Assembly (NCBI RefSeq): GCF_004001245.1
Contig: NZ_AP018724.1
Location: 2,038,501 to 2,102,500 of the forward strand
Length of the DNA stretch: 64,000 nucleotides
Source: Sulfurivermis fontis
GTDB lineage: Bacteria; Pseudomonadota; Gammaproteobacteria; Thiohalomonadales; Thiohalomonadaceae
Direction of reading: 5' to 3'
Within the stretch, counting starts at the first letter, position 1; each line of letters starts with the position of its first letter. The notes below the pieces were generated by a model. That model was not told the DNA's origin, did no database searches, and saw only the letters and a program-made list of their open reading frames with translations. Positions 1 through 64,000 of the stretch are shown in pieces. The position numbers and the translations under genes are program-made.

Positions 1-216
1 GGCAAAGACGTAGCGACCCGCTGGATCCATGTAGAACACCTCGCCCCCCGCCTGCACCTCGTACAGGCCGAGCACGCCCGCCTCGCGTATGGCGGTGACG
101 GTCCCTTGATCGCCCATCCAGGACCGCAGCGCCGCGCGTATTTCGGCTTCGCCCGCCTGGACGGCGCTCGCAGCGACGAGGAGCAGGGCGGCGAGTGGCG
201 CGCGCCGGCCGATCAT
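1..216 (-). CDS. dsbC: DsbC-type disulfide isomerase, N-terminal part (runs off the window)
   Basis: Translating the minus strand from the ATG at 216 gives a signal peptide (MIGRRAPLAALLLVAASAVQA) followed by the DsbC/DsbG N-terminal dimerisation domain. The segments GLYEVQ and YMDPAGRYVF are typical of that domain. The catalytic thioredoxin-fold half lies beyond the window edge. Family knowledge: DsbC is a periplasmic homodimer that reshuffles wrong disulfides. The ATG overlaps the dsbA stop (ATGATC), so the two are translationally coupled. The frame is open over the whole visible stretch. DsbG is possible, but the active site cannot be seen. Confidence 0.85.
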   Translation of the reverse strand, partial: MIGRRAPLAALLLVAASAVQAGEAEIRAALRSWMGDQGTVTAIREAGVLGLYEVQAGGEVFYMDPAGRYVFA

Positions 217-842
217 CGCCGCGCCTCCGCCACCAGGGCGTCCAGCACCGTCATCATCCGCTCGCGTCCGGCGGTCAGGGTCGGGCTGGTGAGGAAGGTG
301 CCGTTCACCACCACCGCGGGCACGCCGTCCAGTTGCAGCTGCTGGGTCAGCGCGCGCGCCTGACGCACCTTCGCGTCCACAGCAAAGGAATGGAACGCCG
401 CTTGGAAACGCGCCGGCTCGACGCCGTGTTCGGCGAAGAAGGCGGTCAGTGCCTTTTCATCGTTGAGGCGCCGCCGTTCCCGGTGGATCGCGTCGAACAG
501 GGCCGCGTGCATGCGCTCCGCCACCCCCAGGCCCTCGGCGGTGTAGTAAGCGCGGGCATGGATCGCCCAGCCCTCCCCCAATATGGCCGGCACGCGCCGC
601 CAGGCAACGGCATCCCCCTGCCGGGCGCGCCAGTGCTCCAGCAGCGGCTGCAGATTGTAGCAGTGGGGACAGCCGTACCAGAATATCTCCATGACCTCGA
701 TTTTTTGTTTATTCCCCACGTTCAGCGTCTGCCCCAGCCTGCGGTACTCGATTCCCTCGTCGATACCGTCGACCGCCGCTGCGCCCCCCGGCAACGTCAA
801 AACCAGTAACAATACTGCCCACCACGGTTTGTCCTTTTTCAT
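213..842 (-). CDS. dsbA: Thiol:disulfide interchange protein DsbA
   Basis: A 209-residue periplasmic thiol oxidase that introduces disulfides into exported proteins. An N-terminal signal peptide ends near residue 23 (GGAAA). The active site is C58-P-H-C61 in WYGCPHCYNL, the classical DsbA dipeptide, and the cis-proline loop is seen as DGVPAVVVNG. The open frame continues upstream to 1022, but the ATG at 842 (MKKDKPWW) gives a proper signal peptide. It is coupled to dsbC by a four-base overlap. The two probably help fold the cysteine-rich and haem proteins encoded in the next 20 kb; that role is inferred. Confidence 0.93.
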   Translation of the reverse strand: MKKDKPWWAVLLLVLTLPGGAAAVDGIDEGIEYRRLGQTLNVGNKQKIEVMEIFWYGCPHCYNLQPLLEHWRARQGDAVAWRRVPAILGEGWAIHARAYYTAEGLGVAERMHAALFDAIHRERRRLNDEKALTAFFAEHGVEPARFQAAFHSFAVDAKVRQARALTQQLQLDGVPAVVVNGTFLTSPTLTAGRERMMTVLDALVAEARR

Positions 843-946
843 TCCGCCCCGCCTCGTGTAAGGTTCAGATATTCTCGACGACCAACTGTTGGTCGCGCAT
901 CGGCGCATAGCCTTACACAACGACCATCGATAGATGAGGACGTTCC

Positions 947-1414
947 ATGAATACGCTGCATTACCTGTTATTGCTGTCCGCACTGCTGTTGCCACTCCCC
1001 GGCGCCGCGCAGGACGACTCATCCGTCGTGGTCCTACCGGCCCAGGGCGACTACGAGTTCGTGGTGGACAGCGTCAAGGAGGCGATCATCAACCGCGGCA
1101 TGACGGTAAGCGGCACGCTGCACGTCAGCGAGATGCTGGCGCGCACTGCACCGGACCTCGGCTACGACGGTACGCCCTACGCCCGGGCGGAGTCGATCGA
1201 GTTTTGCAGCGCGGTGTTGTCGCAGCGCATGGTGCGCGCCGACATCCGCAACCTGGTGATCTGCCCCTTCACCGTCGCCGTCTACACTCCCCGCGAGGCG
1301 CCGCAGCAGGTTTACGTCGCCTTCCGCCGCCACCGCCTCGCCGGCAACGACCCGGCGCTGGAACAAGCGGTGTTCGATCTGCTGTATGCCGTCGCCGGCG
1401 AGGCGGCGCAGTAA
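947..1414 (+). CDS. Exported DUF302-family protein
   Basis: A 155-residue protein with a clear signal peptide (about residues 1-21, LLPLPGAAQ). The mature domain matches the DUF302 fold: an opening strand region (YEFVVDSVKEAIINRGM), a central cysteine pair (FCSAVLSQRM and LVICPFTVAVY) and a C-terminal helix. DUF302 proteins are small periplasmic proteins often found near sulfur and respiratory genes, and their biochemical role is not settled. It is transcribed divergently from dsbA, leaving a 104-base shared promoter region at 843-946. Confidence 0.8.
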   Translation: MNTLHYLLLLSALLLPLPGAAQDDSSVVVLPAQGDYEFVVDSVKEAIINRGMTVSGTLHVSEMLARTAPDLGYDGTPYARAESIEFCSAVLSQRMVRADIRNLVICPFTVAVYTPREAPQQVYVAFRRHRLAGNDPALEQAVFDLLYAVAGEAAQ

Positions 1415-1444
1415 CGGATCCGGGCCGAGGACGCACGAAGCCGT

Positions 1445-1663
1445 TCAACCCGATCCGGCGACCGCGCGCAATGCCCCGGTATCGCACAACTCCAGCTGCC
1501 GGCCGTGCAGGCGCACCAGCCCCTGCGCCTGCAATCACCCCATGACGCGGCTCACCGTCTCCGGCACCAGACCGAGGTAGTTGGCGACGTCGTGCCGCGA
1601 CCGCGGCAGGCGGAACAACCGATCCGGCAGGCCGTGCGTGGCGAAACGGCGCGACCGGTACGC
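1445..1663 (-). pseudogene. Remnant of a Crp/Fnr-family regulator (C-terminal helix-turn-helix)
   Basis: Directly after the moaA stop and in the same reading frame, the minus strand encodes the DNA-binding end of a Crp/Fnr regulator: LPRSRHDVANYLGLVPETVS, then RVMG, a TGA stop, and LQAQGLVRLHGRQLEL. In intact relatives the stop position is normally Arg (GRLQAQGL), so a single CGA-to-TGA change explains it. The sensor domain and any start codon are missing. The intact Fnr-like gene at 11854-12558 has the same motif (NDIARHLNLTPETVSRVFGR) but a different sequence, so this is a separate, decayed paralogue. Confidence 0.8.
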
Positions 1664-2644
1664 TCACCCTCCGGTGTGCGCCATGGCGCGCAACGGCCGA
1701 CCCGCCGCGGCATCGAACCGATGGCGTAGCGGTTTGGCCTCCAGGGCCTGGTGAATCATCGATTCGAGCAGTTGATCATCATTGCCGTCCAGCGCCGGCC
1801 GCATTGACCGACTGGCGATATCGCCGAGACAGGGATACAACATGCCGTCAGCACCGACCCGCAAGCGGTTGCAGGTGTCGCAGAAGTGACGCGAAATCGG
1901 CGTGATGAAACCGACGCGGGTCTCGGAATCGGCCACACGCCAGTAGCGAGCCGGCCCGCCGCCGGGCATTACATCGGGCAGCAGATTGAACTCGCGCTCC
2001 AGGCGCTGGCGTACCTCATCCAGGTCCAGATATTGCGCAAACGCCGTCTGACCGCTTGCGCCCATGGGCATGGTTTCGATAAAGCGGATAGACAGGCCGC
2101 GCGCGACACAGTACTCCACCATGTCGGTCAGTTCGTCGTCGTTGAAACCGCGCATCACCACCGTATTGAGCTTGATCGGTGTCATGCCCGCGGCGGCGGC
2201 CGCGTCGATACCGGCCAGCACCGCATTCAATGCGTCTACACGAGCGCCGGTAATTGCGGCGAAGCGATCCGAACGCAGCGTATCGAGACTGACGTTGACC
2301 CGCATCACCCCTGCTAGGCGCAACGGGACGGCCAGCTCAGCCAACCGCGTTCCGTTGGTGGATAGTGAAAGGTCCTCGATACCGGGCAAGCGGGCCAAGC
2401 GCCGCGCGATATCGACGATGTCGTTCCGTACCAGCGGTTCGCCGCCGGTCAGGCGCAGATGGCTTACGCCCAGCCGCGCGAAGGCGGCACCGATGCGGAC
2501 GATGTCGTCCGCCGACAGCAGATCGTCCCATCCGCAGAACCCCCGATAACCGGCCGGCATGCAATAGCGACAACGCAGATCGCAGCGATCGGTGACCGAA
2601 AGGCGTAGATAGTCGATACGGCGGCCGTGAGCATCGATCAGCAT
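1664..2644 (-). CDS. moaA: GTP 3',8-cyclase MoaA (molybdenum cofactor biosynthesis)
   Basis: A radical SAM enzyme that converts GTP to 3',8-cyclo-GTP, the first step of molybdopterin synthesis. The N-terminal cluster motif is C21-X3-C25-X2-C28 in DRCDLRCRYCMP. The second [4Fe-4S] site is visible in CDTCNRLRV with the later YPCLGD cysteine. The protein ends in TGG, matching the conserved C-terminal Gly-Gly of MoaA. At 326 residues it has normal length. It lies 112 bases downstream of the small cytochrome gene, on the same strand as the molybdoenzyme cluster, and so probably supplies its cofactor. Confidence 0.95.
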   Translation of the reverse strand: MLIDAHGRRIDYLRLSVTDRCDLRCRYCMPAGYRGFCGWDDLLSADDIVRIGAAFARLGVSHLRLTGGEPLVRNDIVDIARRLARLPGIEDLSLSTNGTRLAELAVPLRLAGVMRVNVSLDTLRSDRFAAITGARVDALNAVLAGIDAAAAAGMTPIKLNTVVMRGFNDDELTDMVEYCVARGLSIRFIETMPMGASGQTAFAQYLDLDEVRQRLEREFNLLPDVMPGGGPARYWRVADSETRVGFITPISRHFCDTCNRLRVGADGMLYPCLGDIASRSMRPALDGNDDQLLESMIHQALEAKPLRHRFDAAAGRPLRAMAHTGG

Positions 2645-2756
2645 GATCCGTCCTCAACACCACACAGAATAAAGAAGGCGGACCGGAGGCACAGGCAAGT
2701 CCGCCAAACGGTTTACACGCCGGCGCGACGACCCGTCGCCCGGCATTCCGCAACAC

Positions 2757-3074
2757 CTACTTCAGCTCAAGAATGTACTTCACCAGCGCCTTAACGTCGT
2801 CATCCTTCAGCGCCGGATTGGGCGGCATCGGGATCTCGCCCCACGCGCCCTTGCCGCCCGCCTTGATCTTGGTTGCCAGCTTGGCCGGCGCGGCGGTATC
2901 GCCGGAATACTTCTTCGCCACGTCTTTCCACCCCGGACCGACGATCTTGTTGTCGATGCCATGACAGGTCAAACAGTTGCTCTTCTTTGCCAGCGTCAGC
3001 GTCGCCTCGTCGGCCGCGGCAGCGCCGACCGCCAGCATTAATCCGATTGCCAAACTAAAAACGCGTTGCTTCAT
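2757..3074 (-). CDS. Small periplasmic c-type cytochrome (class I, c551/c552-like)
   Basis: A 105-residue mono-haem cytochrome. A signal peptide (residues 1-20, ending VGAAAA) precedes the haem site C34-L-T-C-H38. The axial methionine is M83 in EIPMPPNP, and the C-terminal helix DVKALVKYILELK is typical of class I cytochromes. The open frame extends far upstream, but only the ATG at 3074 gives a signal peptide. It starts 50 bases after the molybdoenzyme stop codon. The likely role is electron transfer to the reductase complex; that is inferred from position. Confidence 0.92.
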   Translation of the reverse strand: MKQRVFSLAIGLMLAVGAAAADEATLTLAKKSNCLTCHGIDNKIVGPGWKDVAKKYSGDTAAPAKLATKIKAGGKGAWGEIPMPPNPALKDDDVKALVKYILELK

Positions 3075-3124
3075 TTCGATTCTCGGTTGAAGGCGGCGCG
3101 GATCGCCCGCGCCGCCGTTTAGGG

Positions 3125-5818
3125 TTACGCGATATTGCGCGGCTTGAAGCTCATCAGGTTGAAGGCGTGCTTGTACTCCGACTCGCCCACTTTGCGCAGT
3201 ACGCCGCGGCCCAGCTTGTAGCGGTAGTTGTTGGTCACCGGGTCGGGGACAGCGTGCACCACCGCGTTGCCTTGGGAGCGCGGGTCGTTGAAGCCGGCTT
3301 TGGCCACGCCCTCGCGGATCTCGTCGGAGACCAGCGCCACCGCCTTGAACTTGCCCACCGTGGTCTTGATGTGGCCGTTCTTCATCAGGGTGTCGAAGAA
3401 CAGGTCGTCTTCCTGTACGCCGATGGGTTCGCCCACCTGCACATACACCGCGTCGTTGACGATCTCCACCCAGTCGCCCGACTCGATGCCGGCACGTTTG
3501 GCATCGTTGGGATGGATGATGATCGCCGGGAATGGCCAGCGTTGCGACAGGTAGGGCTTGCGATTGTCGTCGAAGCCCGACTGCCACATCTCGTTGAGGC
3601 GGCCGTTGGTGATCCAGATCTCGCCCTTCTCCTTGCGCGGCTGCACGGCGGCGTAGAACTGGCTCCAACCCTTGAAGCCCCACGGACTCTTGAGCAGGAT
3701 CGCCTTGCCGCTGTGGGTATTGAAGGCATACAGCCAATTGCGCTTGACCTCGACGCTTTCGATGTCCTCCCAGTCGTTGGCCGGGTCGTGCAGGCGCTGG
3801 GTGCCGATCAGCTTGTTGTCTTTCATGCGGATCGGGGTCTGGATGCCGTCGGTGCCGTAGCTGCGCAGCAGCTCCTGGCCCTTGACGCCATCGGCCTTGG
3901 CCTTGACCACCAGCGGGTGGTAGTTGAGCACGCCGTTGCGGCCGAAGCGCGCCGCCTCCTCGAAGATGTCGTTGGAGTCCTTCCAGCCATAACTGCCGTC
4001 GGCATCGAAGCCCATCTTCTTGGCGAACTGCTGCACCGCCCACCAGTCCGGCTTGGCTTCGCCCGGTGCGTCGTAGAACTTGGAGTACAGGCGCAAACGC
4101 CGCTCCGAGTTGCAGCGGGTGAAGTTGTCCTCGCCCCAGGTCGCCGCCGGCAGCACGATATCGGCGAAGTCGGTGCCAACCGGGCGTACCGGGTAGATGT
4201 CCGAATCGACCATCACCATGCCGCCGTTGTCGACACGCTTCTTCAACGTCTCGAAGATCGCCTGGCGATCGAGGCTCCGGATCTGGTGCGGGTTACCGGA
4301 GGTGAGCTCCGCCATGCGCCGCTCCAGCTCGTTGGAGGCCATCATGGAGGAGGTCCAGGTGGTGCCGAACACCCAGGCGAACTTCACCTCGCCGTTCATC
4401 ACCCAGCGGTCCAGGTTGAAGGACTTCTTGCGCCGCCCCGGATACTTCTCCGGCGAGAGCCAGCCGGAACCGCCGCCCGCGCCCATCATGCCGCGCTGGT
4501 GGCCGCCGCCGCGCGAGATCACGCGGCCCGGCCGGTTGCCCGCGCCGCAGATCAGGCCGAGACTGGCCAGCGAGGTGGTGTTCATGTAGTTGTTGGACCA
4601 GTAGTTGCCCTTCTCCAGCATGAACGATGTCTTGGGCCGGCTGCCGTCCGCCCTGGGCTTGGCGATCCACTCGGCCGCCTTTTGGATGTCCGCTGGATTG
4701 AGGCCGGTGATCTTCGCCGCCACATCCAGCTTGGATTCCTCCTGGGAGAGGATGAACTTCTTGTAGTCCTCCCAATCGGACTGCCAGGTACCCCAGGTGG
4801 TGCGCCACTGCCAGCCGGTGTTGCGTGTGCCGCGGCCGTAGCCGGAATCCACTTCCCAGGAGTTGGCGATCCACGTGTCGATGAACTCCTGGTCCTGCCA
4901 GCCGTTCTCGATGACGATGCGCGCCAGCGCCATGTGCAGCACGCTGTCGGTGCCGGGGATGATGCCCAGCCACAGGCCGCGCCCTTCCTTCTCGGCCCAG
5001 GCCGCGCCCATGGTCTTGTGCGGGGTGACGAAGATGAACTTCTTGTCGCCAGGCATCATCCAGGTGGTGAACAGCGTGGTCTTGGTTTCATACGGATCGA
5101 CGCCGGAGAGGAAGGCTACTTCGCAATCCGCCCAATCCTTGTAGCTGGCGGCGAAGGAGTCGATGCCCACGTCGTCCAGGCCCGTCGCGTCGTTGGTGTT
5201 GGAACACTTGTCGTGCGGCGCGATGGCCGGCGTGCCGATCGAGGTCATGCCCAGCTTGGTGATGGCATAGGTATTCTCAAAGTACTGGTAGGAGTACATC
5301 TTGATCGCCCAGGCGTGCTCGCCGTGCTTCTTGATGACGTACTTGGAAATATCGGCCATCACGTCGGTGGCCAGGTCCCACGACACCGGCGTCAGCTTGC
5401 CGTTGACCCGGATCATCGGGTGCTGCAGACGTTCACGGGTACGGTTTTCCGGGTTGAAGCACTTTTGCGCGATGGTGCCGCCGCGGATGGAATGGTTGCC
5501 GCCCATGTTGACCGCCTTGGTGTCGAAGTCGGGGATGACGACGACGTGGTGCGGCTTGCCATTGTGGGACACGATGTTGTGCTGCGACGGGCTGGCCCAC
5601 TTGCCCATCATCTGGCCGGTGGGGAAGTCGACGCCGTAGGCATTTTGCGACGCCTTCATGCCGCCATCCTTGCCGACCGGCCAGCGGTAGACCTTGTAGC
5701 CGCAGGCAATGGTGCAGTAGTCGCAGGCGGTGGTCAGCACATCTGCATTCTTAGGGGGAAGCGGTACCTGCTCCGCCGTGGCAACACCATAGGGATTGGA
5801 TTTGTCATTTGTACTCAT
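3125..5818 (-). CDS. idrA: Iodate reductase catalytic subunit IdrA (AioA-family molybdopterin oxidoreductase)
   Basis: An 897-residue DMSO reductase-family enzyme. The N-terminal iron-sulfur motif is C32-X2-C35-X3-C39 followed 70 residues later by S110, the CX2CX3CX70S pattern of the arsenite oxidase family that binds a [3Fe-4S] cluster. The C-terminal molybdopterin-binding region (WITNGRLNEMWQSG, IIIHPNDAKRAGIESGDWVE) also resembles AioA. Arsenite oxidase loci do not normally carry two di-haem peroxidases, whereas idrABP1P2 loci do, so I call it IdrA. At the region aligned by eye with the AioA substrate funnel it reads GGHQRGM. It has no signal peptide, as expected for a protein exported with its Tat-bearing partner. 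The ATG at 5818 follows GAGGAGAACGAC. An arsenite oxidase remains possible. Confidence 0.82.
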   Translation of the reverse strand: MSTNDKSNPYGVATAEQVPLPPKNADVLTTACDYCTIACGYKVYRWPVGKDGGMKASQNAYGVDFPTGQMMGKWASPSQHNIVSHNGKPHHVVVIPDFDTKAVNMGGNHSIRGGTIAQKCFNPENRTRERLQHPMIRVNGKLTPVSWDLATDVMADISKYVIKKHGEHAWAIKMYSYQYFENTYAITKLGMTSIGTPAIAPHDKCSNTNDATGLDDVGIDSFAASYKDWADCEVAFLSGVDPYETKTTLFTTWMMPGDKKFIFVTPHKTMGAAWAEKEGRGLWLGIIPGTDSVLHMALARIVIENGWQDQEFIDTWIANSWEVDSGYGRGTRNTGWQWRTTWGTWQSDWEDYKKFILSQEESKLDVAAKITGLNPADIQKAAEWIAKPRADGSRPKTSFMLEKGNYWSNNYMNTTSLASLGLICGAGNRPGRVISRGGGHQRGMMGAGGGSGWLSPEKYPGRRKKSFNLDRWVMNGEVKFAWVFGTTWTSSMMASNELERRMAELTSGNPHQIRSLDRQAIFETLKKRVDNGGMVMVDSDIYPVRPVGTDFADIVLPAATWGEDNFTRCNSERRLRLYSKFYDAPGEAKPDWWAVQQFAKKMGFDADGSYGWKDSNDIFEEAARFGRNGVLNYHPLVVKAKADGVKGQELLRSYGTDGIQTPIRMKDNKLIGTQRLHDPANDWEDIESVEVKRNWLYAFNTHSGKAILLKSPWGFKGWSQFYAAVQPRKEKGEIWITNGRLNEMWQSGFDDNRKPYLSQRWPFPAIIIHPNDAKRAGIESGDWVEIVNDAVYVQVGEPIGVQEDDLFFDTLMKNGHIKTTVGKFKAVALVSDEIREGVAKAGFNDPRSQGNAVVHAVPDPVTNNYRYKLGRGVLRKVGESEYKHAFNLMSFKPRNIA

Positions 5819-5832
5819 GTCGTTCTCCTCGC

Positions 5833-6399
5833 TCAGGCGCGACCGGCCAGGTTGTCGGCGTAGCCGTAGATCAGACCCAGGACGCCCACCGCGTAGATGT
5901 CGTCGCCCTTCACCTCCAGCAGGATCTGCGGCAGGCTCTCGGTGCCGTGGCCCGACACCACCATGCCGTGCTTGGTGAGATCGAAGGTGGTCAGGTGCAG
6001 CGGACAGGGTCCCAGCATCTGGTGCTGCGCCTTGTAGCTGGCCTGCAGCGGGCCGCCCATGTGGGTGCACTGCTGGTTGAAGGCCACCACGTCCTTGCCG
6101 GCGCCGACGCCGGCACCGGCCGGCGTGCCGAGCTTGACCAGAATGTTCTGCACATCCGGGAACGGGTAGGCGAACTCCACCGGCACCCCCTGTTTCAGCG
6201 CCGACAGCGAACCTACCTTCTGGCGCGGGTAGGACTTGACGGCGGCCGCCTGGGCCAGGCCCGGCACGCCGCCGATGGCGGCGACGGCCATCACCGCGCC
6301 GCCCGCCAGCAGGAACTGGCGCCGGCTCATGCAGGCGCGCCCGCCGTGGTCGTGATGCTCGGCGGTGTGTTCCGCCTTGATGACGATCTTCTCTTTCAT
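5833..6399 (-). CDS. idrB: Rieske subunit IdrB with Tat signal
   Basis: A 188-residue Rieske [2Fe-2S] protein that passes electrons to or from the molybdoenzyme. A twin-arginine signal (SRRQFLLAGG, residues 25-34) exports the folded pair. Cluster ligands are C111 and H113 (CTHMGG) and C132 and H135 (CPLHLTTFD). The two cysteines that form the stabilising disulfide in bc1-type Rieske proteins are Gly116 and Leu134 here. The segment GMVVSGHGTESLPQI is characteristic of the arsenite/iodate enzyme small subunit. A GGAG lies just before the ATG. The idrA start is 14 bases downstream. Confidence 0.85.
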   Translation of the reverse strand: MKEKIVIKAEHTAEHHDHGGRACMSRRQFLLAGGAVMAVAAIGGVPGLAQAAAVKSYPRQKVGSLSALKQGVPVEFAYPFPDVQNILVKLGTPAGAGVGAGKDVVAFNQQCTHMGGPLQASYKAQHQMLGPCPLHLTTFDLTKHGMVVSGHGTESLPQILLEVKGDDIYAVGVLGLIYGYADNLAGRA

Positions 6400-6408
6400 G
6401 TCAGTCTC

Positions 6409-7542
6409 CTATTTCTTCACGGCCAGCGGCGCGTAGGGCGGCAGCTTGGGCGGGTCCATGAGCAGCGGTTCATCCATGCTCAGGCTTTCCAGGAACGCGA
6501 CCAGATCCTGTTTCTCGGCATCGGTGAGCCCCAGCGGCTTGAGCAGCGGCGACTTGTTCGGCACAGCCTCGCCACCGCCCACGTTGTAGAAGTCCACCAC
6601 TTCTTCCAGGGTGTAGAAGATGCCGTCATGCATGTACGGCGCGGTGTATTTCAGCTCGCGCAGGGAAGGCGTACGGAACTTGTGCTTGTCCTTCGGGTTC
6701 CTGGTCACGTTGTAGTAGCCGTAGTCGTAGTTCGCACCGCGGTAAACCTTCTCCGTCGTCCCCTTTTGGTAGTGTTCCCAGCGATGGGTGATCTGATACA
6801 GCGGCTCGGTCTGGAACACCTCGTTCTCCGGCACACCCAGGGCGTAGAACTTCTGGTCCGAAGCCAACGGGCCGTTGTGGCACTGGATGCAGCCGGCCTT
6901 GCCGTTGTACAGCTTCATGCCGCGCAGCTGCGAGGCGGAGAGCGCCTCCTTGTCGCCGTTCATGTAGCGGTCGAAGGGCACCTTCTTGGCATCGGAGACG
7001 ATGGTGCGCTCGAAGGCGGCAATGGCGCCGTAGGCCTGGGTCATGCGCGGCCACTCGGCGCCGTACACCTTCTTGAAGCGCTCGACGTATTCCGGGATGA
7101 AGCGCAGCCGCATCTCCATCAGCGAAGGGTCACCGTTACCGGCGACGTTGCCTTCGGCGGCTGCGGGCGCCTGGGCTTCGAGGCTGGTGACGTTGCCTTC
7201 CCAGAACAGCTTGTTGTAGTAGGCGGAGTTGAGCACCGTCTGCGAATTGCGCCAGTGCTGGGTGCCGGGATAGCCGCGCGATATCTCGCCGCCGTCGCCC
7301 CAGCCCTTGGAGGGCTCGTGGCACACCACGCAGGGCGAGGAGGCGTCGCCACCCAGGCGGCTGTCCCAGAACAGCATCTTGCCCAGTTCGATCTTCTCCG
7401 GCGTCATCGGGTTGTCCGCCGGGATCGGTACCGGCGGCAGGGGTGCCAGCGGCGGAAACTTATCGCCTGCTACGGCGGTGCCGCCTACCATCAACAGTGC
7501 CACGGCGGAGGCGATTGTGTTGCGTGAAATTATCTTGTTCAT
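6409..7542 (-). CDS. Di-haem cytochrome c peroxidase-family protein, IdrP type (first copy)
   Basis: A 377-residue periplasmic protein of the MauG/CcpA family with two CXXCH haem sites, CVVCH (residues 71-75) and CIQCH (218-222). A signal peptide covers about residues 1-26. A GTG at 7548 would add two residues, but AGGAG is spaced eight bases from the ATG at 7542, which I prefer. Iodate reductase loci encode two such proteins, IdrP1 and IdrP2, thought to remove H2O2 or reduced-oxygen iodine intermediates formed during iodate reduction. Which of the two this is cannot be decided here. It ends nine bases before idrB. Confidence 0.85.
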   Translation of the reverse strand: MNKIISRNTIASAVALLMVGGTAVAGDKFPPLAPLPPVPIPADNPMTPEKIELGKMLFWDSRLGGDASSPCVVCHEPSKGWGDGGEISRGYPGTQHWRNSQTVLNSAYYNKLFWEGNVTSLEAQAPAAAEGNVAGNGDPSLMEMRLRFIPEYVERFKKVYGAEWPRMTQAYGAIAAFERTIVSDAKKVPFDRYMNGDKEALSASQLRGMKLYNGKAGCIQCHNGPLASDQKFYALGVPENEVFQTEPLYQITHRWEHYQKGTTEKVYRGANYDYGYYNVTRNPKDKHKFRTPSLRELKYTAPYMHDGIFYTLEEVVDFYNVGGGEAVPNKSPLLKPLGLTDAEKQDLVAFLESLSMDEPLLMDPPKLPPYAPLAVKK

Positions 7543-7554
7543 GTTCACCTCTCC

Positions 7555-8679
7555 TCAGTTCTTGCCGAATTGCCGCGGCTGATAGGCGGGCAGGTCAGGC
7601 TTCGCCATCACCACCGCATCACCGGACAACGACAGCAGGAACGCCTTCAGATCGCTCTTCTCTGCCGCGCTCAGGCCCAGCGGCTTGAGTTCGCCGCCCT
7701 TGCCGCCGCCCCGGTTGTAGAACTCAAGGACGTCGTCCAATGTCGCCAACATGCCGTTGTGCATGTACGGTGCCGTGTACTTCAGCTCGCGCAACGATGG
7801 CGTAGCGAACTTTCCCTTGTCGGCCGGGTTCTTGGTGATGGCGTAACGGCCCACGTCTACATGGGTATTCATGTAGTTGGGCATGCCGTGGGTGGAGTAG
7901 TGGCGCGCCATGGTGATGTGGCGCAAAGGCTCGGCCGTCACTGCCGGATTTTCCGGCACGCCGAGGCGATGGAACGAGTTGTCCGTGAGCATCGGCCCGT
8001 TGTGGCAGGAGATGCACTGGGCCTTGCCCTTGAACAGCGCCAGACCGCGCTTGGCCTCGTCGGAAATGGCGCCCTGGTTCCCCTTCAGGTAATTGTCGAA
8101 GGGCACATTCTGCGAGGTAAGCGACTTGACGAATTCGCCGACCACGTTGAACACGCGCATGCCGTTGATGTCGTCCTTGCGAAACTTCTGCCACATGGCG
8201 TTGTATTCCGGCACCTGCTTCAAGCGCTCCTGCATCAGGCGCCCATCCATGTTCATCAGGTGCGCCTCGGTGATCTCGTTGCGCACTAGGGTGCCGAGGT
8301 CATTGCCGTCGAGCTGGCCATCCCACTTGAAGTACTTCTTGAAGCGGGCGTTGACCAGTCCCGGCGTATTGCGGAAGTGCTCCGATGCCGGATAACCCTT
8401 GCCGAGCGGTGCACCGTCGCCCCAGCCCTTGGCCGGGTCGTGGCAGGTGGCGCACGAGATGCCGGCGTCGCCGGACAGGCGCTCGTCAAAGAACAGGTAC
8501 TTACCCATTGCCGCCATGTCGGCGTTGTATTTACTCTCGGGCAATGGTGCCAAATCCGGCACGGCCGCCTGTGTCTTGGTGTCTCCATTGGCCACGGCGC
8601 AACCCGCGAGGATGACGCCAGCGGCGAGGCCAAGGGCACCGAGCGCCCGTGACAACCTGGTCAGTCTGAATGTCGACAT
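7555..8679 (-). CDS. Di-haem cytochrome c peroxidase-family lipoprotein, IdrP type (second copy)
   Basis: A 374-residue homologue of the adjacent peroxidase. Haem sites are CATCH (76-80) and CISCH (222-226), and both proteins share TPSLRELKYTAPYMH near the C terminus. This copy has a lipobox (LAGC, Cys27), so it is probably membrane-anchored on the periplasmic side, unlike its neighbour. The ATG at 8679 follows GGGGATAT. Tandem, diverged copies next to idrAB match the idrP1/idrP2 arrangement. The likely role is detoxification of a peroxide or hypoiodite product; this is family knowledge plus inference. Confidence 0.85.
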   Translation of the reverse strand: MSTFRLTRLSRALGALGLAAGVILAGCAVANGDTKTQAAVPDLAPLPESKYNADMAAMGKYLFFDERLSGDAGISCATCHDPAKGWGDGAPLGKGYPASEHFRNTPGLVNARFKKYFKWDGQLDGNDLGTLVRNEITEAHLMNMDGRLMQERLKQVPEYNAMWQKFRKDDINGMRVFNVVGEFVKSLTSQNVPFDNYLKGNQGAISDEAKRGLALFKGKAQCISCHNGPMLTDNSFHRLGVPENPAVTAEPLRHITMARHYSTHGMPNYMNTHVDVGRYAITKNPADKGKFATPSLRELKYTAPYMHNGMLATLDDVLEFYNRGGGKGGELKPLGLSAAEKSDLKAFLLSLSGDAVVMAKPDLPAYQPRQFGKN

Positions 8680-8716
8680 ATATCCCCCTACTCAGTTGTG
8701 TTCCCGAACGGGAAAC

Positions 8717-9439
8717 TCACTTGCTGAACTCAAACGCGGCAGTGGCGGCTGCACCACCCTTGATACTCACCCGCGCGCTCTTCTCCCCCAGTACCGGATG
8801 CCATGCCTTCACCTCGTAGTCGCCGTCAGGCAATCCATCGATCGTGAAGGAACCATCCGCCTTGCTGACTACCGCATACGGGTTCTCGGCTGCGAAGGCC
8901 CAGCCGTGCATGAAGTCGTGGGCGTCGCACTCGACTTTGATCACGTTGGCGCGCTTGACCTTGATCGGCTGCTTGAGCTCACCCTTGTCCGGCTGGCCGA
9001 CGTTGAACATGGTGCGGCGCACCGTGCCGATGATTTCGTAGGTATGGATGTTGTGCAGCACCGGGTCGGAGTTGCGGACGGTGAGATCGGCACCCTTCTG
9101 CACCACCAGCACCTCGGGGGCGAAGGCGCAGCCCTTCTGGTCGAGTAACGGGGCAGCGAGTTCACCCCAGGGCTTGCCCTTCTCCGCCTTGGCGACGTAA
9201 ACAACGGCACCGGCCAATTTGCCGTTGCTGGCATTGACCTCGACGATCTGGCGGTTGCCAGTACCGCATACAGCGTTGTCCTTGGTGATCGGCAGGGCCT
9301 TCGGCGCGGGCACCGCGCCCGCGAAACTCACACTGCCGGTCACCTTGCCACTGCCGGCGGCCGTGGCCTCGTAAGCGTGGGAAAGGGGCGCGAGCGCAAG
9401 TCCGCTCAGCGCAACGGCACAAATGGTCAACTTGTTCAT
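8717..9439 (-). CDS. Periplasmic cupredoxin with C-terminal carboxypeptidase-regulatory-like domain
   Basis: A 240-residue exported protein (signal peptide 1-22, ending SHA). The central part is plastocyanin-like, with candidate type 1 copper ligands H129 (VLHNIH), C171, H174 and M177 (CDAHDFMHGW). The C-terminal 50 residues (DGSFTIDGLPDGDYEVKAWH) form a carboxypeptidase regulatory-like beta sandwich. AGGAG is flush against the ATG at 9445, so I take the ATG at 9439 as the start. It is the first gene of the run leading into the idr genes, 37 bases ahead of the lipoprotein peroxidase, and may be an electron carrier for the enzyme. Its substrate partner is not known. Confidence 0.8.
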   Translation of the reverse strand: MNKLTICAVALSGLALAPLSHAYEATAAGSGKVTGSVSFAGAVPAPKALPITKDNAVCGTGNRQIVEVNASNGKLAGAVVYVAKAEKGKPWGELAAPLLDQKGCAFAPEVLVVQKGADLTVRNSDPVLHNIHTYEIIGTVRRTMFNVGQPDKGELKQPIKVKRANVIKVECDAHDFMHGWAFAAENPYAVVSKADGSFTIDGLPDGDYEVKAWHPVLGEKSARVSIKGGAAATAAFEFSK

Positions 9440-9491
9440 GGGCATCTCCTGCTGGTTCGTAACGAAAGGTCATCAAGCCTTATTCACCACC

Positions 9492-9510
9492 AGAGCAATG
9501 GCTGTGCCAA
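9492..9510 (-). promoter_or_regulatory. Sigma-54 promoter for the cupredoxin-idr operon
   Basis: The minus strand reads TTGGCACAGCCATTGCTCT. The invariant GG (9508-9507) and GC (9496-9495) are ten bases apart, and both boxes (TGGCAC and TTGCT) match the consensus TGGCAC-N5-TTGCW. Transcription would start near 9483, giving a leader of about 45 bases before the ATG at 9439. Sigma-54 promoters need an NtrC-type activator; one is encoded at 21355-22740. Confidence 0.75.
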
Positions 9511-9750
9511 CGCCACAAATGGCGATCCATGCACCGAAAATCCCTTTTGTTATGCCGGATTATTGGAAATCGCATGGGCGCGCCCTCTCATCAGGCGGGC
9601 ATTTTCTTACCGGCAGTGAATAAAAATTGACCGTCACTCGTCGGCCCGCCATGGCAGCAGGGCTGCACAGGCGGGCCGAACAGCGGCGATGTCCCGCGGC
9701 ACGGCTTTTGCTGCACCTTTATGCATTGCAGAAATGTGTGGAGAACAGAC

Positions 9751-11184
9751 ATGCGTTGGGACAAAGACGTCGTCGTGGTCGGTGCGGGAATTTCCGGTCT
9801 TGCGGTGGCGCATACCCTGGCCGGACATGGGCGCGACGTAACGCTCATCGAGCGGGACACCAGGGTCGGCGGCCGCATGCACACGGAAGCGCGCGGTGGC
9901 TTCCTGCTGGAACACGGCCCCAACGCGCTGATCGCACCGGCTGCGGGAGCGGAGACGCTGATCGCGGCTGCGGGTCTGACCGAGCAGCGCATCATGCGCG
10001 GCGCGGAGGTGCGTCATCGCTATCTTGCACGCGATGGCCACCTTCATGCCCTGCCCATTGATCCGGCAGGATTTTTCCTGTCGTCCTTCTTCACCCTGCG
10101 CGGGCGCCTGCGGCTGCTGGCGGAACCCTTCATCACCGCCCGGCACGACGATGAATCCATCGCGGCCTTCATACGCCGACGCTTCGGCCGCGAATTGCTG
10201 GATTACGTCTTCGATCCGCTGGTGGGCGGCCTGTATGCCGGCGATCCGGAACGTTTGAGCATCGATGCCGTGTTTCCCCATCTGAAGGCGATGGAACGCA
10301 ATCATGGCTCGGTATTGCGCGGCGTGCTGGCGCGGCACCGCCTCGGCCGCGCCTTCGATCCGCAGCGTCGCAGCCTGTTCTCCCTGCGCCATGGCCTCGG
10401 CTCCCTTCCAGCCGCCCTGGCTCAGGGACTGGGTCTGCGGGTGCTTACCGGCACCCGTTTGGACGCCATATCACCGTTGCCGGACGGCGGCTTCCGGCTG
10501 CGCCTGAGCGGCCAGGGCCGCGACACCACCCTGAGCGCCGCCCAAGTGGTGCTCGCCCTTCCCGCCTATGCCGCCGCGCGCGTGCTTGCGCCGCTGGATG
10601 ACACGACCGCCGCACGCCTCGCGGGTATCGATCATCCGCCACTGGCGGTGGCCTTTCTCGGCTATCGGCGCGACACCATCGAGCATCCGCTGGACGGGCT
10701 GGGCGCGCTCATGCCCAAGGCGGAGAAACGCGACGTGCTGGGTATGCTTTTTTCGTCCACCCTGTTTAACGGGCGCGCCCCGCAGGGCCATGCCCTGCTT
10801 ACCGCTTACGTGGGCGGCACGCGGCAACCGGACTTGGCCGGGCTACCGCGCGAAGAATTGCTGCAACGGGTGGAACACGAAGCACGCGATCTGCTGGGCG
10901 CACGTGCCGCACCGGTGCTGCGCCACGTGCGCTACTGGCAACGCTGTCTGCCGCAACCGGGAATGGACCACGCGCAGTGCATCGCCGCCGTGCGTGCACT
11001 GGAGCAGCAATGGCCTGGGCTGCATATCACCGGCAATTATCTGGGGGGGGTGTCGACGGTAGCCTGCATAGATGCCGCGATGACCACCGCAGAGCGCGTC
11101 ATGGTACAAGGCATGCCGCGGCGTACGGACGGCATGGATGATGTCACGGCGGGTCGACCCTCGGTCGACGTCAGAGCCTCGTGA
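9751..11184 (+). CDS. hemG: Protoporphyrinogen oxidase (HemY type)
   Basis: A 477-residue flavoprotein that oxidises protoporphyrinogen IX to protoporphyrin IX, the penultimate step of haem synthesis. The N-terminal FAD-binding motif is VVVVGAGISGLAVAHTL, followed by RVGGRMHTE. The C-terminal FAD contact GNYLGGVSTVACIDAA (near 425-440) is typical of the oxygen-dependent HemY family. The ATG at 9751 is preceded by GGAGAACAGAC. It lies between two haem-rich operons, both transcribed away from it, so it may serve cytochrome assembly. The symbol hemY would be equally valid. Confidence 0.9.
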   Translation: MRWDKDVVVVGAGISGLAVAHTLAGHGRDVTLIERDTRVGGRMHTEARGGFLLEHGPNALIAPAAGAETLIAAAGLTEQRIMRGAEVRHRYLARDGHLHALPIDPAGFFLSSFFTLRGRLRLLAEPFITARHDDESIAAFIRRRFGRELLDYVFDPLVGGLYAGDPERLSIDAVFPHLKAMERNHGSVLRGVLARHRLGRAFDPQRRSLFSLRHGLGSLPAALAQGLGLRVLTGTRLDAISPLPDGGFRLRLSGQGRDTTLSAAQVVLALPAYAAARVLAPLDDTTAARLAGIDHPPLAVAFLGYRRDTIEHPLDGLGALMPKAEKRDVLGMLFSSTLFNGRAPQGHALLTAYVGGTRQPDLAGLPREELLQRVEHEARDLLGARAAPVLRHVRYWQRCLPQPGMDHAQCIAAVRALEQQWPGLHITGNYLGGVSTVACIDAAMTTAERVMVQGMPRRTDGMDDVTAGRPSVDVRAS

Positions 11185-11234
11185 GGCTCGCGCGCAACTC
11201 GGCGGTATATTTCACTCGGCACCATTATTCCTGA

Positions 11235-11646
11235 ATGACCACCACGGTTAACCACTGCGGTCCTGGCGTTTTATGCGGCGACGCAATTCATCACGGGAGC
11301 GACGTTCTCCGCGCCACAGCTCATCGGCTACACGGTGCTCCCCCTCCTGCTGGTGGCCATACTGGCTCAGCTTCCCCTCACGCTGACCGAGAGCGCGGCG
11401 CTGCAAGCCGGTATCGGCGCCACGGTCATCGCCCTCCATGCCATATTTGGCGCTGTCGGCGATCAAGGCGTGTTGGGGCTAATGTGGATATTGCTGCTGT
11501 TCGGTGCCTTCACGCTGGTTGCACAGGGCATCCAACTCCACTTGCTGTTGCTCGTCCATCGTCAAGCCACGCGCGACACACTGAACGTGTCTGCTCAACC
11601 GCAGCGCCTTGCTGCCACAAGCGAAGGAGATTGTCGGCAGGCCTGA
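11235..11646 (+). pseudogene. Small hydrophobic membrane ORF, apparently frameshifted or without normal start
   Basis: From 11239 one frame stays open to the TGA near 11646 and encodes about 135 mostly hydrophobic residues with three or four likely membrane spans (AFYAATQFITGATF, IGYTVLPLLLVAILAQL, GVLGLMWILLLFGAFTLVA). No ATG exists in this frame; the first usable start is a GTG at 11335, inside a membrane span. An ATG at 11235 opens a different frame (MTTTV) that would join the hydrophobic frame after one small indel. I do not recognise the family. It may be a decayed gene or a short real protein with an unusual start. Confidence 0.4.
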
Positions 11647-11758
11647 TGCATCCGGCTATGCCGTGCTTGAGGCACTGTGTGATGCCGAACGCCTGCGGGA
11701 GGCCATTGCCGTCAAAGCGGGCAATGAAAAGATAGCGGCGACCGCGGTCGCGTTCTGA
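11585..11758 (+). other. Open coding-like tail without a start
   Basis: A 57-codon open stretch ends in TGA at 11756-11758 and reads smoothly (LLPQAKEIVGRPDASGYAVL, then EALCDAERLREAIAVKAGNE). It looks like the C-terminal end of a soluble protein, but there is no upstream domain: an in-frame stop lies at 11582-11584 and there is no ATG. It overlaps the end of the hydrophobic ORF in another frame. Together the two fill the 670-base gap between hemG and the Fnr-like gene and suggest eroded sequence. Confidence 0.3.
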
Positions 11759-11853
11759 GAGACGACACTACTGGTCAAAAGCGGAACCGAACCTTGTCAG
11801 GCATCAAAGCGCAGCAGTGCCCAGTTGCGTCGCGCCATTGTTCAATATCGGGT

Positions 11854-12558
11854 CTACGGGCGTTCCGTCCAACCACGCCCGGCGGCAAGACCTGCCAACG
11901 CTTGGCGATCCAGCAGATATACCAGGCGATCATCGACCTCGATCACGCGGTTTTGGGCCAGGCGGCCGAATACCCTGCTGACGGTTTCCGGGGTCAGGTT
12001 CAAGTGGCGGGCGATGTCGTTGCGCGGCATGGGCAAATCCAGCGGTGTAGTGCCGTCGTCTTGCGCTTGGCGCGTCGCCAGTTCCAGCAAAAGGGCGGCA
12101 ACCCGTGCCTCGCTCGGTTTACCCAGACGCAAGGTGGCGGTACGCAGCCGCTTCAGCTCCTGCGAATACGCCGAAATCATGGTCAAGGCGAACCCACTGC
12201 GTTCGATGATGCGATTGCGCAACAGGGGATAAGGGACGCGGCACAGGCGGCTTTCCATCGTGGCTGTGGCCACGCCGGGTGCAGGAATGCCCCCGGCCAG
12301 TTCGCCCAAGCCGATGATCTCGCCGGGCAGATAGAACGCGACCCAGGGATGGCACACATTCCGTGCGGCGAGCTTGATACAGCCCGTCCTGACCACAAAC
12401 ACCGCGCCCGTCATCATCAACCGCTCACCCTCGCGCACCCGGCGTTCGCCGATGCACACCGTGCCGCAGCCGCCGTACGGGCAGGTGGCATCGAAGGGGC
12501 AAAGCTTTCGTGCGGGCTGAACGGCGTTTAATTGCGTCACCGGAATGATCTTACCCAT
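11854..12558 (-). CDS. Crp/Fnr-family transcriptional regulator with N-terminal cysteine cluster
   Basis: A 234-residue regulator with a cyclic-nucleotide-binding-like sensor fold (about 40-130), a dimer helix (RSGFALTMISAYSQELKRL) and a C-terminal helix-turn-helix (NDIARHLNLTPETVSRVFGR). The N terminus holds C20, C26, C31 and C35 (KLCPFDATCPYGGCGTVC). Their C-X5-C-X4-C-X3-C spacing differs from classical FNR, though an Fe-S cluster sensing O2 or NO is plausible. The open frame begins at a TTG at 12579, but the ATG at 12558 with GAGG ahead is preferred. It overlaps the radical SAM gene by eight bases, making it the last gene of the CydA-like operon. Confidence 0.88.
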   Translation of the reverse strand: MGKIIPVTQLNAVQPARKLCPFDATCPYGGCGTVCIGERRVREGERLMMTGAVFVVRTGCIKLAARNVCHPWVAFYLPGEIIGLGELAGGIPAPGVATATMESRLCRVPYPLLRNRIIERSGFALTMISAYSQELKRLRTATLRLGKPSEARVAALLLELATRQAQDDGTTPLDLPMPRNDIARHLNLTPETVSRVFGRLAQNRVIEVDDRLVYLLDRQALAGLAAGRGWTERP

Positions 12559-13807
12559 GGGGACGGCCTCGCATGGCAAACGGCATGGACGGGCGGTTGG
12601 CCTGCATAAACGCCGCAGTCACTCGCGACAGGCCCGCCTGCGCCGCTTTCTCCTCTATACGGGCACGCACCCTTCCGCGCACGAAGGCGGGGATACGCTC
12701 CAGCCAAACCCTTGCATCGTCGTCCCAGCTGATCGTTGTCTGTGGCGCAACCGGTGCCGATTCCGGTGCCGCACCGAACGGTTTGACGTAGCGGCATTTG
12801 CCGTCTTCCGCCATGAGATCGCCGCCGGTCGCCAACGCCCGCGCACGGCAGCCACCGCAACTGTGGCGGTAATCGCAATCGCCGCATTTGCCCATCGGCA
12901 ATTCGTTGCGCAGGCGGCCGAAGGCAGCGCCGTGCTGCCAGATATCCGCCAGGGGCCTGCTGCGCAGACTCCCCACGGTGGCGGGAATATAGGGACACGG
13001 GGTGACCTCGCCCTGCGGGGTGATGCGCAGATAGGTGCGCCCGGCTAGGCAGGCGCTGGACCAGCTCGCGTAACCGTCCACGGTTTCTCCGGCATGCAGG
13101 CCGAGCAGACGGCGCGCATAGGGCGCGCAACGGGCGCGGATAGTGAGATGGGAACGCCCCTGCTGCAACCGCAGGATGTCCGCCAGGGTAGCCTCATAGG
13201 TTTCGGGCGTAAGGTCGGTCTGCGTCACACCACGGCCGGTGCAGACCAGGAAGAACAAATTGAGGGCCATGGCGCCGAGATGCGCCGAGAAATCCGCCAG
13301 GGCTTCCAGTTCATGGCGGTTTTCCTCGAACAGCGTCGTCTGGACCAACACGCCGAGTCCCGCATCCTGGGCCGCACGCAGGCCGGCGACCGCCCGCGCC
13401 CAGGCGCCGGGCACGCCGCGCAACTGGTCGTGAAACTCGGGGGTCACCGAGTCCAGGCTGATGCCGACGCCCGCCGCCCCCGCCTCGCGCAAGGACTGCG
13501 CACGGGCGGCATCGAGCAGCGTGCCGTTGGTTCCGATCACCGGCATCAGGCCACCCTGCGCCGCCTGCGCAACCAGTTCATTCAGGTCGCGCCGCAGCAG
13601 CGGCTCGCCGCCGGTCAACACCAACATCGCCCCCGGTGCCACGGCCGCGATTTGCGCCATAACATCCAGCGCCTCGGCCGTGCTCAACTCATCCGGCGCC
13701 TCGATGCGGCGCTGCACCGCATCGAGATAGCAGTGGCTGCAAGCCAGGTTGCACACTCGGGTCAGGTTCCACGAGATAAGCTGGGGCTGCGGTGCTGCGT
13801 TGTCCAT
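12551..13807 (-). CDS. Radical SAM/SPASM protein with C-terminal PCP_red domain (NirJ/AhbD-like)
   Basis: A 418-residue radical SAM enzyme. The cluster motif is C19-X3-C23-X2-C26 (RVCNLACSHCYLDA), followed by LTGGEPLLRRDL. A SPASM-type region carries many cysteines (CLAGRTYLRI, TPCPY, CGDCDYRHSCGGCRA), as in haem-modifying NirJ and AhbD. The last 65 residues (ISWDDDARVWLERIPAFVRG) form a PCP_red domain, first named from protochlorophyllide reductase, and the same module occurs twice in the preceding gene. It may modify a haem or a peptide for the oxidase encoded upstream; the substrate cannot be deduced. The ATG at 13807 lies five bases after the upstream stop. Confidence 0.85.
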   Translation of the reverse strand: MDNAAPQPQLISWNLTRVCNLACSHCYLDAVQRRIEAPDELSTAEALDVMAQIAAVAPGAMLVLTGGEPLLRRDLNELVAQAAQGGLMPVIGTNGTLLDAARAQSLREAGAAGVGISLDSVTPEFHDQLRGVPGAWARAVAGLRAAQDAGLGVLVQTTLFEENRHELEALADFSAHLGAMALNLFFLVCTGRGVTQTDLTPETYEATLADILRLQQGRSHLTIRARCAPYARRLLGLHAGETVDGYASWSSACLAGRTYLRITPQGEVTPCPYIPATVGSLRSRPLADIWQHGAAFGRLRNELPMGKCGDCDYRHSCGGCRARALATGGDLMAEDGKCRYVKPFGAAPESAPVAPQTTISWDDDARVWLERIPAFVRGRVRARIEEKAAQAGLSRVTAAFMQANRPSMPFAMRGRPHG

Positions 13808-13812
13808 GCAGA

Positions 13813-15240
13813 TCAGCCGCTCAGCATTTCCGTCACCGCACGGGTGGCGGCGTCCACCATCGCCTCGGTGACCACCGTCACCCCCTGGCCGCGCGCCATC
13901 TTCTCGATGCGCAACCGGGCGTGGTCGCGTACCGAGTCCGGCATCGGCTCCAGACGCGCCAAGGCCGCCGGTTCCCATGTCAGAGGCGGGAAAGCCTCTT
14001 TTCCCTGCTTCTTCGGCGGGCCGTTGCCGCTGAAGGGACACTTGCCGCCGGCTGCGGGCATGCCAGGCATGCGGGTGAGCACCGCGTCGATAACATCGGA
14101 AGTCACCACGGTATGGCCGCGCTCAATGGCATGTTTGATGATCGCCTTGCGCGCCATGCCCTGAACGAAGCCGGGCACGCGCGCCATGCGCGCCTCCGCC
14201 TCCTCGGTCCAGCTCATGGTGGTCTCGGCCACCTGCTCCATGGGCGGCTCGAAGCACTGCGCCGACAGCAGCAGATTGCAGGGCGCCCGGCGCAGCAGCA
14301 ATTCAGTGGCGCTGCCCAGGTCCATGCCGGCCTCGGAATGGACGCCGATGCGGCCGAGCACCAGCAGCCAGGGCCGCGCCTCGCGTGCAAACTTCAGTAT
14401 CTGATCCCCGGCCTTGCCGGCCAGCAGATGGGTAGCCAGTTCTATCCCCGCGTCGCCGGCTAGGCGTTTTGCCACATCGAGATGCCCCTGATAAATTTTA
14501 GCCAGGCCGGAATCGATGATGTCCTCGTGCAGCTTTTCCTGCTCCTCGAAGCGGAACACGCTCGCCGCCTCCGGCGACAACACCTTGGCGATGCTGTTGA
14601 AGGCGACGTAATGGAAGTGCGGATCGAATACCGCTACCGCCACCACCGGTCGCTGAAATATCTTCGCCAACTCGAAGGCGGTCATCAGCCCACCGTAGGA
14701 CTGGGGACTGCCGTCCAGCGCGACCATGATGGCAGCATCGTCGCATGCCTCGATTTCACGCACCACCAGTACATCGCGGTCGATGCGCCGCGCCACCCGC
14801 TCGCACACGCTGCCCAGTTGGGATGACTCCACCGCGCCCAGTCCCAGCGCCCCCATCACCACCAGGTCGGCGTCACCCGCACCGATGTCCTGCACCAGCG
14901 CCTGCCAGTTCTTGCCCTCCAGCGACACGCCGCGGCCGGCAAGCCCTGCCGTCGCGCAGCGCGTATGGAATACGTCGAGATAGGAGTCGGAAATGACGCG
15001 CAGGCCGCGCGTGATGAGGTCGTCGTGGATGTCGCGCTGCTCGACGAGCTTTTCCTCCTTGCGATAGGGTTCGGGCAGACCGCCCTCCATCTGGCGAAAA
15101 CGCCGGTCATGCAGTTTGGCGGCGTAGACATGGCTGCCAGTGAGTTGCGCACCGGTCGCCTTGGCCAACTCGATGGCCAGATCGACACCGCGCAGCGACA
15201 ACGGCGAATTGTCCAGGGGCAGATAGATGGAACCGTACAT
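13813..15240 (-). CDS. Tandem universal-stress protein fused to two PCP_red domains
   Basis: A 475-residue cytoplasmic protein. Residues 1-160 and about 165-305 are two UspA-like domains (LDLA-type start MYGSIYLPLDNSPLS; nucleotide-binding-like ends VMGALGLGAVESSQLGSVCE and LGRIGVHSEAGMDLGSATEL). Residues 320-375 and 410-475 are two PCP_red-like repeats (TMSWTEEAEARMARVPGFVQ and LTWEPAALARLEPMPDSVRD), joined by a linker with a lone KCPF motif. The fusion sits between the SCO1-like gene (12 bases upstream) and the radical SAM gene (five bases downstream), so it is part of the oxidase operon. Its function is unknown. Confidence 0.85.
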   Translation of the reverse strand: MYGSIYLPLDNSPLSLRGVDLAIELAKATGAQLTGSHVYAAKLHDRRFRQMEGGLPEPYRKEEKLVEQRDIHDDLITRGLRVISDSYLDVFHTRCATAGLAGRGVSLEGKNWQALVQDIGAGDADLVVMGALGLGAVESSQLGSVCERVARRIDRDVLVVREIEACDDAAIMVALDGSPQSYGGLMTAFELAKIFQRPVVAVAVFDPHFHYVAFNSIAKVLSPEAASVFRFEEQEKLHEDIIDSGLAKIYQGHLDVAKRLAGDAGIELATHLLAGKAGDQILKFAREARPWLLVLGRIGVHSEAGMDLGSATELLLRRAPCNLLLSAQCFEPPMEQVAETTMSWTEEAEARMARVPGFVQGMARKAIIKHAIERGHTVVTSDVIDAVLTRMPGMPAAGGKCPFSGNGPPKKQGKEAFPPLTWEPAALARLEPMPDSVRDHARLRIEKMARGQGVTVVTEAMVDAATRAVTEMLSG

Positions 15241-15252
15241 GGCTGTAACCTC

Positions 15253-16176
15253 TCACTTCGCAAACAGGCCGCGCACCAGCGCAACGGCCTTGTCCCATGT
15301 CGTCTCGCGTGCCGCCGGTGTCGTTTTCTCGACCAGCAGTTCGCGCACCACCTTTACGATCTCGTCTGTGGGGGTAAACAGACCATGGAACTCCGAGCGC
15401 AGGTTGCCCTGTGGATCGATGACGATATAGACGGCGTTGTGCACCAAGTCGCCGGCCTGATCGGGGCGTACCACGATGCCGTAATCGGCGGCGGCCTGCG
15501 TAGCCTCCTGCACCGTGCCGGTGAGCAGGGTCCAGCGCTGCGGGTCGAGGCCGTGGTTCTGGATAAAGGCGCGCAGGCGCTCCGGCGTATCGCGGTTCGG
15601 ATCGATACTGACGCCCAGGAAATGCGTCTGCACCCGCTCCTCCGCCGTCATCCACTTGTCCATGCGCGCCAGGATCTGCGGCATGGTGGGGCAGATGTCC
15701 TTGCACTCGGTGTACATGAAGATCATCACCAGCGCCTTGCCGCGGAAGTCGGTCAGGGACACCCGCCGGCCATCCTGATCGGTCAGGCTAAACACCGGCG
15801 CCGGCTCGTGGGCGTCGATGCGATCCCAGGGATTGTTGGCGGCCTGCACCGGCGCGCCCAGGAACATCAGCAGCGCGGCCAGCAGGGCGGCATAGGCCGC
15901 GGCGCGCCAGCGCAGTGCCGATGGCGTGCCCGCCCCCAGGCGCCGCCCCAGCCATTGCCCGGCGGCGGCGGTGGCGAACAACGACAGCGCCTCGGGCCAA
16001 GCCAGGGCAAAGACATGGCGCAGCGCCAGCAACAGCATCGCCGACGCGGCGAGCAGGCCGAAACGGCGGTGGGACAGGCGCCCGGCCCCGGCCCGCAAGC
16101 GGCCCAGGGGCAGGTTGAACCCCAGCGCCACCGGCGCCAGCAGCCACAGCGCACCGCCATGCGCCAGAAAAGTCAT
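15253..16176 (-). CDS. SCO1/SenC-family copper protein with N-terminal membrane domain
   Basis: A 307-residue protein. Residues 1-110 hold about four hydrophobic segments (ALWLLAPVALGFNL, FGLLAASAMLLLALRHV and AAAYAALLAALLMFLGAPV are clear). The rest is a thioredoxin-like SCO domain with the copper-binding C-X3-C motif in YTECKDICPTMP and the conserved histidine in DLVHNAVYIVID. SCO proteins deliver copper to, or reduce cysteines of, haem-copper oxidases. Here the neighbouring oxidase is CydA-like and lacks copper, so its client may be different. The start overlaps the upstream stop by four bases (ATGA). Confidence 0.88.
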   Translation of the reverse strand: MTFLAHGGALWLLAPVALGFNLPLGRLRAGAGRLSHRRFGLLAASAMLLLALRHVFALAWPEALSLFATAAAGQWLGRRLGAGTPSALRWRAAAYAALLAALLMFLGAPVQAANNPWDRIDAHEPAPVFSLTDQDGRRVSLTDFRGKALVMIFMYTECKDICPTMPQILARMDKWMTAEERVQTHFLGVSIDPNRDTPERLRAFIQNHGLDPQRWTLLTGTVQEATQAAADYGIVVRPDQAGDLVHNAVYIVIDPQGNLRSEFHGLFTPTDEIVKVVRELLVEKTTPAARETTWDKAVALVRGLFAK

Positions 16177-17663
16177 GCCGGCTTTCTCCGCAGCCGCCGT
16201 ACCAGCCACCATTCGCCGAGCAGGGCCAGGAAAACGAGCGCCAGCGGCCAGAGATAGACGGTGAACGGTGTCTTGGGTTGCAGCAGCAGGTAATACCAGG
16301 TGGAGAGCGCCATCTTCATGCCCTCCTCGCCGTGCTCGCCGTCGCGCAGATGGAATGCGATGGGCACGAACTTGCCCGGCGCAAGGCCGATCTCGCCCGC
16401 ATCGGCGGCGAGGGGGCGACGCAGGATCACGCGATACTGTCCGTCCCGGTATTCGCCCCGCGCGGCGAGCGCGCCGGCATCGCGCGGCTCCTGCCGGTCG
16501 TGGCCCTTGGCCGCAACGCGGGTGAGTGCGCCGCTGCCGCTCCAGCGCCAGTAATCCACCCCATGCTTGGCGTCGCCCAGGATGAAATACGGCTTGACGT
16601 TGCCGTTCGGCTCGGCGGCGGGCAATTGCACCGCCACTTCGTCCGCCGGCTTGCCGTCGCCACCGACGTTGTGCGTGCCGTCGTCCCACTCCAGCATCAG
16701 CGCGGCTTCCCGGTCGTTGTACAGGGCGCGCGCGGTGACCACGTCATGGGCCGGGGTGAACCAGCGCGGTTCGATGATGATCTGCCCGGCCAGGGGAAAG
16801 TCCACGTAGTCCGCCCCGTCCCAGGCCGGGTCGTAGGGGTCGCCCGGGAGATCGCCGTCGACGTAGCCGGCCACCAGCACCTGACCGTTCTTCTGCGGCC
16901 GCGACAGGCTCTTGACGTAGGCCGCCAGCGCCCAGCGGTCCGCCGCCTCCGGCACCGCGTTGACGAAGGACGGCATGGGCGTGCCGTTGAAGCCAGTGGT
17001 GAAGGTGCGATAGATGTCCTCCAGTCGATCGCCACCGCGGAAGCGCCAGCCCTTGGAGAAGTTCACCGGCCGGATCGGATGGCCCCATTCGTCCTTCATG
17101 CCGGCGGCGGATGGACCGTCGCCGCGGCCGAACTTGCCGTGGCACTGCCAGCACTTCTTCTGCTGATAGAGTTCCTCGCCCTTGGCGATCAGCTCCGGCG
17201 TCACCGCCGGCGGCGTATCGATCACCACCCGCTCCTTGGCCGGCTCCTCCTCGAACAGGCCCAGCATGTCGAAGGTCTTGACGTGGTGCACCAGCTGCCA
17301 GCGCTCCCCTTCGGTGAGGTACTTCTTCCACGCCGGCATCGACGTGCCCGGCAGGCCTTCGCTGATCACCTTGAACAGGTCGTGATCGGTAGGCAGTTGG
17401 CCGGACAGGGTGGTGCGCACCTTGAAGATGGCGGTGGTGAAATCGCGCGGCCGCGGATAGACGCGGTCTGCGGCCGGGCCGTCGCCCTTGCCTTCGTCAC
17501 CGTGACACTGGCTGCAATAGCGTTGGTAAAGGGCCTTGCCCTGCTCCGGGTTGGCGGCGACCGGGGTCGGCGGCACCGGCTCGGTCTTCACCTCGGCGGC
17601 GAGCGCCGTGGCGGCAAACAGCAGTGCGCAGGCGTCGGCCATGAATGTGCGAACCATGCTCAT
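16173..17663 (-). CDS. Di-haem cytochrome c fused to an ethylbenzene-dehydrogenase-like haem b domain
   Basis: A 496-residue exported, C-terminally membrane-anchored protein. A signal peptide (1-23) precedes two cytochrome c domains with CSQCH (near 50) and CWQCH (near 170). From about residue 255 the chain resembles the EB_dh/DOMON-type beta sandwich that binds haem b in the gamma subunits of ethylbenzene and dimethylsulfide dehydrogenases (FTPAHDVVTARALYNDREAA, AFHLRDGE). A final membrane helix (VYLWPLALVFLALLGEWWLV) is followed by positive residues. The start overlaps the previous stop by four bases. It probably carries electrons to the CydA-like subunit. Confidence 0.85.
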   Translation of the reverse strand: MSMVRTFMADACALLFAATALAAEVKTEPVPPTPVAANPEQGKALYQRYCSQCHGDEGKGDGPAADRVYPRPRDFTTAIFKVRTTLSGQLPTDHDLFKVISEGLPGTSMPAWKKYLTEGERWQLVHHVKTFDMLGLFEEEPAKERVVIDTPPAVTPELIAKGEELYQQKKCWQCHGKFGRGDGPSAAGMKDEWGHPIRPVNFSKGWRFRGGDRLEDIYRTFTTGFNGTPMPSFVNAVPEAADRWALAAYVKSLSRPQKNGQVLVAGYVDGDLPGDPYDPAWDGADYVDFPLAGQIIIEPRWFTPAHDVVTARALYNDREAALMLEWDDGTHNVGGDGKPADEVAVQLPAAEPNGNVKPYFILGDAKHGVDYWRWSGSGALTRVAAKGHDRQEPRDAGALAARGEYRDGQYRVILRRPLAADAGEIGLAPGKFVPIAFHLRDGEHGEEGMKMALSTWYYLLLQPKTPFTVYLWPLALVFLALLGEWWLVRRLRRKPA

Positions 17664-18415
17664 TTATGCGTCTCCTCTTCCCAGGTACGCGGGGTCGAAC
17701 CCGAACCGGCGTAGATGTAGAGGATGGCCTTCCATATCTCTTCCTCGGACAAAAAGTTCTGCCACACCGGCATCGCCGACAGCCACGGCGTCGCCCCCTT
17801 GGGTAGGCCGGGACCGCCGGTGGAGACGCGCCAGAACACGAAGGACTCCTGCAACATGGAGATGGTGCCGACGTCGCGAAAGTTGGCGGGGATCGGCGTG
17901 AAGGCGTGGGCGAAGTGGCCGTCACCGCCCAGCGCATCGCCATGACAGAAGAAGCAGTTCTGGTAGTAAATGACCTTGCCCTCCGCGGTGTACTGCGCCA
18001 GCTGCCCCGCGTCCGCCACCCGCAGGGGGTTTTTCAGGCCGGCGGTTTCGACCTTTTTGCCATGGAACGCGAAGCTGGACGGCGGTTCCGGGTGGATAAC
18101 GCGCGGTTCGAAGGGCGCGTCGAAGCTGGGCGCCGTGCGCAGCCAGGCGGCCCAACCCAGCAGCAGGGGGAGGCCGGCCAGCACCAGCACCTGCAACAGG
18201 CGCGGCGCGCGACCGGCGAACACGGCGTGCAGCGGCGCGACGGCGTGTCTGAAGCGCGCCTCGTTGGCGGTGATGAACAGAATGATGCCCAACGTGGCCA
18301 GGGTCATGTAGATGGTCAGAACACTGGCCGGGATCGGCGGGCGGATGCCGAACTTCAGGCCGGCGAAAATGGCCAGCCACAGGACGATGGCGAGGTAGAG
18401 TGTCCAGCGGACCAT
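17660..18415 (-). CDS. Membrane-anchored mono-haem cytochrome c
   Basis: A 251-residue protein with three predicted membrane helices in the first 95 residues (LYLAIVLWLAIFAGLKFGI, VLTIYMTLATLGIILFITA, LLQVLVLAGLPLLLGWAAWL). A periplasmic cytochrome c domain follows with haem site CFFCH (QNCFFCHGDALGGDG) and candidate axial methionine in LSAMPVWQNFL. It overlaps its neighbours by one and four bases, showing tight coupling. I do not know a named family member; its role as an electron-entry subunit for the CydA-like protein is inferred from gene order. Confidence 0.85.
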   Translation of the reverse strand: MVRWTLYLAIVLWLAIFAGLKFGIRPPIPASVLTIYMTLATLGIILFITANEARFRHAVAPLHAVFAGRAPRLLQVLVLAGLPLLLGWAAWLRTAPSFDAPFEPRVIHPEPPSSFAFHGKKVETAGLKNPLRVADAGQLAQYTAEGKVIYYQNCFFCHGDALGGDGHFAHAFTPIPANFRDVGTISMLQESFVFWRVSTGGPGLPKGATPWLSAMPVWQNFLSEEEIWKAILYIYAGSGSTPRTWEEETHK

Positions 18416-19305
18416 CAGACGGCCTCCTTTCTCTCATGGCGCCGCGCCCAGGCGAGCGCCAGCAGCATCAAGACGTTGAACACGGCGATGACCAGGCCCA
18501 GGCGCACGCCTTCATGGGACCAGGGCGAGGCCGCGCCGGTAGGGCTGTATTCCTGGCCCGCTAGGCCGGCCAGGTAGGCGGCGATCTCCTGGCGGTCCCC
18601 TTCCGGGATGTGCGCACCCGGCGGCATCACGCCGGCGGGAAAGCCCTCCGCGGTCCAGCGCGCCGGGTCGGCGATCTTCAGCGCGATCTCGGCCGGGGCG
18701 TGCCGCGCGGCGACCTGGGTGAGGTCAGGACCGACCGCGCCGCCCTCACCTTCCACCGTGTGGCAACCGACACAGCCGTGGGTATTCATCAACTCACGCC
18801 CGCGATGCACCGGCCCCTTGGCGACCTCGGCCTTGACGTCTTCCGGCAACACCTTCAGCGTCGGCTCGCCGCCGGAGAGCGATTGCAGGTATCCGATCAC
18901 CGCCTTCACCTCCGCTATGGACAGGTTGGCCGGCGGCGTCGTGGCCGCCGGCATCATCTTCGGATAGCCGGGGACCAGGAAGGCGTCCGGGTGCAGCAAC
19001 GCTTCGAGCAGATACTCCTCAGTCCCCGTCCCCGGCTTGCGGGTCGGCGCCTTGGCCGCCGCTTGGCGCAGGTCGGGGCCGCGCTCGTTGCCGGTTTCCT
19101 GGTCCTTGTGGCAGATCAGGCAGCCGCCCTTGCCGCGCAGCAGTTCCTGGCCGATGGCGACCAGTTCGTCGGGCGGCGTATCCGGCGTGATGATGCGTTT
19201 CTTCGGTGGGAGCTCCTCGAACTGGGGCACCAGTTGCCCGACGTAGGCGTAGAGGGAAACCACCACCAGCATGAAGACGAATACCTTGAGGAAGGTGCGG
19301 ATCAT
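18415..19305 (-). CDS. Membrane-anchored di-haem cytochrome c
   Basis: A 296-residue protein with an N-terminal membrane helix (LKVFVFMLVVVSLYAYVG) and a C-terminal one (LGLVIAVFNVLMLLALAWA). Between them are two cytochrome c domains with CLICH (near 62) and CVGCH (near 177). Candidate axial methionines are in YPKMMPAA and AGVMPPGAHI. It overlaps the CydA-like gene by four bases, so the two are probably made in fixed ratio. As the second gene of the operon it is the best candidate for the direct electron donor of the CydA-like subunit. Confidence 0.87.
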   Translation of the reverse strand: MIRTFLKVFVFMLVVVSLYAYVGQLVPQFEELPPKKRIITPDTPPDELVAIGQELLRGKGGCLICHKDQETGNERGPDLRQAAAKAPTRKPGTGTEEYLLEALLHPDAFLVPGYPKMMPAATTPPANLSIAEVKAVIGYLQSLSGGEPTLKVLPEDVKAEVAKGPVHRGRELMNTHGCVGCHTVEGEGGAVGPDLTQVAARHAPAEIALKIADPARWTAEGFPAGVMPPGAHIPEGDRQEIAAYLAGLAGQEYSPTGAASPWSHEGVRLGLVIAVFNVLMLLALAWARRHERKEAV

Positions 19306-21071
19306 TGCGCGGCCTCCGCAGCGACGTGCTTGTCCTTCTGGCGCGTGGTGAGCGCGAACACCACCGAGACCATCAGGAAGAAGATGATGACGATGCCCGA
19401 GACGATCAGCGTGGCGTCGCCGTGGCTCATGGTGTAGGCGTTGCTGCTCTCATCGGCGATGCGGCCGTAGACATGCCAATACTGGCGGATGCCGGAGCGG
19501 ATGTAGCCCATCAGCCCCATCAGCCAGGTGAAGCTGATGGCGAGGAAGAACAGGGCGTACTGGGCTCGCGCCGGGATATTGCCCCATTGGATCGGGCCGA
19601 TTTCCTTCGCCCCCTTGAGCAGCGGGATGTCGATGGCCACGAACACCGCCATCGCCGTCAGCACCGCCCCTACCTGATACACGGAAAAGCCGATACGCGT
19701 GATGGACGGCACGAAATAGCTATACACGCCGTAGCCCACCACCACGCCCGCGGCGGCGGCCACCGCCAGCACCTGCAAGCCCTTGCCCAACGTGGCCCAC
19801 GGCACGGAGGGGATACGATTGCCGCGCCGGTAGAGCATGAACGAGATGAAGGTGGTGAGGATCATCAGGTTTACCGCGGTGTTCTTCGCCGCCATCACGC
19901 CGAACAGGCCGAGGAAGGGGTGGTGCGAGCCGCCCATGGCCGCCATCTCGGCGCCGCTGGCGATGATTGAGCGCGGCGTGGCCCACACCAGAAAGCCGAG
20001 GGTCAGGATCAGCATCATCGGGATCTGGAACTTGGTGTAGCGATCGGCGCCGGGGATGCGCCCCATGCCGAGCCAGAGATAGAAATTGGCGGCGAAGAAC
20101 AGCGAACCGATCAGGGTGGCCTGGATGATCCACAACCAGGCGAAGCTGCCGCCCATCATCGATACGCCCATCTGTTCGGAAAACTGGTAAATCTCGCGCC
20201 CGAGCCAGTAACCGGCGAAGGGCAGCGGGATGAACGAGCCGATGGCAATGAACGAACCGATGTAGCCCATCCAGTCGAAGCGCGCCCGCTCCTCGTCGCT
20301 CTTGGCGTTGAGGAAGCGCACCGCGGCGTAGGCCGCCGCGATGGCGCCGCCGAAGGCGACGTTGGCCAGCAGGCGGTGGATGTTGATGGGCATCCAGGTG
20401 AAGTTGGTGGCCGCCTCCCACACGCTGGTGAGGTTGTTGGCCGCATCGATGCCCGCCGGACTCATCATGAAGGTGACCCAGGCATCGGCGACGAACAGCA
20501 GCGCGGTACCCCACAGGTTCACCAGCAGGCCAAGCAGCACGTGCCACTTCTTGTGCCGCCCCTGCAACGAATCCCACGTGTACCAATAAAGGTAGGCGAC
20601 GATCACCTCGCCGAAGATCAGCACGACGTAAATGATCCAGGTGGGCTTGAAGATGCCGCTCATGTAGGCGGTGAACTTCGGATAGAGCGTCATGAACAGC
20701 ACCAGCAGGATCGCGCCGAGCACTGCGGTCAGCGTGTACGCCATGGACAGCAGCTTGGTGAACTCCCGCGCCAGTTCATCGTAACGCTTCTCTTTGGTGG
20801 TGACACCGATGATCTCGGTAATGAGGGCGAAGATGGGCACCCCCAGCACGAAGGCGGCGAACATCAGGTGCAGCTCGGCCACGATCCATACCGCAGTGCG
20901 GTTGCTGAAGCCGAACAGCGAACGATAGTCCGCCGGCGGCAGCCAGGACGTGAGCCATTGGGCGATCAGATAGGTCAGCGCCAGCATGACCGATATCTTG
21001 ATCACCCCCTTATAAGTCCCCCACAACGCGCGGGTGGCCGACGGCGGGGTTGCTGTATCGAGATGGGCCAA
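19302..21071 (-). CDS. CydA-like subunit of the cytochrome bd oxygen reductase superfamily, without CydB
   Basis: A 589-residue protein with about 14 membrane helices; E. coli CydA has 522 residues. H68 (AELHLMFAAFVLG) and H232 (INIHRLLANVAF) are 164 residues apart, close to the haem-ligating H19 and H186 of CydA, and E155 (IFGEVIVAY) suits the conserved helix III glutamate. The quinol-oxidising Q-loop is absent: helices follow each other closely after H232. The GRQPW motif of quinol oxidases is replaced by GIRQYWHVY. No cydB lies nearby, but cytochrome c genes overlap it. It fits the cytochrome c-linked, non-quinol branch of the superfamily. Activity with O2 is inferred; another acceptor such as NO is possible. 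Confidence 0.82.
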   Translation of the reverse strand: MAHLDTATPPSATRALWGTYKGVIKISVMLALTYLIAQWLTSWLPPADYRSLFGFSNRTAVWIVAELHLMFAAFVLGVPIFALITEIIGVTTKEKRYDELAREFTKLLSMAYTLTAVLGAILLVLFMTLYPKFTAYMSGIFKPTWIIYVVLIFGEVIVAYLYWYTWDSLQGRHKKWHVLLGLLVNLWGTALLFVADAWVTFMMSPAGIDAANNLTSVWEAATNFTWMPINIHRLLANVAFGGAIAAAYAAVRFLNAKSDEERARFDWMGYIGSFIAIGSFIPLPFAGYWLGREIYQFSEQMGVSMMGGSFAWLWIIQATLIGSLFFAANFYLWLGMGRIPGADRYTKFQIPMMLILTLGFLVWATPRSIIASGAEMAAMGGSHHPFLGLFGVMAAKNTAVNLMILTTFISFMLYRRGNRIPSVPWATLGKGLQVLAVAAAAGVVVGYGVYSYFVPSITRIGFSVYQVGAVLTAMAVFVAIDIPLLKGAKEIGPIQWGNIPARAQYALFFLAISFTWLMGLMGYIRSGIRQYWHVYGRIADESSNAYTMSHGDATLIVSGIVIIFFLMVSVVFALTTRQKDKHVAAEAAQ

Positions 21072-21111
21072 AGTGTCCTCCTGTTCGCATATTCGAAGGC
21101 GATACCGTGCC

Positions 21112-21133
21112 CTAATGCAGGCAACGTGCCAGC
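21112..21133 (-). promoter_or_regulatory. Sigma-54 promoter for the CydA-like operon
   Basis: The minus strand reads GCTGGCACGTTGCCTGCATT. GG at 21130-21129 and GC at 21118-21117 are ten bases apart. The -24 box TGGCACG is perfect, and the -12 box is CTGCA against the consensus TTGCW, one mismatch. Transcription would start near 21105, about 34 bases before the ATG at 21071. Confidence 0.65.
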
Positions 21134-21207
21134 GCCGCGAATCGTCGGCAAAACCTTGATGATGCTAGGGGAGAGGGAGGAAGACTCGAGGAATTACGCC
21201 GGCGAGA

Positions 21208-21237
21208 CACCGGTCACTTTATAACCGCACCGGTCAA
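21208..21237. promoter_or_regulatory. Tandem CACCGGTCA boxes, candidate activator-binding sites
   Basis: CACCGGTCA occurs at 21208-21216 and again at 21228-21236, exactly 20 bases apart, so both fall on the same DNA face. They lie about 80-105 bases upstream of the sigma-54 promoter at 21112-21133. That is the usual distance for enhancer sites of NtrC-type activators, and such a gene begins nearby. Each box contains the palindrome ACCGGT. Binding is inferred. Confidence 0.5.
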
Positions 21238-21354
21238 TATATTACCGACGGAAGCGCTGCTCTTAGCGGATGCAGAGCGCCCATGAACTGCACGCCCACG
21301 CGGAACGCGGGAATGCACGCATGTTTCATGCCTTCGCTGCTTTTGCTTCGTATG

Positions 21355-22740
21355 TCATGCATCAGCCCTGTCCGGGAACTCATCAAAGCCGTACTCGGTA
21401 ATCTTGTGGCGCAGGGTAAGACGGGTGATGCCGAGGATTTTGGCGGCGTGGGTCTTGTTGCCCTTGCAGGACTCCAGCACGCGGCGTATATGCTCCCGTT
21501 CCACGTCTTCCAGCGAAATCATTGCCCCCACCGACGGCACGTTCACACCGGCTCGGACCGTCCCGATACCGCCGGTCAGTTCCTTCGGCAAATGAGGTAC
21601 TTGGATGGGGTCGTTGCCGGCCAGTATCAGCGCGCGCTCGATCACGTTGCGCAATTCACGGATGTTGCCCGGCCAGGCGTAATCCTCCAGCAACGGCTCC
21701 ACCGACGGGTCGATACTCGGCTGGTGCAAACCCATGAGGCGCCCGGCATCGACGAGAAAATGCCTCGCCAGCGGCAGCACATCCTCGCGCCGTTCACGCA
21801 GCGGCGGCAGGTCGATACTGCCGACATTGAGGCGATAGTACAGGTCCTCACGGAAGGTGCCGGCACGTACCATCGCCTCCAGGTCGCGGTTGGTCGCCGC
21901 CACGAAGCGGACGTCGACCTGGATCTCACGGTTGCCGCCCAGCCGGCGGAAGGTCTGCGCCTCCAGCGCGCGCAGCAGTTTGGGTTGCAGCGTCAGCGAC
22001 AGGTCGCCGATTTCATCGAGAAACAGGGTGCCGCCGTCGGCCAGCTCCAGCAGGCCCTGCTTGGCCTGCTTGGCGTCGGTGAACGCGCCTTTTTCATGGC
22101 CGAACATCTCCGCCTCCAGCAGATTTTCGGGCAAGGCAGCGCAGTTGATGGCGATCCATGGCCCCTCGGTGCGCGGCGACAGGCAGTGGATGGAGCGCGC
22201 CACCCGCTCCTTGCCGGTGCCCGACTCGCCACGGATCAGTACCGGCACTCGCCCCGCGGAGGCGATGCGCTGGACGATGTCCACCATCCGGCGGAACGCG
22301 GGGCTGCTGCCGATCAGCCCTTCCGGCTCGCAGCTCTGCCCCTGGGCGCGGCGCCATGCCAGCTCACGGCGCATGTGTTGGGTCTCCACCGCCCGATGCA
22401 CCAGTTCCAGCAAGTCATCCAGATCGAAAGGCTTGTTGATGTAATCGTATGCACCTGCCTTCAGCGCCGCCACAGCCGTGCGCACCTCCGGAAAGGCCGT
22501 CATGATCACCACCAGGCCGTTGTCGTCCAATTGCTGCAGACGCCCGATCATCTCCAGGCCATCACCGTCCGGTAGCCGCAGGTCAAGTAGCGCCACCTGG
22601 TAACGGTGGACTGTGGCCAGAGCAAGTGCGGCCGCGGCGGTGCCCGCCAGATCCACCTCGAAGCCGCGCCGGGTCAGCAGTTCGCCAACGGTCAGGCGCA
22701 GGGTGTCATCGTCTTCGACTATGAGTATTCGATCAGCCAT
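21355..22740 (-). CDS. NtrC-family sigma-54-dependent response regulator
   Basis: A 461-residue activator: receiver domain (1-120, phospho-acceptor D53 in LLDLRLP), AAA+ domain with Walker A GESGTGKE (171-178), sigma-54 contact loop GAFTDA (218-223, a variant of GAFTGA) and Walker B GGTLFLDE, and a C-terminal Fis-type helix-turn-helix (GNKTHAAKILGITRLTLRHK). It overlaps the kinase gene by eight bases, so they form a two-component pair. Targets are not shown by sequence, but two sigma-54 promoters in this window are obvious candidates. The Asp in GAFTDA is less usual than Gly. Confidence 0.93.
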   Translation of the reverse strand: MADRILIVEDDDTLRLTVGELLTRRGFEVDLAGTAAAALALATVHRYQVALLDLRLPDGDGLEMIGRLQQLDDNGLVVIMTAFPEVRTAVAALKAGAYDYINKPFDLDDLLELVHRAVETQHMRRELAWRRAQGQSCEPEGLIGSSPAFRRMVDIVQRIASAGRVPVLIRGESGTGKERVARSIHCLSPRTEGPWIAINCAALPENLLEAEMFGHEKGAFTDAKQAKQGLLELADGGTLFLDEIGDLSLTLQPKLLRALEAQTFRRLGGNREIQVDVRFVAATNRDLEAMVRAGTFREDLYYRLNVGSIDLPPLRERREDVLPLARHFLVDAGRLMGLHQPSIDPSVEPLLEDYAWPGNIRELRNVIERALILAGNDPIQVPHLPKELTGGIGTVRAGVNVPSVGAMISLEDVEREHIRRVLESCKGNKTHAAKILGITRLTLRHKITEYGFDEFPDRADA

Positions 22741-25012
22741 GGTCTTCCGGTTTCATTGCGGGCCAAAGCAAAGAAAAGCAAGTACCGTGCCCGATATCGC
22801 TCTCTACCTCAACACGCGCGCCATGGTCCTGTACGATCTTGCGCACGATGGCTAATCCCAGACCGGTACCATCGCTGCGCGTCGTATAAAAAGGATCGAA
22901 AATGCGGGGCAGGACATCGGCCGGAATGCCGCTGCCGGTATCCGAAATCTCTATACGCACCATGCCGTTGTCCGAGCTGGCCCGAATATCTACGGCGCCG
23001 CCTTCGGGCATGGCATGCACCGCATTGATCACCAGATTTAGCAATACCTGTTTGAGCTGGTGCGGGTCCGCCCGCAGCGGCGGCACTTGGCCCACATCGG
23101 TGGAAAAACGTATTCCCTTGCTGCCCGAATCCTTCTTGGTCCAGAACAGCACGTCACCCAGCACTGTGGAGAGATCGCAGGCCACTGGTGCGCCGGCACG
23201 AGGAGCGGCAAACCCATGGAAGGTCCGCAGAAACCCGGTCAGGCGGTCAATCTCGCTCTCCAGGCGCTTCAACACCTCCTGGAAATAAGCCGGGGTTTCA
23301 TCGTCATAGCGCATGGTCTGCACCACCGCCTTCATCCCCGCCAGTGGATTGCCGATTTCATGGGCCAATCCCATGGCGAGTTCGCCCAGCGTGGTCATCT
23401 TCTCCATCTGGAACATCTGCCGATCGAGTTCGCGCCGCTCGTCCTGCAAGCGCCGCTCCTCGCTCACATCACGCACCACCACAACGAAGCCCGTCTCCTC
23501 CGTATCGCCGGTTCGGGTCACCGACAGGGCGAGCACCCGCCCGTCTTTCACGATCTCACAGCGGCATTCACCCGTGGCCAACGCCTTTGCCGCCAATTCG
23601 GGCCACTGCGGCAGGTGGGCCTCGATGGTCTGGCCACGCCATACGCCATCCAGCAGATCGAGCGCGGCACCGTTGACCAGGGCGCAGCGCCCCTGCGCGT
23701 CCACGGCCAGGATGCCGTCGCCGGTGTGCTGGATAACCGCCGCCAGGAAAGCACGTTCGTGATCGAGTTCGGCGGTGCGCGCCTGCACCTCATCCTCCAG
23801 CCGCTCGCGATGCTCGTGCAACTTGCCGATCAGCTCCTGCAGCCGGCCCGCCATAGTGTTGAACTTATCGCCCAAACCTGCGATCTCGTCATTGCCCTCA
23901 ATTTGCACGCGCCGCGTGAAATCGCCGCCGGCAATGGCCTCGGTTTCGCGACTGAGGTCATCCAGCGGCCCCAGCAAGCGGCGTGACACCAGGTAACCGC
24001 CCGCCGCTGTCGCCGTGAGGCTGACGAACAGCACGATGTACAGCGCCGACAGATTGAGGACGGATAGAAACAGCCGGCTTTCCGGAAAGGATAGGGCCAG
24101 AGTCCAGCCACCTGAACTGGTGTGATAACGGAACGCATCCAGAAACTTCACCGGTTCGAAGGCGAGAATTCTTCCTTCCGTTGCCTCCAAACCACGCTCT
24201 CCAGCAAGGACCTTGCCAATGGCGGCGTGACCATATCCGCCTATCAATTCGGTTACCGGCTGCATGACAAATGCGTCGTCCTCTCCACCAGCGGTACGTG
24301 CCAGATAGTGACCGGAGCGGTCGAAAAGATAAGCTGTGCCCCCGCGCGTATCGGCCAGCTGCTGAATCTGATCAAGAAGGATATCTGCGTTCAAGTTGAC
24401 TATCAGCAGGCCGGCGCCGTGATACGCTTGAAAAGTCACGGGTGTACCAAACCGGATCACCGGGCGTTCCGGCGATTCGACCTGCCCAAACTCAATATTC
24501 AAGTCTAGGGGAGAGACGTATATCTCGCCGGCAGCAAGGGTGATCGCCTCTTGAAAGTAATAACGGTCGGACTTGTCCTGCAAGCGATCTGTCGACACCA
24601 CCACCACGGTGTCTTCTCCCTTGCGATCCACCCGGGCCACTTCCCAGCCATCGCTGGAGATATAGCGGACCTGATAGATATGCGGATAGTGGGAAGCAAA
24701 GCGGGCGAAGTCCCTTTCCAGCCGTTCCCGTGCCGCCCGCAGCGCCCCTGCATCGCCCGATGCCCTGGCCATGTGCAGTTCGCGCAAGGAGTCCGTTCCC
24801 GACAGATAGAGTAACTCCGACGACAACTGGGCAAAGAACTGCCCAATATGTTCCGTACGTATGTGGATTTCCTGCTCCAAGCTGCCGAGGGTTTCCTTCT
24901 TGAGAGTGTTGAGCGAATAGACGATGCCGATCAGGCCAGCAATGGCCGTCGGCACAGCCGCAGCCAGCAGGAACGCCAAATAAATGCGCCGAGATAGACC
25001 ACCAAAACGCAT
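22733..25012 (-). CDS. Sensor histidine kinase with periplasmic double-Cache-type domain
   Basis: A 759-residue membrane kinase. A first helix (YLAFLLAAAVPTAIAGLIGI) and a second near 320-345 (LNLSALYIVLFVSLTATAAG) enclose a periplasmic domain of roughly 280 residues resembling a Cache sensor. Next come HAMP (345-395), a coiled coil, a PAS domain (about 425-530, ILAVDAQGRCALVNGAALDL), the phospho-acceptor box LAHEIGNPLAG and a C-terminal ATPase (NLVINAVHAMPEGG, DTGSGI, GTGLGLAIV). The periplasmic sensor suits a ligand such as an electron acceptor; the signal is unknown. It is co-transcribed with the NtrC-type regulator. Confidence 0.92.
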   Translation of the reverse strand: MRFGGLSRRIYLAFLLAAAVPTAIAGLIGIVYSLNTLKKETLGSLEQEIHIRTEHIGQFFAQLSSELLYLSGTDSLRELHMARASGDAGALRAARERLERDFARFASHYPHIYQVRYISSDGWEVARVDRKGEDTVVVVSTDRLQDKSDRYYFQEAITLAAGEIYVSPLDLNIEFGQVESPERPVIRFGTPVTFQAYHGAGLLIVNLNADILLDQIQQLADTRGGTAYLFDRSGHYLARTAGGEDDAFVMQPVTELIGGYGHAAIGKVLAGERGLEATEGRILAFEPVKFLDAFRYHTSSGGWTLALSFPESRLFLSVLNLSALYIVLFVSLTATAAGGYLVSRRLLGPLDDLSRETEAIAGGDFTRRVQIEGNDEIAGLGDKFNTMAGRLQELIGKLHEHRERLEDEVQARTAELDHERAFLAAVIQHTGDGILAVDAQGRCALVNGAALDLLDGVWRGQTIEAHLPQWPELAAKALATGECRCEIVKDGRVLALSVTRTGDTEETGFVVVVRDVSEERRLQDERRELDRQMFQMEKMTTLGELAMGLAHEIGNPLAGMKAVVQTMRYDDETPAYFQEVLKRLESEIDRLTGFLRTFHGFAAPRAGAPVACDLSTVLGDVLFWTKKDSGSKGIRFSTDVGQVPPLRADPHQLKQVLLNLVINAVHAMPEGGAVDIRASSDNGMVRIEISDTGSGIPADVLPRIFDPFYTTRSDGTGLGLAIVRKIVQDHGARVEVESDIGHGTCFSLLWPAMKPEDHG

Positions 25013-25195
25013 ACACAGCCCCAGAAAGTATCAGGGATAATGGCTTGGCGACCGCACGCTATGCAGTGGAACGGCCGTTATCGCTCCAGTCGCCCGCCCC
25101 AGATGTGCTACCAGCCTGCACGGCTTCGTACTCGTCACTCACTACGGTGGCGCACGTAGGCCAAGTATTTCTTGTCTGACAAACAATTACTTACG

Positions 25196-25402
25196 CTAGT
25201 TCTGCTCGACGTATTCAAAAAGGTCACTCACCTGGCATTTAAAGAGCGCACAGAGCTTGTCGATAGTCTCGAAGTCGACCCGTGTCGCTGTTTCTTTTTA
25301 CAGCAAGGTGATGGTGTTGCGATGCAGGCCGGTTTCACGGGCCACATCGATCACCTTCATCTTTCGCTCCCCCATAAGCCTCGACAAATGACACCGAATC
25401 AT
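25196..25402 (-). pseudogene. XRE-type (Cro/C1-like) regulator broken by one stop codon
   Basis: From the ATG at 25402 the minus strand encodes MIRCHLSRLMGERKMKVIDV and then ARETGLHRNTITLL. A TAA at 25300-25298 interrupts it, and the same frame then continues KETATRVDFETIDKLCALFK up to YVEQN and a TAG. This is a complete 69-codon helix-turn-helix protein of the short XRE type found in mobile elements. Relatives usually have Tyr where the stop is (TAC or TAT to TAA). It lies in the scar between the kinase gene and the IS fragment. Confidence 0.8.
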
Positions 25403-25434
25403 ACCATTCAGCCCCACTAGATAAAAAAATGTCA

Positions 25435-25497
25435 CAAGCGTGTCCTGGTCCTCATCATGTCCCCCCGTGTCAAGCGTGTCCTGGTCCTCATCATGTC
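25435..25497. repeat. Two copies of a 27-bp direct repeat
   Basis: An identical 27-base sequence beginning CAAGCGTGTCCTGG and ending CATCATGTC occurs at 25435-25461 and 25471-25497, separated by nine bases (36-base period). There are only two copies and no array. It sits between the broken XRE gene and the transposase tail, so it may be left over from an insertion or slippage event. Confidence 0.85.
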
Positions 25498-25682
25498 GCC
25501 ACGGGACTTCCAAGTCGCCCTGGCAACATTCGGACTCAGGACAAACATGCGCTTCGCGCAGCCCCGGCACGTCCTGCGTCCCACGGACCTTCGGCCCTGG
25601 CCACAAATGACTCTACGCCGGCACGCCTTGGCTGCTACGCCCGCCAAGGCCCGGCTACCGGGGGCTCCTTCGCCGTCCGGGC

Positions 25683-25910
25683 TCAGTCAGCAGTATGAGC
25701 AAGAAGGGCGACTGCTACGACAACGCCGCCATGGAGAGCTGGAATCACAGCCTCAAGGTCGAGGCCATTCACGGTGAACGTTTCATCACGCGGCAGGCAG
25801 CCAAGGACCACGTGTTTGAATACATCGAAGTCTATTACAATCAGAAGCGCCTGCACTCGCGCCTCGGCTATCTTTCGCCCGAGGCTTTCGAGCTGAGGCA
25901 TGTGGCTTAA
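25683..25910 (+). mobile_element. IS3-family transposase (orfB), C-terminal fragment
   Basis: The last 72 residues of an IS3-type transposase: SMSKKGDCYDNAAMESWNHS, then SLKVEAIHGERF and YIEVYYNQKRLHSRLGYLSP. It keeps the final glutamate of the DDE catalytic triad (AAMES), but both aspartates and the whole N-terminal part are missing. No upstream orfA and no inverted repeats are visible at the edges. It is a dead remnant. An ATG at 25695 could start a 71-residue peptide, but nothing suggests it is functional. Confidence 0.9.
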
Positions 25911-25979
25911 CTGAGTGTCCGTGAAATCGGGGCAAGATCAGGCATCGGGGAGTCCGCCATCGCGGACTCCCCGAGCGGA

Positions 25980-27254
25980 TCACACGGCGTCCAGCTTGCG
26001 CAGGGAAGCCGGCAGCAGGCGCAGGTCCACCAGGGCGGTGATCAGTGCCTTGCCGAAGGTGGCCTCGTCTTCGTACACCATCTTGTAGTACTGGATCTTC
26101 ATGGTCAGCGCGCTGCCGAACACGATGGCGATGAAGGTGATGATGGAGCCCACTGCCAGAGTGGACACACCGGTGATCGCCTGGCCCACGGTACACCCCA
26201 TGGCCAGCACACCGCCGAAGCCCATCAGCACGGCACCGATGAAGTGGTTGAGGAAGTCCTTGAAGCCGGCGAACCACTCGATACGGAAACCCTTGCTCAG
26301 CAGCGACCACAGCAGCGAACCGAGGATCACGCCGAATACCGACATGATGCCGAAGGTCAGCAGGCTGCTGTCGAAGCCCTGGGCGGCATAACCGACGGTC
26401 TGCCCCATGGGATTGATGAAGGTGAAGGACTGCGGGCTGAGCGGTGCGGCCACCGGCTTCTCCTCGATGCCCTCGTGGAAATCGGTGTACATGTCCCAGT
26501 AATCCGGGGTCACGGCATGGCGCAGGGCCACCGCCTCGTCCTCGATGTTGATGTAGAGATTGGAGGTGATATACCAGGCACCGACCACGCACAGGCCGAC
26601 CACCACACCACCGAGGATGTTGTCGAAACTGGAACGGAACTCGGCCGATTTGAGGACGAATACCAGCAGGGCCAGCGCAATCACGCCGCCGATGACCAGG
26701 CGGGCCATCTCCGCGTTGTCACGGCTCACCAGGCTGCCCAGGTCCTGATAGGGACCGACATTTACCGCCAGCGGACGAATCCAGTCGATGAACAGAATGG
26801 ACATCAGGGTCTGGTCGCTGCCCGGGAAGGGATTGACCATGAAGTAGGCGATGACGCCGATGATGAGCAGCACCATGATGGACTTGATGTTGCCGCCGCC
26901 GATGCGGATCAGGCACTTGTTGCCGCAGCCGCTGGCCAGGGTCATGCCGATACCGAAGATGAAGCCGCCGAGCAGGTTTTCCGCCCACACCAGTTGGCCC
27001 ATGCGATAGGGCGGGAACGCGTCGTTGGCCGCCACCATGCCGGCCGCCTCCAGCACAATCACGCCGACCAGCGCCACCACGATGGCCAGCAGCCAGGCGC
27101 GCATGCGGCCCCAGTCCCCCATGTTGACGGCGTCGGATACCGCGCCCATGGTGCAGAAATTGGTCTTGTTCACCACCGCACCCATCACCAGGGCAATGGC
27201 GAAAGTGGACCACAGCAGCATGGATTGTGCTTCGGTAAAGCTGTCGAAAATCAT
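25980..27254 (-). CDS. YeeE/YedE-family (TsuA-like) sulfur-compound transporter
   Basis: A 424-residue integral membrane protein with two homologous halves and about ten or more helices. The pore cysteines typical of the thiosulfate importer TsuA family are present: NKTNFCTMGAVSDA near residue 30, GCGNKCLIR in the first half and MGCTVGQAITGVS in the second. Family members import thiosulfate or related sulfur compounds. No partner TusA or YeeD gene lies next to it. It follows a 158-base gap after queC and is probably a single-gene unit. Confidence 0.85.
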   Translation of the reverse strand: MIFDSFTEAQSMLLWSTFAIALVMGAVVNKTNFCTMGAVSDAVNMGDWGRMRAWLLAIVVALVGVIVLEAAGMVAANDAFPPYRMGQLVWAENLLGGFIFGIGMTLASGCGNKCLIRIGGGNIKSIMVLLIIGVIAYFMVNPFPGSDQTLMSILFIDWIRPLAVNVGPYQDLGSLVSRDNAEMARLVIGGVIALALLVFVLKSAEFRSSFDNILGGVVVGLCVVGAWYITSNLYINIEDEAVALRHAVTPDYWDMYTDFHEGIEEKPVAAPLSPQSFTFINPMGQTVGYAAQGFDSSLLTFGIMSVFGVILGSLLWSLLSKGFRIEWFAGFKDFLNHFIGAVLMGFGGVLAMGCTVGQAITGVSTLAVGSIITFIAIVFGSALTMKIQYYKMVYEDEATFGKALITALVDLRLLPASLRKLDAV

Positions 27255-27412
27255 AGTGTCTCCTCACGACAAAAGTTCTGACCGCTGGCAGCCGGTGTGT
27301 CAGGTGGGTTCCGAAACGGCGGCAGCTCTTGATAGATGGCGTAGTGCGGCCGGTTATTCCCCGGAAATGAACCTGCCCAAAATACCCCACTGGGGCGGGG
27401 GATGCATTATCC

Positions 27413-28087
27413 CTATTGGTAGGGGGTCGGATCGGGCACGCCGGCAACGGCGAACCCGGCGGCACGCAGGCGGCAGGAGTCGCACACGCCGCAGGCGCGA
27501 CCAGCGGCATCGGGGTTGTAACAGGAAAGGGTCTGGCCGTAATCCACACCCAGGGCGGCGCCGGTGCGGATGATCTCGGCCTTGCTCATGTGGATCAGCG
27601 GAGCATGGACGGTCAGGCGCCGCCCCTCCACTCCGGCACGGGTGGCCAGATTGGCCATCTGTTCGAAAGCAGCGATGAATTCGGGGCGGCAATCGGGATA
27701 GCCGGAGTAATCCACCGCATTGACGCCGATGAAGATATCCCCGGCCCCCAGCACCTCGGCCCAGGCCAGGGCCAGGGACAGGAATACGGTATTGCGTGCC
27801 GGCACGTAGGTGACGGGGATCCCCTCCCCCGGCGTCTCGGGAACGGCGATGGTGTCGTCGGTCAGCGCCGAGCCGCCGAACTGGCGCAGGTCCAGCGGGA
27901 AGGTACGGTGCTCCACCGCCCCCAGGCTGCGCGCGACGCGCCCCGCCGCCGCCAGTTCGCAGCGATGGCGCTGACCGTAGTCGAAACTGAGGGCATAACA
28001 GGTAAACCCTGCCGCCCGTGCCATGGCCAGGGCAGTGGCGGAATCCAGTCCACCGGAAACCAGCACCACTGCCCGCTTGTTCGTCAT
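27413..28087 (-). CDS. queC: 7-cyano-7-deazaguanine synthase QueC
   Basis: A 224-residue ATP-dependent enzyme that makes preQ0 from 7-carboxy-7-deazaguanine in queuosine biosynthesis. The N-terminal PP-loop is [13 protein letters not shown]. The zinc site is C-X8-C-X2-C-X2-C in [17 protein letters not shown], and [18 protein letters not shown] is also characteristic. It overlaps the queE stop by four bases. Confidence 0.95.
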
Positions 28088-28731
28088 TTACCCCGCGCCT
28101 CGCCCCACAAAATCTTGTGTAACTGCAACTGGAAACGCACTTGCAGGCGATCACCCAGAATCCAGTCCGCCAGTCGTGCCGGCGCCAGCCGGCCATGGCA
28201 GGGCGACATCAGCACCTCGCAGCGCGCCGTCAGATCATGGCGCCGGATGATCTCCCGCGCCCAGTCGTAGTCGGCGCGATCGCACACCACCACCTTTACC
28301 TGATCATGTGCGGTAAGCGCCTCGATGTTTTCGTAGCGGTTCTTCCCCGCCTCGCCCGAGCCCGGCGTCTTCAGGTCCATTACTTTGCTCACCCGTGCAT
28401 CCACCGCCGCCACATCAAGGGCACCGGAGGTTTCCAGCGATACCTCGTAGCCGGCATCACACAAGCGGCGCAGCAACTCCAGGCAGGCACGCTGCACCAA
28501 CGGCTCGCCGCCGGTGACGCAGACGTGATGCGCACCATAGGACGCCACCTGCGCCAGTACCTGCTCCAACATCATCCACTCACCGCCGCTGAAGGCATAT
28601 TCCGTATCGCAGTAATTGCAGCGCAGCGGACAACCGGTCAGGCGCACGAATACCGTGGGCCAACCGACACTGCGTGACTCGCCCTGCAGGGAGTGGAAGA
28701 TTTCAGTGATGCGCAGACGGGCTTCGTCCAT
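28084..28731 (-). CDS. queE: 7-carboxy-7-deazaguanine synthase QueE
   Basis: A 215-residue radical SAM enzyme that forms the 7-deazaguanine ring in queuosine synthesis. The N terminus [10 protein letters not shown] is typical, and the cluster motif is [15 protein letters not shown] (C-X3-C-X2-C). VTGGEPLVQ follows. The frame opens at 28767, but the ATG at 28731 ([12 protein letters not shown]) fits the family length. It is translationally coupled to queC. Confidence 0.94.
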
Positions 28732-28751
28732 GGGAATACGAAACAGCGATA

Positions 28752-28789
28752 GGCGGCAAAGGCGCAAAAAGTTTTACGCCTTTGCCGCC
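28752..28789. terminator. Strong hairpin after cpoB
   Basis: GGCGGCAAAGGCG (28752-28764) and CGCCTTTGCCGCC (28777-28789) are perfect 13-base arms around a 12-base loop. The hairpin begins eight bases after the cpoB stop, so it may end or insulate the tol-pal transcript. No clean U-run follows on either strand, and intrinsic termination is therefore unproven. Confidence 0.6.
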
Positions 28790-28796
28790 AGAGAAG

Positions 28797-29624
28797 TTAA
28801 TTTCCCTCACCGCGCATCTTCTGCAGGAAGGCGTTGGCCTGGCCGGCCTCGGTGGTATCGGGATAGAGACGAGCCAGTTCCGTGAGTATCTTGCGCGCCT
28901 CGGCCTTGTCACCGAGTTCGTATTGACTGTAGCCGATCTTCAACATCGCCTCGGCCAGCTTGGGACTTTTGGGATAACGCTGCAGCAGCGTACGGTAATC
29001 AACCACCGCCTGCTTGAAGTTGCGCTGCGCATAGTTTGCCTCGCCGATCCAGTACTGCGCGATATGGCCATAGCGCCCATCCGGATATTCCTTGAGAAAA
29101 CTGCGGAAGGCCGCAATCGCCTGTTCATAACGCAAGTCACGCAACTGATCGAAGGCCTGCTGATAGGCCTCGCGCTCTTTGTCCGCATTGGCGTTATGAG
29201 TGGAGGCCGGAGCGGTGGCAACAGGGGCGGCGGCTGGCGCCGGGGCGGATGCTGCAACCGGCGCAACCGGAGGCGCGCTGGTGGGCGAGGCAGCGCTTAC
29301 CGGCGCCGGCGGCACCACAGCAGCCTGCGGCGCCGTCATGCCACCCTCACGCTCCAGGCGCGACAGGCGGCGATCGATGTCGAGATACAGATCGCGCTGG
29401 CGCTGGCGCAATTCACCCAGCATATGGGTCTGCTCCTCCATCTGGCCACGCAGTTGCTGGATCTCCTGCTCCAGCCGATCCAGGCGCAGGGCCATGTCAA
29501 TCAGTGCCTGACTTTCGAGCTGCCGCTCCAGACGTGCCACACGCTCCTCCAGCGGCTCAGCGGCAAGAACTGGCAGTGTCAGGACGGCCAGCAGCGTTAC
29601 AGCAACAAGTTGGTATCTCGCCAT
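28797..29624 (-). CDS. cpoB: Cell division coordinator CpoB (YbgF)
   Basis: A 275-residue periplasmic protein. A signal peptide (1-21) precedes an N-terminal coiled coil that trimerises (EERVARLERQLESQALIDMA). A long Ala/Pro-rich linker (120-165) follows, then C-terminal TPR repeats (YQQAFDQLRDLRYEQAIAAF, LAEAMLKIGYSQYELGDKAE). It links Tol-Pal to peptidoglycan synthesis at the division septum. It is the last gene of the tol-pal cluster, one base after pal. Confidence 0.94.
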   Translation of the reverse strand: MARYQLVAVTLLAVLTLPVLAAEPLEERVARLERQLESQALIDMALRLDRLEQEIQQLRGQMEEQTHMLGELRQRQRDLYLDIDRRLSRLEREGGMTAPQAAVVPPAPVSAASPTSAPPVAPVAASAPAPAAAPVATAPASTHNANADKEREAYQQAFDQLRDLRYEQAIAAFRSFLKEYPDGRYGHIAQYWIGEANYAQRNFKQAVVDYRTLLQRYPKSPKLAEAMLKIGYSQYELGDKAEARKILTELARLYPDTTEAGQANAFLQKMRGEGN

Positions 29625-29625
29625 A

Positions 29626-30162
29626 TCAATATCCCGAATAAAGCAGCTCCACGCGGCGGTTCAGGCGCCAGGCCGATTCGTCATGACCGAAGGCCACTGG
29701 GCGCTCCTCGCCGAAACTGATCACCTGCACCTGGCGCGCACCGACGCCCTGCAAGGTCATCAGGCGCTCCACCGCCTTGGCGCGGCGTTCGCCCAGGGCC
29801 AGATTGTACTCCCGTGAGCCACGTTCGTCGGCATGACCCTCCAGCACCACGGAGATTTCGGGATTCTGCGCCAGATAGCGGGCGTGGGTAGCGATAAGTT
29901 CGCGCCCCTCCGGCGTCACCTCGCTGCTGTCGAAGGCAAAATAGATGACGCGCTTGGCCAGCGGGCTGGCCGGATCGGTCAGCGGCGAGGCACCGAATTC
30001 GCCACCCAGTTGCGCACTGCCGGTTTCGACGCCACCGCGGCCGTCGTCACGGCCGATGCTGCGCTCCTCCACCGGCACGTCTTCCGGCCGCTCCTCCAGG
30101 CTGCCGCACGCCGCCAGCAACAGACTGCTCAAACCGATGACCCACACTGCTTTGCTGTTCAT
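29626..30162 (-). CDS. pal: Peptidoglycan-associated lipoprotein Pal
   Basis: A 178-residue outer-membrane lipoprotein: lipobox LLAAC at residues 15-19, a flexible linker, then an OmpA-like peptidoglycan-binding domain (VIYFAFDSSEVTPEGRELIA, VLEGHADERGSREYNLALGE). It connects the outer membrane to peptidoglycan and is moved by the TolQRAB motor. It ends one base before cpoB. Confidence 0.95.
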   Translation of the reverse strand: MNSKAVWVIGLSSLLLAACGSLEERPEDVPVEERSIGRDDGRGGVETGSAQLGGEFGASPLTDPASPLAKRVIYFAFDSSEVTPEGRELIATHARYLAQNPEISVVLEGHADERGSREYNLALGERRAKAVERLMTLQGVGARQVQVISFGEERPVAFGHDESAWRLNRRVELLYSGY

Positions 30163-30173
30163 ATCTTGTACTC

Positions 30174-31472
30174 CTATTCGCCGAAGAAGGGAGACCAGGC
30201 CGGTTCGCGCACATCACCTTTTTTCAGGCCCAGCCGCTGCCGCGCCCGGCCGTCTGCCGAGACTGCTTCAAGTACGCCGCGATCCCCCACCTCGGTGGCA
30301 TACAACACCATCGCGCCGTTGGGGGCGAAACTGGGCGATTCGTCGAGCCGGGTGTCGGTCAACACGCGCAACACGCCGCTCTCCAGGTCCAGCACCGCGA
30401 TGCGGAAGCGGTTGCCGTCGCCATGCACCATCGCCAGCCGCTTGCCGTCGGGCGACAATGCCGGGCTGGCGTTGTAAATGCCTTCGAAGGTGACGCGCTG
30501 CGGCGCGTCCAGCGGACGCCCCTGGGGGTCGAGGCGCACGCGGTAGATCTGCGGCCGCCCGCCCCGATCGGAGGTGAAGTAGAGGCTGCGGCCGTCCGGC
30601 GCCCACACCGGCTCGGTATCGATGGCGAAGTGCTGGGTCACCCGCGTCAAGCGCTTGCTGCCCAGTTCCAGCACATAGATTTCGGGATTGCCGTCGCGCG
30701 ACAGGGTCAAGGCCAGACGCTGGCCGTCGGGGGAAAAATCCGGCGCGCTATTGATGCCGGCGAATTCCGCCACCTTCTGCCGCGTACCGCTGGCAATGTC
30801 CTGGATGTAGATCATGGAACGGCCGTCCTCGAAGGACACATAGGCCAGGCGGCGTCCGTCCGGTGCCCAGGTCGGCGACATCAGAGGCTGGGTGGAGGTC
30901 AGGATCACCTGTTCGTTGTGGCCGTCCGCATCGGCCACCTCCAGACGGAAGCGGCGCTTGCCCGCCTCCAGATTTTCCACCGTGACATAGGCGATGTGGG
31001 TATCGAAGGCACCGCGCTGCCCAGTGAGGCGCTGATAGATGATATCGGCGATCTGATGCGCCACCCGGCGCAGCCGTGACACATCCGCCTGCATGGTGTA
31101 GCCGGCCAGTTGCACCCCACGCACGGTATCGAACAACTGGAACTGCACCTGATAGCGGCCGTCGCGCAGTTCCATCCGGCCGATGACCAGATTGTCGCTG
31201 CCGACGCCCCGCCACAGATTGAAATTGACGTCGCGCCCGTCCACCGGATGCTGCGGCAGGCGCGCCGCGTCCAGCGGCGCGAACTGGCCGCTGCGCGCCA
31301 GATCGGCGCTGATGATCGCCGCCATGTCCTGCGCCGGTACACCGGGACCGCTCCAGCCGAAGGGCACCACGGCAATGGGCATGGCGCCTTCCATACCCTG
31401 GGTGATCTCGATACTGAGGCGTGCCTGGGCGGTGGTGGTCCACAACAGACACATCAGCAGCAGAGCTTTCAT
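30174..31472 (-). CDS. tolB: Tol-Pal system beta-propeller protein TolB
   Basis: A 432-residue periplasmic protein. A signal peptide (MKALLLMCLLWTTTAQA) precedes the N-terminal domain and a six-bladed propeller with TolB repeats (PTWAPDGRRLAYVSF, PDFSPDGQRLALTLS, PVWAPDGRSLYFTSD, SPDGKRLAMVHGDG). TolB competes with peptidoglycan for Pal. The frame continues upstream into tolA, but the ATG at 31472 gives the signal peptide. Confidence 0.95.
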   Translation of the reverse strand: MKALLLMCLLWTTTAQARLSIEITQGMEGAMPIAVVPFGWSGPGVPAQDMAAIISADLARSGQFAPLDAARLPQHPVDGRDVNFNLWRGVGSDNLVIGRMELRDGRYQVQFQLFDTVRGVQLAGYTMQADVSRLRRVAHQIADIIYQRLTGQRGAFDTHIAYVTVENLEAGKRRFRLEVADADGHNEQVILTSTQPLMSPTWAPDGRRLAYVSFEDGRSMIYIQDIASGTRQKVAEFAGINSAPDFSPDGQRLALTLSRDGNPEIYVLELGSKRLTRVTQHFAIDTEPVWAPDGRSLYFTSDRGGRPQIYRVRLDPQGRPLDAPQRVTFEGIYNASPALSPDGKRLAMVHGDGNRFRIAVLDLESGVLRVLTDTRLDESPSFAPNGAMVLYATEVGDRGVLEAVSADGRARQRLGLKKGDVREPAWSPFFGE

Positions 31473-31485
31473 CGCGTTCAAGGCA

Positions 31486-32361
31486 TTACCTCGCTTCGAA
31501 GATGAATTCGATTTCACGTTCCCACAGTTCCGGTACCGGCGGCGGCGGCAAGGGCGTCGCCTTGTGCACGGCGATCTCCACCGAACGGTCGAACACGGCA
31601 TCACCGCTGCCGCGCGTGATGCGTACGTTCACCACATCACCGGTGGGCAGTTGCTGCACCAGCACCGTGCAAGTCATGCCCGGCCGCGCCGTTGCCGGCC
31701 GCAGCCAGTTGCGCTCCACCTTGTTGCGGATATCGGCGATGTACTGCTGTACCAGCGTGGCATTCTGCCGCGCACGCTCCTGCGCCCGCTTCTGTGCCTC
31801 CGCCTCCATCTGGCGCTGCGCCTCGGCCATCTTGGCCTTCAAGTCTGCCTCCGCCGCCGCCTTCTTGCGCGCCTCTTCCTCCTGCTTGCGCCTGGCCTCC
31901 AGTTCCCTGGCCTTCTTCTCCTCGGCGATACGTTTCTTTTCCGCCTCTTCGGCGGCCTTCTGCAAGTCAGCCAGGCGTTTCTGCTCCGCGGCTTCCTTCG
32001 CCTTGCGTTCCTGCTCGGCGGCGGCGCGCTGCCTCTGTTCCTCTTCGGCCCGGCGCTTCACCTCCGCCGCCCGCTGTTCCTCGCGCTGGCGTACCTCGCG
32101 CGCGCGCTGCGCCTCGTCCCGCAACTGCTGGCGCCGCGCCTCTTCCTGCTGCTGCTGGCGGCGCGCCTCGTCGCGCAGGCGCTGCACCTCGGCCTGCACC
32201 TGCGCCTCATCCACCGCCCGCGCCTGGATCGGCTCCGCCTCCGCCTGTGCCGCCGCCGGCTGCGGTCGTGGTGCCGGGGCATGCAGACTCACCCCCAGCA
32301 GGGCGACCACCACCGCATGCAGCACCAGCGACCAGCCATAGGGGGCGAACCTACCGGACAT
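31486..32361 (-). CDS. tolA: Cell envelope integrity protein TolA
   Basis: A 291-residue inner-membrane protein: one helix near the N terminus (YGWSLVLHAVVVALLGVSL), a long charged helical domain (about 45-205) of Ala, Glu, Lys, Arg and Gln, and a C-terminal TonB-like domain (GMTCTVLVQQLPTGDVVNVR) that contacts Pal and TolB. It spans the periplasm and transmits force from TolQR. Confidence 0.93.
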   Translation of the reverse strand: MSGRFAPYGWSLVLHAVVVALLGVSLHAPAPRPQPAAAQAEAEPIQARAVDEAQVQAEVQRLRDEARRQQQQEEARRQQLRDEAQRAREVRQREEQRAAEVKRRAEEEQRQRAAAEQERKAKEAAEQKRLADLQKAAEEAEKKRIAEEKKARELEARRKQEEEARKKAAAEADLKAKMAEAQRQMEAEAQKRAQERARQNATLVQQYIADIRNKVERNWLRPATARPGMTCTVLVQQLPTGDVVNVRITRGSGDAVFDRSVEIAVHKATPLPPPPVPELWEREIEFIFEAR

Positions 32362-32367
32362 GCTCGC

Positions 32368-32802
32368 TTATTCCGGCGACTCGGTGAGCAGGCCCACGCC
32401 CGGCACGCCGGACTGTTGCAGCACCGCCATCACCGCCACCACCTTACCGTAGGGCACATTGCGATCGCCGCGTACATACACCGGCGTCTGCGGTTGCAGG
32501 CGCAGTTCAGCGGCCACGCGCACAGCAAGCCTTTCGGCGTCCAGCTGGACCGAACGCTCGGCGCCCTTGGTGAAATGCAGATCACCGGCCGCGTCCACGG
32601 TGACCACCAGCGGCGGAATGGACGACGGTGCGACGGTTTCCGCCGGCGCCCGCGGCAGGTCCACCTTGACCCCCTGGGTCAGCAGCGGCGCGGTGATCAT
32701 GAATATCACCAGCAGCACCAGCATGACATCGATATACGGCACGACGTTGATCTCGCCCATGGGCTTCTTGCGTTTGTGCCGGTACGCCACGCCGCCGCTC
32801 AT
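32368..32802 (-). CDS. tolR: Tol-Pal motor protein TolR
   Basis: A 144-residue ExbD-family protein with one membrane helix carrying the proton-path aspartate (VVPYIDVMLVLLVIFMITAP) and a periplasmic domain. The ATG at 32802 overlaps the tolQ stop by four bases (ATGA), which settles the start although the frame is open further upstream. Confidence 0.94.
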   Translation of the reverse strand: MSGGVAYRHKRKKPMGEINVVPYIDVMLVLLVIFMITAPLLTQGVKVDLPRAPAETVAPSSIPPLVVTVDAAGDLHFTKGAERSVQLDAERLAVRVAAELRLQPQTPVYVRGDRNVPYGKVVAVMAVLQQSGVPGVGLLTESPE

Positions 32803-33476
32803 TTGGCGTGGGCCTGGCGCTGCAACAGGGTGGAGAATTCTTCCGTGTAGGCCTCGTAGCGATTCACCAGACGCTCCACGTCGTTGGCATAACGGTTGTA
32901 GGCGATGACGGCGGGGATGGCCGCGAACAGGCCCATGGCCGTGGCGATGAGCGCCTCGGCGATACCGGGCGCCACCATGGCCAGCGTGGCCTGCTGCACC
33001 GAACCCAGGGCGCGGAAGGAATTCATGATGCCCCACACGGTACCGAACAGGCCGATGTAGGGGCTGGTGGAGCCGACGGTGGCGAGGAAGGACAGATTGG
33101 CTTCCAGGCGATCGATCTCGCGGCTCAGCGCCACGCGCATGGCGCGCTGTGATCCCTCCACCACCGCCATCGGTTCCACACCGCCCTGCTTGCGCAGGCG
33201 CGCGAACTCGCCGAAACCGGCCTCGAACAGTGCCGCCATGCCGGTGTTGTCATCGCGGGTCTTGGTCACCTGCTTGTACAGCTCGACCAGATCGATGCCG
33301 GACCAGAAGCGCTTCTCGAAGGTATTGGCATCGGCCACCGCCGCCTTGAGCAGGCGCCACTTGGCGATGATCTGTCCCCAGGAAACGATGGAGATGACCA
33401 GCAGGAGAAGCATGACCGCCTGTACCAGTAGGCTGGCTTCCACAAACAGAGTCAACAGGGAAATGTCGGTATTCAT
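32799..33476 (-). CDS. tolQ: Tol-Pal motor protein TolQ
   Basis: A 225-residue ExbB-family protein with three membrane helices: VQAVMLLLLVISIVSWG near the N terminus, and two in the C-terminal half (LATVGSTSPYIGLFGTVWGI, ALIATAMGLFAAIPAVIAYN). With TolR it forms the proton channel that drives TolA. It starts the tolQRAB block, 77 bases after ybgC. Confidence 0.95.
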   Translation of the reverse strand: MNTDISLLTLFVEASLLVQAVMLLLLVISIVSWGQIIAKWRLLKAAVADANTFEKRFWSGIDLVELYKQVTKTRDDNTGMAALFEAGFGEFARLRKQGGVEPMAVVEGSQRAMRVALSREIDRLEANLSFLATVGSTSPYIGLFGTVWGIMNSFRALGSVQQATLAMVAPGIAEALIATAMGLFAAIPAVIAYNRYANDVERLVNRYEAYTEEFSTLLQRQAHAK

Positions 33477-33553
33477 CCTTGGGCACTATCCATCGGCAGA
33501 GGGATACGGAGTTGCAACCTACGGTCCGGCAGCCGCCGTGTCTGCGAACTCCA

Positions 33554-33976
33554 TTATTGTTTCTCGTTAAGTTGCTCCAGGGCGGCGACGATGGCCGCCG
33601 GTGCCGGTTTCGGCCGCAAAGTCTGCGCATCCAGACTGGCGATCTTCACCTTGCCCCGGCACAGCACTTCCTCGCCGCGGCACACCTCCTGACGGAAGGT
33701 GATGCTGGCGCCGCCGTTGTGCACTACCTCCGCCGTGACGGAAAGCGCATCGTTGAAACGCGCCGGCCGCAGATAATCCACCTCGATGGAGCGCACCGCA
33801 AAAATGATAGCGGCGTCACGAATCAATGCGTCCTGCTCGAAACCGAGACTGCGCAACCATTCGGTACGCGCCCGCTCCATGAACTTGAGGTAGTTGGCGT
33901 AATACACCACCCCACCGGAATCGGTATCCTCGTAATACACCCGCACCGGCCAGACAAACACTGCCACCTTAGTCAC
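33554..33976 (-). CDS. ybgC: Acyl-CoA thioesterase YbgC
   Basis: A 140-residue hotdog-fold thioesterase, classically the first gene of tol-pal clusters. The catalytic motif is [20 protein letters not shown], with the active-site Asp in DTDS. The only in-frame starts before the conserved motif are GTG codons (33976 or 33967). The first overlaps the ruvB stop by eight bases. Confidence 0.93.
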
Positions 33977-35027
33977 CCTTGCCGCCGTTTAGTTCCAGCG
34001 ACTGCTGCAGGTTACGCGCTGCGGACTGCGGCGGCGTAAAGCCAAAATGCAGATAGGCACTGTTGGTGGCCGTGCGGCCGCGCGGCGTGCGCATCAGAAA
34101 GCCCTGCTGGATGAGGTAGGGCTCCAGCACGTCCTCGATGGTGCCACGTTCCTCGCCGATGGCAGCGGCCAGGCTGTCGACCCCCACCGGGCCGCCGTCG
34201 AACTTTTCGATCACCGCCAGCAACAGTTTGCGGTCCATCACGTCGAATCCATTGGCATCCACATCGAGCATGTCGAGGGCACGATCCGCCACCGCATCGG
34301 TGATACAGCCATCGGACTTGACCTCGGCATAGTCGCGCACACGACGCAGCAGGCGGTTGGCGATACGCGGCGTGCCGCGCGACCGGCGCGCGATCTCGTG
34401 CGCGCCCTGCGGCTCGATCTGCACGCCGAGGATGCGCGCCGAGCGCGTTACGATGGACTGCAATTCATCGACGCTGTAGAACTCGAGCCGCTGCACGATA
34501 CCGAAACGATCACGCAGCGGCGAGGTAAGCAGGCCGGCGCGGGTGGTGGCGCCGACCAGGGTGAACGGCGGCAGGTCCAGCTTGATGGAGCGTGCGGCGG
34601 GCCCCTCGCCGATCATGATGTCGAGCTGGTAGTCCTCCATCGCCGGATAGAGTACTTCCTCCACCACCGGCGACAGACGATGGATCTCGTCGACGAACAG
34701 CACGTCGTGGGGTTCCAGGTTGGTGAGCAGTGCGGCGAGGTCGCCGGGACGCTCCAGCACCGGACCGGAGGTATGGCGCAGTTGCACGCCCATTTCCTCG
34801 GCGATGATGTGCGCCAGGGTGGTCTTGCCCAGCCCCGGGGGACCGAACAGCAGTACGTGATCGAGCGCCTCGTGGCGCTTCTTCGCCGCCTGGATGAAGA
34901 TTTCCATCTGCTCGCGCACGGCGCGCTGGCCGACGTAGTCGGCGAGCTGGCGCGGCCGAATGGCACGATCCAGCGCCTCATCCTCACGGCTGGCGCCGGC
35001 GCTGATCAGGCGATCGGCTTCTATCAT
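33969..35027 (-). CDS. ruvB: Holliday junction branch migration helicase RuvB
   Basis: A 352-residue AAA+ motor that drives branch migration with RuvA. Walker A is [11 protein letters not shown] and Walker B is [10 protein letters not shown]; sensor motif GATTRAGLL and arginine finger region [14 protein letters not shown] are present. The C-terminal winged helix ends in HFGFTPP. The start overlaps ruvA by four bases. Confidence 0.97.
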
Positions 35028-35632
35028 TTTTTCATCGCCCCCTTCAGCGCCTCACGGATAATCTCCTCCGAACTGCGTCCATCGGTGATCACGCCGCTCA
35101 CCATGCGACTGGCCTCGGGCGGTTTGTAGCCGAGGGCGACGAGGGCGCTGACGGCATCCTTCACTTCGTCACGGGAAATTTCGGCGCTGGGCAACGCCAT
35201 CACCACCGGCAGCACACCTGACTCCTGCCAGTCGGCCAGGCGATCGCGCATCTCCACAATCAAACGTTCGGCGGTCTTCTTGCCAATGCCGGGCAGGCGG
35301 GTGAGAGAGGCCGTGTCGTTTTCCTGGATGCAACGGGCGAAGGTATCGGCATTCATACCAGAGAGAATAGCAAGGGCCATCTTGGCTCCGACACCATTGA
35401 CCTTGAGCAGGGCACGGAACAGGCTGCGCTCACGCTCACTGGCAAAACCGAACAGCAGATGTGCATCCTCACGCACTACCAGATGGGTATGCAGAATCAC
35501 CTCACTGCCACTGGCCGGCAACTGGTAGAAGGTGCTCATCGGCGCCTCGACCTCATAACCGACGCCGCCCACCTCCAGCAACAGCTGCGGCGGCTTCTTG
35601 TCCAGCAGTTTGCCGCGTAAACGTCCAATCAT
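35024..35632 (-). CDS. ruvA: Holliday junction protein RuvA
   Basis: A 202-residue junction-binding protein: OB-fold N terminus ([20 protein letters not shown]), helix-hairpin-helix motifs ([38 protein letters not shown]) and a C-terminal domain III ([20 protein letters not shown]). The ATG at 35632 overlaps the ruvC stop; the longer frame upstream is a read-through of ruvC sequence. Confidence 0.96.
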
Positions 35633-36144
35633 CGCCGTCTTCTCGCCAGGGCCTGGGCTACCGTCAAATGCTGCAGCGTGTGCGCCGTGTGCACATGGCA
35701 CAGTGCCACGGCCAGGGCATCGGCGGCATCGGCCTGCGGCGGCGCGGGCAGCTTGAGCAGGGCCTGCACCATGTGCTGCACCTGCGCCTTGCCGGCCCGC
35801 CCATTACCTACCATGGCCTGCTTGATCTCCGCCGGTGTGTACTCGCTCACCGTCAGTCCTTCCATCAACACCGCGCACAACGCTGCGCCGCGGGCCTGCC
35901 CCAACTTGAGGGCCGAGTCGGCATTGCGTGCCATGAACACCCGTTCGATGGCCACATGCCGCGGCCGGTAGACCGCCACCACCTCGCGCAACTCCTCGAA
36001 TATCGATTTCAGGCGCCCGGTGAACTCGCCACCACCGACACGGATGCAGCCGCTGGCCACATACACGCTGCGCGGCCCGTCACGCTCGATGATGCCGAAG
36101 CCGGTGATGCGCGAGCCGGGATCGATCCCGAGAATGCGGGACAT
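35629..36144 (-). CDS. ruvC: Crossover junction endodeoxyribonuclease RuvC
   Basis: A 171-residue Holliday junction resolvase. The catalytic acid is in [14 protein letters not shown]; others are seen in [20 protein letters not shown] and [12 protein letters not shown]. The upstream in-frame ATG at 36204 lies in the repeat element and encodes an unrelated extension, so the ATG at 36144 is used. First gene of ruvCAB. Confidence 0.96.
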
Positions 36145-36244
36145 CAGAAACAAGTTCCAAGTGACAAGTGGCAGGTAACAAGAAAAGAGTTCGTGCGGCG
36201 GCACGCCGCACTCATCCCACTTGTAACTTGTAACTTGTATCTTG
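36145..36244. repeat. Inverted arrays of an ACTTGTA-like heptamer between ruvC and yebC
   Basis: The gap contains CAAGTTCCAAGTGACAAG at its left side and, inverted, CTTGTAACTTGTAACTTG and TATCTTGTCAC at its right, with a GCGGCGGCACGCCGC core between them. The right part is nearly three perfect copies of ACTTGTA. The two arms can pair into a long imperfect stem. It is the same style of element as at 44712-44836 and 46114-46258, but with a different unit. Confidence 0.7.
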
Positions 36245-36991
36245 TCACTGAATCTGAGCCATTACTTCATCACTGAACTCGGCGTTGCTGTAGACGTTCT
36301 GCACATCGTCGAGGTCTTCCAGCATGTCCACCAGCTTCATCACCTTTTCGGCATCCTCCAACGGCAGCTCGACGGTGGTGGCGGGGCGTTCGGTAACCTC
36401 GGCCACTTCCGGGGTGAGGCCGGCGGCGATCATCGCCTCCTTCACCTCGACAAAATTCTCCTGCGCGGTGATGACATCGATGCTGCCGTCGTCGTTGCTG
36501 ACCACATCATCGGCGCCAGCCTCCAAGGCCACCTCCATGATGCGGTCCTCGTCACTGCCGGCCGGATAGCTGAGCACACCGACACGGCTGAACAGGTAGG
36601 CTACCGAACCATCGGTGCCCAGATTGCCGCCGCATTTGGCAAAGGCATGACGCACCTCGGACACCGTGCGGTTGCGGTTATCGGTCAGGCAGTCGACCAA
36701 TATTGCGACACCGCCGGCACCGTAACCCTCGTAGCGGATCTGCTCGTAGTTCTCGCCCTCGCCCGCACCGGTGCCGCGCTTGATGGCGCGTTCGATGGTG
36801 TCCTTGGGCATATTGGCATCGAGCGCCTTGTCGATGGCGGTGCGCAGACGCGGGTTACCGCCGGGATCGCCCCCGCCCATGCGGGCGGCGACGGTGATTT
36901 CACGAATCAATTTGGTGAAAATTTTGCCGCGTTTGGCGTCCTGGCGCCCCTTGCGGTGCTGGATATTGGCCCATTTGCTGTGTCCGGCCAT
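36245..36991 (-). CDS. yebC: YebC/PmpR-family translational or transcriptional regulator
   Basis: A 248-residue protein of the universal YebC family, starting [20 protein letters not shown], with the diagnostic [12 protein letters not shown] and [20 protein letters not shown] segments. YebC proteins have been linked both to transcriptional control (PmpR) and to translation of difficult peptides. It normally lies upstream of ruvC, as here. Confidence 0.96.
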
Positions 36992-37077
36992 GGTTACCTC
37001 GTCATAGGAATGCCGAAAAATGGCGGCATTTTACCATTAGCGGGGCAACGGCCGACAGCTTGCCGGCTTGGGATATC

Positions 37078-37437
37078 TCAAATTTCCCGATCAGGAAGCA
37101 GAATGGTGGTGCGATCCAGGCCGTGGCCGTCGTCGGTCTCGAAGGAAAATTCATAGTGGCCGATCCGGATCAGATCGCCCTGATGCAATACCTGGCGGGT
37201 CACCGGTTCGCCGTTGACCAGGGTGCCGTTGGTGCTCCCCAGGTCCTCCAGCACCACGTTGTGATAACCCTCCAGGTAAGGTGTCGACTCCAGGCGCAGC
37301 ACCGCATGGTGGGTGCTCACCGCCTGGTCGTCGAGACGGATATCGCTGTCGCCATGCCGGCCGACGGTGGTGCGGTCCCGCACCAGCGGATAACTGCGGA
37401 TGCCGACCCCCTCGTGCAGCAGCAACAGGCGCGCCAT
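37078..37437 (-). CDS. Small FHA-domain protein
   Basis: A 119-residue cytoplasmic protein that is essentially one FHA (phosphothreonine-binding) domain: TTVGRHGDSDIRLDDQAVST, HHAVLR and EDLGSTNGTLVNGEPV carry the conserved Gly-Arg, Ser, His and Asn residues. The ATG at 37437 follows the stop of the upstream FHA gene by four bases. It is the last gene of a kinase-phosphatase-FHA operon and probably reads phosphorylation by that kinase. Confidence 0.9.
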   Translation of the reverse strand: MARLLLLHEGVGIRSYPLVRDRTTVGRHGDSDIRLDDQAVSTHHAVLRLESTPYLEGYHNVVLEDLGSTNGTLVNGEPVTRQVLHQGDLIRIGHYEFSFETDDGHGLDRTTILLPDREI

Positions 37438-37441
37438 GGGT

Positions 37442-38074
37442 TCAGGAGACCTGTTGCTGGAACTCGAGGCGTACGCCAGCCACTTCCAGCACATCGCCGT
37501 TCTTCAGCGCCTGGCTGCTGGCACCGACAGGCTGATTGTTAAGGGTCGGCCCCCCCTGACTGTTGCCCACCGCCATCGGCACCAGGAAAAAGCCCTGTGC
37601 GCGCTTGGCCACCACGGCCACCTGTACCCCAGGCTTGCCCACGGTGTTGTAGGGCTTGTTCAGCTCCAGCATCTCGCCCGCCTTGGGGCCGTTGAGGATC
37701 TTCAGCTTGCCGACCATTTCCTTGGGACTTTTCAAGGACTCGCGCTGTGCCGAGGAAATGATGACGGTGGACTCCAGGGTCTGTGCCGCCTCATCGACGA
37801 ATTTCAGCTCGTGCTGGCCTATGCGCAGCACGTCGCCGTGGCGCAGCTGGCGCCGGTGCACGCGCTGGCCGTTGACCAGGGTGCCGTTGGTGCTGTCGAG
37901 GTCCTCCACGAACACCTCCTTGCCGAGGACATGGAACACGGCATGCTTGCCGCTTACCGTACCGTCATCCAGGTGCACGTCGTTGGAGGGTGCCCGACCC
38001 AGTGTGATCTTGGGTTGATCGAGGGTCAATTCATTGAGGGTCACGCCATCCAGCATGATGATCAGTTTTGCCAT
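37442..38074 (-). CDS. FHA-domain protein with second, degenerate FHA-like domain
   Basis: A 210-residue protein. The N-terminal FHA domain is canonical (KITLGRAPSNDVHLDDGTVS, GKHAVF, DLDSTNGTLVNGQRV). The C-terminal half (VGKLKILNGPKAGEMLELNK, PTLNNQPVGASSQALKNGDV) has FHA outline but lacks the usual Gly-Arg and Ser-X-X-His residues. A GTG at 38083 could add three residues; AAGGAG six to ten bases ahead favours the ATG at 38074. It is co-transcribed with the phosphatase. Confidence 0.9.
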   Translation of the reverse strand: MAKLIIMLDGVTLNELTLDQPKITLGRAPSNDVHLDDGTVSGKHAVFHVLGKEVFVEDLDSTNGTLVNGQRVHRRQLRHGDVLRIGQHELKFVDEAAQTLESTVIISSAQRESLKSPKEMVGKLKILNGPKAGEMLELNKPYNTVGKPGVQVAVVAKRAQGFFLVPMAVGNSQGGPTLNNQPVGASSQALKNGDVLEVAGVRLEFQQQVS

Positions 38075-38079
38075 GATGC

Positions 38080-38829
38080 TCACTCCTTCAGCGCCACTAC
38101 CCGCACCAGGATTACCGAGATATTGTCGTTGCCGCCGCAGCGGTTCGCCTCGGCCACCAACGCATCGGCAGCCACATCCAGATTATCCCTGTTATCCATC
38201 AGCAATTTTGCGATGCTGTTATCAGTCACCATGTCGTTGAGGCCGTCGGAGCACAACAGGTAGATGTCCCCCGGCTCGATCTCGTGGTGATGCACCTCCA
38301 CATCGACATTCGGCTCGATGCCGAGGGCGCGGGTAATCACATTTTTATTGACCGCATGGGCGGCCTCATCGGCCGTCATGAAACCGCTGGCGACCAGCTC
38401 CTGCAGCAGCGAGTGATCTGCAGTGAGCTGCGTCAGCTGCTCGCCACGCAAGCGATAGACACGCGAATCGCCGACATGGCCGATCATCACTCCCTTGCCG
38501 CGGAACAGTGCCAACGCCAACGTGGTGCCCATGCCGTTGAATATGACATCGCTGGCTGCCTTGTGCAGGATCTCCTTGTTGGCATCGGCGACGGCGTTCT
38601 GCATGCCCACCTCCTGCTCCAGCGTGTCGGCCGGCAGGTCACGCAGCAGCGGGTGCAGCACGGAGATCGCCAGGGCGCTGGCCACCTCACCGGCGTTATG
38701 CCCCCCCATGCCGTCGGCCAGCAGGGCCAGGCCCGCGCTGGCGTCCCAGGCGATCTGATCCTCGTTGTGCTCACGTGCGCAGCCCACGTCGGTACGCCCG
38801 CTCATCTGCAGTGTGGGTACACTATCCAC
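38080..38829 (-). CDS. PP2C-family protein phosphatase
   Basis: A 249-residue Mn/Mg-dependent Ser/Thr phosphatase. Metal-binding motifs are VGCAREHNEDQIAW, LLADGMGGHNAGEVAS, GHVGDSRVYRL, SDGLNDMV and GNDNISVILV. The start is a GTG at 38829; an in-frame ATG at 38805 (MSGRTDVGC) is an alternative. It lies two bases after the kinase gene stop and would reverse that kinase. Confidence 0.92.
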   Translation of the reverse strand: MDSVPTLQMSGRTDVGCAREHNEDQIAWDASAGLALLADGMGGHNAGEVASALAISVLHPLLRDLPADTLEQEVGMQNAVADANKEILHKAASDVIFNGMGTTLALALFRGKGVMIGHVGDSRVYRLRGEQLTQLTADHSLLQELVASGFMTADEAAHAVNKNVITRALGIEPNVDVEVHHHEIEPGDIYLLCSDGLNDMVTDNSIAKLLMDNRDNLDVAADALVAEANRCGGNDNISVILVRVVALKE

Positions 38830-38830
38830 C

Positions 38831-41410
38831 TCAGTGATCCTTGGTTATCTGCTGCTTGCAGCGACGCAGGGCATTGGCCAGATGATGGCCGCTCTGCACG
38901 CGTTTCTCGATATCTTTGTACAACGCCCGGTTGACGATGGTGCTGACACAGGCCGGCAGGTCCGGGCGCAGCACGCGCACGTCCACATGTTTCTCGTTGG
39001 CAATCTTGTACATCAGGCTGGCCAGTGAATCGGCCACGAAGGGCAGCTCACCGGTGAGCAGTTGGAAGAAGGTCACGCCGAGGGAGAACAGATCGGAGCG
39101 GCCATCCACCTTCTTGCCGGCCAGTTGTTCCGGCGACATGTAGGACGGGCTGCCCAGTACCGTGCCGGTCTTGGTCTTGCTGGAATCGACCAGGCAGGCA
39201 ACACCGAAATCGGTCACCTTCACCGTGCCGGTCTTCTCGTCGTACATGATATTGGCCGGTTTGATGTCGCGGTGTACCACCTGCTGCTGGTGGGCATAAT
39301 CCAGCGCCTCGGCCACCTTGATGATGATATCGAACACCTTCTCCGCCGGCAGCAGATTCTCCGGCCGGCACCAGGCCGACAGCGGTTTGCCCTGCAGGAA
39401 GTCCATGGCGATATAGGACAGGTCCTGCTCCTCGCCCACGTCATAGACCGTAACGATGTTGGGATGATTGAGCCGGCCTGCGGTCTCCGCCTCGCGGTAG
39501 AAGCGCGCCTTTACCTCGGCCAACTGCTCCTCGTCGAACTCCTGCGACAACGCCATGGTCTTGATGGCCACGGTGCGGCCGATACGGGGATCGCGCCCCA
39601 GGTACACCATGCCCATGGCGCCGCGGCCGATCTCGCGCTCCACCTGGTAGCGGCCCAGCATGGGCTTTTGCAGTTTGTCATAGCTGATGGCCAGGGTGCC
39701 GCCGCCGGTGTTGGCCGCGAAGCCCTTGCCGAGGGCGGTCATCTTCTCCATCTCCTGATTGAGACGGACGCGATCGCGGCTGTCGCGGAACGACGGCGCG
39801 TGCTCCAGGATGTAGTTGAACACACCCACGGCACGGTTGAACTGGCGCTTGCGCTCGAAATCGAGGCCGAGGTTGTAGAGCAGCTCCAGCAAACTCTCGT
39901 CCACCGCGCACTGGCGGAACTTCTCGAAGGCCGGATCGAACTGGCCCTGGGCCTGCAGCATCTGGCCCAGATTGCGGTTGGCGAGGTCGAGCTGACCACG
40001 CAACAGGTTGGAGCGCTCCTCCTGCAAGCGGCGCAATGCCAGAACCACGATACCTATCAGCAACGCCACCACCGGGACCATCAACGGCAGCCACAGCGAC
40101 TGGGTCGCCACCAGCAGGAAATGGGTATTGAGCAACAGGAACAGCAACACCAGGCTCAGGGCCAGGCCGGTGCCGAGGCGGAAACGCGGCAAGACGAACA
40201 TCAGATACAGCCCGACCAGCAGCAAGGCCGCCAACTGCGCCCACACCGCCCAAGCCGGCACACTGACCAGGTCGTTGTTGAGCAGGCTACTCACCACATG
40301 GGCACTGGCCACCACCGGCGCCATGGCCTCGCCGATGGGGGTATCCACCCGGTCCACCAGGGCGGGCACGGTGATGCCGACCAGCACGATCTTGCCGCGG
40401 AACTCCGCGTCATCCACCTCCTTGGCATACACAGCGGCAAAGGAATGGGTCTTGAACGGTGACCGATCGTCGCGGCCACGGTAATAGCGCGGATAGGCCT
40501 GCATGGCAGGATCGGTATGAAAGGTGGTGCCGTCCATGGTGACGCCGCGTCCGGGGGTGACAGTCAACGCACGATGATCCAGTTTCAGGCTATGGGCCGC
40601 CACCAGCAGGGAAAACGAGGGAAAGTAGCGTTCGCCGTACTGCAGAACCAGCGGCACCGCGCGCAGACTGTCGCCACCCAGGGGATAACCGTTGAGGTGA
40701 CCGATGCCGGCCGCCCCGGCGGCAATGGCCGGCACCGGCGGGAACAGCCGGTCGGCCGCCGTGGTGCGGGTGGTCAGCGCGCTGGGAACGAAGTCGAACC
40801 ACACCGGCCGGTTGGCCGCCACATCGCGCAGGGCAAAGGTATTTACCGTGTCATCCAGCCTCGGCAGTTGGGTGGGAGCCGCCGGGGCGAAGCGGTAGGG
40901 CATGCCGAAGACCACATTGCCCGCCTTGCGTGCACTGCGGCCGAAGGCGCCATCGGTATCGAGCCCCGCCTCGGCACGTCTGAGTACCTCCTGCACCGTG
41001 TCATCGGCGTATTCGTCACGCAAATGGCGCAGATACCCGAGGCCGTGCTGGTTCTCTGCGGTATCGAGCGGCAGGGCAAAACCGATGACTGCCGCCTTGG
41101 CGGCGTTGAGCTGATGGACCAGCTGGGCAAAACGATCACGCGGCCAGGGCCAGGGGCCGAGTCGCTCGAGGGAATCCTCGTCGATGGCGACGATCACCAC
41201 ATTGTCGTCGGCGGTACGGCTGCTGGTAAAACTCACCGCGAGATCGTAGGCCGCCCAGTCGAAGCGGGACAGGGGCTCGCTCCCCGCTGCCAGCAGGCAC
41301 AGCAGGGTTACGGCGAAACCGGGAAACCAACGCGCTTTCCAGAAGGGTTTCTTCACTCTCTCCACCGCCACAGCCCAGTTATTGTTCTGATACAGACTGC
41401 ACCGGGGCAT
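38831..41410 (-). CDS. CHASE2-domain membrane Ser/Thr protein kinase
   Basis: An 859-residue kinase. After an N-terminal helix comes a periplasmic CHASE2 domain (about 45-370, FDWAAYDLAVSFTSSRTADD, VVIVAIDEDSLERLGPWPWP), then three membrane helices (about 385-465) and a cytoplasmic region with a short helical-repeat stretch (FRQCAVDESLLELLYNLGLD). The kinase domain fills about 590-845: GRGAMGMVYLG, catalytic HRDIKPANIMYD, DFGVACLVD and SPSYMSPEQLAG. The whole chain of residues needed for activity is present. It heads an operon with PP2C and two FHA genes, a phospho-signalling set with no visible target. Confidence 0.93.
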   Translation of the reverse strand: MPRCSLYQNNNWAVAVERVKKPFWKARWFPGFAVTLLCLLAAGSEPLSRFDWAAYDLAVSFTSSRTADDNVVIVAIDEDSLERLGPWPWPRDRFAQLVHQLNAAKAAVIGFALPLDTAENQHGLGYLRHLRDEYADDTVQEVLRRAEAGLDTDGAFGRSARKAGNVVFGMPYRFAPAAPTQLPRLDDTVNTFALRDVAANRPVWFDFVPSALTTRTTAADRLFPPVPAIAAGAAGIGHLNGYPLGGDSLRAVPLVLQYGERYFPSFSLLVAAHSLKLDHRALTVTPGRGVTMDGTTFHTDPAMQAYPRYYRGRDDRSPFKTHSFAAVYAKEVDDAEFRGKIVLVGITVPALVDRVDTPIGEAMAPVVASAHVVSSLLNNDLVSVPAWAVWAQLAALLLVGLYLMFVLPRFRLGTGLALSLVLLFLLLNTHFLLVATQSLWLPLMVPVVALLIGIVVLALRRLQEERSNLLRGQLDLANRNLGQMLQAQGQFDPAFEKFRQCAVDESLLELLYNLGLDFERKRQFNRAVGVFNYILEHAPSFRDSRDRVRLNQEMEKMTALGKGFAANTGGGTLAISYDKLQKPMLGRYQVEREIGRGAMGMVYLGRDPRIGRTVAIKTMALSQEFDEEQLAEVKARFYREAETAGRLNHPNIVTVYDVGEEQDLSYIAMDFLQGKPLSAWCRPENLLPAEKVFDIIIKVAEALDYAHQQQVVHRDIKPANIMYDEKTGTVKVTDFGVACLVDSSKTKTGTVLGSPSYMSPEQLAGKKVDGRSDLFSLGVTFFQLLTGELPFVADSLASLMYKIANEKHVDVRVLRPDLPACVSTIVNRALYKDIEKRVQSGHHLANALRRCKQQITKDH

Positions 41411-41497
41411 TAAACCCTATACGGCGCGGCGGGGACAAGCCGGGTGGGGAAAACTGCCAAGGAATGTGACGGGAGGCACGGAACGGAGAACAGGCGG

Positions 41498-41608
41498 AAT
41501 GGCGGCCCCATAGGACGGACTGAAGTCCGCCCTATGGGGCCGCCATTTTCCAACGACGATAAGTCGTTGGAAAATGAAGCCAAGCGAAAATCACACTTTG
41601 CGCTTGGC
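41498..41608. repeat. Three consecutive hairpins between nadA and the kinase gene
   Basis: Hairpin 1: 16-base perfect arms AATGGCGGCCCCATAG (41498-41513) and its complement at 41532-41547, with a further GGACT/AGTCC pair inside. Hairpin 2: 14-base arms CATTTTCCAACGAC (41544-41557) and 41563-41576 around a five-base loop. Hairpin 3: eight-base arms GCCAAGCG (41579-41586) and 41601-41608. Hairpins 1 and 2 share four bases. The rest of the 296-base gap shows two GGATGGACTTAT-like copies near 41625 and 41683 and no gene. Confidence 0.85.
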
Positions 41609-41706
41609 GTGGTTTTGTCCACGGATGGACTTATGTCGCGCAGCCCAGGGAGGGGCGGGAGCGACCTGGGAAGTCCAGGATGGACTTATTCAGACCTTCC
41701 CTAATA

Positions 41707-42807
41707 TCACCGGGAACTGACCTCCAGCATGCGCTCCAGCGCCAGGCGCGCCAGCCGCGCCTCCTCCGGCGCCACCTTGATCTGGTTCACCACCTGACCG
41801 GCCACCAGATTGTCCAGGGTCCAGGCCAGATGCTGCGGATCGATGCGGAACATGGTGGAGCACATGCATACCGTGGGCGACATGAAGTGGACGTGCTTGT
41901 CCTGGTGCTTGAACTGTTCGTGCAGGCGGTTGACCAGGTTCAGCTCGGTCCCCACCAGCCAGCGCGTGCCGGGGGCGGACTCACGCACGGTCTGGATGAT
42001 GAACTCGGTGGAGCCGACGTAATCGGACTTCTGGCACACTTCGAACGGTGCTTCCGGGTGGGCGATGATCTTGGCGTCCGGATATTTGTCCTTGAAGCGA
42101 TCGATGTGTTCGGGACGGAACATCTGGTGCACCGAGCAGAACCCCTTCCACAGGATCATCTTCGCATCGCGGATCTGCTGCGCCGTCAGTCCCCCCATGG
42201 GCAGGTCGAACTCCCACACCACCATCTGCTCCAGCGGGATGCCCATGGTGTAGCCGGTGTTGCGGCCCAGATGCTGGTCGGGGAAGAACAGCACCTTCTC
42301 GCGCTGGGCGAAGGACCACTCCAGCACCTTGCGCGCGTTGGACGAGGTGCAGACGATGCCGCCGTGGCGGCCGCAGAAGGCCTTCAGGTCGGCGGCGGAA
42401 TTGATGTAGGTGACCGGCGTGATGGTTTCATCCGGATCGAGCACCGTGGCCAGTTCGCGCCAGGCGCGCTCGACGTTGGCCAGGTTGGCCATGTCGGCCA
42501 TGGAGCAGCCGGCGCCAAGGTCCGGCAGGATGGAAATCTGGTCGGGGCGCGACAGGATATCCGCCACCTCGGCCATGAAGTGCACGCCGCAGAACACGAT
42601 GTATTCCGCCTTCGACTGCGCCGCCTCGCGCGACAGCTTGAGCGAGTCGCCGGAGAAATCGGCGTGACGGAACACCTCTTCGCGCTGGTAGTGATGCCCC
42701 AGGATCACCAGGCGCTCGCCCAGCGCTTCCTTGGCGGCGACGATGCGCGCCTCGCACTCTTCGTCGCTCAGACCGGCATACTTCTCGATGGGCAACACTT
42801 CAGTCAT
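41707..42807 (-). CDS. nadA: Quinolinate synthase NadA
   Basis: A 366-residue [4Fe-4S] enzyme of NAD synthesis that condenses iminoaspartate with dihydroxyacetone phosphate. Likely cluster cysteines are in FCGVHFMAEVADIL, in IVCTSSNARKVLEW and in the C-terminal PTVCMCSTMFRI. Substrate motifs GHHYQREEVFRHADFSGDSL and FFPDQHLGRNTGY are present. The ATG at 42807 follows GAGAGGATGGC. Confidence 0.96.
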   Translation of the reverse strand: MTEVLPIEKYAGLSDEECEARIVAAKEALGERLVILGHHYQREEVFRHADFSGDSLKLSREAAQSKAEYIVFCGVHFMAEVADILSRPDQISILPDLGAGCSMADMANLANVERAWRELATVLDPDETITPVTYINSAADLKAFCGRHGGIVCTSSNARKVLEWSFAQREKVLFFPDQHLGRNTGYTMGIPLEQMVVWEFDLPMGGLTAQQIRDAKMILWKGFCSVHQMFRPEHIDRFKDKYPDAKIIAHPEAPFEVCQKSDYVGSTEFIIQTVRESAPGTRWLVGTELNLVNRLHEQFKHQDKHVHFMSPTVCMCSTMFRIDPQHLAWTLDNLVAGQVVNQIKVAPEEARLARLALERMLEVSSR

Positions 42808-42833
42808 GCCATCCTCTCAAAAAGCTCAACTCA

Positions 42834-44630
42834 TTACTCCTTGCCCTCGGCCTTCACCGGCTTGGCCACGCGCACGCCCAGCTCGACCAGCTGCTTGGGG
42901 TTCACCGTGGACGGGGCGCCGGTGAGCAGGCAGGCGGCGGACTGGGTCTTGGGGAAGGCCATCACGTCGCGGATCGACTTGGCGCCGGTCATCAGCATCA
43001 CCAGGCGGTCCAGGCCGAAGGCCAGGCCGCCATGCGGTGGGCAGCCGTACTTGAGGGCATCGAGCAAGAAGCCGAACTTCTCCTCCGCCTCCAACTGATC
43101 GATGCCGAGCTGGTGGAACACCTCCTGCTGCACCTCCTTGCGGTAGATGCGCATGGAACCGCCGCCCACCTCGGTGCCGTTCAGCACCATGTCGTAGGCG
43201 CGCGACAGGCAGTTGCCCGGGTCGTGGGCCAGCTTGTCCAGGTGTTCTTCCTTGGGCGCGGTGAAGGGATGGTGCAGCGACACCCAGCGGTTTTCCTTGT
43301 CGTCGAACTCGAACATCGGGAAATCCACCACCCACAGCGGACGCCACTGGCCTTCCAACAGGCCGAGGTCGTGACCGATCTTGATGCGCAGCGCACCGAG
43401 GGCCTCGGTGACCACCTTGGCCTTGTCGGCGCCGAAGAAGATCAGATCGCCGTTCTCGGCGCCGGTGCGCTCGATGAGGCCGGCGAGCGCCGCGTCGTGG
43501 ATGTTCTTGACGATGGGCGACTGCAGGCCGTCGCGGCCGGCGGCCTTGTCGTTGACCTTGATGTAGGCCAGACCCTTGGCGCCGTAGATGCCGACGAACT
43601 TGGTGTAGTCATCGATCTCCTTGCGCGACAGCTTCTCGCCGCCCTGCGGCACACGCAGCGCGGTGACGCGGCATTTGGCATCGTTGGCCGCACCGGCGAA
43701 TACCTTGAACTCCACGTCGCGCATCAGGTCGGCGACATCGGTCAGCACCAGCGGATTGCGCAGGTCCGGCTTGTCGGAGCCATAGCGGCCGATGGCCTCG
43801 GCATAGGTCATGCGCGGGAACGGGTTGGGCAGCGCCACCTCCAGCACCTGGGCGAACAGGTGACGGATCATGCCCTCCATCATGGTCATGATCTGCTCCT
43901 CGTCCATGAACGAGGTCTCGATGTCGATCTGGGTGAACTCGGGCTGGCGGTCGGCGCGCAGGTCCTCGTCACGGAAGCAACGCACGATCTGATAGTAGCG
44001 GTCCAGGCCGGACACCATCAGCAGCTGCTTGAATATCTGCGGCGACTGCGGCAGGGCGAAGAAACTGCCCTGGTGGGTGCGGCTCGGCACCAGGTAGTCG
44101 CGTGCGCCCTCCGGCGTGGCCTTGGTCAACATCGGCGTCTCGATGTCGAGGAAACCGTTGTCGTCCAGGTATTCGCGGATGGCGCGGGTAATCCTGGAGC
44201 GGAACTTGAGGCGCTCCAGCATGACCGGCCGGCGCAGGTCGACGTAGCGGTAACGCAGGCGCAGCTCCTCGGAGATCTCGTCGTCGCCGTCGTCGAGCTG
44301 GAACGGCGGGGTCTCGGAACGGTTCAGGATGGTCAGGGTCTTGCCCAGCACTTCCACCTGGCCGGTAGGCAGGTTGGCGTTCTCGGTGCCGTCCGGACGG
44401 CGGCGCACACGGCCTTTCAGGTGCAGCACATATTCGTTGCGCACCGCCTCGGCAAGGGCAAAGGTCTCCGGGGTATCCGGGTCGAACACCACCTGGACCA
44501 AACCCTCGCGATCGCGCAGGTCGATGAAGATCACGCCGCCGTGGTCGCGTCGGCGGTGCACCCAGCCGGACAACTCAACTTCCTGATCGATAAGGGATTC
44601 GTTCAAATGGCCGCAATAGTGGCTGCGCAT
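42834..44630 (-). CDS. aspS: Aspartyl-tRNA synthetase
   Basis: A 598-residue class II synthetase of bacterial length. It has the N-terminal anticodon-binding OB fold ([20 protein letters not shown]), motif 2 ([20 protein letters not shown]), the bacterial GAD insertion and motif 3 ([20 protein letters not shown]). Whether it is discriminating or also charges tRNA-Asn was not decided. Confidence 0.97.
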
Positions 44631-44684
44631 GGGGGAAAAGTCCTGTTACATCAAAAAGTAAAGGCGGGAATGGTACGGCCAGCG

Positions 44685-44711
44685 CCCCGCCAGCGCAAGG
44701 CGCTGGCGGGG
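44685..44711. terminator. GC-rich hairpin between aspS and the DUF502 gene
   Basis: CCCCGCCAGCG (44685-44695) and CGCTGGCGGGG (44701-44711) form a perfect 11-base stem with a five-base loop. It lies downstream of the DUF502 stop and upstream of aspS on the minus strand. A T-rich stretch (TTTACTTTTTG) follows about 15 bases after the stem, which is far for a classical terminator. Confidence 0.5.
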
Positions 44712-44836
44712 CCGGGTACGAGGGACCAGGGGCGAGATACAAGGATGGAGTGTGCTGCACGCACGGCCCATTTATATGAGGCGCTCGGGAAGCGGGCTCA
44801 TTCCCTCGTCCCTTGTACCTCGTCCCTCGTACCTTG
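44712..44836. repeat. Inverted GGTACGAGGGACGAGG-type repeat element
   Basis: The left arm (from about 44713) reads GGTACGAGGGACCAGGGG then CGAGATACAAGG. The right arm (about 44801-44836) is the inverted version, CCCTCGTCCCTTGTACCTCG then TCCCTCGTACCTTG. The right arm supplies the final codons of the DUF502 gene, giving the odd tail KQGTRDEVQGTRE. The element belongs to the same family as 46114-46258. Confidence 0.75.
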
Positions 44837-45439
44837 TTTGCCTCCGTTGGGGACGACGACCCCCATGGAGATAATCATCTTCAGGCCGTCGTCCACGCTC
44901 ATGTCCAGCTCCACCACGTCCTCCCGCGGCACCATCAGGAAGAAGCCGGAGGTGGGGTTGGGGGTGGTGGGGACATAGACATTGACCACCTCGCGGCCGG
45001 TCTTCTGCTGCGCCTCGCCCACCCCGGTGCCGGTCTGGAACGCCAGGGTCCACAGCCCCTTGCGCGGGTATTCGACGAGCAACACCTTGCGGAAGGACTG
45101 GCCGCCGCCGGAAAACATGGTCTCGGCCAGCTGCTTGACCGCCATATATATGGAGCGCACCAGGGGAATGCGCGACAGCAGGCGCTCCCACAGGGCCAGC
45201 AGGCGGCGGCCGAACAGGTTGGCCACCAGCATGCCCGTAAGCAGCACCACACTGACCGCCAGCACCAGCCCCAGGCCGGGGATGTGGAAACCGAACAGCG
45301 CGTCGGGACGCAGCCGCTCCGGCAGCAGCAACAGGGTCTGGTCCATGGTGCCGACCAGCAGCCGGACCACCAGCACAGTCACCCCCAACGGCAGCCAGAG
45401 CAGCAGGCCGGCGATCAGGTAACGCCGCAAATGGTGCAT
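44798..45439 (-). CDS. DUF502 family membrane protein
   Basis: A 213-residue inner-membrane protein with two N-terminal helices (LIAGLLLWLPLGVTVLVVRL, LGLVLAVSVVLLTGMLVANL) followed by a conserved soluble part (IPLVRSIYMAVKQLAETMFS, VYVPTTPNPTSGFFLMVPRE). DUF502 proteins are widespread and of unknown function. The last 13 residues come from the adjacent repeat element. It lies between aspS and the FmdB-type gene, as in many proteobacteria. Confidence 0.88.
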   Translation of the reverse strand: MHHLRRYLIAGLLLWLPLGVTVLVVRLLVGTMDQTLLLLPERLRPDALFGFHIPGLGLVLAVSVVLLTGMLVANLFGRRLLALWERLLSRIPLVRSIYMAVKQLAETMFSGGGQSFRKVLLVEYPRKGLWTLAFQTGTGVGEAQQKTGREVVNVYVPTTPNPTSGFFLMVPREDVVELDMSVDDGLKMIISMGVVVPNGGKQGTRDEVQGTRE

Positions 45440-45448
45440 GCAGCGGCC

Positions 45449-45715
45449 TTACTTGGCCGCGCAGCCGCAACCGCCGGCGGCGCCGCAGGCGGGTGCAGGG
45501 GCGGAGCTGGACTCGGCCACGTTCTTCTTGGCGCCGGACTTGAAATCGGTCTCGTACCAGCCGCCGCCCTTGAGGCGGAAGCCGGCGGCGGAGATCAGCT
45601 TCTCCAGGTCCGGCTTGCCGCAGGCAGGACAGTCGCTGAGCGGGGCATCGCTCATCTTCTGCATGGCTTCCATCTCGTGGCCGCAGGACTTGCACGCGTA
45701 TTCGTAAATGGGCAT
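45449..45715 (-). CDS. FmdB-family zinc-ribbon protein
   Basis: An 88-residue protein with the FmdB/CxxC zinc ribbon: MPIYEYACKSCGHEMEAMQK and SDCPACGKPDLEKL supply the four cysteines. The C terminus is Gly/Ala/Cys-rich (ACGAAGGCGCAAK). The function of the family is unsettled. The start at 45715 is the only one giving the canonical MPIYEY. It precedes DUF502 by nine bases. Confidence 0.92.
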   Translation of the reverse strand: MPIYEYACKSCGHEMEAMQKMSDAPLSDCPACGKPDLEKLISAAGFRLKGGGWYETDFKSGAKKNVAESSSAPAPACGAAGGCGCAAK

Positions 45716-45795
45716 GGGATCACCTCGTGAAAGACTTGAGCGGGGATATTCCGCCGCAGAAATAGGGATAAAGGCTAAAAATTCAAGCCGGACGG

Positions 45796-46071
45796 CTACT
45801 CCAGGCCAAAGCGCTCGTGCTCGATGCCGCCGGTGCGCTCGATGGCCGCGCGGGCATCGCCGATGGCCTTTTTCAATTTCTGGTGCTCGGTAACCGACTG
45901 GCCGGAACGGTAGAACAGTTCCGCCGCTTCCAGCACCTTTTCCAGGGTCTTCACCCGGTAATTCAGATTGAGCAGGGCCTTGGCAATGTGATGGGGGTCG
46001 TCGCCCTGCTCGCGCATGCGGCTGGCCTCGGCCAGCGCCTGCTTCATCTCTTCTTCGGTCGGCATACCCAT
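45796..46071 (-). CDS. Small conserved hypothetical helical protein
   Basis: A 91-residue acidic, helical protein (MPTEEEMKQALAEASRMREQ, HHIAKALLNLNYRVKTLEKV). GGAGA seven bases ahead supports the ATG at 46071; an ATG at 46065 is also possible. The frame runs on upstream through the repeat element, which is not likely to be translated. I do not recognise the family. It shares the divergent region with the ABC exporter. Confidence 0.7.
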   Translation of the reverse strand: MGMPTEEEMKQALAEASRMREQGDDPHHIAKALLNLNYRVKTLEKVLEAAELFYRSGQSVTEHQKLKKAIGDARAAIERTGGIEHERFGLE

Positions 46072-46113
46072 CGCGGTTTCTCCGGCTAACTGACTGATTT
46101 GCGGAGTATACCT

Positions 46114-46258
46114 GAAGAACACAGGTACGAGATACGAGGGACGAGGTACGAGGGACGAGGGATGTGGGGCGAGATACGAGGGACGAGGGGCGCGGGACGC
46201 AAGAGCGGCACGCGCAGCCAGCACACCCCGTATCGCGCCCCTCGTACCGGTGTTCTTC
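46114..46258. repeat. 145-bp element with 18-bp terminal inverted repeats
   Basis: GAAGAACACAGGTACGAG (46114-46131) and CTCGTACCGGTGTTCTTC (46241-46258) are inverted copies matching at 17 of 18 positions. Between them are repeated variants of GATACGAGGGACGAGG. It occupies the divergent promoter region between the small helical protein and the ABC exporter, and its right end lies six bases before the exporter ATG. Confidence 0.8.
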
Positions 46259-46263
46259 GTATA

Positions 46264-48129
46264 ATGTCAAAAACCTGCGACCGACCCCCAATGCACATCC
46301 GCCATACCGAACCGCCAGCCCAGGCCCGCCGCGACTGGCAGACCATCCGCTTTCTGCTGCCCTATCTGTGGGCCTACCGCGGGCGGGCCGCACTGGCTTT
46401 GCTATTCCTGGTCCTGGCCAAGCTGGCCAACGTCGGCGTGCCGCTGGCGCTGAAGGAGATCGTCGACTACCTGGACAGCCCCGGCCTGCGCGAGCTGGCC
46501 CTGCCGGTCACCCTGCTGCTGGCCTACGGCGTGCTGCGCCTCGGCAGCTCCGCCTTCAACGAACTGCGCGACGTGGTGTTCGCCCGCGTGCGCCACGGCA
46601 TCATGCGCCGGCTGTCACTCACCTTTCTGCAGCACCTGCACGCCCTATCCCTGCGCTTCCACCTGGAGCGCAAGACCGGCGCCATCACCCGCGACCTGGA
46701 GCGCGGCACCCGTTCCGCCTCCACCCTGCTCAACTACATGCTGTTCAACATCCTCCCCACCCTGGTGGAGGTGACGCTCATCGCCACGGTGCTGCTGGCG
46801 AAGTACGACCCCTGGTTCGCGGTGATCACCTTCGTCACGGTGGCGGTGTACGTGGCCTTCACCTTCGCCATCACCGACTGGCGCATGCGTTACCGTCACC
46901 AGATGAACGCGCTGGACTCGCAGGCCAATTCCCAGGCGGTGGACAGCCTGCTCAACTTCGAGACGGTGAAATACTTCAACAACGAAGGCTACGAGCACCG
47001 CCGCTACGACGAGACCCTCACCCGTTGGGAAGACATGGCGGTAAAGACACAGACCTCGCTCTCCAGCCTCAACGTCGGCCAGGGTGCCATCATCGCCGTG
47101 GGCGTCACCCTGATGATGCTGCTCGCCGCGCGCGGCGTCATTGACGGCAGCATGAGCCTGGGCGACCTGGTGCTGGTCAACGCCTTCATGCTGCAACTGT
47201 TCATCCCGCTCAACTTCCTCGGCGTGGTGTACAGCCAGCTCAAACATGCCCTGTCGGACATGGCGCAGATGTTCGACCTGCTGCACCGCCCGCCGGAGAT
47301 CACCGATCGGCCTGACGCCAAGCCGTTGCAGGTAGGCGACGGTGCGGTGCGCTTCGAGCACGTCAGCTTCGCCTACAACGCCGATCGGCCGATCCTGTTC
47401 GATATCGACTTCACCATTCCCGCCGGCAGGAAGGTGGCGGTGGTCGGTCCCAGCGGCAGCGGCAAATCCACCCTGGCCCGCCTGCTGTTCCGTTTCTACG
47501 ACGTCGGCTGCGGCCGTGTGCTGGTCAACGGCCAGGACGTGCGCGAGGTGACGCAGCACAGCCTGCGCGAGGCCATCGGCATCGTGCCGCAGGACACCGT
47601 GCTGTTCAACGACACGCTGTACTACAACATCGCCTATGCCCGCCCCGGTGCCAGCCGCGAGGAAATCGTCGAAGCGGCGCGGCTGGCGCAGATCCACGAC
47701 TTCATCCAGTCGCTGCCGCAGGGCTACGACACCGTGGTGGGCGAGCGCGGCCTGAAGCTATCCGGTGGTGAGAAACAGCGCGTGGCCATCGCCCGCGCCC
47801 TGTTGAAGCGGCCGCGCATCCTGGTGTTCGACGAGGCCACCTCGTCCCTCGACTCGCGCTCGGAACAGGCCATCCTGGAGGCCCTGGCGCGGGCAGCGCG
47901 CGACCACACCACGCTGGTCATCGCCCACCGCCTGTCCACCATCGTCGACGCCGATGAAATACTGGTGCTGGAGGCCGGCCGTATCGTCGAGCGCGGCACG
48001 CACCGCGCCCTGCTGGAAAGCCAGGGCCGTTATGCCCGGCTGTGGGCGCTGCAACAGGAGGAGCGTGCCCGAGATGTCCTGCCCAGTCCCGCCGCGACCG
48101 CCCCGGCCCCCAATCATGAAACCTTGTGA
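46264..48129 (+). CDS. Atm1/ABCB7-type ABC half-transporter
   Basis: A protein of 621 residues. The six-helix membrane domain spans about 25-310, and a C-terminal ATPase follows: Walker A GPSGSGKSTLAR, signature LSGGEKQRVAIARA, Walker B ILVFDEATSSLD and the switch His in IAHRLS. The segment KTGAITRDLERGTRSASTLL near the first third is typical of the Atm1/HMT1 group, which exports glutathione-bound metals or sulfur species. Two starts are possible, ATG at 46264 (MSKTCDRPPM) or 46291 (MHIRHTEP); neither has a clear ribosome site. The further upstream frame is repeat sequence. Confidence 0.88.
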   Translation: MSKTCDRPPMHIRHTEPPAQARRDWQTIRFLLPYLWAYRGRAALALLFLVLAKLANVGVPLALKEIVDYLDSPGLRELALPVTLLLAYGVLRLGSSAFNELRDVVFARVRHGIMRRLSLTFLQHLHALSLRFHLERKTGAITRDLERGTRSASTLLNYMLFNILPTLVEVTLIATVLLAKYDPWFAVITFVTVAVYVAFTFAITDWRMRYRHQMNALDSQANSQAVDSLLNFETVKYFNNEGYEHRRYDETLTRWEDMAVKTQTSLSSLNVGQGAIIAVGVTLMMLLAARGVIDGSMSLGDLVLVNAFMLQLFIPLNFLGVVYSQLKHALSDMAQMFDLLHRPPEITDRPDAKPLQVGDGAVRFEHVSFAYNADRPILFDIDFTIPAGRKVAVVGPSGSGKSTLARLLFRFYDVGCGRVLVNGQDVREVTQHSLREAIGIVPQDTVLFNDTLYYNIAYARPGASREEIVEAARLAQIHDFIQSLPQGYDTVVGERGLKLSGGEKQRVAIARALLKRPRILVFDEATSSLDSRSEQAILEALARAARDHTTLVIAHRLSTIVDADEILVLEAGRIVERGTHRALLESQGRYARLWALQQEERARDVLPSPAATAPAPNHETL

Positions 48130-48141
48130 TATCGTTCAGCC

Positions 48142-49698
48142 ATGAGCCAAAAACAAACGCCCCCCACCTCCGACACCCTGCAACTGCGCCGCGTCGCCAT
48201 CGACACCTACCGTGAAAACGTGGCCTATATGCACCGCGAGTGCGAGATCTACCGCGCCGAGGGCTTCCAGGCCCTGACCAAGGTGGAGATCACCGCCAAC
48301 GGCAAAAAGATCTTTGCCGTGCTCAACGTGGTGGATGACACCAACATCGTCGACCCCTGTGAACTGGGGCTGTCGGAGCAGGCCTTCGATCAGCTCAACC
48401 TGGAACCCGGCCATGCCGTAACCGTCGCCCAGGCCGAGCCACCGCCGTCCATGGATGCCGTGCGCCACAAGATTGCCGGCGGCCGCCTGCGGCTGCAAGA
48501 CTTCCAGGCAATCACCACCGACATCGTCAACAACCGCTATTCCAAGATGGAGATGGCAGCCTTCCTGGTGGCCGCCGGCCAGAACAACCTGGACCGCGAG
48601 GAGATCCTGCACCTGACCCGCGCCATGACCGAGTCGGGTGAACGCATCGACTGGCATGAAAGCGTGGTCGCGGACAAGCACTGCATCGGCGGTCTGCCCG
48701 GCAACCGCACCTCCATGCTGGTGGTACCCATCGTCGCCGCCCACGGCATGCTGATGCCCAAGACATCGAGCCGTGCCATCACCTCGCCGGCCGGTACCGC
48801 CGACACCATGGAGGTGCTGTCCCGTGTCGACCTGTCGCCGAAGGAGTTGCGCGAAATCGTGCACACCCACCGTGCCTGTCTGGCCTGGGGCGGCACCGCG
48901 CGCCTGGCGCCGGCCGACGACATCCTGATCTCGGTGGAGCGCCCCCTCGGCATCGATTCGCAAGGCCAGATGATCGCCTCCATCCTGTCGAAGAAACTGG
49001 CTGCCGGCTCCACCCACCTGCTCATCGACATCCCCGTCGGCCCCACCGCCAAGGTGCGCCACATGCGCGAGGCGCTGCAACTGCGCAAGCTGTTCGAGTA
49101 CACCGGCGACCGCATGGGCATCCACCTGGAGGTGATCATCACCGACGGCAGCCAGCCGGTGGGCCGCGGCATCGGCCCGGTGCTGGAGGCGCGCGACGTG
49201 ATGCAGGTGTTGAACAACGCTCCGGAGGCGCCGTCCGATCTGCGGCAGAAGGCACTGCGCCTGGCCGGCCGCCTGCTGGAATTCGATCCGGACGTGCGCG
49301 GCGGTTACGGCTATGCCATCGCCCGCGACATCCTCGACTCGGGCCGCGCGCTGAAAAAGATGAACGAAATCATCGACGCGCAGGGCGCACAGACGGAAAA
49401 GTACCTCCCCGGCAAGCTCACCTACGAGGTGTGCGCACCGCAGGACGGCGTGGTCACCAGTATCGACAACTACGTGGTGGCCAAGGTGGCGCGCCTCGCC
49501 GGCGCCCCCATCGACAAGGGCGCCGGCGTCGACATCCTGAAAAAGCTTGGCGAACCGGTAAGCAAGGGCGAACCGCTGTACCGTGTCCACGCCGAGTACA
49601 AGGCCGATTACGCCTTTGCCAAGGCACTCACCGATCAGAACAGCGGCTACACCATCGGCACGCCCGAGGAAGTGGCCAAGACCTACATGGAGCTGTGA
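48142..49698 (+). CDS. Thymidine phosphorylase-like enzyme of the AMP phosphorylase type
   Basis: A 518-residue glycosyltransferase of the thymidine/pyrimidine phosphorylase family. It has about 85 extra N-terminal residues compared with E. coli DeoA, as in the archaeal AMP phosphorylases. Conserved parts are [36 protein letters not shown] and the lysine-rich phosphate region. Family members split nucleoside 5'-monophosphates or thymidine with phosphate. The PRPP synthetase gene starts two bases after its stop, suggesting a ribose-phosphate salvage pair. No ribose-1,5-bisphosphate isomerase or RuBisCO is visible. Confidence 0.85.
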
Positions 49699-49700
49699 GC

Positions 49701-50576
49701 ATGCTGCTGGGCTTTCACGATTATGAGGCACAGGGTCGCCGTCTGGCGGAAGCCCTCGGTCTGCCCTTCGCTCCGGTGGAGATCCATCGCTTCCCCGACG
49801 GCGAGAGCAAGGTAACGCTGCCGGCGGTGCTGCCCGAACAGCTCGTTATCTGCCGCAGCCTCGATCGCCCCAACGACAAACTGGTGGAGCTGATGCTGGT
49901 GACACGCACCGCACGCGAGCTGGGCGCCAGGCACATCACCCTCGTCGCCCCCTACCTGTGCTACATGCGCCAGGACATCGCCTTTCATCCCGGCGAGGCG
50001 GTGAGCCAGAAGATCATCGGCGGCTTCCTGGCCGAACTGTTCGATGCCGTGATCACCGTCGATCCGCACCTGCACCGCATCGAGCGCCTGGAGCAGGCCA
50101 TCCCGCGCGGCCAGGCCGTGGCCCTCACCGCCGCCCCGGCGATGGCCGAGTTCCTGGTGCAGCATGTGCAGAACCCCATGCTCATCGGCCCCGATGCCGA
50201 ATCGGAACAGTGGGTGCGTGCCATGGCCGAACCGGCCGGACTCGAATATGCCGTCGCCACCAAAGAGCGCCTCGGCGATCGCAGCGTGCGCACCAAGCTG
50301 CCGGAGGTTAACTATCAAGGCCGCACCATCGTACTGGTGGACGACATGGCCAGCACCGGCCGCACCCTCATCGCCGTCGCCAGCCAGCTCAAGTTCCGCG
50401 GCGCCGCCGCCATCCATTGCCTGGTCACCCACGCCCTGTTTGCCGACGACGCCACGCGCCAGTTGCATGAGGCGGGTATCGAGCAGATCTGGAGCGCCGA
50501 CAGCATCAGCCATCCCAGCAACATCATTCATCTGGCGCCGCTGCTGGCACAGGCGGTGCGCGGCCTCCGTTCCTGA
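49701..50576 (+). CDS. prs: Ribose-phosphate pyrophosphokinase (archaeal-like, short form)
   Basis: A 291-residue PRPP synthetase; bacterial class I enzymes are near 315. The flexible-loop and ribose-phosphate sites are visible: HRFPDGESKVTLPA, YMRQDIAFHPGEAVSQKIIG, VDPHLHRIERL and the PRPP motif TIVLVDDMASTGRTLI. The ATG at 49701 is two bases after the phosphorylase stop, which fixes the start. A separate housekeeping prs is expected elsewhere in the genome, so this copy is probably dedicated to the phosphorylase pathway. Confidence 0.9.
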   Translation: MLLGFHDYEAQGRRLAEALGLPFAPVEIHRFPDGESKVTLPAVLPEQLVICRSLDRPNDKLVELMLVTRTARELGARHITLVAPYLCYMRQDIAFHPGEAVSQKIIGGFLAELFDAVITVDPHLHRIERLEQAIPRGQAVALTAAPAMAEFLVQHVQNPMLIGPDAESEQWVRAMAEPAGLEYAVATKERLGDRSVRTKLPEVNYQGRTIVLVDDMASTGRTLIAVASQLKFRGAAAIHCLVTHALFADDATRQLHEAGIEQIWSADSISHPSNIIHLAPLLAQAVRGLRS

Positions 50577-50625
50577 ACATCCCGCGCCGAGACGGATGGA
50601 TTCTGGCTGTGCGGGCGGAATAGAC

Positions 50626-51285
50626 ATGTCCCCCTTCCATTCGCCCCACAAACTGCTGCTGTTCATCCTCGCCACCGCCTTCCTGCTCGGCGTGCTGCAG
50701 GTCGGCCTGGTGAGCATCGCCTTCGACAAACTCGGGCTGTCGCAACAGGCCGCCTTTCTGCTGCTGTTCAGTTCCCTGGCAGGCAGCCTGATCAACCTAC
50801 CGCTGTTCTCCGTGCGCGCCGAGCAGCCGCCGGAGCCGACGCAACTGCCCACCTTCTGGCCGGTGCAACTGCCGCCCTTCACCGGCCGCACCGTGGTGGC
50901 AGTCAATGCCGGCGGCTGCCTGATTCCGCTCACCTTCTCCCTCTACCTGCTGCTCAACAATCCGCTGCCGCTGTTCCATGCCCTGCTCGGCATCGGCGCC
51001 ATCAGCGCCATCAGCTACCACATGAGCCGCCCCATTGCCGGACTCGGCATCGGCATGCCCCTGTTCGTCGCCCCCATCAGCGCCGCCCTGGTGGCCATCC
51101 TGCTCAATCCCGAGCAAAGCGCTCCGCTGGCCTACATCAGCGGCACCCTGGGCGTGCTCATCGGCGCCGACCTGCTGCGCCTGAAGGATATCCGCCACCT
51201 CGGCGCCCCGCTCGCCTCCATCGGCGGCGCCGGCACCTTCGACGGCATCTTCGTCACCGGCATCGTCGCGGTTTTGCTGGCCTGA
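50626..51285 (+). CDS. DUF1614 family membrane protein
   Basis: A 219-residue protein with about six membrane helices (LLLFILATAFLLGVLQVGLV, AAFLLLFSSLAGSLINLPLF, LIPLTFSLYLLLNNPLPLFH, and others). A C-terminal segment GAGTFDGIFVTGIVAVLLA is typical of DUF1614, a family of unknown function common in archaea and some proteobacteria. It begins 49 bases after the PRPP synthetase gene and is probably in the same transcript. Confidence 0.8.
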   Translation: MSPFHSPHKLLLFILATAFLLGVLQVGLVSIAFDKLGLSQQAAFLLLFSSLAGSLINLPLFSVRAEQPPEPTQLPTFWPVQLPPFTGRTVVAVNAGGCLIPLTFSLYLLLNNPLPLFHALLGIGAISAISYHMSRPIAGLGIGMPLFVAPISAALVAILLNPEQSAPLAYISGTLGVLIGADLLRLKDIRHLGAPLASIGGAGTFDGIFVTGIVAVLLA

Positions 51286-51427
51286 CACCGCAGGCGCTAG
51301 TATTGCCCCCGCCCGGCTGGTATAAATCCTGTAGGAAAAACATAACAAGAATATCGCGCCGCCCGGCCGTCCCCACCGCCGGAATACACCGGGTCGTGCA
51401 CTACGCGCACAATGCAGGGGTATAGCT

Positions 51428-52567
51428 GTGCAGCAAACGATTTACTACCGCGACGACTCATTGGGCTTTCTCGATGAGAACCGGCCACTCGCCGACAAAC
51501 TGGCCGCCCTGCACCAGACCGTGGCAGCGCGTTGCCCGTGCATCCACCGCATCGCCATCGCCCTGTACGACGCCCGCACCGACCTGCTGAAGACGTACAT
51601 CTACAGCAGCGAGGGCGAATCGCCCCTGCGCCATTACCAGGCGCCGCTGGCCAGCAGCCACACGTTGAGCGAGATCGTCGCGCAGGGCAAACCACGCGTG
51701 GTCAATGATCTGACCATCTTTGCCGACAGCGCGCACGAGCACAGCCGCCGCCTGCTGGCCGGTGGCTTCGGTGCCAGCTACACCCTGCCCATGTACCAGA
51801 ACGGCATGTTCCGCGGCTTCGTGTTCTTCAATTCCCGCGAGCGCGGCGTGCTCACCGAAGCCGTGCTGCACGAGCTCGACCTGTTCGGCCACCTGCTGGC
51901 GCTCACGGCGATCTACGAATTGCAGAAGATGCAGAACCTGGCCGACGCCATCAACACCGCACGCGACATCACCCGCCACCGCGACAACGAAACCGGCAGC
52001 CACCTGGATCGCATGTCGCGCTACAGCCGTCTCATCGCCCTGCATCTGGCCGAGAAGTACAACCTGGATGACAACTTCATCGAACATATTTTCATGTTTG
52101 CCCCGCTGCATGACATCGGCAAGATCGCCATCCCGGACAACATCCTGCTCAAGGAAGCCAAGCTCACCCCGGAGGAGTTCGAGGTGATGAAGACCCACAC
52201 CCGCAAGGGACGCGAGGTCATCGACACCATGCTGGGACACTTCCGCCTGCACGACCTGGAACACGGACACATGCTGCGCAACATCGCCGAACTGCACCAT
52301 GAGGCGCTGGACGGCAGCGGCTATCCCTACGGTCTGAAGAATGAAGACATACCCATCGAGGCCCGCATCGTCGCCGTGGCCGACATCTTCGACGCCCTCA
52401 CCAGCCGCCGTCCCTACAAGGAGGCCTGGAGCAATGCCGAGGCGCTGGAGGCACTGCGCTGCATGAGCGGCCACATCCTCGACGCCGACTGCGTAGCCGC
52501 CCTGACCGACAACATCGAGCAGGTGGAACGCATCCAGGCCGAGTTCAAGGAAGACACCTTCGGCTAG
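51428..52567 (+). CDS. GAF-HD-GYP domain protein, putative cyclic-di-GMP phosphodiesterase
   Basis: A 379-residue cytoplasmic protein. Residues 20-165 form a GAF-like sensor (IHRIAIALYDARTDLLKTYI, YTLPMYQNGMFRGFVFFNSR), and 185-375 an HD-GYP domain with catalytic APLHDIGKIAIPD, ELHHEALDGSGYP and VADIFDALTSRRPYK. All key metal-binding residues are present. The start is a GTG at 51428. It is probably a separate unit after a 142-base gap. Confidence 0.9.
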   Translation: MQQTIYYRDDSLGFLDENRPLADKLAALHQTVAARCPCIHRIAIALYDARTDLLKTYIYSSEGESPLRHYQAPLASSHTLSEIVAQGKPRVVNDLTIFADSAHEHSRRLLAGGFGASYTLPMYQNGMFRGFVFFNSRERGVLTEAVLHELDLFGHLLALTAIYELQKMQNLADAINTARDITRHRDNETGSHLDRMSRYSRLIALHLAEKYNLDDNFIEHIFMFAPLHDIGKIAIPDNILLKEAKLTPEEFEVMKTHTRKGREVIDTMLGHFRLHDLEHGHMLRNIAELHHEALDGSGYPYGLKNEDIPIEARIVAVADIFDALTSRRPYKEAWSNAEALEALRCMSGHILDADCVAALTDNIEQVERIQAEFKEDTFG

Positions 52568-52592
52568 CCGACTGGAGTAGAATGCGGACATC

Positions 52593-53450
52593 ATGTCCAC
52601 TTCGGCCCCTGCCCGCACCATCCTCATCACCGGCTGCTCCAGCGGCATCGGCCTGTGCGTAGCCCATGGCCTGAAGGCCCGCGGCTGGCGCGTCTTTGCC
52701 AGCGCCCGCAAGACCGCGGATGTCACCCGCTTGCAGCAGGACGGACTGGAAGCGCTGCAGCTCGACCTCGCCAATTCGCTGTCCATTCACGCCGCCATGG
52801 ACGAAGTGCTGCACCGCAGCGGTGGCACGCTGGACGCCCTGTTCAACAACGGTGCCTACGGCCAGCCCGGCGCGGTGGAAGACCTCAGTCGCGCCACCCT
52901 GCGCGAGCAGTTCGAAACCAATCTATTCGGCACCCACGAACTCACCTGCCGCGCCATCGCGGTGATGCGTCGTCAGGGTCACGGCCGCATCATCCACAAC
53001 AGCTCGGTCCTCGGCCTGGTGGCGCTGCCCTTCCGCGGGGCCTACAACGCCAGCAAGTTCGCCCTGGAGGGACTGACCGACACCCTGCGCCTGGAACTGC
53101 ACGGCAGCAACATTCACGTCAGTCTGGTCGAGCCCGGCCCGATCCTCAGCCGCTTTCGCGCCAACGCCATGATCAAATACCGGCAGAACATCGACGCCGA
53201 AGCCAGCCACTTCCGCGCCACCTACAAGCGCATGGAGAACCGCCTCACCAAGGAAGGCCCGGCCGCGCCGTTCACCCTGCCGCCGGAGGCGGTGCTGGCC
53301 AGGGTGATCCACGCCCTGGAGTCGCCACGACCGCGGGCACGCTACTACGTCACCTTCCCCACCTATCTTTTCGGCGCGTTGAAGCGCCTGCTACCCACGC
53401 GTGGTCTGGACTGGGTACTGCGCCGCGTATCGCGCGGCGAAAACAAATAA
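52593..53450 (+). CDS. Short-chain dehydrogenase/reductase
   Basis: A 285-residue Rossmann-fold oxidoreductase. NAD(P)-binding motif TGCSSGIGLCVAHGL, structural FNNGAYGQPG (NNAG variant), catalytic Ser in NSSVLG and YNASK. The substrate is unknown. An Arg/Lys-rich C terminus (ALKRLLPTRGLDWVLRRVSR) may contact the membrane. It is followed after six bases by the metalloprotease-like gene. Confidence 0.92.
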   Translation: MSTSAPARTILITGCSSGIGLCVAHGLKARGWRVFASARKTADVTRLQQDGLEALQLDLANSLSIHAAMDEVLHRSGGTLDALFNNGAYGQPGAVEDLSRATLREQFETNLFGTHELTCRAIAVMRRQGHGRIIHNSSVLGLVALPFRGAYNASKFALEGLTDTLRLELHGSNIHVSLVEPGPILSRFRANAMIKYRQNIDAEASHFRATYKRMENRLTKEGPAAPFTLPPEAVLARVIHALESPRPRARYYVTFPTYLFGALKRLLPTRGLDWVLRRVSRGENK

Positions 53451-53456
53451 TCGACC

Positions 53457-54221
53457 ATGTTCCGCAAGATCCGCATCGCCATCCTGCTGTTCATCCTGTT
53501 CATGGTAGCCGCCACCACCTGGCTGACACAGTGGCGCAGCACCGATTGGAGCCGCAGCCAGTGGCTGGTCGTCTACCCCATCAACGGCGACGGCCGCGCC
53601 AGTACCGCCGCCTACATCGATACACTCGGCGAGGACAGCTACGCTGCCATCGTCGAATTTCTCGCCCGCGAGGCCGAGCACTACGGACTCCCCGTGGCGC
53701 ACATCGAGGTGCGTCTTGCACCGCAAGTACACAACCTGCCGCCCGCGCCGCCGCCGTCACGGCAACCGCTGGAGGTGGCGCTGTGGAGCCTGCAACTGCG
53801 CTGGTGGGCCTGGCGCAACGACAGCTACGACGGTCCCGGCAACCAGCGGATGTTCGTGGTCTACCACGACCCGGCCCATACCGAACGTGTCGAGCATTCC
53901 CTCGGCCTGCAGAAAGGCCTGATTGGCGTGGTACATGCCTACGCCAGTACGCAGCAAAGTGAGCAGAACAACCTCATCATCGCCCATGAACTGCTGCACC
54001 TGTTTGGTGCCACGGACAAATACGACTACGCCAACAACCAGCCGCTCTACCCCGTTGGCTACGCCGAGCCGGACAGGGAGCCGTTGCACCCGCAGCGGTT
54101 TGCCGAGATCATGGGCGGCCGCATCCCCCTGTCGGAACGCGAGGCCGAGATCCCGCGCCACCTGCGCGGCGTGGTAGTGGGTAAGCAGACCGCACGCGAG
54201 ATCCGCTGGATTAAGGATTGA
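53457..54221 (+). CDS. Membrane-anchored HEXXH-type putative metalloprotease
   Basis: A 254-residue protein with one N-terminal helix (IRIAILLFILFMVAATTWLT) and a periplasmic domain containing AHELLHLFGATDKYD. The HELLH matches the zinc-protease HEXXH motif, and the following Gly and Asp resemble metzincin-style surroundings. I know no named family for it. It overlaps neither neighbour but is six bases from the SDR gene. Confidence 0.65.
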   Translation: MFRKIRIAILLFILFMVAATTWLTQWRSTDWSRSQWLVVYPINGDGRASTAAYIDTLGEDSYAAIVEFLAREAEHYGLPVAHIEVRLAPQVHNLPPAPPPSRQPLEVALWSLQLRWWAWRNDSYDGPGNQRMFVVYHDPAHTERVEHSLGLQKGLIGVVHAYASTQQSEQNNLIIAHELLHLFGATDKYDYANNQPLYPVGYAEPDREPLHPQRFAEIMGGRIPLSEREAEIPRHLRGVVVGKQTAREIRWIKD

Positions 54222-54259
54222 TCGGTCAAAAACCTGCAACGCCTTTTTGAGATATCGAA

Positions 54260-55813
54260 ATGACCGCCGACAGCTACGACGCCATCCCCTACGACAGCAC
54301 GCCCTTTGCCGAGACCCACCCCGATCACCTGTGCGTGCTGGGCCGTCTGTTCGGCCTCGACGCACCGGCACCGGAAACCGCGCGTATCCTGGAGCTGGGC
54401 TGTGCCACCGGCGGCAACATCATCCCGCTGGCCTTCCACCTGCCACAGGCGCAGGTGCTCGGCATCGAACTTTCCGCCGGCCAGGTGGCGGTGGCGCAGG
54501 AGCTGATCGGCAAGCTGGGCCTGACCAATATCGAAGTGCGCCAGGGCGACATCATGGAGCTGGGCGCCGAACTGGGGCAGTTCGATTACATCATCGCCCA
54601 CGGTGTGTACTCCTGGGTGCCGGACTTCGTGCGCGAGAAGATGCTGACGCTGTGCCGCGAACTGCTCAGCGACAACGGCATCGCCTACATCAGCTACAAC
54701 ACCCTGCCCGGCTGGCGCATGCGCGGCATGCTGCGCGACATGCTGCTCTATCACGCCCGCGACGCGAAAACACCACGCGAGCGCCTGGCCAAGGCCTACG
54801 AACTGTTCGACCTGATGGACAGCGCCACCCGCGGCCTCGATGCCCTCAGCGCCAAATACCTGCGCAGCGAGATCGCCGCCGTGCGCAAGGCACACCCCAG
54901 CTACATCTACCACGAGTACATGGAAGAGATTAACCAGCCCTTCCTGTTCAGCCAGTTCGCCGCCGACGCCGAACGCCACGGCCTGCAATACCTGTGCGAC
55001 GTGGAACTGGGCACCGCCTTCCCCTCCACCCTGGGCGAGGCGGCCGAGGAGGCACTGGGGTTCGCCGGCGATGTGCTGGAACTGGAGCAGTACATGGACT
55101 TCGTGCGCAACCGCAACTTCCGCCGCTCCCTGCTCTGCCGCCAGGAACGTCCCATCACCCGCGACCTGGCCCTGGAGCAGTTCGAAAACTTCGCCTTCAG
55201 CGCCCAGCTCACCCCGCCGAAGAAAGTGGAACTGAGCCGGCCGCGCGAACAGAAGTTCACCTCCGCCGACAACCACGACTACACCGTCAGCCATCCGCTC
55301 ACCAAGGCCGCGCTGCTGCACCTCGCCGCCGTCCACCCCGACGCCGTGCCCTTTGCCGAACTGGTTGCCACCGCGCAGCAGATCACCACCGGCAACGGCG
55401 GCCGCCAGCATGCCGATCAGGTCGACCACCTGTTCGGCGAACTCTTCAGCCTCTATGCCCACCAGGCCATCCGCATCAGCCCGCGCCCGCAGCATTTCGA
55501 GAAAGTAATCAGCGAACGCCCGCGCCTGCACGCCCTGGCCCAGGCCCAGGCGGCGATGAATCTCGGCCACCTCGCCACCGTGCGCCACACCACGGTGCAG
55601 CTGGATGCATTTTCATCCCACCTAGCCCGCCTGCTCGACGGTACGCGCACGGTGGATGAAGTGGTGCAGGAGATGACAGGTGCAATGGAGCGCGCCGAGA
55701 TACTGGTGGCAGACGACGGCAAGAAGGCCGATGCAAAGAAGCTGGCGGCGACGGTGGCCGCCAATGTGCAGCGCTTACTGGAGGTATTTGCGCGGCAGGG
55801 GTTGCTGGTGTGA
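54260..55813 (+). CDS. SAM-dependent methyltransferase with regulatory domain (protein-lysine methyltransferase-like)
   Basis: A 517-residue protein. Residues 40-190 form a class I methyltransferase fold (ILELGCATGGNIIPLAFHLP, FDYIIAHGVYSWV, LPGWRMRGMLRDMLLYHARD), and the middle (215-300) matches the methyltransferase regulatory domain. The C-terminal third (about 310-515) has a winged-helix-like outline. The overall layout resembles the outer-membrane protein lysine methyltransferases of Rickettsia. The substrate here is unknown. Confidence 0.82.
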   Translation: MTADSYDAIPYDSTPFAETHPDHLCVLGRLFGLDAPAPETARILELGCATGGNIIPLAFHLPQAQVLGIELSAGQVAVAQELIGKLGLTNIEVRQGDIMELGAELGQFDYIIAHGVYSWVPDFVREKMLTLCRELLSDNGIAYISYNTLPGWRMRGMLRDMLLYHARDAKTPRERLAKAYELFDLMDSATRGLDALSAKYLRSEIAAVRKAHPSYIYHEYMEEINQPFLFSQFAADAERHGLQYLCDVELGTAFPSTLGEAAEEALGFAGDVLELEQYMDFVRNRNFRRSLLCRQERPITRDLALEQFENFAFSAQLTPPKKVELSRPREQKFTSADNHDYTVSHPLTKAALLHLAAVHPDAVPFAELVATAQQITTGNGGRQHADQVDHLFGELFSLYAHQAIRISPRPQHFEKVISERPRLHALAQAQAAMNLGHLATVRHTTVQLDAFSSHLARLLDGTRTVDEVVQEMTGAMERAEILVADDGKKADAKKLAATVAANVQRLLEVFARQGLLV

Positions 55814-55990
55814 ATTGCACTCCCGTCCCATAGGGACAGCGACAGGGATGGGGTCGGTCACGCCGGGAGCATGTGGCCCACGGATAGGGAGGGGCGGCCG
55901 CAGTCAGGACTCGTCCAGGTACCCAGGTAACAGTTGCGGCTTGTGCGCTGCACGCACCTCTTATCCCTCAGCATGTCCATTGGGGCAACA

Positions 55991-56764
55991 CTACAAATCG
56001 AACCGCAGCGTCACGCCAGCCCCCCAGTCCGGGCTGGCATCGCTCAACCCCATCATCAGATGACCGGTGATGCGGGTTGCACGCTCCATCTGCTGCCCCA
56101 GATAAAAGGTCAGCTCACGCTTGCCATCGATGCCGGACAGTGCCTCCTGTTCGGCATACAACTCGACACCGCCATCGACCTCGCGGCCGACGGGAAAATC
56201 GACCCCGACGCCGCCATACCAGATGTTGTCATACTCGATGCCGGCCGGATCGCCCAACACCTTGTAGCCGACGTGGCCGTATACGGCCTGGCGCGCCAGC
56301 TCCAGTTGCAGCGCGTAGTCATTCTCGCCGGTGCCGAGACGACTGGCCTCGTCTGCCGTCCCGAACTTGACCTTGGCGGTCAGTGCCGCCCAGGGCCGGC
56401 GCGGCCCCTCCTCCCACAGGCGCAGGGTGGCCGAGGCGGTAATGTCGCCGACGCCGCTGTCGGTGCGTGAGGTGGTACGGGTATTGGTCGGGCTGAGCCG
56501 CCCCATGCCGCTGCCGCTCACCACCACATCGCCCGGACCGGAAACCCACAGATAGGGCACACCGATCGACCAGGCATAGCGCTCGTCGACATACTCCAGC
56601 TTCACCGGCAGCGACAACAGGCTGACGTTGCTGCCGGTACCATAATCGCCGCGCGTATATTCACCACCCACGCTGACACTGTAGCCGGAGTCGGCCTGCG
56701 CCAGCGGCGCCATGGCCAGCGCCAACAGCGCCACCAGCGTCTTTTTCCTGTTCAGTCCCGTCAT
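55991..56764 (-). CDS. Outer-membrane beta-barrel protein
   Basis: A 257-residue exported protein: signal peptide (1-24, APLAQA), alternating strands rich in Gly, Tyr and Trp (YAWSIGVPYLWVSGPGDVVV, DYALQLELARQAVYGHVGYK) and a C-terminal strand ending in a phenylalanine signature (GAGVTLRFDL). It looks like a small transporter-type barrel of the phenol-degradation-associated group. The GTG at 56767 is an alternative start. The 177 bases between it and the methyltransferase (55814-55990) hold no gene that I can see. Confidence 0.75.
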   Translation of the reverse strand: MTGLNRKKTLVALLALAMAPLAQADSGYSVSVGGEYTRGDYGTGSNVSLLSLPVKLEYVDERYAWSIGVPYLWVSGPGDVVVSGSGMGRLSPTNTRTTSRTDSGVGDITASATLRLWEEGPRRPWAALTAKVKFGTADEASRLGTGENDYALQLELARQAVYGHVGYKVLGDPAGIEYDNIWYGGVGVDFPVGREVDGGVELYAEQEALSGIDGKRELTFYLGQQMERATRITGHLMMGLSDASPDWGAGVTLRFDL

Positions 56765-56803
56765 CACTGATCCCTAATCCACGCAAAGATACGGGGCGCC
56801 CTG

Positions 56804-57334
56804 TCAGCGCCGCCCCCCCATACCACCACCAAAATCGCGCCGCTGCTCCATGCGGCTGCGCAGCGGGCGCTGCCGCTCCTGCAGCGTCTCCTCGCGGCGT
56901 TGCTGCAGTTCCTGCCGCTGCTCCGGCGTCATCGCCTCCCAACGCTGGCGCAACTCCTGCTGCCGCTCCGGCGGCAGTTCGCGGAACCACTGCTGCCGCT
57001 GACGGATGCGCTCCTGCTGCTGCGCCGGCAACTGGCGGAACTGTTCGTAACGTTCGCGCACCTGGGCCTGCTGCTGCGGTGTCAGACGCCGCCACTGCTC
57101 AAACCGCTGCTGCACCTGCGCGCGCTGCGTCGGCGTCATCGCCTGCCAGCGTTGCGCCCCTTTCTGCAGGCGGCTGCGCTGCTCGGCATCCAGGCCATCC
57201 CAACGGGAGGCGTAGGGTGCCAGCACCTTCTGTTCATCGGCGCTCAATTCATTCCAGGCCGGCGCGGCCTGCGCTGCCGTGACGGCAAGCAGCAGGGCGG
57301 CAGCCAGCGCATTGAACCATCGCTTGCTCATCAT
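56804..57334 (-). CDS. DUF3106 family exported protein
   Basis: A 176-residue exported protein rich in Gln, Arg and Glu. A signal peptide ends near 23 (AAQAAPAW). The mature part is a run of short repeats built on W-X3-L/M-X-P-X2-R/Q (WNELSADEQKVL, WQAMTPTQRAQVQQRFEQWR, FRQLPAQQQERIRQRQQWFR). The pattern is that of DUF3106. It is the final gene of the ECF sigma operon; its start overlaps the 65-residue ORF by four bases. The function is unknown. Confidence 0.88.
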   Translation of the reverse strand: MMSKRWFNALAAALLLAVTAAQAAPAWNELSADEQKVLAPYASRWDGLDAEQRSRLQKGAQRWQAMTPTQRAQVQQRFEQWRRLTPQQQAQVRERYEQFRQLPAQQQERIRQRQQWFRELPPERQQELRQRWEAMTPEQRQELQQRREETLQERQRPLRSRMEQRRDFGGGMGGRR

Positions 57335-57528
57335 GTCTCGTCTCCTTCACGTGCGGCGGCATCCTGGTCCGGCACGGGCACATCCAACTGGGTCGGGTCC
57401 AGCCATTGCCCGTCGGCACTCTCGAAACTGCCAAGAAACTCCAGCAACTCCGGGCTCGGTGCCTCTTCCTCGGCCGCCAGCGGCGCGGCCAGCAGCAGCG
57501 CCAGCAATGCCAGTGGCTCAACCCGCAT
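57331..57528 (-). CDS. Small exported hypothetical protein
   Basis: A 65-residue ORF with a good signal peptide ([20 protein letters not shown]) and a short acidic mature part (SPELLEFLGSFESADGQWLD). It overlaps the genes on both sides (11 bases with DUF3619, four with DUF3106), which supports it as a real gene. The LEFLGSFE motif recurs at the same place in similar sigma-DUF3619-DUF3106 clusters to my recollection, but I cannot check this. No function known. Confidence 0.7.
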   Translation of the reverse strand: MRVEPLALLALLLAAPLAAEEEAPSPELLEFLGSFESADGQWLDPTQLDVPVPDQDAAAREGDET

Positions 57529-57859
57529 GGGGTTCCTCCTCTGCCAGCCAGTGATAAAAATCCAGTTCCTGGTACAGCTCCAGATCCTCGCTTGCCGTCA
57601 GCAACTCGAAATCCGTTGCACTGTCCACGGCAGTCCCCGGCAACAGCGCCGGCTGTCCCAGCCACAGCATGGCGGCGAACAGCGAGGCCAGCACGGCACC
57701 GCCCAGCGGCAGCCACCAGTACCGGCGCTGCCGCTGCGGCCTCTGGGCTCGGGCCCGCGCCTGCGCCAGGCGGGAGCGTGTAACCGCATCGAGATTGGCG
57801 ACACTCTCGTCCAGGGCGGCACGGACCTGCGCGATCAACCTCCGCTCGTCATCTTGCAT
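57518..57859 (-). CDS. DUF3619 family membrane protein, likely anti-sigma-like
   Basis: A 113-residue protein with one central membrane helix ([20 protein letters not shown]), a cytoplasmic N terminus with a helical [20 protein letters not shown] segment and an acidic periplasmic C terminus ([17 protein letters not shown]). Its place directly after the sigma factor gene (11-base overlap) and its topology are like a small anti-sigma factor. That role is inferred. Confidence 0.78.
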
Positions 57860-58421
57860 GGCCTTGCTCCTCCAGTTCGCCGCGCAACGCCAGCAATGCG
57901 CGTGAATAATGCGTCTTCACACTGCCTTCCGCGATGCCCATGGCGGCTGCCGTTTGTGCCGTATCCAGCCCCTCCCAGGCGCGCAGCAGGAAGACCTGCT
58001 GCTGACGCAGGGGCAGACGACGCACGGCACGTTCGATGGCATTCAGGGTCTGCTGGCCGACGAGCCGCTGCTCGGGTTCGTCGCGCGCCGCCGCGGGCAC
58101 AGCCTCCAGCCTCTCTCCCTCCTCATCCCGACTGCCGCCAAACCAGGCAAACAGCCGCGAACGCACCCTGCTACGCCGGTACCAGTCACGGATCCGGCTT
58201 TGCAGAATGGTATGGAACAGCGGCGGCCATTCCACCGCCGGGCGCTCCGCGTAGCGCTGCACCAGGGCCAGCATCGCCTCCTGCACCAGCTCCAGCGCAT
58301 CGTCGCGGCTGCCGGTGGCAAACCAGGCGATACGGAAGGCGCGCCCCTCGATCCCGGCGAGGAACCGGTTCAACTCCGCATTGAATTCCAGGACGCCCTC
58401 CTTCCCCGGCAATCCCGGCAA
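57849..58421 (-). CDS. ECF-type RNA polymerase sigma factor
   Basis: A sigma-70 family protein of up to 190 residues: region 2 (about 15-85, [40 protein letters not shown]) and region 4 (120-185, [40 protein letters not shown]). No in-frame ATG precedes region 2. The frame starts at a TTG at 58421, with a weak ribosome site; another TTG lies closer to region 2. Its operon (DUF3619, small exported protein, DUF3106) suggests an envelope-stress role. Confidence 0.85.
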
Positions 58422-58453
58422 CGCAAGTCGCGCTGCCGGTCCAACCGCACAAC

Positions 58454-58816
58454 TCAGTAACGGCCCTTGCCACCACCGGCACCACCACCGCCCATGCGGC
58501 TGCCGCCCATGCCGCCACCACCCATCTGGCCACCGCCCTTGCCCATGCCGCCCTGGGCGCCGGCACCATCATCATTCAACTGCTTTTCCAGGCGCTTCTG
58601 GTTTTCCGCCCGCTTGGCCTCCTCCACATCCGCCTGATGAACGCGTTCCTGGGCACGGGTACGGGTCTGCTCCTGCACCTGGGTCTGCGTCTGGGTGCGG
58701 GTCTGGGATTGAGTCTGGGTTTGCGTCTGGGTGGCGGCCTCCTCGGCCCATGCCGGGGCGCCCAGCAGTGAGACCACCAGGCCGGCGGACAGCAGTGAGT
58801 AACGAATGGTATTCAT
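58454..58816 (-). CDS. Exported low-complexity protein with TQ repeats and Gly/Met-rich tail
   Basis: A 120-residue protein. A signal peptide (1-25, APAWA) is followed by a Thr-Gln repeat block ([20 protein letters not shown]), a charged helix and a Gly/Met-rich tail ending GGGKGRY. AGGAG is flush against the ATG at 58825, so the ATG at 58816 is used. It lies 32 bases before the sigma factor gene and may be controlled by or with it. The composition resembles metal-binding or surface proteins; no family recognised. Confidence 0.65.
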
Positions 58817-58910
58817 GATGTTCATCTCCTTCGAGGCGTGGAAAACGTTGTCACTACACCAGCCAACAACGCGGCAGCGCGCCCGCGGTTGACACGCAGG
58901 AGAAACGGTT

Positions 58911-59675
58911 TCACAACCGCAGCACGCTACGGGCATTGGCGGTGGTGGCCGCGGCAAGCACAGCGGCCTCCTCGCCACGCACCGCGGCCAGCGCCGCCAG
59001 CACCTCCGGCAGGTATTCCGGGCTGTTGCGCTCGCCGCGGTGGGCCGCAGTGACGATATCCGGGGCGTCGGTCTCCAGCACGATGGCTTCCAGCGGCAGA
59101 TCGGCGGCCAGGGCGCGGATGCGACTGGAACGCTCGTAGGTGAGGGTACCGCCAAAGCCCAGCTTGAAGCCCAGGTCCAGATACTGTTCCGCCTGCTGGG
59201 CGCTGCCGGAAAAGGCGTGGGCGATGCCGCCCTGGCTGAACTTCAGCCGGCGCAGGGTGGCGAGCACCTGGTCGTGGGCCTTGCGTACATGCAGCAATAC
59301 CGGCAGGGCGAACTCCTCGGCGAGGCGCAGCTGCGCCTCGAACAGGGCCTGCTGCGCCGCGCGATCCAGCCCCTCGATGAAATAGTCCAGCCCGATCTCG
59401 CCCACGGCCAGCGGCCGTTCCTCGGCCAGCAGCGCGCGCAATTCCACCAGATGCTCCGGCCGGTGAACATCGAGATAGATGGGATGCATCCCGAAGGCCG
59501 GCAGCAGGTCCGCCTCCCAGCGGCACAGGGCGCGCAGGAACTCCCAGCCCGGCTGGTGGATGGCCGGCACCACCTGCCGCACCACCCCGGCGGCGCGGGC
59601 GCGCGCCAGTACCTGCGCGCGATCGGCGGCAAAGTCCTCAACGTCTATATGGCAATGGGTATCGATGAGTTCCAT
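58911..59675 (-). CDS. tatD: TatD-family metal-dependent DNase
   Basis: A 254-residue TIM-barrel hydrolase. Metal ligands: LIDTHCHIDVEDF, GEIGLDYF, LLHVRKAHDQVL, HAFSGSAQQAEQYL and ETDAPDI. TatD proteins are Mg-dependent 3'-5' nucleases. The open frame runs upstream of 59675, but that ATG (MELIDTHCH) is the family start. The 94 bases to the TQ protein hold nothing obvious. Confidence 0.92.
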   Translation of the reverse strand: MELIDTHCHIDVEDFAADRAQVLARARAAGVVRQVVPAIHQPGWEFLRALCRWEADLLPAFGMHPIYLDVHRPEHLVELRALLAEERPLAVGEIGLDYFIEGLDRAAQQALFEAQLRLAEEFALPVLLHVRKAHDQVLATLRRLKFSQGGIAHAFSGSAQQAEQYLDLGFKLGFGGTLTYERSSRIRALAADLPLEAIVLETDAPDIVTAAHRGERNSPEYLPEVLAALAAVRGEEAAVLAAATTANARSVLRL

Positions 59676-59802
59676 GGTGTCATTAAAGCAGGATCGCGCG
59701 GCGGCGTGTGTGGCGGCCGCCAGGCCGCCCACAGGCTTTCCTTGTATACTGGCGCCCCTGGCCCTACCTAATTAATTCCATTGCTCAGCGTGCAGGAACC
59801 CG

Positions 59803-62721
59803 ATGAATCAGCCGACCACCCATTCCGCCTTCGCGTGGCTGCGCAGCAGCCGCATTCCTTCGCTCAATGTGGAGGTGCAGGAGTTCCGCCACAAGGTGAC
59901 CGGCGCGCCGCACATCCATATCGCCGCCGACGATGACCAGAACGCCTTCCTGGTGGGCTTCCGCACCGTGCCGCAGGACTCCACCGGCGTGGCCCATATC
60001 CTGGAGCACACCACCCTGTGCGGCAGCCGCCGCTACCCGGTGCGCGACCCGTTTTTCATGATGACGCGGCGCTCGCTCAACACCTTCATGAACGCCTTCA
60101 CCGCCAGCGACTGGACCGCCTATCCCTTCGCCAGCTGCAACCGCAAGGATTTCTACAATCTGCTGCAGGTGTACCTGGATGCGGTGTTCTTCCCCACCCT
60201 GGACCCGCTGGACTTCGCCCAGGAAGGCCACCGCGTCGAGTTCGCCGAACCGACCAACCCGGACAGCCCGCTGGTATTCAAGGGCGTGGTGTTCAACGAG
60301 ATGAAGGGCGCCATGAGCGCCCCCACCTCGGCGCTGTACCAATACCTCACCAAACACCTGTTCCCCACCATCACCTATCACCACAACCCGGGGGGTGACC
60401 CGGAGCATATCCCGGATCTCACCTACGACCAGCTGAAGAACTTTCACGCGCGCCACTACCACCCGTCCAACGCGCTGTTCATGACCTACGGCGACATACC
60501 GGCGCACGAACACCAACTGTACTTCGAGGAATATGCCCTCAAGGAATTCAATCGCCTGGACGTGAATATCCAGGTCCCCGACGAGCGGCGCTACGACGCA
60601 CCGCGCACGGCCACGGAGCGCTATGCGCTGGATGGCGAGGAAGACACCGCCGACAAGACCCACATCGTGCTCGGCTGGCTGCTCGGCAACGGCACCGACC
60701 CGGAAACCCTGCTCACCGCCCACCTGCTGTCCGACGTGCTGCTGGACAACAGCGCCTCGCCGCTGCGCCAGGTGCTGGAGACATCGGACCTCGGCAGCGC
60801 GCCGTCGCCGCTGTGCGGCCTGTCCGACTCCACCCGCGAGATGTTCTTCGCCGCCGGCCTGGAGGGCAGCAATCCGGAACACGCCGCCGCCGTGGAGCAA
60901 TTGATCCTCGACACCCTGCGCCGCGTCGCCGACGAAGGCGTGCCGCAGGAGCAGGTGGAGGCCATGCTGCACCAACTGGAGCTGTCGCAGCGCGAGGTGA
61001 GCGGCGACGGTTTCCCCTACGGCCTGCAACTGATGGTGCATGCCCTGGCGCCGGCACTGCACGGCGCCGATCCGGTGGCGGTACTCGACATCGACCCGAT
61101 CCTCAACCGCCTGCGCGAGCGCATCGCCGACCCGGATTTCATCAAGGCCGAGGTGCGCAAGCTGCTGACCAATCCGCACCGCGTCTGCCTGATCATGCGC
61201 CCGGACACCAACCTCTCCGCCGAACGCGCCGCCCGGGAGACGGCCCGCCTCGCCGCCCTGAAGGAAAAGCTCGGCAGCGCGGAGAAACAGCGCATCGTCG
61301 AACAGGCAGCGGCCCTGGCCGCACGCCAGGCCCAGCAAGACGATCCGGAAGTGCTGCCCAAGGTCAGCCTGGACGATGTGCCCACCGATCTGCACGTGCC
61401 ACAGGGCGAGACCGCCCCCGTCGCCGCCATGCCCGCCACCTGGTACACCCGCGGCACCAACGGCCTCGTCTACCAGGAACTGGTGGTGGATCTGCCGGAA
61501 CTGGAGCCGGACCTGGCCAACCTGCTGCCGATGTTCTGCAACATCGTCACCGAGGTGGGCAGCGGCGGCCGCGACTATCTCGCCACCCAGGAACTGCAGG
61601 CGGCGGTCACCGGCGGCCTGTCCGCGCGCGCCACGGTGCGCGGTTCCATCGACGACGCCAACCAGGGCCGCGGCGTGTTCGTGTTGTCCGGCAAGGCGCT
61701 GGCGCGCAACCACGCGGCCCTCAGCGATCTGCTGCGCGAGACCTTCGACAGTGCCCGCTTCGATGAACTGGAGCGGCTGCGCGAACTGGTGGCGCAGGAG
61801 CGCCTGCAACAGGAGCAGAGCGTCACCGGCAGCGGCCACGGCCTCGCCATGATGGCCGCCGCCGCCGGCCTCTCCCCCAGCGCCGCCCTGAGCCACCGCT
61901 GGTATGGCCTCGCCGGCATCAAGGCGCTGAAGCATCTCGACGACGCCCTGGACGACCCCGTCGCCCTGCAGGCCTTCGCCGATCGCCTGCAACGGCTGCG
62001 TAATGCCCTCCTCGCCGCACCGCGCCAGTTCCTGCTCATCGGCGAGGAGGAACAGCGCAGCGGCTACACCGCGGCCCTGGCCGCACGCTGGGCCGATGCC
62101 GCAGCGGTACAAGACACCACTCGTTTCGCCCTGCCGGCGAGCAACGAAGCGCGCAACCAGGGCTGGACCACCTCCACCCAGGTGAATTTCTGCGCCAAGG
62201 CCTACGCGGCGGTGCCGATGGAACACGACGACGGCGCCGCGCTGATGGTGCTGGGCGGCTTCCTGCGCAACAACTACCTGCACCGCGCCATCCGCGAACA
62301 GGGCGGCGCCTACGGCGGCGGCGCCGGCTACGACCCGGACAGCGCCGCCTTCCGCTTCTACTCCTACCGCGATCCGCGCCTGGCCGAAACCCTGGCCGAC
62401 TTCGATGCCTCGATCAGGTGGCTGCTGGACAACGACCATGCATGGCGTCTGGTGGAAGAGGCGATCCTCGGCGTCATCGCCTCCATCGACAAACCGGGTT
62501 CACCGGCCGGTGAGGTGAAAAAGACCTTCCACGCCGCCCTGCACGGCCGCACGCCGGAACAGCGCCGCCGTTTCCGCGCCCGTGTGCTGGGCGTGACCCA
62601 GGACGACCTCAAGCGCGTCGCCGCCACCTATCTGAAACCGGAGACCGCCAGCACCGCCGTGATCAGCAACCCGGCCACCCTGAAACAGGCCGGCCTGGGA
62701 CTGGAAGTGATCGCGCTTTGA
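59803..62721 (+). CDS. M16C (PreP-like) zinc metallopeptidase
   Basis: A 972-residue protease with four M16 domains in one chain. The inverted zinc motif is HILEHTTLCG (H-X2-E-H) near residue 66, with the distal glutamate in FNEMKGAMSAP. Other family segments are MNAFTASDWTAYPFASCNRK, QELVVDLPELEPDLANLLPM and QGGAYGGGAGYD. PreP enzymes degrade short unfolded peptides. No signal peptide is seen, so it is cytoplasmic. Confidence 0.93.
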   Translation: MNQPTTHSAFAWLRSSRIPSLNVEVQEFRHKVTGAPHIHIAADDDQNAFLVGFRTVPQDSTGVAHILEHTTLCGSRRYPVRDPFFMMTRRSLNTFMNAFTASDWTAYPFASCNRKDFYNLLQVYLDAVFFPTLDPLDFAQEGHRVEFAEPTNPDSPLVFKGVVFNEMKGAMSAPTSALYQYLTKHLFPTITYHHNPGGDPEHIPDLTYDQLKNFHARHYHPSNALFMTYGDIPAHEHQLYFEEYALKEFNRLDVNIQVPDERRYDAPRTATERYALDGEEDTADKTHIVLGWLLGNGTDPETLLTAHLLSDVLLDNSASPLRQVLETSDLGSAPSPLCGLSDSTREMFFAAGLEGSNPEHAAAVEQLILDTLRRVADEGVPQEQVEAMLHQLELSQREVSGDGFPYGLQLMVHALAPALHGADPVAVLDIDPILNRLRERIADPDFIKAEVRKLLTNPHRVCLIMRPDTNLSAERAARETARLAALKEKLGSAEKQRIVEQAAALAARQAQQDDPEVLPKVSLDDVPTDLHVPQGETAPVAAMPATWYTRGTNGLVYQELVVDLPELEPDLANLLPMFCNIVTEVGSGGRDYLATQELQAAVTGGLSARATVRGSIDDANQGRGVFVLSGKALARNHAALSDLLRETFDSARFDELERLRELVAQERLQQEQSVTGSGHGLAMMAAAAGLSPSAALSHRWYGLAGIKALKHLDDALDDPVALQAFADRLQRLRNALLAAPRQFLLIGEEEQRSGYTAALAARWADAAAVQDTTRFALPASNEARNQGWTTSTQVNFCAKAYAAVPMEHDDGAALMVLGGFLRNNYLHRAIREQGGAYGGGAGYDPDSAAFRFYSYRDPRLAETLADFDASIRWLLDNDHAWRLVEEAILGVIASIDKPGSPAGEVKKTFHAALHGRTPEQRRRFRARVLGVTQDDLKRVAATYLKPETASTAVISNPATLKQAGLGLEVIAL

Positions 62722-62741
62722 ACTACGGAATGAAAACGGCG

Positions 62742-62896
62742 TTAAACGCAAAGACGCAAAGGGGATTGACGCGCATGCTGTTTTCTCTGTGGTGGCGGAC
62801 GCCGGCGTCTTGTCAGGCGCCGCAATCGCCCAATCAATCGGGCTCCCACAAAGGAATACTTTGCGGCCGTGGCATCCTTTGTGTCTTTGTATTTAA
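62742..62896. repeat. 155-bp element with 21-bp terminal inverted repeats
   Basis: TTAAACGCAAAGACGCAAAG (then G) at 62742-62762 and the inverted CCTTTGTGTCTTTGTATTTA (then A) at 62876-62896 match at 18 of 21 positions. The 113 bases between hold no open gene. It fills the space between the M16C gene and the ABC exporter and looks like a small non-autonomous element or a REP-like insertion. Confidence 0.8.
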
Positions 62897-62911
62897 GCCT
62901 GTGACTTTTGC

Positions 62912-63838
62912 ATGACCCACGCACTGGACATCAGCGGCCTGCGCAAGACCTACCGCGGCGGCCACGAGGCCTTGCAAGGCATCGACCTGCACGTGGCGCA
63001 GGGCGATTTCTTCGCCCTGCTCGGCCCCAACGGCGCCGGCAAATCTACCACCATCGGCATCGTCACCGCACTGGTGAAAAAGTCCGCAGGCTCGGTGCAG
63101 GTCTTCGGCCACGACATCGACCGTGAGCCGATGATGGCGCGGCGCTGCATCGGCCTGGTGCCGCAGGAATTCAACTTCAACCAGTTCGAGCCGGTGATCG
63201 AGATCGTGGTCAACCAGGCGGGCTATTACGGCGTGCCCAAGGCGCAGGCGCTGCAACGGGCGGAAACCTATCTGAAACAGCTCGGCCTGTGGAACAAGCG
63301 GCGTGAACTGGCGCGCAATCTGTCCGGCGGCATGAAGCGGCGCCTGATGATCGCCCGCGCCCTGGCCCATGAACCGAAGCTGCTGATCCTCGACGAACCC
63401 ACCGCCGGTGTCGACATCGAACTGCGCCGCTCGATGTGGAAGTTCCTGCGCGAGGTGAATGCGCGCGGCACCACCATCATCCTCACCACCCACTATCTGG
63501 AGGAGGCGGAGAATCTCTGCCGCAATGTAGCCATCATCGATGCCGGTCGCATTGTCGCCAACACCAGTATCAGAACCCTGCTCCACCAACTCAACAGCGA
63601 AACCGTGGTGCTGGATCTCAAAGAACCGTTGGCCCACACGCCGCATCTGGACGGCTATGGCAGTTGCCTCGCCGACGCCTGCACCCTGGAAGTGGATATC
63701 CCGCGCGCCGAGGGCATCAACCGCCTGTTCCAATTGCTCTCGGCCCAGGGCATCGAGGTGGTGAGCCTGCGCAACAAGACCAACCGCCTGGAAGAACTGT
63801 TCCTGCGGCTGGTGGAAAACGGCGGGAGTCAACCATGA
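62912..63838 (+). CDS. ABC transporter ATP-binding protein (YadG type)
   Basis: A 308-residue ATPase of an ABC-2 type exporter: Walker A GPNGAGKSTTIG, Q-loop PQEFNFNQFEP, signature NLSGGMKRRLMIARALAHEP, Walker B LLILDEPTAGVD, switch H in LTTHYLEEAE. The C-terminal 70 residues form the typical extra domain. It overlaps the permease gene by four bases. Close relatives are YadG/YadH pairs; the substrate is unknown. Confidence 0.93.
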   Translation: MTHALDISGLRKTYRGGHEALQGIDLHVAQGDFFALLGPNGAGKSTTIGIVTALVKKSAGSVQVFGHDIDREPMMARRCIGLVPQEFNFNQFEPVIEIVVNQAGYYGVPKAQALQRAETYLKQLGLWNKRRELARNLSGGMKRRLMIARALAHEPKLLILDEPTAGVDIELRRSMWKFLREVNARGTTIILTTHYLEEAENLCRNVAIIDAGRIVANTSIRTLLHQLNSETVVLDLKEPLAHTPHLDGYGSCLADACTLEVDIPRAEGINRLFQLLSAQGIEVVSLRNKTNRLEELFLRLVENGGSQP

Positions 63839-64000
63839 CCGGTAGCATCGCCTTCCGCACTATTCTGATGAAGGAGATCCGCCGCTTCCTGCGCATCTGG
63901 ATCCAGACCATCCTGCCGCCGATGATCACCACGGCGCTGTACTTCATCATCTTCGGCCAGCTCATCGGCAGCCAGATCGGTGCCATCGCCGGCCACAGCT
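63835..64000 (+). CDS. ABC-2 type permease (YadH type), N-terminal part cut by the window
   Basis: The first 55 residues of an ABC-2 permease: MTGSIAFRTILMKEIRRFLR, then a first membrane helix (TILPPMITTALYFIIFGQLI). The ATG at 63835 overlaps the ATPase stop (ATGA). It continues beyond the window. Confidence 0.88.
   Translation, partial: MTGSIAFRTILMKEIRRFLRIWIQTILPPMITTALYFIIFGQLIGSQIGAIAGHS

Follow-up and report, generated by a model that had tools for sequence, protein, structure and literature searches.

The window, a 64,000-nucleotide stretch of the Sulfurivermis fontis genome, carries on its minus strand at 2757–9445 the run of genes that the preliminary description had reported: a molybdoenzyme with an AioA-family motif, a Tat-type Rieske protein and two di-haem proteins (Table 1). 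The motif of the molybdoenzyme was found as C34-X2-C-X3-C-X70-S. The Tat and Rieske domains of the second protein both scored above the Pfam cut-offs, and it has the Tat signal and CXHX18CX2H motif by which the Rieske subunit of the idr iodate reductase is recognized, with C111, H113, C132 and H135 invariant in an alignment of 80 rows. The two di-haem genes, each encoding two CXXCH motifs, lie immediately 5′ of idrBA. Clade placement, motifs and this arrangement all agree with the proposed identification of the set as idrA-idrB-idrP1-idrP2. The order with the peroxidases first was confirmed, but it is not unusual: the published order is P2, P1, B, A, with idrP1P2 always 5′ of idrAB (PMC10989891; PMC8801600). 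The cytochrome c, moaA and dsb genes are all on the minus strand, as had been stated, but a plus-strand ORF (947–1414) sits between the latter two.

Table 1. Features of the idr locus and its surroundings, in window coordinates.
Feature	Position	Strand	Remarks
dsbA-like protein	213..842	-	within island
moaA, molybdenum cofactor synthesis	1664..2644	-	TIGR02666 above cut-off
small c-type cytochrome	2757..3074	-	one CXXCH; candidate electron donor
idrA, catalytic molybdopterin subunit	3125..5818	-	897 aa; [3Fe-4S] motif CX2CX3CX70S; motif and tree
idrB, Rieske [2Fe-2S] subunit	5833..6399	-	Tat signal; Pfam
idrP1, di-haem CCP_MauG-family protein	6409..7548	-	Tyr321 at Met-ligand place, Ala at catalytic Glu place
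idrP2, di-haem CCP_MauG-family protein	7555..8679	-	Tyr321 at Met-ligand place, Leu at catalytic Glu place
cupredoxin with further beta-rich region	8717..9445	-	first gene of idr operon
sigma-54 -24/-12 site	9494..9509	-	5′ of cupredoxin
enhancer-like palindrome	9596..9612	-	
flavin amine-oxidase family protein	9721..11184	+	protoporphyrinogen-oxidase-like by eye
Crp/Fnr-type regulator	11854..12531	-	
radical SAM/SPASM protein	12551..13807	-	PCP_red domain
universal stress protein	13813..15240	-	PCP_red domains
SCO1/SenC-type protein	15253..16170	-	
di-haem cytochrome c fused to EB_dh domain	16173..17663	-	
mono-haem cytochrome c	17660..18415	-	hydrophobic N-terminal segments
di-haem cytochrome c	18415..19305	-	terminal hydrophobic segments
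CydAl, cytochrome bd subunit I-like membrane protein	19302..21071	-	without quinol-loop and GRQPW motifs
sigma-54 -24/-12 site	21116..21131	-	5′ of CydAl
two tandem enhancer-like palindromes	21211..21247	-	
sigma-54-dependent response regulator	21355..22740	-	NtrC/AtoC type
sensor histidine kinase	22733..25012	-	AtoS type
yeeE-like direct repeat, right-hand copy	25984..27265	-	99.1% over 1282 bp vs left copy

The tree check that had been proposed for the 897-residue protein was run, and the protein grouped with IdrA, outside the AioA clade. It lies inside a 29-row clade (SH-aLRT 100) that contains Denitromonas iodatirespirans IR-12, to whose IdrA it is 76% identical, and that includes confirmed iodate reducers. 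The five AioA rows, to which it is ≈30% identical, form a separate clade (support 100). Arsenite oxidase AioAB has the same cofactor motifs and likewise a Rieske partner. Were the core an AioAB with chance neighbors, this would account for the NCBIfam arsenite oxidase models that match above their cut-offs (443 vs. 359 bits and 115.4 vs. 95.65), and for His204, Arg438 and His442, which are common to the window IdrA and AioA. However, 14 alignment columns switch between the two groups, including D205 and R444, which in AioA are Asn and Glu, respectively, and P1/P2, which adjoin the window IdrAB, were found beside none of the five AioA loci within the stretches fetched, in line with the earlier remark that arsenite oxidase loci are without these peroxidases. 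An arsenite oxidase at this locus is thus highly improbable.

The idr block extends past 9439 on the minus strand to 25012, and the gene at 9721–11184 is the only one on the plus strand. This added part, up to ≈25 kb, opens with a two-component system and ends in the cupredoxin that heads the idr operon. The suggestion of a self-contained iodate respiration module is backed at the level of sequence, but the module would be larger than supposed. No Crp/Fnr-type regulator gene was detected at the remaining extended loci, and the best NCBIfam scores of the radical SAM/SPASM protein were to the NirJ2 and AhbD haem-synthesis models, under the cut-off. Like the known idrABP1P2 islands of Pseudomonas sp. 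SCT, Denitromonas IR-12 and Azoarcus DN11, the locus has the P2-P1-B-A order, the motifs, a sigma-54-type two-component system and the optional cytochrome c and moaA. Unlike them, it has ten genes separating idrP2 from the regulator; the remaining extended loci, without the Crp gene, have nine. A further difference is that the promoter is followed by the cupredoxin instead of by idrP2. Judged by its sequence, the core locus is of an already known kind, and the novelty lies in its surroundings. The block is a ≈30-kb insertion flanked by 99% identical yeeE copies, the left one lying beyond the window (genome 2033614–2034895), and an empty insertion site was found in three congeners.

Two operons in the window, cupredoxin-idrP2P1BA and CydAl-cytochromes-SCO, are preceded by matching sigma-54 sites and palindromes. 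Together these give a promoter/enhancer code, TGGCACR-N4-YTGC plus CGGTCA-N5-TGACCG; the strict patterns run on the window and genome were tailored to fit the two window sites. The sigma-54 site was present 5′ of the cupredoxin gene in 16/16 rows (13 genomes, own included) and 5′ of CydAl in 12/12 rows and four of four further loci (all 14 genomes, own included); the first scan covered CydAl rows above 900 bits and cupredoxin rows above 250 bits, and the remaining rows were scanned later. The background was 2/170 for eight control genes in all and 126/4000 for random windows. Among distant loci, the site preceded 0/9 CydAl genes (≈50% identity) and 1/22 cupredoxin rows. The palindrome, with at least 10/12 matches, occurred in 30/40 upstream regions of these operons (33/44 with added loci), counted in the same sequences from which it was derived, as against 4/100 control upstream regions and 255/6000 random windows. 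The two operons are apparently under one switch. A site 5′ of idrP2 was present in 14 of 16 minimal loci, Denitromonas IR-12 among them, vs. none of the ten extended loci, where the promoter is followed by the cupredoxin; the leading cupredoxin had been rightly singled out for comparison. Derivation of the minimal loci from extended ones by deletion would fit this promoter swap, as would the opposite course; with eight changes of CydAl on the tree, either direction is possible.

The extended block was found as 14 stretches in 13 other genomes, complete or interrupted by contig ends, and shares a contig with idr in eight; in one of the 13 genomes (L222), CydAl contains an internal stop. In several gammaproteobacteria, the cupredoxin and CydAl genes are located away from idr. 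A set of 274 genomes from the class, the own one among them, contains six with both IdrA and CydAl, three with IdrA only and four with CydAl only (Fisher p 3e-8); a cupredoxin match was found in 9/9 IdrA genomes vs. 19/265 others (Fisher p 3e-10); and IdrA and CydAl distances correlate (r 0.71, 16 loci), a value reached in 19 of 5000 permutations. These Fisher and Mantel tests ignore kinship, although the six co-occurring genomes have six different family codes. A CydAl search of 48 IdrA genomes, behind 50 of the 80 loci, gave no match in 30, which include Denitromonas IR-12, Roseovarius azorensis and Notoacmeibacter marinus, all of them confirmed reducers; therefore, iodate reduction as such does not require CydAl.

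CydAl shares PF01654 with cytochrome bd subunit I and the bd-like OR-N proteins, and its H68, H232 and E155 fall at alignment positions that, in canonical CydA, are presumably occupied by haem ligands or residues close to them. It differs from subunit I in that the quinol-loop K..A.E, at the expected place, and GRQPW were each absent from all 25 CydAl rows, whereas both were present in 8/8 canonical CydA, whose frames were chosen with the quinol-loop motif in mind, and in that no CydB was found among the island genes scanned. In the two motifs, CydAl departs from a canonical quinol oxidase cytochrome bd. A structure prediction from two sequences (mean pLDDT 43.5) was set aside. The module might still be an electron-input arm, passing electrons from quinol through the cytochromes and cupredoxin to IdrAB. 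Such an arm would close the gap noted for Denitromonas, whose cluster is without a quinone oxidoreductase (PMC8692401); co-regulation with idr and the presence of possible carriers speak for it, but the loss of both quinol-related motifs makes it somewhat unlikely. OR-N-type bd-like CydA is regarded as an O2 reductase that oxidizes cytochrome c (PMC10839748). The CydAl-cytochrome-SCO module could accordingly be an independent microaerobic oxidase that neighbors idr in one lineage only, as the four of ten class genomes that have CydAl but no IdrA and the distant CydAl loci without a sigma-54 site might indicate. We find this quite unlikely, because in the close group the sigma-54 sites and the palindrome match those of idr, CydAl and IdrA co-occur even when unlinked, and their divergence is correlated. 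The most likely reading, though held tentatively at a little under even odds, is a cytochrome c-linked, bd-like membrane arm that would reduce O2 or some other small oxidant encountered or formed in the course of iodate reduction.

In the cupredoxin, H131, C173, H176 and M179 were invariant in a 21-row alignment that omitted three low-scoring, non-adjacent rows (L067, L081 and L089). This His-Cys-His-Met set in a predicted cupredoxin fold indicates a probable type 1 cupredoxin; Foldseek was applied to this protein only. The idea that the cupredoxin and the cytochrome c alternate as donors was rejected: Fisher p was 0.04 in the beta/gamma clade, but phylogenetically independent pairs did not support it.

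IdrP1 and IdrP2 share the CCP_MauG domain with the CCP, MauG and MbnH di-haem enzymes. The catalytic Glu of bacterial cytochrome c peroxidases was present in none of 138 aligned IdrP sequences, and the methionine that is the sixth ligand of the electron-transfer haem is replaced by Tyr in 135. In 25 family controls, Glu was kept in 21 and Met in 20. The controls came from 30 loci (L104–L133), which gave 24 proteins after removal of the own P1, the own P2, a duplicate of the own CCP and three without a frame with two haem motifs; the own CCP made 25. On both counts, the proteins depart from a canonical bacterial cytochrome c peroxidase. By alignment, the Tyr sixth ligand is MauG-type, but IdrP1/P2 have no equivalent of the catalytic Glu of MauG (Glu113, as named in the title of a reference cited in PMC6405878). 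These replacements call into question the published role of IdrP as H2O2 peroxidases. That they are ordinary H2O2-scavenging enzymes, as both published models have them, agrees with family membership and the two CXXCH motifs, with the inter-haem Trp retained in 131/138 and the distal Gln in 74/75 P1, and with a conserved acid four residues beyond the Glu place that might substitute for it; set against the replacements and the controls, we regard it as doubtful. Among solved structures, the best relative of P1 was 6e1c, annotated ‘Di-heme enzyme’, which we take to be MbnH. A more speculative and rather unlikely possibility is that IdrAB yields hypoiodous acid, on which IdrP1/P2, with their MauG-type Tyr and without the Glu that serves in H2O2 cleavage, would act directly, giving iodide by reduction, or iodide and O2 by dismutation, while the co-regulated CydAl-cytochrome complex would be a dedicated membrane reductase for the resulting O2 or oxidant, so that iodate reduction finishes enzymatically. 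If true, this would supersede both published models (H2O2 scavenging with Cld, and abiotic disproportionation).

Taken together, we put at roughly 0.8 the probability that this is a ≈30-kb, horizontally inserted island for iodate respiration, the function we infer for it, with its own regulators and membrane arm. In the mechanism that we propose, the kinase would sense iodate or its effect, and the regulator would bind the palindrome and turn both operons on. IdrAB, exported via the Tat signal of IdrB, would use its Mo site to reduce iodate in the periplasm, receiving electrons by way of the cupredoxin, the small cytochrome c or both, and IdrP1/P2 would handle a reactive by-product.

A survey of 145 genomes described idr as a four-gene core with poorly conserved surroundings (PMC8692401). 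The inserted island, which is conserved and seems to be co-regulated, supplements that core with a promoter/enhancer code and with a membrane respiratory arm and a cupredoxin; the latter two, if confirmed, would be previously unrecognized partners of iodate respiration. If this is true, iodate respiration gains a definable regulon and named candidate electron-transfer partners, and the role of IdrP1/P2 becomes directly testable.

In their sequence motifs, the products of the four core genes agree with those of the described idr set, as the preliminary description had claimed for idrA-idrB-idrP1-idrP2. The molybdoenzyme, IdrA, carries the cofactor motif C34-X2-C-X3-C-X70-S; the Rieske protein, IdrB, has a Tat signal and C111-X-H113-X18-C132-X2-H135; and the di-haem proteins IdrP1 and IdrP2 (P1 and P2) have two CXXCH motifs apiece. 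The cytochrome c and moaA genes said to follow the core on the same strand were both present. The peroxidases-first order, singled out earlier for comparison, is the published one: P2, P1, B, A is the order in Ca. Methylomirabilis iodofontis, SCT and IR-12 (PMC10989891, excerpt), and idrP1P2 is described as always upstream of idrAB (PMC8801600, excerpt). Denitromonas (L023) has kinase-regulator-P2-P1-B-A-cytochrome c, and known optional neighbours of idr are cytochrome c551, moaA and a two-component system (PMC8801600; PMC10149662, excerpts). The window genome is a single contig of 3,246,214 bases.

Genes of the idr operon and of the larger block around it, in window coordinates
Feature	Position	Strand
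Cupredoxin-like, two di-haem, Rieske, 897-residue molybdoenzyme and cytochrome c genes	2757-9445	-
moaA, after these genes		-
Beyond the cupredoxin: Crp regulator, radical SAM, universal stress protein (Usp), SCO, three cytochrome c, cytochrome bd subunit I-like protein (CydAl, PF01654), sigma-54 response regulator, kinase	to 25012	-
Flavin oxidase, sole + strand gene of the larger block		+

Relatives were collected by a scan of genome contigs, of which the best 80 of 475 encoding loci were retained. In a quick IQ-TREE analysis (LG+G4) of 84 IdrA and 5 arsenite oxidase (AioA) rows, the AioA rows formed one clade with support 100 and the window protein fell with IdrA, which answers the question of placement raised earlier. 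Sequences from a Thiothrix plasmid and from a Rhodocyclales MAG group with it, within a 29-row clade (support 100) containing Denitromonas iodatirespirans IR-12, in which idrA knockout abolished growth on iodate (PMC8692401, excerpt). The iodate reducers Roseovarius azorensis and Notoacmeibacter marinus (PMC11445184, excerpt) belong to the same IdrA clade, farther out than the 29 rows. Fourteen alignment columns switch between the IdrA and AioA groups. Among these are D205 and R444, which are Asn and Glu in AioA, while H204, R438 and H442 are common to IdrA (84/84) and AioA (5/5); we take all five positions to line the AioA substrate site. NCBIfam arsenite oxidase models exceed their cut-offs on IdrA and IdrB (3125-6399), so automatic annotation of such loci is likely prone to misnaming; an Azonexus plasmid IdrA copy is annotated 'arsenate reductase (azurin)'.

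Fifty of the best 80 idr loci (of 475) come from 48 genomes, and in these CydAl was sought at E<=1e-30; 18 gave a match, with identities of 76-84% in 13. Fourteen stretches around the CydAl of those 13 genomes share one gene order: kinase, regulator, CydAl, cytochromes, Usp, followed, where the contig reaches, by radical SAM, the reversed flavin oxidase, cupredoxin and P2. One stretch (L218) goes no further than the first cytochrome; L216 and L226 gave no detectable SCO, though both extend to its place; the L222 CydAl has an internal stop; and in L031/L230 the two halves of the block are swapped. Block and idr lie on one contig in 8/13 genomes, and the contig ends inside in 5/13. Among the extended loci compared (idr plus the CydAl block), the Crp gene was seen only in the window. 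No CydAl match at E<=1e-30 was obtained in three genomes of confirmed reducers, Denitromonas (L023), Roseovarius (L048) and Notoacmeibacter (L049). One Rhodocyclales MAG has two copies of the CydAl module (L223 and L224).

CydAl retains two histidines and one glutamate aligned with canonical CydA. It has neither the quinol-loop motif nor GRQPW, presumably canonical CydA motifs, and both are found in 8/8 canonical CydA from related genomes. For OR-N enzymes, cytochrome c is the probable electron source (PMC10839748, excerpt). The predicted cupredoxin structure (mean pLDDT 90.5) best resembles a NirK chain, then amicyanin, purple cupredoxin and plastocyanin (cupredoxin domains), and H131, C173, H176 and M179 are invariant across 21 rows. 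We found no paper linking idrA or iodate with a cupredoxin, and in the text of the matches listed iodate reduction was nowhere joined with MauG, quinol oxidase or bd; figure 5 of PMC8692401 (excerpt) presents idr neighbourhoods.

Of 274 genomes sampled evenly across the class, the window genome among them, 9 have IdrA (E<=1e-150), 10 CydAl (E<=1e-40) and 6 both; the cupredoxin (E<=1e-8) is present in 28, including all 9 with IdrA; these tests do not remove kinship. In some of these genomes cupredoxin and CydAl are distant from idr, with relatives of the block's Usp, radical SAM and flavin-oxidase genes close by. Over 16 loci the distances of IdrA correlate with those of CydAl (r 0.71; 19/5000 permutations as high), as they do over 13 close loci (r 0.56; 13/5000), kinship again not being removed.

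Two -24/-12 sites were first seen in the window, and other loci were then scanned for at least 10/12 matches to TGGCACG-N4-TTGCW, with GG and GC obligatory. Such sigma-54 sites lie upstream of the cupredoxin in 16/16 rows (13 genomes, three loci counted twice), of CydAl in 12/12 (one locus twice), and of idrP2 in 14/16 minimal loci (without the CydAl block) and 0/10 extended ones. Controls gave 0/26 for idrA, 0/27 for idrB, 0/27 for P1, 0/20 for Usp, 0/22 for radical SAM, 0/17 for cytEB (a cytochrome c with an EB_dh domain), 0/16 for cyt296, 2/15 for SCO and 126/4000 for random windows. Four further extended CydAl loci, which fell below the score cut of that scan, all had the site (L222 scored on the frame containing the start), giving 14/14 genomes. 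Relaxed to fit both window sites, the pattern had no further occurrence in the window (expected 0.13). By gene and locus type, these counts place the promoter before the first idr gene, which in extended loci is the cupredoxin, the leading gene already flagged in the preliminary description. The site was found in none of nine distant CydAl loci (~50% identity) and in one of 22 distant cupredoxin rows, so the promoter code belongs to the close group. This absence favours an alternative in which the CydAl-cytochrome-SCO module is an independent oxidase merely neighbouring idr; we consider that unlikely, if slightly less so than before. For a horizontally inserted, co-regulated iodate respiration island, our preferred reading, the probability is correspondingly lowered from 0.82 to about 0.8.

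A palindrome, CGGTCA-N5-TGACCG, first came to notice through the over-representation of this inverted repeat in the upstream regions examined. It matches at least 10/12 positions upstream of the cupredoxin in 8/13, CydAl in 8/11 and minimal P2 in 14/16, against 4/100 control upstreams and 255/6000 random windows; at 9/12 or better the counts are 37/40 against 24/100 and 1444/6000. Fitted to the two window sites, it occurs genome-wide only at both promoters and one other place, and its reversed control twice. Because the sequences that supplied the motif overlap those tested, it carries less evidential weight than the sigma-54 sites.

When 75 P1 and 63 P2 were aligned with the window genome's own canonical peroxidase (L101), using what we take to be its catalytic positions, in agreement with Nitrosomonas chain 1iqc numbering, the catalytic Glu was replaced by Ala, Gly or Ser in 75/75 P1 and by Thr, Phe or Leu in 63/63 P2. 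The Met ligand position is Tyr in 73/75 and 62/63, a new acid stands four residues past the Glu place (Asp/Glu in 71/75 P1, Asp in 63/63 P2), and the distal Gln is retained in 74/75 P1 and just 7/63 P2. Among 25 CCP_MauG proteins from related genomes, 21 retain Glu and 20 Met; three of four Tyr-type controls keep Glu, and the fourth is P2-like. A P2-like di-haem protein with Glu lost and a Tyr ligand (L117, G006:C317:730-1155) comes from a family member where IdrA was sought (E<=1e-100) and not found. Tyr-His ligation in MauG and BthA accompanies bis-Fe(IV) chemistry, and BthA peroxidase turnover is unaffected by Tyr loss and requires Glu (PMC6405878, excerpt). Tyr alone is therefore no argument against IdrP peroxidase activity, and the missing Glu does argue against it. 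Hypoiodous acid would be a plausible alternative substrate.

Other idr loci differ in setting. The Azonexus hydrophilus plasmid NZ_CP151407.1 (L010, 5303-26679) has a minimal cluster with kinase, regulator, cytochrome c and moaA, only a few genes from Tn7-like TnsA, AAA ATPase and TnsD-type transposition genes, a possible vehicle for idr transfer. Two genomes (L026 and L045; L035 and L071) each carry an additional IdrA that has diverged further (68-69% to the window); P1 and B accompany it, and P2 was not detected within the stretch covered. The Vibrio sp. THAF190c megaplasmid (L011, 7163-12658) carries a P2-P1-B-A cluster with no annotated features (IdrA identity 48%), with a small cupredoxin-like gene, by eye, on the opposite strand at 12729-13172.

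In the window genome, two yeeE-like copies in direct orientation (1282 bp, 99.1%) flank ~29.6 kb holding the entire block. Three congeners have a single yeeE copy, both outer flanks alignable and the block absent; congener L241 has a different ~3.7 kb stretch nearby. IdrA was found at E<=1e-100 in none of the 19 other family genomes searched. No integrase or transposase turned up in the Pfam scan of the island genes; the 3.6 kb adjoining the window on its left was inspected by eye. Left of the island (L097, 6432-8603) are genes resembling, by eye, soxX, soxY and soxA; sulfur oxidation and iodate may be coupled in this host.
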